Assembly (NCBI GenBank): GCA_024407775.1
Contig: JAKSVV010000003.1
Span: 1 to 40,671, forward strand
Length of the DNA stretch: 40,671 nt
Direction: 5' to 3'
Source: Clostridia bacterium
GTDB lineage: Bacteria; Bacillota; Clostridia; Lachnospirales; JAKSVV01
Shown here: positions 1 through 40,671 of the stretch, in pieces
Layout: every line of letters begins with the position of its first letter
How positions within the stretch are numbered: the stretch's first letter is position 1
The notes under the pieces: generated by a model
Databases searched by the model: none
What the model saw: the letters and a program-made list of their open reading frames with translations, nothing else
Told to the model about the DNA's origin: nothing
Made by a program: the position numbers and the translations under genes

Positions 1-1197
1 ACTCATTGTTAAGTTTTCTAATACTTGAGGTATTATCATATTTGCTTTATATACTCTTAATGTATCACCTATGCCTAGTTTTAATGATTTAAATATTGAT
101 ACATTATGAATTGATGCTTTATTAACACTTGTACCTTCAAGATCTACACTATCAAATATTGCTACTGGATTTATTAATCCTGTTCTTGATGGTGACCATA
201 ATACATCTATTAATTTTGTTTCTTTAGTTTCATCTTTCCATTTAAATGCTATTGCATCTTTAGGATATTTTGCTGTTACTCCTAAACTCTTTGAATACTC
301 TATGTCTTCATATGCTATAACTAAACCGTCACTTGGAAGATCATATGTATTTATTTTTTCTTTGTAGTAATTTATTATTTCATCAACGTCATCTCTATTT
401 TTAGCTATCTTATATTCAACTGTTTCAAAACCTAATTTCTTAAGCCATACAAACATATTTGTTTTTCTATTTTTAAAATCTATACCTTCACTAGATACTA
501 AATTAAATGCATAGAAATATACGTTTCTTTCTTTTGTTACTTTACTATCTAGTTGTCTAACTGATCCGGAACATAAGTTTCTTGGATTTTTATATTGATC
601 TTCTGGATCTAATTTTTCATTTATTTTTTCAAAGTCACTATATTTAATTAGTGCTTCTCCTCTTACTGTTAGATCTCCATCATAGTCTATTGATAAAGGA
701 ACATTTTTAAACACCTTAACGTTGTCTGTTATAACTTCACCTATAAGACCATTTCCTCTTGTAAGACCTTTTACTAAATGACCATGTGAATATTTAAGTA
801 CAACTGTAAGACCATCCATCTTCCATGAGATAGATGATTCATTGTTACCTATGAAGTTTTTAATTTCTTCAATGTCTTTTGTTTTAGATAAACTAAGCAT
901 TGGAGATTCATGTTCTTCTTTAGGTAATTTAGTTTTTTCATTAGTACCTACATTTTGTGTTGGTGAAGAACTTAATATGATTCCTGATTTAGTTTCTAGA
1001 TCAACTAGTTCATCATATAAGTCATCATATTCTTTGTTACTCATTATTTCTTCGCCATCACCATAATAGGCTTCATTAGCTTCATTTAATACTTCAATAA
1101 GATACATCATTCTTTCTTTTAATGTATCTTTATTTATATCTATATTTTTTTCTTCATTATTATCATTATCAAAAAGTGTTAAATTCTCGTATTCCAT
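1..1197 (-). CDS. ligA: NAD-dependent DNA ligase LigA, 3' end cut off by the window edge
   Basis: This enzyme seals nicks in duplex DNA using NAD+. The first 399 codons are present; the frame stays open to base 1. Residues about 24-70 are the NAD-binding Ia domain, with LNEANEAYY and MSNKEYDDLYDEL. The adenylation domain follows, with the nucleotide-accepting lysine in SWKMDG (Lys126) and the later VRGEAL motif carrying the active-site Glu. The OB-fold begins near GDTLRVYKANMIIPQ at the cut end. The usual TRGDG/GEDIT segment reads TRGNG/GEVIT, and the KxDG motif is followed by LTVVLKY. This resembles a divergent second LigA type known in some Firmicutes more than the classical housekeeping enzyme (from memory). 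The start is the ATG at 1197, preceded by a short acidic leader. It is divergent from the response regulator gene. Family assignment is secure; housekeeping versus paralogue status is not. Confidence 0.95.
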   Translation of the reverse strand, partial: MEYENLTLFDNDNNEEKNIDINKDTLKERMMYLIEVLNEANEAYYGDGEEIMSNKEYDDLYDELVDLETKSGIILSSSPTQNVGTNEKTKLPKEEHESPMLSLSKTKDIEEIKNFIGNNESSISWKMDGLTVVLKYSHGHLVKGLTRGNGLIGEVITDNVKVFKNVPLSIDYDGDLTVRGEALIKYSDFEKINEKLDPEDQYKNPRNLCSGSVRQLDSKVTKERNVYFYAFNLVSSEGIDFKNRKTNMFVWLKKLGFETVEYKIAKNRDDVDEIINYYKEKINTYDLPSDGLVIAYEDIEYSKSLGVTAKYPKDAIAFKWKDETKETKLIDVLWSPSRTGLINPVAIFDSVDLEGTSVNKASIHNVSIFKSLKLGIGDTLRVYKANMIIPQVLENLTMS

Positions 1198-1395
1198 ATA
1201 TGTTCTCCATTAATATTTTTTGCTTAGATTTTTTCTTAGTTTTTAACCTAGTTTTTCACTAATTTAAGTATACAAAAATTAATAATATCTTCAAGAAAAA
1301 TATGCTAATAATTTAAGTATTTTTTTGCTATATTTTACCCTGTTTTTTACCTTATATTTGTGCTTATTTTTGTGCTTATTTTTATCAATAACATC

Positions 1396-1423
1396 TTGAT
1401 TTTTATAAAGACTAATATATAAT
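1396..1423 (+). promoter_or_regulatory. Promoter of the response regulator gene
   Basis: TTGATT (1396-1401), a 16-base spacer and TATAAT (1418-1423) predict a transcript start near 1430, about 24 bases before the chosen ATG. It lies in the 250-base divergent spacer between ligA and the response regulator. The rest of that spacer is AT-rich with two copies of a TGTGCTTATTTT-like repeat and holds no gene that I can see. Confidence 0.6.
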
Positions 1424-1453
1424 TACATTAGAGTATGTGTTATGGAGGAAGAT

Positions 1454-2431
1454 ATGGATAACAATAGCAATATCTTATTTGTTGATGCTGAACAAAGTAT
1501 GCTTGAATCAATAAAACGTTTTGTTCTTGATTTTGGTAAAAATGCTTTCTATGCAACAAATATTAATGAAGCAATGAATATAGTAAATAATAACAACATA
1601 GATGTATTATTTGTAGATATTACTCGTGATAACTTAATAGAACTTCTTGAAATGGTACAAGAAGCTAAACCTAAGATAGTTAAAGTAGTAATATCAGACT
1701 TTGCACATCTATCTATGATTATAAATAGTATAAGAAAATTAAACTTACATAGTTTCTTATTAAAACCTTGGAAGAAACAAGAATTAATAGATACTATTAG
1801 TAGTGCTGAAGATTATGCTAAGTTCTTAAAATTACAAACTAAAGAAAAAGAAAATCTAGAACAAAAGAATGTAATATATCAAAGAATTATTAATTTCAAA
1901 GATGATGTTGGAGAAAGTAATAAGATAGATATTAATTCATTAAAGAGTTCTATGTTTATCTTAGCATCAGAATATGAAAAGCTACTTAAAAACCCAGATG
2001 GTAAGAACCTTGAACTAGCACTTAGATCACTATATAATGCTAGTGAAATATATACAGCATCTTTCCCATCATTCGTTGAAAAGTTTGTTGGTCTTGATAT
2101 AGTTAAATCTATATCTCTAGCTAATACAACAATTGAAGATGAAACTGATGGTGCTGAATTTATTAAAAACTTATCATTAATAAAAGAATTTATTTCAAGA
2201 ACATGTAAGTATATATCAAACTTCATGGGAACAAATAGTTCTAAGGTAGTTATAAGCAAAGTAAATGAAAAAGATATTAAAGTTAGTATAGAAGCTGATT
2301 ATAACTGGACTTGTAAGAATGAATTAGTATTATTCTTTGAATACTTAAAGAATATTTATAATACTAATAATGTTAAATTACATCATGAAATATATGATGA
2401 AGGTAATATTAAAGTTTATATTACTTTATAA
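1454..2431 (+). CDS. Response regulator with N-terminal receiver domain and unknown C-terminal half
   Basis: The protein has 325 residues from ATG 1454. An earlier in-frame ATG at 1442 overlaps the GGAGG at 1444-1448; that GGAGG is the ribosome binding site for 1454, so the shorter form is preferred. Residues 1-115 are a CheY-like receiver. The acidic residue after the first strand is in LFVDAE (Asp11), the phosphoacceptor is in LFVDI (Asp55), the Ser is in VVISDF, and the conserved Lys is in LLKPWKKQEL (Lys104); the KPW form is common in RpfG-like regulators. Residues about 120-145 are charged and helical. The remaining 180 residues match no output domain I recognise: there is no obvious DNA-binding helix, HD-GYP or GGDEF motif. 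A hairpin terminator follows. No sensor kinase gene is adjacent. Confidence 0.8.
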   Translation: MDNNSNILFVDAEQSMLESIKRFVLDFGKNAFYATNINEAMNIVNNNNIDVLFVDITRDNLIELLEMVQEAKPKIVKVVISDFAHLSMIINSIRKLNLHSFLLKPWKKQELIDTISSAEDYAKFLKLQTKEKENLEQKNVIYQRIINFKDDVGESNKIDINSLKSSMFILASEYEKLLKNPDGKNLELALRSLYNASEIYTASFPSFVEKFVGLDIVKSISLANTTIEDETDGAEFIKNLSLIKEFISRTCKYISNFMGTNSSKVVISKVNEKDIKVSIEADYNWTCKNELVLFFEYLKNIYNTNNVKLHHEIYDEGNIKVYITL

Positions 2432-2463
2432 TTTATTAAGCCCATAAAAATAACAATAATAAC

Positions 2464-2496
2464 AAAAAAAGATGAACATAAAGTTCATCTTTTTTA
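2464..2496. terminator. Bidirectional terminator
   Basis: The stem GATGAAC / GTTCATC (2471-2477 and 2483-2489) has a 5-base loop and is flanked by an A-run on the left and a T-run on the right. It serves the convergent response regulator (+) and phosphatidyltransferase (-) genes. The same heptamer stem recurs in the terminator near 3300. Confidence 0.85.
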
Positions 2497-2522
2497 TTAC
2501 TGTTTTTTGAATTTTTTAAATA

Positions 2523-3086
2523 TTATTTTTTAATTATTTCAAAAACTAAACCTTTTGTATCAAGATTTAATTTATCAAAGCAAGCAACATATATTACTTC
2601 TTCAATGGCTCCTATACCACAAAAAATTATAAGTACTGTTCCTAGTATATTTATATCACTTACTGGTATAAGAAATAATGCTAGAAATAATAATACACCA
2701 TTAAACTTTGCAAAGAATGTATGAAGTAATCCAAATGATCCTGTCTTAGCTATTATACCAGCAATTGATATTACCTTAATAACTAAAATGATACCCAATG
2801 CTACCCAAAGTATAGGTCTAACTGTACTTAGTAAATATGGCATAGTCTTTATAAGACATACTGCTAATAAACTAAAATCTGCAAATGAATCTAATCTTGC
2901 ACCAAACTCTGATTGTATCTTTAACTTTCTTGCTAAAAAACCATCAAGTACATCACTAGTTCCTGCTATGAAGTAAAGAATAAAAAATGCATTACTAAAT
3001 ACCGGAAGTGCTAATAGGATAAATACACATATAATTCTTATGATTGTAATATAGTTTGCTATGTTCTTTCTAAATGTCTCTTTCAT
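2523..3086 (-). CDS. CDP-alcohol phosphatidyltransferase family membrane protein (PgsA-like)
   Basis: This integral membrane enzyme transfers a phosphatidyl group from CDP-diacylglycerol to an alcohol such as glycerol-3-phosphate. The 187 residues contain the complete family signature D-x2-DG-x2-AR-x8-G-x3-D-x3-D: Asp45, Asp48-Gly49, Ala52-Arg53, Gly62, Asp66 and Asp70. This is the Mg2+ and CDP site. About five to six hydrophobic helices surround it. The length is normal for PgsA-type enzymes, but the acceptor alcohol cannot be deduced, so PgsA is only the likeliest member. The start ATG is preceded by AAGGAG at good spacing. It is transcribed alone, with a terminator on its 3' side and a 325-base spacer upstream holding a palindrome and another terminator. 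Confidence 0.88.
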   Translation of the reverse strand: MKETFRKNIANYITIIRIICVFILLALPVFSNAFFILYFIAGTSDVLDGFLARKLKIQSEFGARLDSFADFSLLAVCLIKTMPYLLSTVRPILWVALGIILVIKVISIAGIIAKTGSFGLLHTFFAKFNGVLLFLALFLIPVSDINILGTVLIIFCGIGAIEEVIYVACFDKLNLDTKGLVFEIIKK

Positions 3087-3150
3087 GTTGTTCTCCTTAC
3101 ATTACCATACCTTTATTTGTTTAGTTTCTTTAAATATTTAAATAATATAA

Positions 3151-3167
3151 TGTGATTGTAAATCACA
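3151..3167. promoter_or_regulatory. Perfect palindrome, possible operator upstream of the phosphatidyltransferase gene
   Basis: TGTGATT-GTA-AATCACA is a 17-base sequence with two exact 7-base arms, 65 bases upstream of the start codon at 3086. Its shape suits a dimeric regulator site of the Crp/Fnr or GntR kind, but the spacing does not match the Crp consensus exactly. There is no T-run, so it is not a terminator. No regulator gene is nearby. Confidence 0.35.
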
Positions 3168-3282
3168 AATTGTTAAGGCATATCATATCACGAATCCATG
3201 ATTTTAGCAATATGTTTATCAATAATTTTTATTTTATTTTTATATTCATTTATTATATAATTTTTATATATTTTTTATCATT

Positions 3283-3314
3283 AAAAAAGATGAACTTACG
3301 TTCATCTTTTTTTG
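3283..3314. terminator. Hairpin terminator
   Basis: The stem GATGAAC (3289-3295) / GTTCATC (3300-3306) has a 4-base loop, an A-run before it and a T-run after it. It lies downstream of the HD-GYP gene on the minus strand and can work in both directions. Confidence 0.8.
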
Positions 3315-3411
3315 TTTCAAATTAGTTTTTTCTTTTTTGTTATTCTATTTTCTAACTTGAAATATTAATAATGTTTGTTTGTTTATATATTAATCATATA
3401 ATTTATATGAA

Positions 3412-4488
3412 TTAATATTCTCCTGTTATTGCTATGATTTCATCATATCTAGTTTTCATTAATACTTTGAATGCTTCAGCTACTTTTGGATCAAATTGTG
3501 TTCCTTTACATCTATCTATTTCATTCATTGTATATTCTAAATCCATCTTATCTCTATATGATCTCTTACTCATCATAGCATCGAATGAGTCTGCTACACA
3601 AACTATTCTTGCCATAAGAGGTATTTCATTTCCTTTTAATCCATCTGGATATCCATGACCATCATATCTTTCATGATGTGATCTTATTGCTGGTAAGATA
3701 TCTTTAAATATATTATTCTTTTCTAATAATTCAAAACCTATGATTGGATGTTTTTTAATTTCTTCATATTCTTCATCAGTAAGTCTTGCTGGTTTTGTTA
3801 TTATATTATCTTTAATACCTATCTTTCCTATATCATGGAACTGACCACCTAGTCTTATCATATCTATTTCATCTTGTGATAAGCCTAATGTTTCAGCTAT
3901 CATTGCTGATATATATCCAACTCTATCTGAATGACCTCTTGTATAAGGGTCTTTTTTATCAACGGCTTTTCTTAAGGTATCTATTGTTTCATAGTATGAA
4001 CTAGATAATTTTGTATTTAATGTTTTAATTGTTTCAGCTTGATTTTTTGTTTGTACATAAAGTTGTTTTAACATCTTAGTTTGTTCTAGAATTCTTATAC
4101 CACTATGTATCCATATCTTCAGTTCATCAAGATCACCAGTATCTTTGCAGTAACCTTGAACATTATAACGTGCTAAGGAATCCATATCATCAATGGACAT
4201 ATATTCATTAGTTAATAAGATAACAAATATACTTGTATTATGTTTTCTTATAGCTTTGACTGTTTCTATAGTATCACGTAATTCATCAGCACAGTGCATT
4301 ACTAAGATATCATAAGTGTGATCATTTTGTAGGATGTTAGTCATTTGTACTGGGTCTGTTATACCCATTACTTCACAACTTTTGACATCGTTAATAGCAG
4401 TGATTACTTTACCTAAGTCATCACCGTTTTCGATCATTATTAAGATTTTATATTTATTAACATCTGAAAAATCATTAACTAATGTCAT
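3412..4488 (-). CDS. HD-GYP domain phosphodiesterase with a degenerate receiver domain
   Basis: HD-GYP proteins hydrolyse cyclic di-GMP or related cyclic dinucleotides. The 358-residue protein has a receiver-like N-terminus (about 12-135), a helical linker (about 136-170) and an HD-GYP domain (about 171-350). Visible motifs are the HD pair in FHDIGKIG (His218-Asp219), KKHPIIGFELL, SHHERYDGHGYPDGL (His271-His272, Gly279-Tyr280-Pro281) and ARIVCVADSFDAM. These are the metal-binding and signature residues, so the catalytic domain looks intact. In the receiver, the position expected for the phosphorylated Asp is His65 (ILVMHCAD), so classical phosphorylation is unlikely. The start has GGGAG upstream. 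No GGDEF protein or kinase is adjacent. Confidence 0.92.
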   Translation of the reverse strand: MTLVNDFSDVNKYKILIMIENGDDLGKVITAINDVKSCEVMGITDPVQMTNILQNDHTYDILVMHCADELRDTIETVKAIRKHNTSIFVILLTNEYMSIDDMDSLARYNVQGYCKDTGDLDELKIWIHSGIRILEQTKMLKQLYVQTKNQAETIKTLNTKLSSSYYETIDTLRKAVDKKDPYTRGHSDRVGYISAMIAETLGLSQDEIDMIRLGGQFHDIGKIGIKDNIITKPARLTDEEYEEIKKHPIIGFELLEKNNIFKDILPAIRSHHERYDGHGYPDGLKGNEIPLMARIVCVADSFDAMMSKRSYRDKMDLEYTMNEIDRCKGTQFDPKVAEAFKVLMKTRYDEIIAITGEY

Positions 4489-4645
4489 GCCTAATCTCCC
4501 TCGTTTACTTCTAGTATATTCTAGTATAACCTAAAATAAATTTATATCTAGTTATATTAGTTATATTAGATATATATAGATATAAATACACACTTCTAGA
4601 TACTTTATCGTACAATAATTTTTAATCTTAATAGAAAAATATAAT

Positions 4646-4687
4646 AAAAAAAGATTAGAAAATCTTAATGATTTTCTAATCTTTTTT
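4646..4687 (-). terminator. Terminator of the STAS/tRNA-Thr transcript
   Basis: A 12-base stem (4653-4664 with 4670-4681) closes a 5-base loop. On the minus strand it is followed by a run of seven Ts. It lies 34 bases beyond the 3' end of the tRNA. Confidence 0.85.
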
Positions 4688-4720
4688 ATTTAATAACTTT
4701 TTAATTTTTAACCAATAATA

Positions 4721-4792
4721 AGCTCCCGGTGAGAATCGAACTCACGGTCTGCTCATTACGAATGAGCTGCTATGCCACTAAGCCACAGGAGC
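4721..4792 (-). tRNA. tRNA-Thr, anticodon CGU
   Basis: The 72-base gene folds as a full cloverleaf. The 7-bp acceptor stem is GCTCCTG with CGGGAGC. The D arm contains AGTGGCAT. The 5-bp anticodon stem GCTCA/TGAGC has loop TTCGTAA, and the T arm is GTGAG-TTCGATT-CTCAC. The anticodon CGT is at 4758-4760 (complement) and reads ACG codons. The 3' CCA is not encoded. The discriminator base is T at 4721. Its 5' end lies only 3 bases after the stop codon of the STAS gene, so it is probably cut from a shared transcript. Confidence 0.95.
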
Positions 4793-4795
4793 ATT

Positions 4796-5119
4796 TTATA
4801 GTTTGATATCTTTCATGTCTTTAAGTGATGGGATAACATCATATACGTTGTGTTCTTTAAGAATTTTATCTACATTACCTTTAGCTCCAGTTATGTACAT
4901 ATGTCCATCATTTTCTAGTACATGTTTATATCTTCCTAGTGCTAATCCTACACCATCATCTGGTATATCTTTAGAGCCAGAAAAATCTAATACCATATCT
5001 TTTGCTTCCTCGCTTTTGTAAGCATTATCAATTTCTTGTTTGAAACTATCGATGCTATCTTCATCTATGTACTTATCAAAAGATACATATAAGCATCCGT
5101 TTTTACTTACAATATTCAT
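4796..5119 (-). CDS. STAS-domain protein (anti-sigma factor antagonist-like)
   Basis: This single STAS domain of 107 residues is the size of SpoIIAA/RsbV proteins, which bind anti-sigma kinases and release sigma factors when unphosphorylated. The core LDFSGSKDIPDDGVGLALGR (44-63) aligns with the SpoIIAA segment that carries MDSSG before LGRYK. The usual Ser-Ser is Asp54-Asp55 here, so the phosphorylatable serine is absent. No SpoIIAB-like kinase or sigma factor gene is nearby. The start ATG has AGAGGA upstream, and a TATAAT-type -10 box sits at 5155-5160 (complement). It is followed almost at once by tRNA-Thr. The domain call is solid; partner and role are unknown. Confidence 0.8.
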   Translation of the reverse strand: MNIVSKNGCLYVSFDKYIDEDSIDSFKQEIDNAYKSEEAKDMVLDFSGSKDIPDDGVGLALGRYKHVLENDGHMYITGAKGNVDKILKEHNVYDVIPSLKDMKDIKL

Positions 5120-5199
5120 CTTTCTTTTTCCTCTTCTTTTCTCTTTTCCCTTATATTATACCCACAACCTAGCGTTATTGTATCACGATATCTAAATTA

Positions 5200-5245
5200 A
5201 ATCAAGTATATATTTGCTTGATTATATATATTTTTTTATTATAAT
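5200..5245 (+). promoter_or_regulatory. TraX-family gene promoter with overlapping inverted repeat
   Basis: TTGATT (5218-5223), a 16-base spacer and TATAAT (5240-5245) form the same promoter architecture as at 1396. The inverted repeat AATCAAG (5200-5206) / CTTGATT (5217-5223) covers the -35 box, so a repressor site is possible. The two halves of the repeat are exact. Confidence 0.5.
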
Positions 5246-5305
5246 TTTTAGTATAAATTAATTAGTATATTAGTTAATAATTTAATTATCGGAGAATGAA
5301 ATTTT

Positions 5306-5998
5306 ATGAATATATTTTTAATAACAAAATTAATAGCATTCATAACTATGCTTATTGATCATATTGGTTTTAGTTTAGATTGTGAGTTAATGAGAATCAT
5401 AGGTAGAGTTAGTTTTCCTTTGTTTTGTTTACTTATAGGACAAGGTGTTAAGAAAACTAAAAAACCCAATGTTCAGCTTTTAAAACTATTAATATTCGGA
5501 TTAATATCTGAACCTATTTTTTATTTATATTTTAATAACAAAAATTTTAATGTTATGTTAGGATTTTTTGTTTTTGCATTAATTATATATATAAGTAATA
5601 AATTAAAATTAAATAATTTTAGTGAAATATTTTTAATTATAACAGCATCACTTTTTGAAGGATTATATTTCTTTGAATACGGATATATACTTCCTATTCT
5701 TTGTTATATATTTTATAAATGTGATAATAAATATTTATCAATTTTATATTTTAGTATAACAGAAATATTATATGCATTATATAAATATGCTTTGCTAGGT
5801 AATTTTAGAACATTCTTCACATTATGTGCAATCCCAGTAATATTCATGTATTACGTGGTTTGTGATAAATATAAAAAAGAAAATAAAACAATCCAAAGAC
5901 ATATTTATAAAAATAAATTTATGAATATTTTATCTAAAAATATTTTCTATATTTTATATCCGCTTCATCTTGGAATATTATATTTAATTTTTAAATAG
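5306..5998 (+). CDS. TraX family membrane protein
   Basis: TraX of the F plasmid acetylates the N-terminus of F pilin. Homologues are widespread in Firmicutes with unknown substrates. The 230 residues contain about eight hydrophobic segments. Family marks are the N-terminal ITMLIDHIGF, RIIGRVSFPLFCLLIGQG and LIFGLISEPIFYL, and the C-terminal LYPLHLGILYLIF. GGAG lies 11 bases before the ATG; another ATG at 5296 is out of frame. It runs toward the type IV secretion operon and shares a bidirectional terminator with it. A pilin substrate in that operon is possible, but only the family relationship and proximity suggest it. Confidence 0.8.
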   Translation: MNIFLITKLIAFITMLIDHIGFSLDCELMRIIGRVSFPLFCLLIGQGVKKTKKPNVQLLKLLIFGLISEPIFYLYFNNKNFNVMLGFFVFALIIYISNKLKLNNFSEIFLIITASLFEGLYFFEYGYILPILCYIFYKCDNKYLSILYFSITEILYALYKYALLGNFRTFFTLCAIPVIFMYYVVCDKYKKENKTIQRHIYKNKFMNILSKNIFYILYPLHLGILYLIFK

Positions 5999-6034
5999 AA
6001 GAATATAAAAATTTAAAAAAGAATAAATTATAAT

Positions 6035-6071
6035 AAAAAAATACTCGAAAATATTTTCGAGTATTTTTTAT
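6035..6071. terminator. Bidirectional terminator between TraX gene and the T4SS operon
   Basis: Positions 6041-6064 are a perfect 24-base palindrome starting ATACTCG. An A-run before it and T-run after it make it active on both strands. It ends the TraX gene (+) and, on the minus strand, the long secretion operon. Confidence 0.85.
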
Positions 6072-6126
6072 TATATATATGTATATGTTTTAAAATTCAT
6101 TTATAAAATTTTATTTATAAAATTTC

Positions 6127-6666
6127 TTAGTCAGCTGCTCCTAAGTTTTTTGAAAACTCTTCTTTTGCTTTATCGTATGCTACTTTATATTCTTGTTCAT
6201 CTTCTGTTAATTCATTTTCTCTTCCGATTTTTTCTACATCATCTAATAATAATGATGTTATTCTATATTCTTCATTTAATGTTACTCTTATTTTTCTATC
6301 AGCTATTTCTGAATGCATTTCTATAATAAATTGATCACCAATTTTATCTCCATTATCTATAATCCATTTCTTTTCATCAATGTAATTTGACATATAGTTT
6401 TCTACTTTATCTTTTACTTTATAACTTATATCATCATTACCTATCTTTTCAAAAAATAGATCCCAATGTGCAATCCTTGTAAATGCCTTGGTTACAAGAT
6501 ACTGTTTAGTTGGGGCAGCATCTTTTTCTTCTATTATTACATTCTTTACAGTTTTATGTGTATCATCATAAACCATCATAGCTACTATTACTATTAGTAC
6601 TATTATTATTAAAAAATATACTATATATTTTTTATTTTTCTTTTTAATTTTAAAACTACTACTCAT
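6127..6666 (-). CDS. Anchored extracytoplasmic protein, last gene of the T4SS operon
   Basis: This 179-residue protein is of unknown function. Residues 1-13 are lysine-rich and probably cytoplasmic, 14-34 form one membrane helix, and the rest is soluble and extracytoplasmic. The topology and size resemble VirB8-like or TcpC-like T4SS assembly proteins, but no motif proves this. It lies 14 bases after the stop of the lysozyme gene. The upstream sequence is A-rich without a clear AGGAGG, which suggests weak initiation or dependence on the preceding gene. A bidirectional terminator follows. Confidence 0.6.
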   Translation of the reverse strand: MSSSFKIKKKNKKYIVYFLIIIVLIVIVAMMVYDDTHKTVKNVIIEEKDAAPTKQYLVTKAFTRIAHWDLFFEKIGNDDISYKVKDKVENYMSNYIDEKKWIIDNGDKIGDQFIIEMHSEIADRKIRVTLNEEYRITSLLLDDVEKIGRENELTEDEQEYKVAYDKAKEEFSKNLGAAD

Positions 6667-6680
6667 ATATTTTTATTTTT

Positions 6681-8219
6681 CTAATTGTTTGAACTTATGC
6701 TTGAACTATTTAATGGTTCATATACATAAAATCCTCCAACTGTTTCTCCTTTTAAAATTTGAAATGTTATATCTTTTTCTATTAAATTATGATAGTTTCC
6801 TCCATCAGGATCTGCAACTTCAATATATCCATTTTCATCAAGACCAAGAAGTACTATGAAGTTACAATCTGCTGTTCTATTAAATATTCCGTATACTCCA
6901 CCTTCTTCTTTTGATCCTGTTACTGCAATTGCTTTCTTTCCTGCTTTTAGAGCTTCATATAATTTAGCTGTATCTTTTCCTATGGCTGTTGCTTTTAATC
7001 CAAACTTAGATACATCTGTCAGCATACCTAGTTTTGATCCACCACTTGTCATATACTCTGCCGTTTGTTCTGCTACTTTATCTGGTTCTGTTAATCTTAC
7101 TAAGTTAGTTGCTACCATAGCTATTGCTGTTGGACCTGCTCCTGTATCTCTTAGTTTATATCTACCGCAAAGAGTATCACCATAGTATTTCATGTTTCTA
7201 TACTCATAAGGAAGTATACCTTGGAAGAATAGTGTATCTGTATCACCATTACCACCTCCAACTTCAGGAGCATGTCTACCTGTCATTTTAAAATATACTC
7301 CTCTAGCATTTGCTGCTCTTTCATTTTCTACTGCATTACTTTGGTTTTGTGGTTTTTCATAGTTATGTAAGAAACAACATGCTGCATCGAATACACTGTT
7401 ATAACTATTCATAGTGTTTTTTAAACCTAAACTGTCATTATACATAACATCACATTGAAGTCCTATATCAGCTATAGAACAACCTCTTTGTTTTGCTCCA
7501 TCATATAGTTCTTCTTTATATGTGTGGTAAGTAAATTGTGCTATTCCGTAACCACCACCACCTGGTCCGTGATGTACGAAATCCTCTCTACTTATTTCAC
7601 CACTATCTACTTTATCGGTATATTCTTGGTTATATTGTTCTTGGTTACGTTGTCTATATGATCCTTGTACGTTATTTGGTCTACATCCTGATTCTGATAG
7701 TAAGTTACCTATGATACCAGAGGCTGCTATTTCTGTATAGCCATGAGCTAATAAATAATCCCAAACATATTGAACATATTCTGTTATAACAACAGACATG
7801 TTTTCACCACCCATATCCGTTCCTGGTGTATATCCTGGGTCTGGTGTTGCTCCTCCGCCACCACCATCATATTCTCTAAACTCACTAGCATAGTGAGCAG
7901 TATGTATTTCATTATTAACTAAATAATAAATATTTAATACGTTAGCTTCTTCTACTTTACCTAGTACGTAATCTAAGTCTACATACATTATAAATCTATC
8001 TTTATAATCTAATATTGCATTGTAAATTAAATCTTCATTACTTTCATCTTCAATGTAATACATCTTTTTAATGTAGTCATTAAATACTATCTTATCAGGT
8101 ATAGTAATATGTTCTGAGGCATATGAAACTTCTAATATGTTAATAAACATAAAAGTAGTTGCTAAAAATAATACTATTAACCTTTTTGATATGTTTAGTA
8201 ATATATTTTTATGTTTCAT
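6681..8219 (-). CDS. Secreted phage-tail-lysozyme-like protein with an inactive C39-like domain
   Basis: The 512-residue protein starts at ATG 8219. AAGGAGG is 8-9 bases upstream, and an in-frame GTG at 8228 falls inside that site and is rejected. A signal peptide ends near YAS (about 35). Residues about 145-300 resemble phage tail lysozyme: ASGIIGNLLSESG, with the likely catalytic Glu near 175, and GYGIAQFTY. Residues about 335-500 resemble a peptidase C39-like domain. However, the Cys position reads GAGPT instead of GCGPS/T, and the His position reads CNFIVLLG instead of GHFIVLLG, so peptidase activity is not expected. The protein would cut peptidoglycan glycan strands for the secretion apparatus, the VirB1 role. 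It is in the T4SS operon after the 158-aa gene. Confidence 0.82.
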   Translation of the reverse strand: MKHKNILLNISKRLIVLFLATTFMFINILEVSYASEHITIPDKIVFNDYIKKMYYIEDESNEDLIYNAILDYKDRFIMYVDLDYVLGKVEEANVLNIYYLVNNEIHTAHYASEFREYDGGGGGATPDPGYTPGTDMGGENMSVVITEYVQYVWDYLLAHGYTEIAASGIIGNLLSESGCRPNNVQGSYRQRNQEQYNQEYTDKVDSGEISREDFVHHGPGGGGYGIAQFTYHTYKEELYDGAKQRGCSIADIGLQCDVMYNDSLGLKNTMNSYNSVFDAACCFLHNYEKPQNQSNAVENERAANARGVYFKMTGRHAPEVGGGNGDTDTLFFQGILPYEYRNMKYYGDTLCGRYKLRDTGAGPTAIAMVATNLVRLTEPDKVAEQTAEYMTSGGSKLGMLTDVSKFGLKATAIGKDTAKLYEALKAGKKAIAVTGSKEEGGVYGIFNRTADCNFIVLLGLDENGYIEVADPDGGNYHNLIEKDITFQILKGETVGGFYVYEPLNSSSISSNN

Positions 8220-8269
8220 AATTTTCACCTCCTTATATAATTAGTATTTTTATTTTTATTTTTTGTTTT

Positions 8270-8746
8270 TTATTTTATAACTTTATTAGTTGGTTTCTTA
8301 CCTGTATAGTTTTCATTCTTATGAGTATAATTTACTTTCATACCTTCATTAGATTTTGTGATTGTAAAATATTCTTTATCATTACTTGCTACATCAAATG
8401 TCAATGAAAGAGCTGTTTCATTAAATTTTATATTAGTAATCCACCATTCTTGAATTTGTGTACCACTATTTTGTACTACGTTTGTTAAATAATCTTGAAA
8501 ATCTAATGCTCCTTTAGTATCTGTAAAGTATGGCATTATTTTATCAAAATCATATATTACTACACCATAATGATAATATGCATCTCCACCATCTATTTGT
8601 TCACTTGGAGTTTCAAATTTTGTTCTTGTTATTTTATTTTTATTTATTCTTATATTAGTCATTATTATTAATCCTATGATTACTAATATGATTAATACTA
8701 CTTTAAATATTGTTCTTTTTTCTATAAATACTCCAAATATATACAT
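8270..8746 (-). CDS. Small single-helix anchored protein in the T4SS operon
   Basis: This 158-residue protein is of unknown function. Residues about 14-31 (FKVVLIILVIIGLIIMT) form one membrane helix. The remaining 125 residues are polar and likely outside the membrane, with a lysine-rich end. I see no catalytic motif. The layout is like the 179-aa protein at the operon end, but sequence similarity between them is not convincing. The ATG has AAGGAG at good spacing. It sits between the two wall-degrading proteins, so a structural or assembly role in the apparatus is the natural guess. Confidence 0.6.
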   Translation of the reverse strand: MYIFGVFIEKRTIFKVVLIILVIIGLIIMTNIRINKNKITRTKFETPSEQIDGGDAYYHYGVVIYDFDKIMPYFTDTKGALDFQDYLTNVVQNSGTQIQEWWITNIKFNETALSLTFDVASNDKEYFTITKSNEGMKVNYTHKNENYTGKKPTNKVIK

Positions 8747-8833
8747 TAGTATTTCTCCTTAAGATTATTTAATATAAATTTATTTTTTCATTTAAATTTT
8801 ATTTTTTCATTTAAATTTTTTTGTTTTTTATTT

Positions 8834-11800
8834 TTATGATATTACCCAGAATGTTGCTTCTTCATTTCCTCTTTTTGTTGATGCATTAGCCATAATTGTA
8901 TCAATATCATATGTTTGTCCTGTTATTTTATATGTTCTATTTTTTGATCCTGGGTCATTTATTCTTACATTACCGTGTTCATCGATACCTGTAAGTAAGA
9001 TAAAGTGTCCACCACTTGTGAATAATCCAGGTCCACATATTTCTATGACTGGATATCCTGCTGATAAGGCGGCTACTACTGAATCTTTATCTGTTCTCAA
9101 TATTGGTGTTGCTGTTAATCCGTAGTGTGCTGCTCCTTGTGGAATTAAGTCCCAAGAAGATCCCTGTCCTACTCCATTTTTATCTATCTCGTAGTAACCA
9201 TTATCAGCAGACCATAATGCTACTTCTGGTGGTTCTACTGTTATTGATGTCATACCAGATACACACATTGCAAGACATGATGGTCCACATCCTGCTCTTG
9301 CTACTGTTGATATTGAGTATAGATCATTTGGATAATTAAATTGATAATAATATGGAAGATCAATATATCCTGGTGTGTAATTTCTTTCTCCTGGATCTTG
9401 ATATTCATGTCCACCACCAGCTCCTGGGTGATTACCTATTGATCCTGGTGAATCATCATAATTATATTCTTCTGTTAATAATTCTGTTTGTCCATAGAAA
9501 TCTTCTAGATATGTTTTTGTATCTAGTTGCATATTTGTATTTGTTTCCCATGGTTCAACTTCTGCTGTTACTTTACCCCAGTTAGTAAAACTTATTTGTG
9601 ATACTTTTTGATATTCATAACCTGCTGATTGACCTGCTACAAAAACTTCTCTTTGTTCCCAATGAGAACTATTTCTTGCTTCAGCTAACATTTCATCAAC
9701 ATTAGTTACTCTTTCTTCTTCTTTTTCATATTCGTAGTCAGCACTATTTAATACTGATCTAACTTTAACTGGTTTTAAGCTTGATTGTTTTATTAAAGAT
9801 TTTATTTCTGATTTAACTTCTGTTGTGCAGCTTCCATCCATATTTGTTCCTGATGGTTGCCATGGTCCATAAGTTACTGTTCCTTGACCTGATCCTGCTC
9901 CTCCAGCTTTCTTTGTTTCTATTACTGTTACTTCTTCAGTATAAGCATCAGATAATATTTTTTTATCTGGAACTTTTGCATAAGCTATATAATATTCTTC
10001 ATCTACATCTTTGAAGATATTATGGTTATGTGGATCGTATGGTCTATTTTCGTTATCAAGTGCTATGAACATATTTAAGAAGTTTTGATAACTTTCTACA
10101 TATGCTGCATAACTTTGTGATTGGTTTGGATGATGTCCAAGTTCTTCAGCCAATCTATCTATTTCTTCTTGTATTTCTTGTGCTGCTATTGGGTCTTCTA
10201 CATGTTGTAATTGTTCCTTTAGCATATTTCTTTTTGTTGTCCATATTTGAACTTGTTGTACTATTGAGAAGTCTAATGAACATTCAGGATTTTCTGTATA
10301 ATTTTTTATCTTCTTATCGAAGTTAGTATCATAAATATATCTACCTTCTTCATTAAAATATTCTTCATCATATAGTTCATAATTATAGAATGTTTTACCT
10401 GCAACTTTACTTGAGTATGTTGCATATTCAAATATAGGTATATGATATGCCAATGATTTTTTAATTTTCTTTCTTACATCTGCATTTTCAAATATGTTGT
10501 TTAAACTTCCATCATTATTAATACCATCAAGAGTTACTTCATGGTGAACAAGTTCTAGTCTTGCTCTAAATGGAAATTCAACATAAGCTAGGTCTATACC
10601 TCTATCACTTTCTGTTACGAATTCACTGTCTTCAAATTTTGGATCTTCAAGCCATTGATTGATTTCAGTTGTTGTAGTTCCTGTGATAGTTTTTGTATAC
10701 TTCATAGTTCTTTCCATAATAGTATGATAGTATGTAAGTTCTTTCATTACTTCACCAGTACTTACTCCATATCTATCTCTAAAATATGCTTCAACTTTAT
10801 TTTCTACTGGCTTACCATCTGGGTGAACTTTTGCTTCCTTAGATGAGTTAACAAATTGTTTATCAATTTTTTCTTTATATTTTAGATTCATCTCTTCATA
10901 ACGTTTAACCGCATCTGTTAGAGAATTATATTCTTCTTCTAATTCATTAAATTCTTCTAGTTTTCTTCTACGTTCCATTTCTGTCCAGTGATCAGTATCT
11001 TTATACTGTTCCCATTCATCTTTGGCTGCGAAGTATCTTTCGTCTAGTGAACCATCATAGTCATAATTAGGTTCCCAGTCTGTATAATTTCGTGCATAAC
11101 TAATTTGTTCTAGTAAGTTTAAAAGAACACCTTCGTCACTCAGTATTTGATAACCTGCTTCTTTATCGTATGATGCCATAGTAGCATTATCTTCACCAAA
11201 TACTTCAGTTTGACTTTCTAGGATATCTCTTTTTAATTTTCTAAAGTCACTATCAAGTGTCATAGCAGAATATGCTGCAGCTAGAGTTAATTCTTTTTTA
11301 ATCCAGTCTTTATAACTTTCTTTTCTGTGTTGGAATTCTCTTTCATTAGTCATGTCTTGTGTTTGAAGATTTTCTCTATACTTATTTTCATCACCATTAT
11401 TATCTTCATCATCAAATGCAAAAGCCATAAGAGCTATAATAACAATGACTGCAAATATTGTAAATGAGATAACTGGGTGTGAAATAATTAATTTAATTAC
11501 TGCATCTCCAACTTTTTTAATTATTTTTCTTATTAATTTATTTTTTCCTTGATTAGAATTCATTTTATTTTTAGAAACTTTATCAAGGATTTTATTTTTA
11601 GATCCATCAGTTGTTTTTACTGAAGCTGCTTCACCTTGTGCTGATTCTTCTTCATAATCACTTTCTGTATCTGCTTCAATAGTATCAGGTGTTCCTCCTT
11701 CGATAGCTGTGGCCATTTCTGCTGCTCTTTCATCTTGTTCAGCAGGATCTTCTTCACCACCATAGATTGTGTTACCACTAGATCCATCTGGATTTAAATT

Positions 11801-11908
11801 TTGAGGAATTGTTTTTCTTTTAATTCCTTGATAACTGCCTGTTCCATTTTTCTTATCTTTTTGTTGTGATCCTTGAGGAACAAATGATTCAGTATGAAAA
11901 TATCCCAT
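8834..11908 (-). CDS. Large anchored T4SS protein with an intact C39-like cysteine peptidase domain
   Basis: The 1024-residue protein starts at ATG 11908, preceded by AAGGAGGT. An in-frame GTG at 11917 overlaps that site and is rejected. Residues 1-138 are polar and cytoplasmic (acidic, Gly/Ser/Gln-rich), and 139-165 form one membrane helix (SHPVISFTIFAVIVIIALMA). Residues 170 to about 830 are a long extracytoplasmic region with charged helical stretches. The last 150 residues are a C39-like peptidase: AGCGPSCLAM (Cys near 878), GGHFILLTGIDEHG (His near 965) and INDPGS (Asp). All three catalytic positions are present. The domain may cut peptide cross-links or process a protein substrate. Intact here, it pairs with the degenerate copy in the lysozyme protein two genes downstream. 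Confidence 0.78.
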   Translation of the reverse strand: MGYFHTESFVPQGSQQKDKKNGTGSYQGIKRKTIPQNLNPDGSSGNTIYGGEEDPAEQDERAAEMATAIEGGTPDTIEADTESDYEEESAQGEAASVKTTDGSKNKILDKVSKNKMNSNQGKNKLIRKIIKKVGDAVIKLIISHPVISFTIFAVIVIIALMAFAFDDEDNNGDENKYRENLQTQDMTNEREFQHRKESYKDWIKKELTLAAAYSAMTLDSDFRKLKRDILESQTEVFGEDNATMASYDKEAGYQILSDEGVLLNLLEQISYARNYTDWEPNYDYDGSLDERYFAAKDEWEQYKDTDHWTEMERRRKLEEFNELEEEYNSLTDAVKRYEEMNLKYKEKIDKQFVNSSKEAKVHPDGKPVENKVEAYFRDRYGVSTGEVMKELTYYHTIMERTMKYTKTITGTTTTEINQWLEDPKFEDSEFVTESDRGIDLAYVEFPFRARLELVHHEVTLDGINNDGSLNNIFENADVRKKIKKSLAYHIPIFEYATYSSKVAGKTFYNYELYDEEYFNEEGRYIYDTNFDKKIKNYTENPECSLDFSIVQQVQIWTTKRNMLKEQLQHVEDPIAAQEIQEEIDRLAEELGHHPNQSQSYAAYVESYQNFLNMFIALDNENRPYDPHNHNIFKDVDEEYYIAYAKVPDKKILSDAYTEEVTVIETKKAGGAGSGQGTVTYGPWQPSGTNMDGSCTTEVKSEIKSLIKQSSLKPVKVRSVLNSADYEYEKEEERVTNVDEMLAEARNSSHWEQREVFVAGQSAGYEYQKVSQISFTNWGKVTAEVEPWETNTNMQLDTKTYLEDFYGQTELLTEEYNYDDSPGSIGNHPGAGGGHEYQDPGERNYTPGYIDLPYYYQFNYPNDLYSISTVARAGCGPSCLAMCVSGMTSITVEPPEVALWSADNGYYEIDKNGVGQGSSWDLIPQGAAHYGLTATPILRTDKDSVVAALSAGYPVIEICGPGLFTSGGHFILLTGIDEHGNVRINDPGSKNRTYKITGQTYDIDTIMANASTKRGNEEATFWVIS

Positions 11909-11983
11909 GTTATGCACCTCCTTCCTTAGAAGTTATATTTAAGTAAATTTATTTTTTTATTTTTTTATTTTTTAATTAAAATT

Positions 11984-14230
11984 TTATAGTGGTTTTAATG
12001 GTTTAACTTTATCATATGTTTCATCAGATTCAATGTCCATAAGATCACTTAAACCTTTAATATTAATTTTAACTTTTATACCACCAGTTTCAGAACCATT
12101 AGTACTTGCTAATTGCTTAACCATTGTTTCTGCAATTTTCATTTGTAATGCTTCTAGTGTTTCTTTATTTGATCCATCAAAGAATGATGCATCTAGTACT
12201 TGAAGATTATGAAGTGCTTGTCCTAAATTTTTGATTGTTGCATTTCTTACTGCCATATCTTGTGACATATAATTTTCTGCAAAGTCTTTCATTTCTTTTT
12301 CTGCTAGCACTAAAGTATTATCTAATGTTTCTCTACTTTGTGCTTCATTTATCATTTCATCATTATCGCCTTCAAGTGTATTAATTAAATTAGATGCTGC
12401 TTCCGCTTCTTCTTCAGCATATGTTTGAGCTCTTAAATCTGCTTGTAGTTCACTTAAACTTCTTGCATCTTCTATTGGTGCTCCACCATAAGTTTCAGCA
12501 GCTTGTTGAACGTTACGATTATTTATACCTTCAACAATGTTATCTCTCATTTGTGAAATTTTTGTTTTCTTAGTTTTCTTTGCTACTTTATATCTATTAA
12601 TAGCATCAAAAATTCCACCTGTTTTTTCATCTATTTCTTTTCCTGCATCTATTGCATCTAAATATTCTTGTGCTTCAACTTGTTCGTCTTCATCAGACAT
12701 ATGATCTATTTGTGCTTGTATTCTATCTTTATCTTGTCTTAATTGTTTATCTGATTTACCTGGTGAGAATACTACTTGATTAAATCTTCCTCTACCTATT
12801 TGACTTAAATTATATACTCCTCTTGTAAATCCTTTTTGATGTTTTGGGTCAACTTTTGTTGCAAGTCCTCCAGCAAAATCTAATAAACTCTTTCCTTTAT
12901 TTTTAACTTTGTTACCCCATCCAAATACTCTTCCAACAATACTTGTTGCTGTACCTTCTTCATCGATACCTGCACCTGCTAGGAAGAATCCTTGTAATGA
13001 ATCTTTGACAAACTTAGCTAATTGAATTGATACTGTTGCTAATATCATACCGTAGATTGGATTTTCATCTTCGAATGAGAGTAATAATACTATTGTGAAT
13101 CCAACAGCATAACAGAATTGTGTTGCTATGTTTGTTAATAGTTCACCAAACCATAATGGGAAACTCTTAAATTTCTTACTTATTGCCCACGCTGCTATTA
13201 CTACTGGAGCTGATACAACAAGAATATCAATCATTAAATGTCTTACATAGAATGTTAAGAAGATATTCCACTTTGTTGTTATCCAGTAACAATCTGCTAT
13301 GGCTCCTAATACTCCTGGGAAGTCTATATCAATTTCAAATTTATTGTTATCAATATCAACTGGTACTACAGCCGTCATATAGTTAAATAAATAAATTAAT
13401 AACTTAACTATATATGGTACTGTAAGTAGTAATAATACTGCCCAGAATATTCTAAACCACGATTCTTTTACTTCAACTAATTTCTTTTCGTTACCTGCAT
13501 ATAGTACATATTCTATTGCTGTTTTAACGAATACAAATACGAGCATTAAGAATGCAATTGATACGAAACAGTTATAACCTGTCATAAGTCTTGACCATTC
13601 AACCCCAGTTTCATCGAATGGTTTATTCATTGAAACCGATCCGTCCGGGGCATATACATCATAGATGGCACCTATGTAGTCACAACCTTCTGTTGTCATA
13701 TCAATGTTCTTCATAAGAAGTTCTATAATACCGCTAACTATTGCATTGTATGCATTAATTAGCATTTCTATTAAATCTAATAATAAACTTTGTCCTGCTA
13801 TTCTATCATCATTATGATAGAATGTTTCTTCAATTTCAGCTTTACTTGTTTCTATTACTTCATAACTCTTATCAAGATATTCTATTACTATTCCAATAAG
13901 AGATATCATAATAATAAATATAATTATACCTGCTAAAATATTTTTAAGTGTAATTGCAGTTTTTACTTTTTGCTTTGGATCTGTTCCTCCAAGCATATGT
14001 CTTATACCTGCAAAAACAATTGCTATGAATATTAAAAGTAATAAAACTATTCTACCATAGAAAACTATTGTCGCTATTAAGTTTGTTGCTACACCAGTTT
14101 TATCTTCTAATATTTGATCATAGTAATCTAAGTCAGAAGCAAAGCTTAGTTGGTAAGTGTTAAGCACACTTACTAATGTGATCATTATCAATGTAAATAT
14201 TTTTGTTATTTTATTTTTTAATAAGTGCAC
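11984..14230 (-). CDS. VirB6/TrbL-like channel protein, short paralogue without ectodomain
   Basis: The 748-residue protein starts at GTG 14230, with GGGGTGAGG immediately upstream. A signal-like helix (about 8-30, ending SFAS) is followed by a two-helix hairpin (about 50-115) whose loop is GTDPKQKVK. The VirB6-type polytopic core (about 150-415) follows, with VPYIVKLLIYLFNYMTAVVP, LWFGELLTNIATQFCYAVG and FVKDSLQGF. The tail (415-748) is polar and helical. This is the fourth and smallest of four adjacent paralogues and lacks the large secreted N-terminal domain of the others, so it may represent the basic form. VirB6 proteins form the inner-membrane part of the T4SS channel. Confidence 0.82.
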   Translation of the reverse strand: MHLLKNKITKIFTLIMITLVSVLNTYQLSFASDLDYYDQILEDKTGVATNLIATIVFYGRIVLLLLIFIAIVFAGIRHMLGGTDPKQKVKTAITLKNILAGIIIFIIMISLIGIVIEYLDKSYEVIETSKAEIEETFYHNDDRIAGQSLLLDLIEMLINAYNAIVSGIIELLMKNIDMTTEGCDYIGAIYDVYAPDGSVSMNKPFDETGVEWSRLMTGYNCFVSIAFLMLVFVFVKTAIEYVLYAGNEKKLVEVKESWFRIFWAVLLLLTVPYIVKLLIYLFNYMTAVVPVDIDNNKFEIDIDFPGVLGAIADCYWITTKWNIFLTFYVRHLMIDILVVSAPVVIAAWAISKKFKSFPLWFGELLTNIATQFCYAVGFTIVLLLSFEDENPIYGMILATVSIQLAKFVKDSLQGFFLAGAGIDEEGTATSIVGRVFGWGNKVKNKGKSLLDFAGGLATKVDPKHQKGFTRGVYNLSQIGRGRFNQVVFSPGKSDKQLRQDKDRIQAQIDHMSDEDEQVEAQEYLDAIDAGKEIDEKTGGIFDAINRYKVAKKTKKTKISQMRDNIVEGINNRNVQQAAETYGGAPIEDARSLSELQADLRAQTYAEEEAEAASNLINTLEGDNDEMINEAQSRETLDNTLVLAEKEMKDFAENYMSQDMAVRNATIKNLGQALHNLQVLDASFFDGSNKETLEALQMKIAETMVKQLASTNGSETGGIKVKINIKGLSDLMDIESDETYDKVKPLKPL

Positions 14231-14322
14231 TTACCTCACCCCTTTCTAAAATTATTTTTTAGATTTATGATTTTATTTTTTTGTTTTTTAATTTTTTGTT
14301 TTTGTTTTTTATAAATATTTTT

Positions 14323-17300
14323 TTAATGTGTTGATCCAGGTTTTTTAGGAAGTTCTGTCATGTTATTTTTTATAACACCAGATGCCTTAAAATTATCTTG
14401 ACCTGATTGAGATTTTCCTTTATCAACATGTTTTCTTGCTATAATTTCTTCAGCATGTGCTTCGATATATTCTGCTGTTACTTCAGGATATACTTCTTGA
14501 ATCTTTTCAATGGCTTTATCTAATTCTTGTTTTCTTGATTCACCTTCGAATTTTGCTGATGCAAAATCTGATGATGAAAGATCTACATCAGTTCCGCCTT
14601 GAATAAATTCTGCAGCTGCAATCATTAATTCTTTTGCTATATCAGCTGCTGCATTTTGTTCATTACCATTTTTCTTTGATTCATATTGTACTACTAAATC
14701 ATCAATTGTTTTCTTGTCTGACTTTTTAGTTTCATTTGATTTAGCATTATCTTTATCTTTACCTTTATCTTTTTCTTGTTTTTCTATTTCTTCAAAGGCA
14801 TCATCATTAAAGTCTCCATCATCACCTATGAACATATCTGGAGCTTCGCCAGAATTTTCTGCTGCTACTGCTATAGATGCTACTCCAACATCACTTGGTC
14901 CGCTACTATATCCAGTAATTTGTCTTTGTGTTCCTTTTGGATTATTTTCATTATGAATAATTGTTTCACCTGGAGCCGGTTCTTCTTCACCGTTAAATGG
15001 ATTATGCATTTCTTCACCAAATTCAGTGATTTGTTCATCCATACCAAATCCAGGTCTTGAGTCATCAGCGAATCTCATATCAGTATCATCACCGAATCCC
15101 ATAGTTGTAGATGTTGGGTCGAAGTCTAATGAATGTTTTGCTTCTTCTTTTGTTACATCATACTTATAATCTTTTTCTGCTCTTGTGAAATCTTCAACTG
15201 CACTTTGTCTTATTTCTTGTAATTTTTGAGATAAGTTATCTTTAGTAATTGTTCCTCCTGATTGATTGATAACTTTTTGTTCATAACTTTGTGTTATGTT
15301 ACTCATCTTATCCATAAGATCAGAATCTATGCTTCCTGTTCTTACTTGTTCAAAGTTTGCTACTACTTGAATTAATTCTTTTGCTGCATCAAGTTTTGTT
15401 AAACTTGCTGAACCATCTTTATCAAGTAAGCTCTTAATTTTATCTAATGTATCATTAGCACTTAAATTTGTTCCTGTGACATCAATTTTCTTTCCGCTCT
15501 TAATACTGTCCATTGCAAGTGCTTGCATATTTGTTATATCTGTTACTACTTCTGCTGCATTTACAAATTTTATTCCACTTGCTTCTCTTATGATATCAGC
15601 TTCTTTATTTTGTGCTTCGTTACAAATCTTTTTATAACCAGATGCCCATCTTTGTGCTGCTGACATAGGTCCATAATTTACAGCATTAATTGCTCCTTGA
15701 AGAGCTTTATGTCCTTCAGCTTTTTGTGCTAGTCTTCCTAGCATATTATTTCCTTCACCATATGTTGCATCTGTAGCATATGTATTTTTCAAACCAGTGT
15801 ATGCATCATATCTATTTTGATTATATGCTACATCAGATTTTGCTTCGAAATAATCATTTACTTCGTCATAACCTGTTCCTGTCTTTTTATCAAATGGTGT
15901 TCCATTTTTCATTGCTTCTTCATATGCTTCTTTATATTCATTTACATCTTCATCACTAAGCCATGGTTTCATATTTGCATTAGCATCTCTTAATTTATCT
16001 TTTGATTTACTTAGTTCTTCCGCTGCTACTTTTGCTCTATTGTCATACATCTCTCTCTTTGTTCTCATATTTAATGGTTGTCCTGAAAGTAATGCTCCAA
16101 CGTTATGAACATTTCTTCCTGTTTTTGATACACCATCTTTGTCAAAGAATCTAGATGCTTTTATTAATGTTTTACCTGTTCCATTAACAGCTCTTTTTGC
16201 TGTTCCTTTTGCTTTTTTCATTCCTCCAATAATTCTATTCGCAATTTGATCTGCGTTTGGAGCTCCGCTCCAACGCTGAGCAAATCCTTGAAGAGATTTA
16301 CTAAAGAATTGTGCAAATCTAGGTAATAGAGTAATTGATATTAATACCATGAATGGTGATTGACCATCAAATGTTATTAATATTACTACTAACATTACTA
16401 ATGCATAACAGAACTGAATTGATACTTGTGCTAGAAGTTCTCCTATCCACATTTGGTATCCTCTAAATTTATCTGATATACATTTTACTGATAATACTAC
16501 TGGCGATGCTAGTAGTAAAACTCCCAGCATAATTTTTCTTACAAAGAATGTTATAAATATTCTTAATTTAATTAATGCAAAGTCTAAGTTACAAATCGAT
16601 CCTACGAAACCACTATCATCTGCACTAAATTCAAATGTTGCTTCTGTTCCGTTGATTGGTAACATTGCTGTTAAGTAATTAAATAATAAGAATAATAATC
16701 TTATTGCATAAGGTGCTACTACTACACCTAAAATTGTGAATGCGAAATTTTTAATTTGTTCTTTTGTTCTTGCTATCTTTTCATAGTTACCTGCATTTAA
16801 GATATAATCTCCTGCAAGTTTTACTACACCCATAGATAGAAGACAAATTGCTAGAACTGATAATAGTCTGTAACCAACCATTAATGTACTCCATTCAGTT
16901 GCACTAAATGGTAATAGGCTACTAACTTCTCCTGTTATATCATCATATACACCATAGATAAGATTCATAACATTTACTGATCTTCCTGGTTCTATTGATA
17001 ATCTTAATAATTCATCAACAAGCCAATTAGATAATTGTGCTACTAATCTTACTAGTTTACCTATTAAGTTAACAAGCCATCCTGTTTGGAATCTTGTCTT
17101 TGTTGTATAGAATGTTGGTCCTTGATATGTATCTGCAATATTTCCTAGTGCTACGAATGATTGTTCTGAGAATGCTAAAATTACTCCGAACATTGGTATA
17201 GCTACCGAGAATATAATTGCACCTGTTAAAATATTTTTTATTCTTGTTTTTATTAATACTCTCTTATCAACATCTGTTGCTGATTGAATTGATAAGATTG

Positions 17301-19065
17301 CTGTATATATTAATGCAAGTAATATTAAGAAAAGTAATATTGCTCTTCCATAGAAGAATAAATCTCTTAAGAATTCTTTCTTTTCTCTTTCTTTACCTGC
17401 ACCAAGTGTTGCTGTTAAATCTGCATTCATTAATAATCCAGATTGTTGTTGTTTTACTAATGATTTAAATTCTGGAACTTTCATTAACATTTCTGATAAT
17501 GGAAATTCTGGTGGATAATCTTCTCCTTGTGGTTCATCACCATCATGATATGTATCACTTACTTTAAATTTATCTGCACTAACTTTTCCAGAACCTTCAG
17601 CGTTGTCTTGTTTATTTGTACAAGTTAAGGCAAATGCTTCTTCGTTTTCATCTGCTAGTACGCTTGCTAATTCTGCTTTAGCTGCAGTTTGGTTATATCC
17701 ATCACCTTTCTTTTCACAGTCACGTGAACAACGAATTAAACAGAAAAATTGATGTGTATCTCTTGGATAACTATAACTAAAACTACCTGATTTACCTTTT
17801 TTAACTGAAACTATTAAATCAAAATAATCATCATCTTTTATATAACATTTTTTAAGTTGACTAAAGTCATAATAATAGCCTTCCTCGACTTTATCTTGTC
17901 CTTCTTTATATGCTACGATTAATGTACTATTTGGACTTGATGGTTCTATTATCCAATCTCCAACAGATAGGTTTTCATTTTGTCCATCAAAAATACTTTT
18001 AAGTTGATTGCAATCTAATCTAGCTGCTTCATGTAAACGACAGTTTCCAAGTGCTGTGTTTTCATAACCATAATATAATACAACTTCATTACCATCATTT
18101 GATTTTGATAATACTAATACTGGTTCATTAAAGTTTATTGCAGGAAGTGTATTGCTTATAATGCTATAATAATCATCAATAGTTTTTCCTGAAGTAGTGT
18201 AGAACATATTTAATCCTGCTGGTTCATCACCTACAATCCATGGTGTAACATATGCACCATCACCATCATGATTTATTTTTAAATTTCTTAATGTACTATT
18301 GTTATATTTAATTTCAGTATATGTATTATTAGCACTATCTACTGTTGCAAATTTATATTTTCTATAATCTCTACCTTGAGAATTTTGAACTATGACATTA
18401 ATTTGTGTTTCACCAATATCAAAAATTAATTTGAAGTTTGCATTTTCAACATCATCCTCTTCTTCCTCTTCTTCAGGTGTTTCTTCTTCCTCTTCAGTTA
18501 TTTTAGTTTTTGAAATAGTTACATAACTATGATCATTAAAATTTTTAACTAGTGGTATTAATAAATCTGAATCTTTAATATCGCCGCCTTTAGCTAGCAA
18601 TTTTTCTCTAGTTCTATCACTTTGAGATATTAGTCCACCTTCTTGAAGAATTCGAACAAAAAAGTCAACACAATTTATAACTTTTTCATCTCTTTCTGAT
18701 CCAGGTTTATCTTTGTACATGAAATATGCTTTAATGAATTTATCATAAACAGTTGAACCTGAAACTTCATCACCATCTACTACAACTTTTGATGATGATT
18801 TAAAATTAATTGCTGTATCACCATCCATTTCAAATTCAAAAGTTGCTTTTGCTGAAGCTGATGGTTCTACTTTTAGTGTGTAGTGATATCCTTCTTCAAA
18901 AAATCCTTCTTCTGCATAAACTTTATTAATGTCATTATCATTAAAATCTATCTTACTTGATAGATTATTTATAAGAGTAAATGAGAACACGAAAAGAAGA
19001 GTTACTAAAAGTAACCCTAGTTTTAAAGCTTTATTTTTTAAGTTAACCCTCTTTAATAGCTTCAT
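14323..19065 (-). CDS. Giant VirB6/TrbL-like protein with secreted N-terminal domain and 650-residue tail
   Basis: The protein has 1580 residues. A signal peptide or anchor covers about 10-35. An extracytoplasmic domain (about 40-560) holds an acidic Glu-rich stretch near 195-205 and several cysteines (for example CLIRCSRDCEKK). The pilin-like hairpin (about 565-645) has loop DVDKRVLIKTRIKNILTG. The VirB6 core (about 660-930) has VAPYAIRLLFLLFNYLTAML, MWIGELLAQVSIQFCYALVM and KSLQGF. The tail (930-1580) is long, charged and helical, and begins with a segment shared by the paralogues (FFDKDGVSKTGRNVHN). This is the longest tail of the four. It is unusually large for a Gram-positive VirB6-like protein. 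A role in channel formation is inferred from the core; no function can be given to the outer domain. Confidence 0.82.
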   Translation of the reverse strand: MKLLKRVNLKNKALKLGLLLVTLLFVFSFTLINNLSSKIDFNDNDINKVYAEEGFFEEGYHYTLKVEPSASAKATFEFEMDGDTAINFKSSSKVVVDGDEVSGSTVYDKFIKAYFMYKDKPGSERDEKVINCVDFFVRILQEGGLISQSDRTREKLLAKGGDIKDSDLLIPLVKNFNDHSYVTISKTKITEEEEETPEEEEEEDDVENANFKLIFDIGETQINVIVQNSQGRDYRKYKFATVDSANNTYTEIKYNNSTLRNLKINHDGDGAYVTPWIVGDEPAGLNMFYTTSGKTIDDYYSIISNTLPAINFNEPVLVLSKSNDGNEVVLYYGYENTALGNCRLHEAARLDCNQLKSIFDGQNENLSVGDWIIEPSSPNSTLIVAYKEGQDKVEEGYYYDFSQLKKCYIKDDDYFDLIVSVKKGKSGSFSYSYPRDTHQFFCLIRCSRDCEKKGDGYNQTAAKAELASVLADENEEAFALTCTNKQDNAEGSGKVSADKFKVSDTYHDGDEPQGEDYPPEFPLSEMLMKVPEFKSLVKQQQSGLLMNADLTATLGAGKEREKKEFLRDLFFYGRAILLFLILLALIYTAILSIQSATDVDKRVLIKTRIKNILTGAIIFSVAIPMFGVILAFSEQSFVALGNIADTYQGPTFYTTKTRFQTGWLVNLIGKLVRLVAQLSNWLVDELLRLSIEPGRSVNVMNLIYGVYDDITGEVSSLLPFSATEWSTLMVGYRLLSVLAICLLSMGVVKLAGDYILNAGNYEKIARTKEQIKNFAFTILGVVVAPYAIRLLFLLFNYLTAMLPINGTEATFEFSADDSGFVGSICNLDFALIKLRIFITFFVRKIMLGVLLLASPVVLSVKCISDKFRGYQMWIGELLAQVSIQFCYALVMLVVILITFDGQSPFMVLISITLLPRFAQFFSKSLQGFAQRWSGAPNADQIANRIIGGMKKAKGTAKRAVNGTGKTLIKASRFFDKDGVSKTGRNVHNVGALLSGQPLNMRTKREMYDNRAKVAAEELSKSKDKLRDANANMKPWLSDEDVNEYKEAYEEAMKNGTPFDKKTGTGYDEVNDYFEAKSDVAYNQNRYDAYTGLKNTYATDATYGEGNNMLGRLAQKAEGHKALQGAINAVNYGPMSAAQRWASGYKKICNEAQNKEADIIREASGIKFVNAAEVVTDITNMQALAMDSIKSGKKIDVTGTNLSANDTLDKIKSLLDKDGSASLTKLDAAKELIQVVANFEQVRTGSIDSDLMDKMSNITQSYEQKVINQSGGTITKDNLSQKLQEIRQSAVEDFTRAEKDYKYDVTKEEAKHSLDFDPTSTTMGFGDDTDMRFADDSRPGFGMDEQITEFGEEMHNPFNGEEEPAPGETIIHNENNPKGTQRQITGYSSGPSDVGVASIAVAAENSGEAPDMFIGDDGDFNDDAFEEIEKQEKDKGKDKDNAKSNETKKSDKKTIDDLVVQYESKKNGNEQNAAADIAKELMIAAAEFIQGGTDVDLSSSDFASAKFEGESRKQELDKAIEKIQEVYPEVTAEYIEAHAEEIIARKHVDKGKSQSGQDNFKASGVIKNNMTELPKKPGSTH

Positions 19066-19178
19066 AACTCTTCTTTTCCCCTCATTAATAACTTTTTATT
19101 ATATATTTACTCTCATTATTTTTTTAGTTTTATTTTTTATTTTTTATTTTTAATTTTTTATTTTTTTAATTTATAAAA

Positions 19179-22100
19179 TTATTTTTCTTTAGATTCTAGT
19201 CCAAATGTATCTCTCATTTTATTTGCTCTTTCATCTCTTGCTTTCGCAAATGAATCTTTTTGTTCTTGTTCAAATTGATTTAATTGTGTTGTGACATTTG
19301 CAAGTTGTGATGCATTTGATTGACCTTCATCTTGTCTATAAGCATCTCTTCTCATATCTGCTACTTTATCTTTTGTTGCATCAGATACGCCGCTCATGCC
19401 TTGAATTGTTTCTGTTACTTGGTCTACGATTTCTCTTCTTAAGTCTTGAGATAATTTATCTCCCATTCCTGCATTCTTTCCATCTTCACCAAGTTTTAAT
19501 GTACTTTGAATTGCATCTTTACATGCTTGAACTAATGCTCCTTCTGTTGCTTTTCCTTGTTCAAATAATTCTCTTGTTACATCAAGTTGTGCTGCTTTAT
19601 TTGCTGCATCATCTCTTGATCTATTAAAGATTTCTTCTTTACTTTGTCCTCTATTATTTGATACTTCATTATATTGATCAAGTATATTATCTTTTGCATT
19701 AGACTTCATGTTATCGATCCAGTTCTTATCATTCTTACTTTGTGTTTTTGCTGCAGATGATGCATCATCATAACTATCTTTAGCTACTCTTGCTTTATTC
19801 ATTTCATGAATTGATGCGTAATCACTATTTTCTGCTGCTAATGCTTGTGTTTGATCTAATGTTAATTCACCACGACGAGCTAATTCATAGTTCATTTGAT
19901 AATCTTCCGAAACATTTCCATGTGCTTTTGCTGTTTCATAATTTCTATCATATTGTTTTAATTTTGAATTTTCTTCGTTTGCTTTTCCTTTTAGTAACTT
20001 CATTGCATTCTTATCAACTTCAGATTTAGTTTCAACTCCCCAGATGTTTCCTCCAAGAACGTTACCAATGTTTCTAGCAACTCTTCCTTTTTGTGATACG
20101 TGATTTGGATCAATGAAGTTTGATATACCTACTGTTGCATTACCAACTGTGTTAACTCCCTTCTTAACCATACGCGCACCTTTTTGTACTGAACCTTTCA
20201 TTTGTCCTGCTGTCTTTTCAGCAATAGCTGTTTCATTAATTCCGCTCCATTTTTCTACTAGACCTTGTAATGAATCTTTGAAGAAGTCAGCAAGTTGCAT
20301 TAACATCATTACGATAATTAATGTTACGAAATCACTTTGGTTTTCATACATAAGTAATGATGCAATAAAGAATACTAATGCGTAACAGAATTGCGTTGCA
20401 CTATTAGTTACTAATTCACCTATCCATAGTGATAATGATCTAAACTTATCACTTATTGCCCATAAGCCAAATACTAATGGTGTCATAAGAAGCATAAATG
20501 TGATCATTAATTTTCTTACTACGAATACTAAGTATATTTTAAATAATGTCCATTGATATAGAATATTTGCTATTGCTCCTAATAATCCAGTATCACCTTC
20601 AAAGACTAAATTTAAATTTATATCTTTGACTGGTACTAGAGTTATTAACCAGTTAAATAGCAATAGTAGTAATCTTACAATGTATGGTCCAAGAACTATT
20701 GCTAGCATTGCTGCTCCAATTCTTAGACATGTCATTTTTGTTTCTGTTTTCTTTTCTTGGTTTTCTGCATGTAATATTAAATCAAATGCTAATTTTACAA
20801 TTGCTATTGATAATAATCCTAGTGCTAATGCTTCAAGAGCCATGTAAGCATACATGTATCTTGCCCATTCACCTTCACTAAATGGTGCTAGGTCAAAATC
20901 ACTAATTGAAACGCCATGATTATATATTACTTGGTTTAAATCAATTGTTTGGTTACCTAAAATTGCATTTAAGATTACTCTTATTATCCATGCAATAATT
21001 TCTGCAACTACATCTAGTAATTCTACTATTAAGTTTACAAACCAGTTTGTTTCATATTCAACTACTGGTGTATCAAGTGGTGTTGATAAATTACTACCTG
21101 TAATTTGTTCTATCTTAGTAAATGATGTATCCATAAACATCTTACAAAGGAATATAATTCCGCAGCAAGCTGCAAAGATCATTGTACCTACTAAGATATG
21201 TTTTAATCTTTCTTTTACTAAGACTCTTTCTTTAGGGTCTTGGTTATGTATTAATGAATATATTCCTGCATATATTACTGCTAGGAATATTAAGAACATA
21301 ATAATTGGTTTTGCATAATGTAAAATCATTTTTATAAATGAGTTTGCATTACTTTCAAGTTGTGATTGTGTCATATATACTGCACCAAATGGATTATGTT
21401 CTAGATGTTCTCTTATTAATTCATCTTTTTCTTCTTCAATTTCTCTTGCATATAATTCTCTAAACCATGGTGTAATATCAAATGTTACAATTGCTCCACT
21501 TGAGTTTAGAATATTATATTCAGGTTCTATTCCTATTATGTGATTTTGATCTTGTCCTCTTTTTTCTTCAAATCCTGATTTTTGTACATCATAGAATCTT
21601 AATAATAATGAGTTATTTTCTTCAATGGCCACTTTTTGTATTAAGTTCTTTAATAAATCAGTATCATTAAACGGAACACCCTGTCCATTTACTCCTATGG
21701 TTCCTCCACCATTCGATGCATTACTTCCAAATAAGTAAGCACAGTATCTGTTACCAAAGTTTCCTGTCTCTTGATATAGATGTCCTGAGTGTGTATCAGG
21801 ACTCGTCTTATCTTCATCTTTTCTAAGATGCAATCTATAAGATGTATCAAGTCCAGAAATCATTACAATATTATGAACTTTATAGAATGTTCCTTTTGCA
21901 AAGTCCATAATGAAATAACATTGTTCTTCTCCTTCAACAAGGTCTTCATTATAGGCTACTAATATATTTTTATTTCTTACATAAGTTAACTTCCAGTTTC
22001 CACATGTTAGTGTATCACCTACTGGTGCTTCTATTCCTTCTGGGAAAAATGCGTCAAGTACAGCGTATTCAATTTTAGCTGCTATTGATGCACGTTGATA

Positions 22101-23603
22101 ATATTCAGTTGTATCGTATGTACGATCGACTGTTCCGTGTGTACCTAAGAAAGTTGATTTTTCTTTTTCACTATAATATCTTTTTGCTTCAATAATATCT
22201 ACATGGTTACCTTGAGCTACAGCTGCATAAGCATGTATGAAACCAGTTGCTAGGTCATATTCACCACGTGGATAGAACTGTTGGTCTGTATAGAATGGCT
22301 GAGTATGGTTATTTGAACTATAAGCTACATGGACCTCGCCATCTTTTGTTTTCTTATAGAACTGGTTACCAAATGATTGATTGCCACCATGACCTACAGC
22401 CGGGAAACATTTTTGATCGACATCAAATGCTAAGTCAACCTTACTTCTTAATAAGTATTCGTTTCCTGAGCCTGTACTACTATTTGATGTATTAGTAAAA
22501 TATTCAACACTGACAAGTGGGTCATTAACTAGTCCTATTTGTCCACCTTTTGTATATCTAAATGTGAATACTTTTTCATTACTTGCTACGCCGTTGTATG
22601 AATATTTATGATATAAGTCTACATCTATTGTTGCATTAACTGGGTCTACTGTATCAGGATTTGGTACTGCTACGTAACTTCCTGAATCAACTTCAGCTAC
22701 AGTTTCATCATAGACTATTTTTTTAAAGTGATAGTTTTCACCTCTTCTTATTGATTCTGATACTAAGTAACAAACGAATTGGTCATTCATTATAGTATCA
22801 AATGAATAATCAGTACCATTTACTTGAATCTTCATTTCATTACAGAATGATCTATCTGCTATTGGGTTCTTTCTGCTTTCTTGGTCAACCATTAAACAAT
22901 CATAGAAGTTATCATTTACTGTGTTATGTTTCCATTTACCCCAATAGAAACCTGGATAATTTGGATCCTGATATCTTTGTCCGTCATCAACAACTGATAC
23001 ATATTCCATTGGTTGATGACCATCCCATGCATCTTGATAATATGCATTTGCAATGATTTTCATATCTTTATTTCCAGACCCTGTTACTTGTCTATCGTAT
23101 TTTGTTTTAACGATACAGTAACATAGCTCCTTAAAGATTGTTCTTGTCATTTTACTTGCTGGTTCATTTATGTCATAAACATAGAATAATTCGTCACCAT
23201 TATCTTGCATATAGTGAAGTAAACTTGTAGAAACTGATGTATTTTCAGTACTATCTCCACCAATTTTACCTAAGAATCTTGAGTCTTTAATTTCTATGTT
23301 ATCACGACCTGAAATACCACCTACAGGTTCGTATGTTACGATTTCATAAACAAGGTTTTCACCTTCACATTGTCCAAAATCAAAGACATATTTATATCTT
23401 ATCATTCCTGAGGGAACTCGTTCTTCAGCACTTGCTTTAGTGATAGGGAAGAAATTAATTGAGCCAACTAAAACACAAAGCAGTGTAAATAATAATACGC
23501 CACTTTTTGCTAGGTTAAATCTAGACTTCTTCATACGAATAGTCTTCTTTTTCCCTTTTTTATTCATAATATCACGTGTTTTAATCCCTCTTTTAATACT
23601 CAT
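19179..23603 (-). CDS. Giant VirB6/TrbL-like protein with secreted N-terminal domain
   Basis: The protein has 1474 residues. The basic N-terminus and hydrophobic segment (about 33-55, ending KASAEE) form a signal peptide. The extracytoplasmic domain (about 58-750) is the longest of the three and contains many aromatic residues. The pilin-like hairpin (about 755-835) has loop NQDPKERVLVKERLKHILVG. The VirB6 core (about 850-1115) has LGPYIVRLLLLLFNWLITLV, LWIGELVTNSATQFCYALVF and FKDSLQGL. The tail (1115-1474) begins with FIDPNHVSQKGRVARNIGN and is rich in Lys, Asp, Gln and Asn. AGGTAGGG precedes the ATG. A 200-base spacer separates it from the first paralogue; it holds small hairpins and a TATAAT-like box, so an internal promoter is possible. 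It should act in the T4SS membrane channel. Confidence 0.82.
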   Translation of the reverse strand: MSIKRGIKTRDIMNKKGKKKTIRMKKSRFNLAKSGVLLFTLLCVLVGSINFFPITKASAEERVPSGMIRYKYVFDFGQCEGENLVYEIVTYEPVGGISGRDNIEIKDSRFLGKIGGDSTENTSVSTSLLHYMQDNGDELFYVYDINEPASKMTRTIFKELCYCIVKTKYDRQVTGSGNKDMKIIANAYYQDAWDGHQPMEYVSVVDDGQRYQDPNYPGFYWGKWKHNTVNDNFYDCLMVDQESRKNPIADRSFCNEMKIQVNGTDYSFDTIMNDQFVCYLVSESIRRGENYHFKKIVYDETVAEVDSGSYVAVPNPDTVDPVNATIDVDLYHKYSYNGVASNEKVFTFRYTKGGQIGLVNDPLVSVEYFTNTSNSSTGSGNEYLLRSKVDLAFDVDQKCFPAVGHGGNQSFGNQFYKKTKDGEVHVAYSSNNHTQPFYTDQQFYPRGEYDLATGFIHAYAAVAQGNHVDIIEAKRYYSEKEKSTFLGTHGTVDRTYDTTEYYQRASIAAKIEYAVLDAFFPEGIEAPVGDTLTCGNWKLTYVRNKNILVAYNEDLVEGEEQCYFIMDFAKGTFYKVHNIVMISGLDTSYRLHLRKDEDKTSPDTHSGHLYQETGNFGNRYCAYLFGSNASNGGGTIGVNGQGVPFNDTDLLKNLIQKVAIEENNSLLLRFYDVQKSGFEEKRGQDQNHIIGIEPEYNILNSSGAIVTFDITPWFRELYAREIEEEKDELIREHLEHNPFGAVYMTQSQLESNANSFIKMILHYAKPIIMFLIFLAVIYAGIYSLIHNQDPKERVLVKERLKHILVGTMIFAACCGIIFLCKMFMDTSFTKIEQITGSNLSTPLDTPVVEYETNWFVNLIVELLDVVAEIIAWIIRVILNAILGNQTIDLNQVIYNHGVSISDFDLAPFSEGEWARYMYAYMALEALALGLLSIAIVKLAFDLILHAENQEKKTETKMTCLRIGAAMLAIVLGPYIVRLLLLLFNWLITLVPVKDINLNLVFEGDTGLLGAIANILYQWTLFKIYLVFVVRKLMITFMLLMTPLVFGLWAISDKFRSLSLWIGELVTNSATQFCYALVFFIASLLMYENQSDFVTLIIVMMLMQLADFFKDSLQGLVEKWSGINETAIAEKTAGQMKGSVQKGARMVKKGVNTVGNATVGISNFIDPNHVSQKGRVARNIGNVLGGNIWGVETKSEVDKNAMKLLKGKANEENSKLKQYDRNYETAKAHGNVSEDYQMNYELARRGELTLDQTQALAAENSDYASIHEMNKARVAKDSYDDASSAAKTQSKNDKNWIDNMKSNAKDNILDQYNEVSNNRGQSKEEIFNRSRDDAANKAAQLDVTRELFEQGKATEGALVQACKDAIQSTLKLGEDGKNAGMGDKLSQDLRREIVDQVTETIQGMSGVSDATKDKVADMRRDAYRQDEGQSNASQLANVTTQLNQFEQEQKDSFAKARDERANKMRDTFGLESKEK

Positions 23604-23804
23604 TTTAATTTCCCTACCTTTTTTATACTTTTTCCCCTCAGAATGCTTTATCTATCAGTATTTAAGGCAGCTCATTTTTTTGAGTCACCTTATTATTATA
23701 CTAAAGAAACCTTATTTTTTTATTATTTTTTCCATTTTTGGAAATTTTGCTGTTTTTTAATGTTTTTATTTTTTAAGTTATTTTTTAATTATTTTTTTAA
23801 TAAT

Positions 23805-26800
23805 TTATTCCTTTTTTGGCTCAGGAGCTTTATCAGAATCTGACTTACTTGATGCTGCAGCTGTTGTTGAGCCATCTTTCTTTCTAGGTTCTGGAGCTGG
23901 TCCTGATTCTGGAGATCTATCTGGCAAGCTAGATTCATCTAATGTTCTAGTTTCTCTCATAGTCTCTCCTAATTTTGAGATATTTTGTTCTATCTTATCC
24001 ATCTTTTCTACATTACCAAAGTCGTAATTGCCTAAGCCATTACTCATTATATGTAATGCATCTTTTGTATTTCCTGCTATATTTAAGTCTGAAATATCTA
24101 AATCTACGTCAACGGCTAGTTGTGATAAGGCTATTCCTTCATGTACTATGTCATTGATTACATTTTCAATATGTTCCTGCTTTTGTGCTTTAATATCATC
24201 AGGAAGATCACCCTTTGAAAATTCTTCATAAGATGCTTTTAAATCTTCGATGTTCTTATTATAGTCTTCTTTCATTTCATTATAGACATTTGATACTTGT
24301 GAATTACCGAATCTTGATACATAATCATCTACTACCTTATTAGTAGCAGCATCTTGCATACTAGATAATAATCCACCAGTACTATTTACTGTTGTTTCTA
24401 ATTTCTCATACGCTTTTTGAAGACTATTTGCTTCATCATTTGTAGCGATATAATCACGTAAGTAATCAAAGTTTTTACCTGATCCATGTGATAATTTATC
24501 TATATCTTCCTTAGTTAAAGTTCCTAGCTCATACTTATCATATAATTCTTTTATATCTTTATCATTTAAGTCTAATCTTTGTAAGTACTCTGCAGCTTGG
24601 CCTCTCTTTGTTCTTGCTTCATCACCTACTAATTTTCTTCTTGCCATAGCAAGATCTTTTTTAGTTCTAATTGCTCCGAAGTTACCAGATAATAATGCTC
24701 TTCTATAATCACCTGATATTATTCCTCCGGCTGTTGCTAGATTAAAGGCTCCTTTTGATACTTTGTTTTTATCAGCAAAGTTTGCTGCATTTACCATGAA
24801 ACGACCAGTATTAGTTTTTGCTCTATTAGCATAATTAAGTCCAGTTTTTCCGACACTTTTTACTGTATTTAATGCATTCATAGCTACGCTTGATTCATCT
24901 ATACCACCGCTCTTTGTTAAGAATCCTTGTAATGAATCTTTTATGAAGTCACTAAGTTGAAGTACCATACCTAATAGAATTAATATTGCTATTGGGTTTG
25001 ATTCTGTTGATACTACAACTAGTAAGAAGAAAAATACTACTGCATATGATACTTGTGTAAATGCATTTGATACTAATTCTCCTGCCCATAAGTCAAAACT
25101 TCTAAATCTATCACTGAATGTCCATATTCCAAAGATGACTGGTGTTGCTACAAGCATGAATGTCATCATTATTTTTCTTACTGCTAGTGCTAGATATACT
25201 TTAAGAGCTAATGTTGCATAAGTTGCTCTACATATTCCTCCTAAAAGTCCATAACCTTCAAAGGTTAAATCTAATGCACTTTCATTTGCTGGTATTAATA
25301 ATACTATGCTATTTACTAATAGTAATAATAATCTAAATGCATAAGGCATAAGAATAATACATAAAACTGCTACAACAATTCTATAATAATCTTGTTTTAC
25401 TCCTATTTGCTTTTCTATATTACCTGCATAGAAGATCGTTGTTACTGCTGTTTTAACTATACTAAGTGCCATTAAACATATAGCAATAGAAGATAGTAAT
25501 TTATAACCATACATATATATTGCCCATTCATATTCAGTGTACGGGTAGAGGTTTATTCCTCCTGCCTCTTCTACAGCAAAGACGGCATGTCCTATATTTA
25601 ATTCTCTTTCTTCTATTTGTAATAGTCTTGAACCTACGAATGATATAAACCATTCTACGGCACTACCATAACATTCAAATATTTTTGTTAATAATTTAAT
25701 AAGCCAAGTTTCATCTTCATCATAAGAACCTGAAATATCATATGTTATTGCTTCTTCAGCTTGGTTTAAATCACTAGCTGCTTTATCGAAGAAGAATGAT
25801 ACTACTCCTATGATTAAGAATATTAATGAGAATGCTATTACTCCAAGAAGAATATTTTTTATTCTTATTTTTACTAGCACTCTTTTTTCAGGATCTTGGC
25901 TATCTGATACTGCGTAAATAGCAGCTAGAACTAATGAGAAGAATACTAAGAACATAAATATTGGTTTTAAGTAACTTGCTATTCTTTCTAAAAAATCTTT
26001 TAGTTCTACTCTCATTGCTTCATTTGAATTAATATTTCCAAGAGTTCCTGTTCTTTTTTCTAGTTCAACATCATCTTTCATTTTTTCAACTGCTGTTTTA
26101 TACTCTATAATTAACCAATCTCTTATAGGTATTTCAGCAATTAGAGATACATCTTCTTTATTTACAGTGAAATCTTTTGTTTGTCCTCTTGCTGTTGATG
26201 AGATGCCATGAAGATCATATACTGCAAGGTAACATTCTCTATCAGCATCTTTTATTAGACCGTATAACATTGCTTTTAATCTTGCACTTTGTGACCAAGA
26301 AAAATCAAACACATTACCGTCTTGATCAATATTTTCTTTTGTTCCTCTTAATGTGTTGAATCTATATTGTGCATCATTATTTACTAATTGATCTGCTTTT
26401 ATAAAGTAAGTTTCATATTTCCCTCTTGGGTCAGCAAGTAATGATAATCCATATTGTCTATTTGTTGGATAATCAAAATATACGCTGTAGAAATCACTAA
26501 ATTTCATGTTCATTCCAACATATGATGGATCATCTGTTTTATAGAATGAAATTGTATGTTTTGTTTTGTTATATTCAAATGTATAACCATTGTTATATTT
26601 ATAAACAATATCACCAGTTTGTAATTCTTCACCTGTGATATCTTCTATTATCTTATCAAGTTCTTTACATGGAATTGATACTACTAGTTGTCCATATAAA
26701 GGGTCATGTAACTCACTTTCTTCACTAAACTTTGCTACTCTAACGTATGCTGATGTAGTGCTTTCATAACTCATTGAATCAACAGCTACATGGAAAGGTT

Positions 26801-28004
26801 TATCTAGATATACTTTAGATCCATTAAAGTGAATGTATTCTGATGCTACATGTTTACTATTATATGTATAGTCCGGTCTTACTGATAATAATGTTCCTCC
26901 GTTATCAACTGTATCGATACGGAAATCACCCATTATTTCATTACACTTTGTAAGTGCTCCAACGGATAATTTTTCTACATCACTATTATCTGGTGTATAT
27001 TTAAATGTGAATTTTGTATCACCTTTAGTTGGACCACAATCTACAAATATTGAGTTATCACTTTCGTCATAAGAATCTTCTTTATACCACCATACATAGT
27101 TTTCTGGTGTTGGTGCTTCTTCTCTTTTATAGACTGTCTTTAATGTCTTTAAATAGTTACCAACGCTTGTTCCTTTTTCCATTTCCATGTTCATGGCTAT
27201 AAGTATATTTATATCACTATTTAAAAATGATCCTAAATCTCCTTCCATGCCTGAACCATCAGTTGGTTTAATACCCATATCTTCTTTAGCATATTGATAT
27301 CTAAATGGTGTATAAACATTAGGCATTAAAGGGCTTGGACTTATACATGCTCTTTGGTCAAATAATTTTTTAAAGTCTACATTAAGTTTTTCTCTATCAT
27401 AAAGCCATATGTAATTTGAGTAGGTATCATCTTTTGTACCGTCTTTACCACTAAAGTTTGCTTGATACCATATGTATCTTCTATCACCGTTTTCTTTAAC
27501 ATATATTTCTCCAATGTTATCAAAAATAGCAAATAATATTGATTTATGTATTTTTCTATTCGAACTTCCTTCGTTAATACATGCTAAATATGATAGATAG
27601 TTATAAATTGTTTGGTTAGATCCAATGGACATATCGCCTGCTGCGTAGTCTTTTGGATACTTAGCATTAACTGGCTGCCCTGCTATCATACCAAATACTA
27701 ATGGTACATTACAGAATCCTGTTAATTCTCTATCTTCAAATTTATAACGACTCATTAAGTTTACTGGTTTTTCAGTATCTTCTGTTACATAAAGAACTAA
27801 CTTAGAACTTGGAAGTGTTTCTGGCGTTCCATTTGTTGTTGAAGGAAGCGTTCCTCCAGGTCCAGAGAAGGTATATCTATATGTAATTATCTCAGCATCT
27901 GCCTTATTTGGCATTATAAATAAAAAAGAAAGGGCGCAAAAAACAAACCACACAAGTGCAGCTATCTTCTTTATTGCGTATCCTTCCTTCTTTATACTAC
28001 TCAT
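23805..28004 (-). CDS. Giant VirB6/TrbL-like protein with secreted N-terminal domain, first of four paralogues
   Basis: The protein has 1399 residues. A signal peptide ends near KADA (about 37). The extracytoplasmic domain spans about 38-675. The pilin-like hairpin (about 680-760) has loop SQDPEKRVLVKIRIKNILLG. The VirB6 core (about 780-1030) has LMPYAFRLLLLLVNSIVLL, LWAGELVSNAFTQVSYAVVF and FIKDSLQGF. The tail (1030-1399) starts with the shared NFADKNKVSK segment, is helical, and ends in a Pro/Ser/Lys-rich low-complexity stretch. AAGAGG precedes the ATG. It directly follows virB4 after a 165-base spacer; VirB4 then VirB6 is the usual order in such loci. Sequence similarity among the four paralogues is clear in the hairpin and core and weak in the ectodomains. 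Confidence 0.82.
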   Translation of the reverse strand: MSSIKKEGYAIKKIAALVWFVFCALSFLFIMPNKADAEIITYRYTFSGPGGTLPSTTNGTPETLPSSKLVLYVTEDTEKPVNLMSRYKFEDRELTGFCNVPLVFGMIAGQPVNAKYPKDYAAGDMSIGSNQTIYNYLSYLACINEGSSNRKIHKSILFAIFDNIGEIYVKENGDRRYIWYQANFSGKDGTKDDTYSNYIWLYDREKLNVDFKKLFDQRACISPSPLMPNVYTPFRYQYAKEDMGIKPTDGSGMEGDLGSFLNSDINILIAMNMEMEKGTSVGNYLKTLKTVYKREEAPTPENYVWWYKEDSYDESDNSIFVDCGPTKGDTKFTFKYTPDNSDVEKLSVGALTKCNEIMGDFRIDTVDNGGTLLSVRPDYTYNSKHVASEYIHFNGSKVYLDKPFHVAVDSMSYESTTSAYVRVAKFSEESELHDPLYGQLVVSIPCKELDKIIEDITGEELQTGDIVYKYNNGYTFEYNKTKHTISFYKTDDPSYVGMNMKFSDFYSVYFDYPTNRQYGLSLLADPRGKYETYFIKADQLVNNDAQYRFNTLRGTKENIDQDGNVFDFSWSQSARLKAMLYGLIKDADRECYLAVYDLHGISSTARGQTKDFTVNKEDVSLIAEIPIRDWLIIEYKTAVEKMKDDVELEKRTGTLGNINSNEAMRVELKDFLERIASYLKPIFMFLVFFSLVLAAIYAVSDSQDPEKRVLVKIRIKNILLGVIAFSLIFLIIGVVSFFFDKAASDLNQAEEAITYDISGSYDEDETWLIKLLTKIFECYGSAVEWFISFVGSRLLQIEERELNIGHAVFAVEEAGGINLYPYTEYEWAIYMYGYKLLSSIAICLMALSIVKTAVTTIFYAGNIEKQIGVKQDYYRIVVAVLCIILMPYAFRLLLLLVNSIVLLIPANESALDLTFEGYGLLGGICRATYATLALKVYLALAVRKIMMTFMLVATPVIFGIWTFSDRFRSFDLWAGELVSNAFTQVSYAVVFFFLLVVVSTESNPIAILILLGMVLQLSDFIKDSLQGFLTKSGGIDESSVAMNALNTVKSVGKTGLNYANRAKTNTGRFMVNAANFADKNKVSKGAFNLATAGGIISGDYRRALLSGNFGAIRTKKDLAMARRKLVGDEARTKRGQAAEYLQRLDLNDKDIKELYDKYELGTLTKEDIDKLSHGSGKNFDYLRDYIATNDEANSLQKAYEKLETTVNSTGGLLSSMQDAATNKVVDDYVSRFGNSQVSNVYNEMKEDYNKNIEDLKASYEEFSKGDLPDDIKAQKQEHIENVINDIVHEGIALSQLAVDVDLDISDLNIAGNTKDALHIMSNGLGNYDFGNVEKMDKIEQNISKLGETMRETRTLDESSLPDRSPESGPAPEPRKKDGSTTAAASSKSDSDKAPEPKKE

Positions 28005-28169
28005 ATCTTTGCCTCTTTAATTATACATAAATTTACCCAATTTACTCAATATAATTATAAATATATTGCGCGATCTAAGGTGTATATTAAGTTAGCGAGT
28101 GTCTAACAATAATTATACTCCTCAAATTCTAATTTTTTCCTTAATTTTCCATAAATATTAACTTTTTTT

Positions 28170-29984
28170 CTATGTTCTAATGTAATCCCATTCAAAGTCA
28201 AATGGTGTAATTTGCATAAGTGTTGTATCTGTATCTGTTAATAAAATTCCTTGTCCTGGTGTAAAGTTACTCATCATTTCACGACAGTTACTTGATAGTA
28301 ATAAGTAATCAGCAACTTGTCTTGCTACCGCTGGGTCTTGTTTCATTACGAATTTAGTAGCACATTGGTTGATAACTGCTTTACCTGAATCATTAGCTAA
28401 GAATTCATTAATCATTTGAGATGCTATTACTAAACTGATTCTATATTTTCTTCCTCTACGAGCGATTTCTTCAAGGAATGTTGCAGCGTGTGGATAACGT
28501 GCGAATAACCATCCTTCATCGATAACAACCCTCTTTTTAAAGTTCTTATATTGCCAGTTACTAAACTTTGACCATATCCATGAAAGGATATTAACTGTCG
28601 CAAAGAATTTCATGAATTCATCAGTTAAGTTCTTTAAGTTAATACCAATTAATCTTGATCCTACATCGATTTCTGTTTGTCCATCGAACATTGATAATGA
28701 GTTTCCTTCTGTTAAGATCTTGATGATTTCACTAAGTTCTTCTGTCCATTCAATTTGAGATAGTTCATCTTGAAGTTCTGATAGAGTAGGCATGTCTTTT
28801 TTAACACGTCCTGTATAGAATTGTCCATCGATTTCTTCATGAGCTTCTCTATATAGTGATCTTGGATCTTTTGTGATACCACGTTTTGCGTAAAGTGATT
28901 TTACGATTTCTTCAACAGTAGTAATTTCTCTACCATGAAGTGGTTCTTCTCTGAACTTTTCACAGAACATTGATACCATTTCTCTTATTTCAGATAACTT
29001 ACCGTAAATATTAATTATTTGTTCACGTCCGTCATCTTCAACGTCTAATTCAAATGGATTTAAACCTGAGAATTCCCCAGATTTAATTTCCATGTATTGT
29101 CCTCCTAAGTATCTAACTAGTCCTTCATATTCGTTTTCAGGGTCTAGTACTATTACCCATTCACCGGCTGCTACACCACGGGCTAACATAGTTTTCATAG
29201 TAACAGATTTACCTGCCCCAGCCATACCGAATATAGCCATCATAGGGTTAGTTAGTAATGGTGGTCCAATGAAGTTATCGAAGAATATTGGTGAACCAGT
29301 ATATAAGTTGTTACCAAGGAATATTCCTCCTTCATGGCTCATTTCAGTATTACCTATTGGGATAACTGATGCGATAGCTCCTGTTGTAACGTTACGCATG
29401 TTATACATATACTTTATGTTTTCAATAGGTAATGTACTTATAAATGCTTTATCTTGTTCATAGATACATACTCTTGCTCTCATTGATTTACGAGCACATA
29501 TATCTTGTAACCAGTTTGTTTTTTCATTTAATTCTTCAATTGTACTTCCCCATAGGGTAATTAAAATTTGTAAGTTGGCCATACGGTCATTGTTTGTTTG
29601 AATCATTTGTCTCATTGATTCAAGGTCACTAACAGCTTGTCTTAATCCGTAATCAGCTATACCTGTTCTTTTTTCTTGTAAGATTCTGTTTGATTCAATT
29701 GTTGCTAGCTTACTTGTTATGATACGAATAACGTCACTGTTTTTAATGTGGTCAACGAATACTGAAATATTAATATCATTGATTTCAAATAAGTCATTTA
29801 AAAATCCTAAATACATTGTGTTAGGATATAAACTAATAACACACACTCTCGCATATTTATCTGCTCCTAGATAAATATAGTCTTTCCCATTTTCAAATAC
29901 ATCTGGTAATACTGCATCGAATTCTGTTTTACTTGTTAACATTGTGCTATTAATATAATCTAAATCAGAAACTTTCTTAGCCAT
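28170..29984 (-). CDS. virB4: VirB4-family T4SS ATPase
   Basis: VirB4 is the cytoplasmic ATPase that powers pilus and channel assembly in type IV secretion. The 604 residues have a VirB4-type N-terminal region (about 1-240) and a RecA-like motor domain. Walker A is GMAGAGKS (253-260), followed by VLDPENEYEGL (279-289) and SGLNPFEL (306-313). Walker B is RVVIDEGWLF (485-494), with RRGRKYRISLVIASQ (509-523) after it. It is compact compared with proteobacterial VirB4 (about 800 residues), as often in Gram-positive systems. The start overlaps the end of the preceding gene by 8 bases (ATGGCTAA) and is preceded by AGGAGG, so translation is coupled. No VirB11, VirD4 or relaxase gene is in the window. 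Confidence 0.95.
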   Translation of the reverse strand: MAKKVSDLDYINSTMLTSKTEFDAVLPDVFENGKDYIYLGADKYARVCVISLYPNTMYLGFLNDLFEINDINISVFVDHIKNSDVIRIITSKLATIESNRILQEKRTGIADYGLRQAVSDLESMRQMIQTNNDRMANLQILITLWGSTIEELNEKTNWLQDICARKSMRARVCIYEQDKAFISTLPIENIKYMYNMRNVTTGAIASVIPIGNTEMSHEGGIFLGNNLYTGSPIFFDNFIGPPLLTNPMMAIFGMAGAGKSVTMKTMLARGVAAGEWVIVLDPENEYEGLVRYLGGQYMEIKSGEFSGLNPFELDVEDDGREQIINIYGKLSEIREMVSMFCEKFREEPLHGREITTVEEIVKSLYAKRGITKDPRSLYREAHEEIDGQFYTGRVKKDMPTLSELQDELSQIEWTEELSEIIKILTEGNSLSMFDGQTEIDVGSRLIGINLKNLTDEFMKFFATVNILSWIWSKFSNWQYKNFKKRVVIDEGWLFARYPHAATFLEEIARRGRKYRISLVIASQMINEFLANDSGKAVINQCATKFVMKQDPAVARQVADYLLLSSNCREMMSNFTPGQGILLTDTDTTLMQITPFDFEWDYIRT

Positions 29985-30795
29985 TATTACCTCCTATTGT
30001 TCTTTCTTGGAAAGTCATCTCTCCTGTTGTGTATCTACTTTGGAATGCTTGTTCTCCCATAAGTTTTTCTATTGGAATATTATCTCCTCTGTTTAGTAAG
30101 TCACAAAGAAGTTGAAGAACTTTATCTTTTTCTAAAAGTTCTGTTTTAATCTTTGCTGTTGTGAATCCTTTTACTACTGTTTCTATTCTTGCTGATAGTT
30201 CGTTTTGAGCACGCTTATCTTCATAGATTCCTGATACCCCAACTACACAGTAGTTTTTGATTTCGTTAATCTTTCTATTTTGTTCGATACTAAGTAATTG
30301 TTCATAAAGCATTGCACTATATTGTTTTAAGTTTGCACTTACTTTTGGATCTGAACTGTTAATAGTATCTAAGATTTTTTGTGATGATTTTCTTGTTTCA
30401 ATTTTTCTTGTTGTTGTGAAGAATTGAACTGGGAAGTTTAATGATAACGCAATGTTAAGTAATGCGTTTTCAAATACATGTTGTTCATCTTCATTCAGCA
30501 AGTAAATATCCGGAGTACTTATTGAGAATACTACACGTAATCCGTTATTTCTCTTTAAATGTATAATACTGTTTTCATCTATTTCTTGTATATTTAATAA
30601 ATCTTGTAATTTACTTTGGTCTATTAATGATTTTTCATCTATAACTCTTCCTGCTTGAGTATTTGCATCTATGTTTGCTTGAGAATTACTCTTTCCCCCA
30701 AACATACCTTTATCTTTCATTATGATTAGTGCGAATACTACAGCAGCTAATATTGTCATAACTAAAAATATATTAAAAATTACATCTCCACCCAT
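29977..30795 (-). CDS. Membrane-anchored TraC-like protein between PrgI and VirB4
   Basis: The 272-residue protein has one N-terminal membrane helix (about 6-27) and a cytoplasmic domain. Residues about 80-175 (NGLRVVFSISTPDIYLL, NALLNIALSLNFPVQFF, TTTRKIETR) resemble the N-terminal domain of TraC/VirB4-type proteins, but no Walker motif is present. A small TraC-like protein at this position is known in PrgI-VirB4 loci of Gram-positive and Patescibacteria genomes (from memory). It may help dock VirB4 at the membrane. AGGAGG overlaps the stop codon of prgI upstream, and its own 3' end overlaps virB4 by 8 bases, so the three genes are tightly coupled. Confidence 0.7.
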   Translation of the reverse strand: MGGDVIFNIFLVMTILAAVVFALIIMKDKGMFGGKSNSQANIDANTQAGRVIDEKSLIDQSKLQDLLNIQEIDENSIIHLKRNNGLRVVFSISTPDIYLLNEDEQHVFENALLNIALSLNFPVQFFTTTRKIETRKSSQKILDTINSSDPKVSANLKQYSAMLYEQLLSIEQNRKINEIKNYCVVGVSGIYEDKRAQNELSARIETVVKGFTTAKIKTELLEKDKVLQLLCDLLNRGDNIPIEKLMGEQAFQSRYTTGEMTFQERTIGGNNG

Positions 30796-30804
30796 CTTTG
30801 CCTC

Positions 30805-31131
30805 CTACATCTTTCTATCTGTATATTTAATAACTCTTGGTTTACTCTTCCAAGTGAACAACTTTATTAGATATTTATCTGAATCCATTTCTTCTAGTTG
30901 GAAGAACGCAAGGAATATTCCTGCTGAAACAAATACTAGTGAAATGATAATTCTAATTGCTAGACTAAGTACGTTTATGTCTTCACCCTTCATATAGTTT
31001 TTATTAATAAGCAATAAATATATAGCTACGAAACTACCTGCAAGTAACCATACAAATTGTCTTAATGAAATGTAACCACCGATAATTTTATCTTCAGTAT
31101 GCATATCGAATGGTATGTGAAAATTTCTCAT
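30805..31131 (-). CDS. PrgI family T4SS membrane protein
   Basis: The protein has 108 residues from ATG 31131. An in-frame TTG at 31149 lies upstream, but GGGAGGAG (within 31141-31149) is the ribosome binding site for the ATG, so the short form is chosen. The family start is visible: FHIPFDMHTEDKIIGG followed by YISLRQFVWLLAG. Two membrane helices (about 28-45 and 58-80) and a short polar C-terminus follow. PrgI proteins are VirB3-like inner-membrane partners of VirB4 in Gram-positive conjugation systems. It heads the PrgI-TraC-VirB4 block, with a candidate promoter just upstream. Confidence 0.88.
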   Translation of the reverse strand: MRNFHIPFDMHTEDKIIGGYISLRQFVWLLAGSFVAIYLLLINKNYMKGEDINVLSLAIRIIISLVFVSAGIFLAFFQLEEMDSDKYLIKLFTWKSKPRVIKYTDRKM

Positions 31132-31160
31132 AATAAACACTCCTCCCAATATATAGTTCT

Positions 31161-31188
31161 ATTCTAATATAAATAAAAATATATGCAA
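31161..31188 (-). promoter_or_regulatory. Candidate promoter of the prgI-virB4-virB6 operon
   Basis: On the minus strand TTGCAT (31183-31188), a 16-base spacer and TAGAAT (31161-31166) place a start near 31154, about 23 bases before the PrgI ATG. A terminator lies between this site and the pilin gene, which supports a separate transcript. Confidence 0.45.
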
Positions 31189-31201
31189 TAAAATTTTGCA
31201 A

Positions 31202-31249
31202 AAAAGTATAGAAATTTACTAGAAAAATCCTAGATTTTCCATACTTTTT
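31202..31249. other. Imperfect hairpin upstream of prgI
   Basis: AAAAGTAT and ATACTTTT arms (outer 8 bp) continue with GAAA/TTTC, with a small inner CTAG/CTAG helix. It lies upstream of the prgI promoter. It may be a second terminator for the pilin transcript or a regulatory element. No known riboswitch motif is seen. Confidence 0.35.
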
Positions 31250-31323
31250 ATATCTATAATTTTATTGATAAAAAATGAGCGTTTTTTTAAATAAATTTTT
31301 ATATTTTTATTTAAATTTTTGCA

Positions 31324-31357
31324 TTAAAAAAACGTCTAAAAATTAGACGTTTTTTAT
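31324..31357 (-). terminator. Terminator downstream of the pilin gene
   Basis: The arms AACGTCTAA and TTAGACGTT pair around a short AAA loop, with an A-run and T-run on the two sides. It lies about 60 bases past the stop of the pilin gene. It splits the T4SS locus into an upstream pilin unit and a downstream PrgI-to-end unit, with read-through possible. Confidence 0.75.
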
Positions 31358-31413
31358 GTTTATTTTTTATTAAATTTTTAATATTATTTTCTCTACTTTT
31401 TATATTTTACTTA

Positions 31414-31776
31414 TTAAAAATCTTCAGCAAGTCCCATAATAAATTCATATATTAAACCAGCACAGCCAAGGATAAATGCACCTACTGCAATAGGTACTAA
31501 TCCCATCATTAAGCCTGATCTTTCATCTGGTCTATTTCTCTTTATTATGATATTTACTCCTAAACATACTATTGAAATAAACATTAATACTGCTGATATT
31601 GGTTTTACTAAATCTTCAATATCTGGTTTAATTTTTTCAAAAGCTTCACCTAATTTTGCTGGATCACCTGGATCTGAAATATCTGATGCATAGCTTTTTG
31701 TATTTAATATAAATGTTAATGCTAACATTTCTAAGTATGTCATTTTATTTTTTAATATATCTAATAGTCTCTTCAC
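31414..31776 (-). CDS. VirB2/TrbC-like pilin candidate
   Basis: The 120-residue protein starts at GTG 31776 with AAGGAG seven bases upstream. The long leader peptide ends at KSYAS (about 31), as in VirB2/TrbC pilins. A short charged segment follows, then two membrane helices (about 59-79 and 88-113) joined by the basic loop KRNRPDERSG. This two-helix hairpin is the pilin fold of type IV secretion systems. The same design appears inside each of the four VirB6-like proteins downstream. The size and position just before PrgI fit the pilin subunit. The start codon GTG and a nearby terminator allow expression to differ from the rest of the system. Confidence 0.75.
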   Translation of the reverse strand: MKRLLDILKNKMTYLEMLALTFILNTKSYASDISDPGDPAKLGEAFEKIKPDIEDLVKPISAVLMFISIVCLGVNIIIKRNRPDERSGLMMGLVPIAVGAFILGCAGLIYEFIMGLAEDF

Positions 31777-31822
31777 AATTATTCTCCTTCTTTGTTTTTA
31801 GCATATTCTATCACAAGTTATA

Positions 31823-32881
31823 TTAGTTTTCAAGAGTAAATCCTGCTGCTGTATATTGATTAAAGTTAAAGAAATTTCCTTTAACATTTAATACAGAATC
31901 TTCTCTATATATTACTAAGAATGTTATTCCTGTAAAGAAGTTAAAATCTTGTTTTACATTTTTCATTTCTTTTTGTCTTGCACTTTGTGGGTTAATGAAA
32001 TCCATCATAACTCCACCAGTGTAGTATGATATTTCTTTATTTAATGTGTCTATAATACATTGGTTTTTATCATATGTTGTAAGTACTCTATCCGCTGGAT
32101 TTATGAAGTTTGTTTCAACATTTGTTACTAATGTATCTGTTGCTTTATCATATTTTTTTGGTGAATGTAAATTTGAATCTGTTATTAACTGAGTAATATT
32201 TCTCCATGATGATGTATCACCAACTCTTCTTATTTTATCATTTAATGTGTTTATATAATAATATCCTCTTTGTGCTGTTGTTCCTTCACCTAGAGTTAAT
32301 ATTAAGTTTTCATCTTTACCATAAGTTATTACACCATTTTCATCTTCAGATTTATGTACATCTCTGAATGTAAAATATTTTGGTACTGATACATATTGTT
32401 CACGTTGTCCACTAAAGTAATCATCATAAGCTTGTGATGTACTAAAGTAATATTCACTCTTTAATTTTTTTGTATTAGCATCATCTGTATCTAATGTTGT
32501 TCCTGTTTCTGAATATGGTTTATTCCATACGACATATCTATCTGGATAGATAATCATTTCACAAACAATATTATTTCTTATTCTTGCAAATTGTTCTACG
32601 TTATTTATATTTTGGAATAATAGATCATCAAATTCTGTGAAGACTTTTGCTTCATCAAGTCTAACTCTCATGATTGGGTCATCACTATATGCATAACCTT
32701 GAGCAATTTCTTCAAGAGCGTAGTCACTATTTTCTACACCATCTTGTAAGCACTTAGTTGATAAGTACATTGCTTCATTTATTTTTTGTCTATTTGCGTG
32801 TAACATTCCCATAAATAAGGCAGGCATAAATACAAATACTACAAGCATTATCATGATAATTGATGTTGCACTTTGTTCCAT
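31823..32881 (-). CDS. Anchored extracytoplasmic protein, pseudopilin-like
   Basis: The 352-residue protein is not recognised. Residues 7-26 (SIIMIMLVVFVFMPALFMGM) form one N-terminal membrane helix preceded by only a few residues, as in TadE/pseudopilin-like proteins or DUF4320-type proteins found beside Gram-positive conjugation genes. The rest is a soluble, probably extracellular domain with many Tyr and Asn residues, ending in a hydrophobic/aromatic stretch. GGGAGGG precedes the ATG by six bases. It lies 16 bases after the 308-aa gene and 46 bases before the pilin gene, so all three form one transcript. A role as minor pilus component is inferred only from architecture and context. Confidence 0.55.
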   Translation of the reverse strand: MEQSATSIIMIMLVVFVFMPALFMGMLHANRQKINEAMYLSTKCLQDGVENSDYALEEIAQGYAYSDDPIMRVRLDEAKVFTEFDDLLFQNINNVEQFARIRNNIVCEMIIYPDRYVVWNKPYSETGTTLDTDDANTKKLKSEYYFSTSQAYDDYFSGQREQYVSVPKYFTFRDVHKSEDENGVITYGKDENLILTLGEGTTAQRGYYYINTLNDKIRRVGDTSSWRNITQLITDSNLHSPKKYDKATDTLVTNVETNFINPADRVLTTYDKNQCIIDTLNKEISYYTGGVMMDFINPQSARQKEMKNVKQDFNFFTGITFLVIYREDSVLNVKGNFFNFNQYTAAGFTLEN

Positions 32882-32897
32882 AATTACCCTCCCTTAA

Positions 32898-33824
32898 TTA
32901 TTCTGTTGTTTGATAATAACTAATTGTATCACCAGCGTCTTCGACACCTATGATTCCGGCATCATCCCATACTCTGTAATAGTTAACTGTTGCAAAGATA
33001 TGATATGTACCTACTGTATGAGTTCCACCAGTATTATTTGTTGCTTTAAATTCAGGTAACTCGTCATTATAACTTTGTGCTGGTGTTTCACCAGATTTTC
33101 CGTTAAAGACTCTTCCTGGAGCATTATCTTGTGTACTCATTTCTGTTATTAAACATACTTTATATGGTCTTGTAGGATCATTTATGTCGTTAATTACTTC
33201 ATAACCATTTACTAATTTATTTGCATCACGTCCTATCATTGATGTCTTTAATGATTTAATTCTAAAATCAACATAGTTATCTAACATACCCATGAATGGA
33301 GTAGTAATTAATTTACCATAAAGAGTTTGATTTTGGTCTTCTAGATAAATTGTAATTTGGTCTCCTTTATACATAGGTTTTGGATGTCTATCATTTGTTG
33401 TAATAATTCCCTTAGGGTCTATTGATTTACATCTTTCAATATACTCTGCTTCTGTTTCATGTTCATCAACAGCTGTTCCATCAGAATTATATCCCATTCC
33501 TCTAATAGGGAATGTTAAATTTTGAGCATTGATTACATCCTTAACAAAACTTGTTTCAAATACTCCAGCTGATTTCTTTTGTTGATATTTAATTGTTAAT
33601 TCATAGTTACAATCTTCACCAGCATAAGAATATATTTTTTCTTTTAAGTTGTTATAGATATCAACATTAAAAACACCTTGAGTTGATACAGTATCAACTG
33701 TTGAGTAGTTAATGTTATTAACATTTTCTTTTATACCTTCATGTAAGAAGTAAAAAGAAATTAGTAATAATAAATATGTTATGAATAAAATATTTATTAT
33801 TGTGTTAAGTAATTTTCCGTACAT
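32898..33824 (-). CDS. Anchored extracytoplasmic protein, first gene of the pilin transcript
   Basis: The 308-residue protein is not recognised. Residues about 7-26 (NTIINILFITYLLLLISFYF) form one membrane helix close to the N-terminus. The rest is polar and extracytoplasmic, with an aromatic C-terminal segment (TYHIFATVNYYRVWDD). It has the same layout as the 352-aa protein next to it and may be its partner. GAGAGGAAAA precedes the ATG. It follows an extended -10 promoter and a leader that contains a G+T7 repeat. It is likely a structural part of the surface apparatus. Confidence 0.55.
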   Translation of the reverse strand: MYGKLLNTIINILFITYLLLLISFYFLHEGIKENVNNINYSTVDTVSTQGVFNVDIYNNLKEKIYSYAGEDCNYELTIKYQQKKSAGVFETSFVKDVINAQNLTFPIRGMGYNSDGTAVDEHETEAEYIERCKSIDPKGIITTNDRHPKPMYKGDQITIYLEDQNQTLYGKLITTPFMGMLDNYVDFRIKSLKTSMIGRDANKLVNGYEVINDINDPTRPYKVCLITEMSTQDNAPGRVFNGKSGETPAQSYNDELPEFKATNNTGGTHTVGTYHIFATVNYYRVWDDAGIIGVEDAGDTISYYQTTE

Positions 33825-33866
33825 AACTTTTCCTCTCTAATTTTTTTATTTATAAATTTATTTATT

Positions 33867-33905
33867 GTTTTTTTGTTTTTTTGTTTTTTTGTTTTTTGTT
33901 TTTTT
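33867..33905. repeat. Tandem G+T7 octamer repeat in the leader of the T4SS pilin transcript
   Basis: Five consecutive units read GTTTTTTT x3 (33867-33890), one GTTTTTT (33891-33897) and GTTTTTTT (33898-33905). On the transcribed strand the leader therefore reads repeated A7C. It lies between the promoter at 33934-33942 and the ATG at 33824. Such repeats can change length by slippage and could alter translation or transcription of the operon. Confidence 0.8.
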
Positions 33906-33933
33906 ATTTTTCGTTTTCAAATTACTAATATCT

Positions 33934-33942
33934 ATTATACCA
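33934..33942 (-). promoter_or_regulatory. Extended -10 promoter of the pilin transcript
   Basis: On the minus strand the sequence is TGGTATAAT, an extended -10 element (TG-N-TATAAT), 11 bases after the amidase stop codon. No convincing -35 box is seen. The start would be near 33927, giving a leader of about 100 bases that holds the A7C repeat. Confidence 0.5.
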
Positions 33943-33952
33943 AATATTTTTA

Positions 33953-36370
33953 TTAATTTTTATTTAATTTAAATTTATTAAATATTTTTATTATACCTTC
34001 AGCTATAACTTCACCACATTTTTTTAAGTAATCATTATTAATAATTTTTTCATGATCTTCAATGTTATTTAATACTCCAACTTCAAGTAATGCTGTTGGT
34101 ACATTGCTTTCTCTAACGAATGCAACACCATTTACTTCACTCTTTCTGCAGTCTAAATAATCTAATTCTTTTTCACCATTATTAAAATAACTACCTTCTG
34201 TTTCGCTAACAAAATAATCAACTAATTCTTCAGCTAATTTTCTGTTACTCATTCCGTTATAGTTTGTTCCTTTTGTATTTTTTTCATCATTAAAAACTAT
34301 TTCTGTTCCATAATAACTTGTTACATTACATGGTTCATTTTTATAATTTTTATCTCTAACAATATCTAAATTTTTATCATAAACTTTATTAGCTGTCATT
34401 GAATTTATATGAACACTAATTGCTGCATCTGGTTTAATACTATTAGCCATCATCCAACGACCATTTATTAATTTTCTTGAATCATCTAAACTTGAAATAT
34501 AGTTATTCATTTTTGTATCTGATTCTCTTGTTAGATATACTTTTATATTTGAATTATCTAATAGATAATCATATGCTACGTCTACAATTTTTTTAGTTAA
34601 TACATGTTCATCATAAACATTAACACTATCTACTGTTGGACCACCATATGATCTATCACTAGTTCCTTCATTACCTACTGCGTGACCTGCATCAAGATAT
34701 AATACTTCATCATACATATCTCCAGGTGCACCTATTTTTATTTCTATGCCATCGGAAATTTTACTAACATTGATAGCAAGAATTCTATTATTTGTTCCAT
34801 TAAATTTTATTACTGTGTGATACTTTGAATTTCTTCTTTCGTTATAAATTTTAAAACTTTCTAATACATCATCCTTTGAGTTAAAAGTATCAAGTCCTAT
34901 TTCATCTTCATAGTTATTATTAAAATCTACTTCATAAATTCCATTCATGTAATCTTCTGTTACATTAATATTTTTTATATTTAGATTTTTTAATTTACTA
35001 TCATGTAATTTTATAACTTTAATATCATCACTATTTGAATAATCTAAATTTTTAAAATTATATTTTGTAATTGTAATTTTAATTTTATTTGGATTAATTT
35101 TTTCTGTTTTATAATTATAAAGTTTATTTAAATCTAAAACTAATCTTAGATATGTATCATTATTTCCTATACGAACATCTTTTATAAAATTAGAATTAGA
35201 AATTTTATTTGTTCCATCTTTATAATCTTTACTGATGTTAATTAGATCAATGTATAATCTATAATCATCTGTTAAAAGTTTAGCTACTCCATCAATAGTA
35301 TTATTTGCTTCGATAGTAAAATATGCTTCATCTTTTTCTTCATTTTCTTCATAAGTCATTTTTTCTATGACTGTTTTATATATTTTAATATAAATATATT
35401 TTCTATCATTTGATAATGATACATTATAATTTGCATGTGTTACTTTTAATGTTGTAACTGCTCTTAGATATCCATCGTGTTCTCCAAAGTACATATTAAG
35501 ACATGATGGGTTAGATGCAAATTCAACTTTATAGTTATCATCTTGATTTACTTTTTTCATACATCCATTTAATATTGCATTAGGAATATCAAGAACTAAT
35601 TTATTATCAAGTTCTGTTACATTTACATTTGTAATTCTTCCATCAGCATGTAATATTAATTCAACGTAATCATCATTTTTATAATTTGTTTTTAATGCAT
35701 CAATAGTTACTTCTTTGTTTTCTTCATAACTAATTTTTGTTTCATCTATTTTAGTTTTATTATTACTTTTCCATTCTTTAAAAATTTTATCACTAGATGA
35801 TTCATCATTTTCTTTTTCATCATTGTTTTCATTTTCATCTAATAATTCTTCTGGAATTTTTTCATCAGAAATTTCATTATAACGAATATCAACTGTTCTT
35901 GTTTCTTGTATCCAGTTAACTTCTGCTCCTAAACTTTCTGATATAGCTCTTATTGGAACCATTGTTTTATTGTTAATAATTTTTGCTGGCACATCTAATA
36001 TTATTTCTTTTAGTTCATTATCTTTTTCAACTTTTAAAATATTAGAATTTATTTTTGCTGTTACCTTAATACTGTCATTTGTTACTACTGCTTCATAAGT
36101 ATCTTGTACCCAGTCAACAGTACAATTCATTTCTTCAAACACTTCACGAAAAGGAACAAGTGTTCTTTCACTCATAATGATAGCTGGCATTTCTTTTGTT
36201 GTAACTAAGTTATCATTAAGTTTAATAACAACTTCTTCAGCATTATATTTTATAGTTTTATTATCAATATTTAAATCCATAATTATTGTACTTGCTTGTA
36301 CATTTTTTGTTAGAATAAAAAAGCAAAATAAAAATGTTAAAATTATTGTTTTAAATTTATAATTTCGCAT
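33953..36370 (-). CDS. Secreted N-acetylmuramoyl-L-alanine amidase with copper-amine-oxidase-N-like and AMIN-like domains
   Basis: The enzyme cleaves the bond between N-acetylmuramic acid and the stem peptide of peptidoglycan. The protein has 805 residues: a signal peptide (1-26), two copper-amine-oxidase-N-like repeats (about 35-155; ERTLVPFREVFEEM and NKTMVPIRAISESLGAEV), a Glu/Asn/Asp-rich linker (155-200), AMIN-like segments (about 215-530) and an Amidase_3 domain (about 550-800). Zinc and catalytic residues are visible: LDAGHA (His about 560), YDEHVL (Glu about 586), ISVHINS (His about 653) and LLEVGVLNN (Glu about 765). AAGGGG precedes the ATG. It is upstream of the T4SS genes on the same strand but has its own promoter, so a link to secretion is only positional. 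Confidence 0.9.
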   Translation of the reverse strand: MRNYKFKTIILTFLFCFFILTKNVQASTIIMDLNIDNKTIKYNAEEVVIKLNDNLVTTKEMPAIIMSERTLVPFREVFEEMNCTVDWVQDTYEAVVTNDSIKVTAKINSNILKVEKDNELKEIILDVPAKIINNKTMVPIRAISESLGAEVNWIQETRTVDIRYNEISDEKIPEELLDENENNDEKENDESSSDKIFKEWKSNNKTKIDETKISYEENKEVTIDALKTNYKNDDYVELILHADGRITNVNVTELDNKLVLDIPNAILNGCMKKVNQDDNYKVEFASNPSCLNMYFGEHDGYLRAVTTLKVTHANYNVSLSNDRKYIYIKIYKTVIEKMTYEENEEKDEAYFTIEANNTIDGVAKLLTDDYRLYIDLINISKDYKDGTNKISNSNFIKDVRIGNNDTYLRLVLDLNKLYNYKTEKINPNKIKITITKYNFKNLDYSNSDDIKVIKLHDSKLKNLNIKNINVTEDYMNGIYEVDFNNNYEDEIGLDTFNSKDDVLESFKIYNERRNSKYHTVIKFNGTNNRILAINVSKISDGIEIKIGAPGDMYDEVLYLDAGHAVGNEGTSDRSYGGPTVDSVNVYDEHVLTKKIVDVAYDYLLDNSNIKVYLTRESDTKMNNYISSLDDSRKLINGRWMMANSIKPDAAISVHINSMTANKVYDKNLDIVRDKNYKNEPCNVTSYYGTEIVFNDEKNTKGTNYNGMSNRKLAEELVDYFVSETEGSYFNNGEKELDYLDCRKSEVNGVAFVRESNVPTALLEVGVLNNIEDHEKIINNDYLKKCGEVIAEGIIKIFNKFKLNKN

Positions 36371-36397
36371 ACCTATCCCCTTATATCATTATTATAA

Positions 36398-36425
36398 ATT
36401 ATAGACTAAAAAAAAGTAATTACAA
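36398..36425 (-). promoter_or_regulatory. Promoter of the amidase gene
   Basis: On the minus strand TTGTAA (36420-36425), a 16-base spacer and TATAAT (36398-36403) give a start near 36391, about 20 bases before the ATG. The spacing matches the other promoters in the window. Confidence 0.55.
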
Positions 36426-36454
36426 CAAAAATCAGTGATAAAAAATCATAAAAA

Positions 36455-36488
36455 TAAACCTTATAAATATTAGAATTTATAAGGTTTA
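36455..36488 (-). terminator. Terminator of tadA
   Basis: The arms AACCTTATAAAT and ATTTATAAGGTT pair around a short loop (36456-36486). It lies about 15 bases past the tadA stop and is T-rich on the transcribed strand. Confidence 0.7.
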
Positions 36489-36500
36489 TTTTATGATTAA

Positions 36501-36998
36501 TTATTTTAATTTTTTAATTTTATTTTTATATAATTTTTGATATTTTTTAGTTCTTAAATCTTTGAAAAATTTTACTAAAATTTCGCTACATTCTTTTTCT
36601 AAAACACCATCTTTTATCTTAACATGAGGTGCCATTTTTTCATGAGAAAATACATCCATGACAGAACCTGCACAACCGTTATTTTCTGACTTTGCACCAT
36701 ATACTACTTTGCTAATTCTTGATTGAATAATTGCGCCAGAACACATAATACATGGTTCTAGAGTAACATACATTACGCAGTCTTTTAGATACCAATCTTT
36801 TAGTTTTTTGCAAGCCTTGTTAATTGCTAGTATTTCAGCATGACATAATGCATTATTTTTCTTGTTTCTAGTGTTAAAACTTTTAGCAATAACTTTATTA
36901 TTTTTTACTATTACGCATCCGACTGGTACATCATCAGTCTTTAAACTTTTCTTAGCAAGATCAAGTGCCATCATCATATATTTTTCATCATTATTCAT
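36501..36998 (-). CDS. tadA: tRNA-specific adenosine deaminase TadA
   Basis: TadA converts the wobble adenosine of tRNA-Arg(ACG) to inosine. The 165-residue protein starts at ATG 36998, with AGAGGT upstream. The frame stays open 46 codons further upstream, but that extension covers the promoter of the divergent RNA and lacks family similarity, so it is rejected. The zinc and catalytic motifs are complete: LCHAEILAI (His53, Glu55) and LEPCIMCSGAI (Cys83, Cys86). DVPVGCVIVKN (23-33) and SKVVYGAKS are also typical. The length is usual for the family. In many Firmicutes tadA is followed by the SRP RNA gene and dnaX; here it is not. Confidence 0.95.
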   Translation of the reverse strand: MNNDEKYMMMALDLAKKSLKTDDVPVGCVIVKNNKVIAKSFNTRNKKNNALCHAEILAINKACKKLKDWYLKDCVMYVTLEPCIMCSGAIIQSRISKVVYGAKSENNGCAGSVMDVFSHEKMAPHVKIKDGVLEKECSEILVKFFKDLRTKKYQKLYKNKIKKLK

Positions 36999-37045
36999 AT
37001 CAATACCTCTCTTTAAAATTAGATGAATTCTAGCCATTTTCAATG

Positions 37046-37074
37046 TTGACATTAGTATACATTTAGTATATAAT
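37046..37074 (+). promoter_or_regulatory. Consensus-perfect promoter driving a non-coding RNA
   Basis: TTGACA (37046-37051), exactly 17 bases and TATAAT (37069-37074) match the housekeeping sigma consensus at every position. This is the strongest promoter I see in the window. It points away from tadA, into a region with no plus-strand gene. Confidence 0.85.
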
Positions 37075-37079
37075 TGCGA

Positions 37080-37364
37080 TAGTCGATGAAATGCGACGCT
37101 TATAGCATGTTTTGGGGGAAGGTTTATTGACAACACGACTTCAACAATAGGAAGTTATATTGGGGGATTGAAACTCCGGAAGTTTCTTTTTTCCTTTATA
37201 AACCCTTAGGCAACCTCGATTGGCCAATTGGGGTTTAAGCTTTCTTCGGTTTATTCATTTAAATATGAATAGAGAAAAAGATTTGATAGGACTGATTATT
37301 ATACTTGCAAGTAACTGTTTTTAGGTTATGCGCAGATCTAACTATGGCTCTCAAATCTTTTTTT
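37080..37364 (+). ncRNA. Unclassified structured non-coding RNA, about 285 nt
   Basis: The region starts about six bases after the perfect promoter and ends at a T-run (37358-37364). It has no open frame worth noting and is clearly less AT-rich than its surroundings. Visible helices are GTCG/CGAC near the 5' end; ACTTC/GAAGT (near 37140-37160); GAAACT-CCGGA-AGTTTC (near 37168-37184) followed by a T-run that could be an early stop; AAACCC/GGGGTTT enclosing GGCAA/TTGGCC (near 37200-37240); and a terminal AGATTTGA (37279-37286) / TCAAATCT (37351-37358) stem closing a 64-base domain. I do not find the marks of tmRNA, RNase P, SRP RNA or T-box. The remainder, 37365-37505, is plain AT-rich sequence with nothing visible. 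Confidence 0.6.
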
Positions 37365-37505
37365 ATTGCAAAAATTTAATTAGTTATTTTTCATATATAA
37401 ATAAATATCCAAAACATTATCACAATATTTATTATTACATTAATTATTAACACATGATTTTTTGAAAATAAAATTTTCTATATAAAAATTTATTATTAAA
37501 ACATA

Positions 37506-37542
37506 AAAAATGAATCTAAAAATATTTTTAGATTCATTTTTT
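37506..37542 (-). terminator. Terminator of the acyltransferase gene
   Basis: Positions 37511-37536 are a perfect 26-base palindrome beginning TGAATCTAAAAA, flanked by an A-run and a T-run. It lies just after the plsC stop. Confidence 0.85.
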
Positions 37543-37559
37543 ATTTTCATTTTTATATT

Positions 37560-38294
37560 TTAGTTATTAACTGGTCTTCTTCCATCATCAATTATCTTTT
37601 TAACTTTGTCAGGAAATGCTCTAAAATCTTCTTTAGTAAAATCTTTTGTATCTATTGGTTTTCCAATGGTTACGTTGATTGTACCTGGTTTAATTTTATT
37701 ATTATTTTCTTCCATAAGTTTATATGATCCTTCAATGGATACAGGTATAACTGGTACTTTTGTTTTTTCAACAATTTTAAATACACCAGTTTTAAATGTA
37801 CCAATTTGTGATGACTTACTTCTTGTTCCTTCAGGAAATACTGCAATTGGTGTTCCTGCTGAAACTTGATCTTGTGCATACATAATTGACTTTAATGCTT
37901 CTCTTGGATTTTTTCTATCAATAAAAATTCCTCCCATGATAGCAAGCCAATCTCCAATAAGTGGCCATGATCCTAATTCTTTTTTAGCAATAAATCCTAC
38001 TCTTCTTTTTCCCATTGCATACATAACTGTAACAGCATCAAAGTTACCTTGATGGTTACTCATAACTACGAATGGTCCTTCATCTGGAATGTTTTCTTTT
38101 CCTATTACATCGATGTTTATTCCAGCTCTATTTAATGTTCCTTCTAAAGATTTAATTACATATTTATTCATTAAAAAATCTTCAGCTTCTTTTACTTTAC
38201 CTTCATCTAAAAGTTTTTTTGCTTTTTTTATTCCACCATGATATATGGCCATACGACTTAATCCATAAGAAAATGTACTTATTGTTCTAAACAT
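37560..38294 (-). CDS. plsC: 1-acyl-sn-glycerol-3-phosphate acyltransferase (PlsC family)
   Basis: The enzyme adds the second acyl chain to lysophosphatidic acid at the membrane, making phosphatidic acid. The 244 residues hold the NHxxxxD catalytic motif (SNHQGNFD, His81 and Asp86), the GGIFIDR motif (121-127), the substrate-binding FPEGTRS (153-159) and the VPVIPVSI motif near 180. The N-terminal 60 residues include a hydrophobic start and a charged helical stretch. AAGGAG lies eight bases before the ATG. It is a single-gene unit between a terminator and the 6S RNA gene. With the phosphatidyltransferase at 2523 it gives two phospholipid synthesis steps in the window, though they are not linked. 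Confidence 0.92.
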   Translation of the reverse strand: MFRTISTFSYGLSRMAIYHGGIKKAKKLLDEGKVKEAEDFLMNKYVIKSLEGTLNRAGINIDVIGKENIPDEGPFVVMSNHQGNFDAVTVMYAMGKRRVGFIAKKELGSWPLIGDWLAIMGGIFIDRKNPREALKSIMYAQDQVSAGTPIAVFPEGTRSKSSQIGTFKTGVFKIVEKTKVPVIPVSIEGSYKLMEENNNKIKPGTINVTIGKPIDTKDFTKEDFRAFPDKVKKIIDDGRRPVNN

Positions 38295-38335
38295 TTTTTA
38301 TCTCCTTTTATATATAGCAATATAAATTTTTTCAT

Positions 38336-38520
38336 AAAAAAAGCCCAAAATGCCGTTTTCCTGAATTTTGACCTAGCTCTCGCTAGGTGGGCTTCCTCAC
38401 ATTAGTCCGCAACAGTCCACTAAAAATAATGAGGCTTTGTTTTAGCTAACAATTATTAGAATCCCTTTTCAAATTTGTAGGTTCAAAATGCAGGATTTTC
38501 GCACATCCCAGGTCCTACTT
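38336..38520 (-). ncRNA. ssrS: 6S RNA
   Basis: 6S RNA mimics an open promoter and binds the housekeeping RNA polymerase. The 5' part reads CTGGGATGTGCG and the 3' part ACGGCATTTTGGG. These correspond to the closing stem of 6S RNA (E. coli CUGAGAUGUUCGC with GCGGCAUCUCGGAG). Inside, CCTGCATTTTGAACCTA pairs with TAGGTCAAAATTCAGG, giving the long rod, and a perfect ACCTAGC-GAGA-GCTAGGT hairpin lies on the 3' strand and competes with part of it. The 185-base length fits. It ends in a T-run and starts behind its own promoter. The exact 5' end is uncertain by a few bases. Confidence 0.8.
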
Positions 38521-38522
38521 AA

Positions 38523-38550
38523 ATAATATCATATTTTTAAAATTTGTAAA
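38523..38550 (-). promoter_or_regulatory. Promoter of 6S RNA
   Basis: On the minus strand TTTACA (38545-38550), a 16-base spacer and TATTAT (38523-38528) predict a start at about 38516-38518. Confidence 0.55.
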
Positions 38551-38555
38551 GGCAT

Positions 38556-38588
38556 TTAAAAAAGTCTTACAATTGTAAGACTTTTTAA
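38556..38588 (-). terminator. Terminator of the tandem-repeat protein gene
   Basis: Positions 38561-38584 are a perfect palindrome (AAAGTCTTACAA and its complement) flanked by A-rich and T-rich runs. It lies 33 bases past the stop codon at 38621 and just upstream of the 6S promoter. Confidence 0.8.
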
Positions 38589-38620
38589 TCTATAAAATTT
38601 TATTCTTATTATTAAATTAA

Positions 38621-39436
38621 TTATTCTAAGCAATCACCATCAAGTTCATTTGATTTATTTTCTTTTTCTTCTTCACCTACATTTGAAATGAATTCAGCAA
38701 TTTCTTCAGGTGACCAATTAGCTATATCATTATCATCTATTTCTTCATTATCACCATAGAATAATGATTCATCAACATCTAAAATTGGTTCTAATCTTCT
38801 TGGTTCTTCATAATCTAGATCCTTGTTAGTTCCTGAAATTTGTGGTGTTGGAACATCTAAGATTGGTTCTAGTTTTCTTGGTTCAACATAATCTAAATCT
38901 TTATTTGTTCCTGTAATTTGTGGTGTTGGAACATCTAAGATTGGTTCTAGAACTTTTCTTTCTCCAGTATATTCTAAGTCTTTATTAGTTCCTGTTATTT
39001 GTGGTTCTTGATCAAACATTATCATATCAAGACCTGCATCTTTTACCCCTAATTTAATACAAGTTTCTTTAAATGTATCATAATATTCTCTATCTCCAAA
39101 GCCATAACCTCTTTGTTCTTCTAATCTCATAACCTTATTTGCTACATCTAATCTTTTAGATACTTCTTCAGGTTTTAATCCATATTTTTCAGCACATCTA
39201 AGTTCTGCTTTATATTTTGTATTTTCATCTAGGTTTTGACTTTCTTTTCCGTATGCATCTAATTTAATAGAATAAGCTATTATAAATTTAGTTTTATCAA
39301 TATCATATTCTTCTTCATTTCTCATTACAGCTAATGTTTTTGCTGTATCTTCCCAATCTATTTTTACACCAAACAATAGATCTTGTTTTACACTATTCAT
39401 ATAGTTAATTAAATATTTATTATCTACTAGTTCCAT
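38621..39436 (-). CDS. Unknown acidic protein with three tandem 26-residue repeats
   Basis: The 271-residue protein starts at ATG 39436. GGAGG is six bases upstream; the frame extends 19 codons further but without a binding site. The first 140 residues look helical and soluble (for example CAEKYGLKPEEVSKRLDVA). Then come three repeats with the pattern PQITGTNKDLDY..R.LEPILDV. The C-terminus is strongly acidic (Asp/Glu-rich). There is no signal peptide or membrane helix, so it is cytoplasmic. I do not recognise the family. The repeats look like short linear motifs in a disordered region, perhaps for binding a partner several times. It stands alone between terminators. Confidence 0.65.
   Translation of the reverse strand: MELVDNKYLINYMNSVKQDLLFGVKIDWEDTAKTLAVMRNEEEYDIDKTKFIIAYSIKLDAYGKESQNLDENTKYKAELRCAEKYGLKPEEVSKRLDVANKVMRLEEQRGYGFGDREYYDTFKETCIKLGVKDAGLDMIMFDQEPQITGTNKDLEYTGERKVLEPILDVPTPQITGTNKDLDYVEPRKLEPILDVPTPQISGTNKDLDYEEPRRLEPILDVDESLFYGDNEEIDDNDIANWSPEEIAEFISNVGEEEKENKSNELDGDCLE
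38763..38999 (-). repeat. Tandem 78/78/81-base repeats inside the unknown gene
   Basis: Three in-frame units (38763-38840, 38841-38918 and 38919-38999) encode the 26-27-residue repeats. The similarity is high at the DNA level too (TGTGGTGTTGGAACATCTAA recurs exactly 78 bases apart), which points to recent duplication. Unit number may vary among strains. Confidence 0.85.
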
Positions 39437-39548
39437 AACTACCTCCAATAAATCATATATGAATATTATAACATAATTGGAATATATTGTCAATACTTTA
39501 TTTGATATGGAAATTGTCTAAAATCAGTTCAAATCCTTATAAATACAA

Positions 39549-39602
39549 GAAAAATAGCCTATAAAACTCACTTTTTTTGAGTTTTATAAGGCTATTTTTT
39601 AT
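39549..39602 (-). terminator. Strong hairpin terminator
   Basis: A stem of about 18 bp with one bulged base pairs 39552-39570 with 39578-39597, flanked by an A-run and a T-run. It is about 130 bases past the stop of the partial gene at 39729. The rest of the 290-base spacer is AT-rich with no feature seen. Confidence 0.75.
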
Positions 39603-39728
39603 GTATAATTTCCAAAATATTTACCAAAATCTATGTATCCCTTTATTTATCAAGCATATAGGGATTTTTTTATAAAATTTTGAATTTTTCCTTCTATTAT
39701 ATATATATTTATTTATATATAGTTTTTA

Positions 39729-40671
39729 TTATTTGTTTTCAGTCATGTTAGATCTTAATTCATTAAGTTTATTCATTGCATCTTCTGGAATAATTTTTGG
39801 CATACCATATTCTTCATATACTCTTTCAAAGTTTGGTATGTTTATCATTAGTTCTTTATTAATTACAATTTGAATATTTCTATCATCTAATTTTAATCTT
39901 ACTAAAACATTTTTATGTCCTAATGATTTTCTTAATAAGTTTAATGTATAAGTAAAATCATAAGCCACTATATTTTGATAAGGTGTTTTCTTTAAGTATA
40001 TTGAATTATAAATTGATGATGATGATTCACATATTTCTCCATAGTTATCTATATCATTATAGATTATTATTTCTTCTATTTTTGCTTTTTGAAAATGGAA
40101 GTCATCAAGATAAATTAACCAATCTAATATTGCTTCTATATTTTCTTTTTTATCTTTACTAATAAAACTAAAATGAGTTTTTGAATTTGAGAAATCATAT
40201 TTATCTGATACTTTTATACTTTTTAAAATTGTATCATATGCTTCACCTTTTGGATTAGGATCTATTTTTCCTCCTTCAAGATTATTAGTATCAATATAAG
40301 CTGTATGAATTACTTTGTTGTTATATCTATATTCAACTTCTTCAACACCCCAAGTATCTCTATCCATACCTCTATCAACAAATACTACATCATATCCACC
40401 TATGTTTATTATTTCTCCATAAGTACCCATGTATTCAACAACATAATCATTGTTAATTCTGCAAGAGAAATTACTATAATGAAGAGTCATTTTATTATCT
40501 TTGAAATCAAATCTTGTTGTTGGTTCATTAATTATTTTTTTAATATAATCTAATGGTTTACCTTCATAATTCAAATTAGATAATTTATCAAGAGATAATT
40601 CTAATACTCTTTCATCTATTGAAATATTATCTATATTGTTTTTAAGATCATTAATCTTATCATCAATTACC
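39729..40671 (-). CDS. Unknown soluble protein, 5' end cut off by the window edge
   Basis: At least 313 codons are present. The frame is open to the edge at 40671: an internal TTG at 40574 has no ribosome binding site, and the coding sequence continues upstream of it (IDERVLELSLDKLSNL). So the start lies outside. The protein is rich in Asn, Asp, Ile, Tyr and Lys, with no membrane helix and no recognised motif. A central stretch (GGYDVVFVDRGMDRDTWGVE) is predicted to be beta-rich. It ends with a charged helix. The function is unknown. Confidence 0.6.
   Translation of the reverse strand, partial: VIDDKINDLKNNIDNISIDERVLELSLDKLSNLNYEGKPLDYIKKIINEPTTRFDFKDNKMTLHYSNFSCRINNDYVVEYMGTYGEIINIGGYDVVFVDRGMDRDTWGVEEVEYRYNNKVIHTAYIDTNNLEGGKIDPNPKGEAYDTILKSIKVSDKYDFSNSKTHFSFISKDKKENIEAILDWLIYLDDFHFQKAKIEEIIIYNDIDNYGEICESSSSIYNSIYLKKTPYQNIVAYDFTYTLNLLRKSLGHKNVLVRLKLDDRNIQIVINKELMINIPNFERVYEEYGMPKIIPEDAMNKLNELRSNMTENK

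Follow-up and report, generated by a model that had tools for sequence, protein, structure and literature searches.

The window analysed here, 40,671 nucleotides in length with a GC content of 29%, is contig C48 of a 1.43-Mb Clostridia bacterium MAG that is 70% complete. Judged from its genes, the minus strand carries an operon for a Gram-positive T4SS core made up of VirB2, VirB3, a split VirB4, and four VirB6-like proteins, in which a lysozyme protein and a membrane-anchored protein each carry a C39-like domain. The genes and domains considered are:

6127..6666, minus strand: small 179-aa TM protein, the last gene of the operon (ORF)
6681..8228, minus strand: secreted 515-aa protein, putative T4SS wall hydrolase (ORF; Pfam PF18013 and a sub-cut-off PF13529 match)
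6705..7214, minus strand: dead C39-like (papain-fold) domain of the 515-aa protein, residues ~339-508 (homology to the live C39, alignment, AlphaFold2, and Foldseek)
7284..7772, minus strand: Phage_lysozyme2 (muramidase) domain of the 515-aa protein, residues 153-315 (PF18013, E 2e-23)
8270..8746, minus strand: small 158-aa TM protein, between the genes of the 515-aa and 1027-aa proteins (blastp 4.6e-9, z 11, to the 137-aa protein of contig C43)
8834..11917, minus strand: 1027-aa protein (ORF; 1024 aa if counted from the ATG at 11908)
8951..9361, minus strand: live C39 domain of the 1027-aa protein (PF13529, E 3e-18, 67 bits, cut-off 24)
11984-14230, 14323-19065, 19179-23603, and 23805-28004, minus strand: four putative VirB6-like channel proteins (match to the 822-aa protein of contig C43)
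28170-29984, minus strand: VirB4 C-terminal ATPase gene (Pfam P-loop_TraG)
29977-30795, minus strand: VirB4 N-terminal part, a separate gene (NCBIfam VirB4_plasma)
30805..31149, minus strand: PrgI/VirB3 (PF12666, E 4.8e-11)
31414..31776, minus strand: VirB2/TrbC-like pilin (PF04956, E 4.7e-6, slightly under the cut-off)
31823..33824, minus strand: 352- and 308-aa proteins (homologues beside TadA/B/C-like genes in genomes G012, G043, and G019)

The split VirB4 matches the NCBIfam VirB4 CD1110 family with 243 bits. The four large proteins were assigned as probable VirB6-like proteins from their size, TM-rich middle, long cytosolic tail, and neighbourhood. All four match (E 1e-48 to 1e-88) the 822-aa VirB6-like protein of a second T4SS-type locus in the same genome, on contig C43, which also encodes proteins of 1034, 293, 137, and 320 aa, and one of the four has a weak T4SS_pilin match. 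A Pfam search with the 179-aa TM protein gave no family. Just upstream of the T4SS genes and on the same strand (33953-36370) is a gene for an N-acetylmuramoyl-L-alanine amidase of the AMIN/Amidase_3 type that also has a copper amine oxidase N-terminal-like domain, and a TraX-family protein (PF05857) adjoining the operon is encoded on the opposite strand at 5306-5998. The sole VirD4-type coupling protein found is encoded on contig C2 (15768-17039); its neighbours are housekeeping genes (yidC/mnmE/uvrC-like) and include no T4SS core gene. Unlike that of pCF10, the system described here is chromosomal, and a search of the 70% complete MAG for the relaxase PF03432 gave no match; with this result and housekeeping-type genes on both flanks, a reading of the operon as a mobile conjugative element is unsupported.

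From N- to C-terminus, the 515-aa protein consists of a signal peptide (read from the sequence), a linker, a Phage_lysozyme2 domain, and a degenerate C39-like domain, and it is probably exported. Its PF18013 score of 83.5 bits, against a Pfam cut-off of 28.2, makes it a member of that family. The lysozyme half is homologous to the muramidase of PrgK (blastp E 7e-8, 37%, in an alignment that spans the catalytic Glu), which itself matches PF18013 (E 2.6e-29) and thus belongs to the same Pfam family; it is also homologous to gp13 of phage phi29, a solved relative. The original prediction, that the lysozyme attached to the dead copy retains its ESG glutamate, was borne out: Glu179 (SE(179)SG; codon 7692-7694) is in place and occupies an invariant column of the lysozyme alignment. 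The domain is predicted to have muramidase activity. Being encoded within a T4SS operon together with VirB4, the protein falls with the wall hydrolases of the PrgK/VirB1 type.

The C-terminal domain of this protein is homologous to the live C39 domain of the 1027-aa protein (blastp E 1e-11, 30% identity over 151 columns). In the live domain, the active-site residues are Cys877 (AGC(877)GPS; 9287-9289), His971 (GGH(971)F; 9005-9007), and Asp988 (IND(988)P; 8954-8956). The residues aligned to these in the 515-aa protein are Ala364 (codon GCA at 7137-7139; context TGA(364)GPT), Asn456 (AAC at 6861-6863; DCN(456)F), and the retained Asp473 (GAT at 6810-6812; VAD(473)P). This confirms both the motifs quoted at the outset (AGCGPS, GGHF, and NDPG in the live copy; GAGPT, CNF, and ADPDGG in the second) and the claimed loss of Cys to Ala and of His to Asn with Asp kept. 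PF13529 aligns to residues 362-474 of the 515-aa protein with 16-18 bits, under the Pfam cut-off of 24, and with this score and the loss of Cys and His the copy does not count as an active C39-like peptidase.

An alignment of 64 C39 domains was drawn from ~780 order and class genomes, phage records, and viral contigs; its members were picked by similarity to the 515-aa protein and its neighbour and are not a census of the family. Within it, the other 63 copies all have Cys, 62 of the 62 readable others have His, Asp is kept in every domain with a readable position, and only the 515-aa copy has Ala and Asn. This copy also has Leu at the position after Gly-Ser that is W or H in 62 of 64 domains, and an insertion ahead of the His loop, and it keeps the invariant G, P, F, and Asp positions. 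A search of the dead domain for an alternative active-site Cys/His pair gave none, and the predicted loss stands: the other Cys and His residues are C354, C455, and H480, none of them at catalytic positions. Catalysis through these residues or by another mechanism might be suggested by C455 beside Asn456 and by cysteines near the His strand, but Cys is absent where 63 of 63 homologues have it and His is absent at the partner position, and we find this explanation hardly credible.

For structure prediction, a full-length alignment was dropped because MAFFT placed C39 pieces on the lysozyme. The AlphaFold2 model of the dead domain, for which the guiding alignment consisted of live homologues, is of modest confidence (pLDDT 70, pTM 0.74); for the live domain the values were 89.7 and 0.88. 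In Foldseek searches, the dead model matched papain-like peptidases including PeiR (a pseudomurein endoisopeptidase), PCAT1, and ComA with E 1e-3 to 9e-3, and the papain-like matches of the live model included the same three proteins. We regard the presence of a non-catalytic C39-like domain on a T4SS lysozyme as real and well supported.

The live domain lies at the C-terminus of the 1027-aa protein, behind an N-terminal part, one TM segment (read from sequence), and a long ectodomain with homology to the 1034-aa C43 protein (E 6e-19). In C43, the C39 domain has its own gene, which encodes the live, secreted 293-aa protein, whereas the C48 version forms one protein with the ectodomain; the C43 1034-aa protein has an SLT-like domain (weak, 14 bits) inserted in its ectodomain. 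These live domains, like other live clostridial C39_2 domains (PF13529), share fold, family, and neighbourhood with the dead copy and differ from it in having kept Cys, His, Asp, and the GS-(W/H) position.

The 158-aa TM protein encoded between the two genes is possibly a VirB8-like or docking part. One alternative reading of the dead domain is that it binds a protein partner, which could be a pilin, the 158-aa protein, the adjacent live C39, or some other component of the T4SS, and would in this way couple the lysozyme to the channel. In its favour, PrgK itself docks to PrgL, a VirB8-like protein, and needs more than its muramidase domain (PMC11323569). The C39-like domain of HlyB, which has Tyr for Cys, tethers the transported protein (PMC8277102) and offers a parallel, being a domain of C39 fold that acts through binding and lacks the catalytic Cys; it differs in being an N-terminal transporter domain that keeps His, tethers an unfolded substrate, and has no lysozyme attached. 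The small TM protein between the two genes is, moreover, conserved in C43. Against this, the dead domain is known from one sequence, and we consider a protein partner a doubtful explanation.

Relatives of the two-domain protein were sought in several collections. Scanning 84,980 genomes with the 515-aa protein as the single query gave no relative, matches to this query in 392 order and 391 class genomes were lysozyme-only or live-C39-only, and plasmid and phage records gave single-domain matches only. A search for the ectodomain family through a motif shared with C43 gave three stretches, none encoding a relative, and the motif search in viral contigs gave none. Orthologous T4SS loci surfaced only when VirB4 was used as the query. 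Identity of their VirB4 proteins to that of the window is 66% in three species belonging to one genus and 59% and 41% in the others, and all are split; the split VirB4 is conserved in orthologous loci of three other families. One of these six loci (G031) stops at a contig edge before the hydrolase region, and all five readable loci encode one or more intact domains that cut peptides or amides. The G012 locus encodes an SLT + NlpC/P60 protein (505 aa) with the NlpC/P60 motif residues present, G043 an SLT + M23 protein (457 aa) and also an ectodomain + Amidase_2 protein, G019 a VirB6-ectodomain-NlpC/P60 fusion, and G176 and G183 ectodomain + M23 proteins. Like the window, G012 and G043 have a glycan and peptide cutter near an ectodomain protein in the orthologous slot; these slot proteins differ from the 515-aa protein in their unrelated domains and intact active sites. 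Since the hydrolase genes differ among orthologous loci, the hydrolase set is often swapped. None of the orthologous loci showed a recognisable dead peptidase, and the searches run found no homologue of the dead domain; the combination of lysozyme and dead C39 in one protein is so far known from one genome. In viral sequences, IMGVR contigs of 63 kb and 231 kb encode a phage protein with two tandem C39 domains, both with Cys and His, and Phage_lysozyme2. The endolysin-like phage protein of IMGVR_UViG_3300006217_000768 has the same order of Phage_lysozyme2 and C39 as the 515-aa protein and differs in that CGPT is kept; its contig ends before the His position.

In three of the orthologous loci (G012:C6 18660-45206, G043:C69, and G019:C22), the T4SS core (VirB2, VirB3, split VirB4, and VirB6) and Tad pilus genes form one locus in one orientation. 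The Tad genes there, identified by mostly weak matches, are CpaE/ParA-like, RcpC-like, a TadA-like T2SSE ATPase, TadB/TadC-like, and small pilins. The 308- and 352-aa proteins of the window belong to this Tad part, and the other Tad genes of its own genome are on contigs C67 and C119. A literature search found no description of a T4SS-core/Tad-pilus composite.

At 1392-2354 of C43, in the slot syntenic with the gene of the lysozyme protein, is a gene for a secreted, NlpC/P60-looking protein of 320 aa in which Cys is replaced by Ser (YGIDCSG to YGMTSTN) and His by Tyr (HIG to YVG), with weak statistics. A Pfam search gave no NlpC/P60 match for this protein, and the support from a two-sequence profile (E 5e-4 among 21 proteins) and from hhalign (E 0.03) is weak. 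We treat its possible identity as an NlpC/P60 pseudo-peptidase as a weak lead. A broader scenario holds that the hydrolase slot was twice made a pseudo-peptidase in this lineage (C39 with Ala/Asn; NlpC/P60 with Ser/Tyr), each time next to a live C39, and that the two parts would form a gate that opens the wall only when docked, in a chromosomal machine composed of T4SS and Tad pilus. This scenario is speculative, and we think it distinctly improbable.

Three C39 domains were found in the genome, namely the dead and live copies of C48 and the live copy of C43. The nearest relative of the live C48 domain is the live C43 domain, to which it is joined in the tree (94/96), whereas the dead domain sits alone and unplaced on a branch of 3.13 changes per column, versus 0.72 for each live own-genome paralogue. 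A clade of the three own-genome copies was recovered in 42% of bootstrap trees and is not rejected by the AU test (p 0.27). The suggestion that the two copies in the operon are a subfunctionalised pair stood in part, in that a dead and a live papain-like C39 do lie in one operon and the lysozyme Glu is kept. For the origin of the pair, duplication within the operon followed by subfunctionalisation is a plausible account, although the live copy joins that of C43 and the dead copy is on a long branch. Over 152 codons, at 29% GC, the dead domain has no stop or frameshift, and 152 codons stayed open in 5 of 200,000 simulations using the dinucleotides of the window. The reading frame has been maintained with much replacement, as expected of a fold kept without catalysis, which is not by itself proof of function. 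Strain-specific decay, the caveat attached to the original prediction, would be indicated by homologues with intact residues; no homologue with the architecture of the 515-aa protein was found in the orthologous T4SS loci, and a copy that has diverged so far along its branch with its frame unbroken is unlikely to have decayed very recently.

The same branch length (3.13 vs 0.72) bears on the possibility that the domain is a relic, in which case the live C39 would have taken over peptide cutting and the lysozyme-attached peptidase would be drifting as a mere tail with no present function. Such drift would also fit the loss of several conserved positions and the free swapping of hydrolase domains among orthologous loci, but it sits poorly with a domain that has no stop or frameshift in a 29% GC genome, a papain-like fold that is still recognisable, and the retained invariant G, P, F, and Asp positions. 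We consider a relic rather unlikely.

The reading we favour, with a probability of roughly 0.55, is that the 515-aa protein is a VirB1/PrgK-type muramidase whose attached peptidase has turned into a non-catalytic wall-binding or gating module, while the live C39 neighbour cuts. The lysozyme domain would open a path for the channel through the cell wall by cutting glycan strands. The dead C39 domain would keep the papain fold, be unable to cleave, and either hold the enzyme on peptidoglycan stem peptides or keep the lysozyme cleft blocked until assembly of the machine is complete; the peptide cutter would be the live C39 of the neighbouring 1027-aa protein, which is anchored in the membrane. 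With a live peptidase in the operon, its loss from the 515-aa protein need not deprive the machine. A retained module is supported by the frame, which is open despite about 4x the divergence of the live paralogues, and by the model, which is still papain-like. C43 shows a similar pattern, with a live C39 (293 aa) and the 320-aa possible NlpC/P60 protein without Cys/His (weak). Counting against this reading are the absence of a recognised dead peptidase from the orthologous loci, the modest confidence of the model, and the fact that the inactive domains of PrgK are LytM and CHAP and not C39.

Tethering or gating of the lysozyme is the most likely role of the dead domain by analogy with PrgK, whose degenerate LytM and CHAP domains, which are without detectable activity, down-regulate the muramidase (PMC11323569); we infer that the dead domain may bind wall peptides. 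Like PrgK, which is encoded on pCF10 in Enterococcus faecalis, the 515-aa protein joins a PF18013 lysozyme of a Gram-positive T4SS to a peptidase-type domain that is probably inactive, has its papain-like domain C-terminal to the lysozyme, and is accompanied by a VirB4 of the CD1110 type. Unlike PrgK, which has a degenerate LytM domain and a CHAP domain that keeps Cys and His, the 515-aa protein has no LytM, and its C-terminal domain is C39-like with both residues lost.

Because one studied system already offers a similar dead domain with a regulatory role, the arrangement described here is an interesting variation and not a new principle. It bears on how Gram-positive T4SSs spare the donor from their wall hydrolases, for which PrgK is a case of demonstrated down-regulation by domains without activity (PMC11323569). 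A second PrgK-like case, in which a lysozyme of that family carries a domain with both catalytic residues lost and a live paralogue lies next to it, would turn the pseudo-peptidase gate into a general and testable idea, and comparing the dead copy with the live one offers a natural way to tell wall binding and wall cutting apart.
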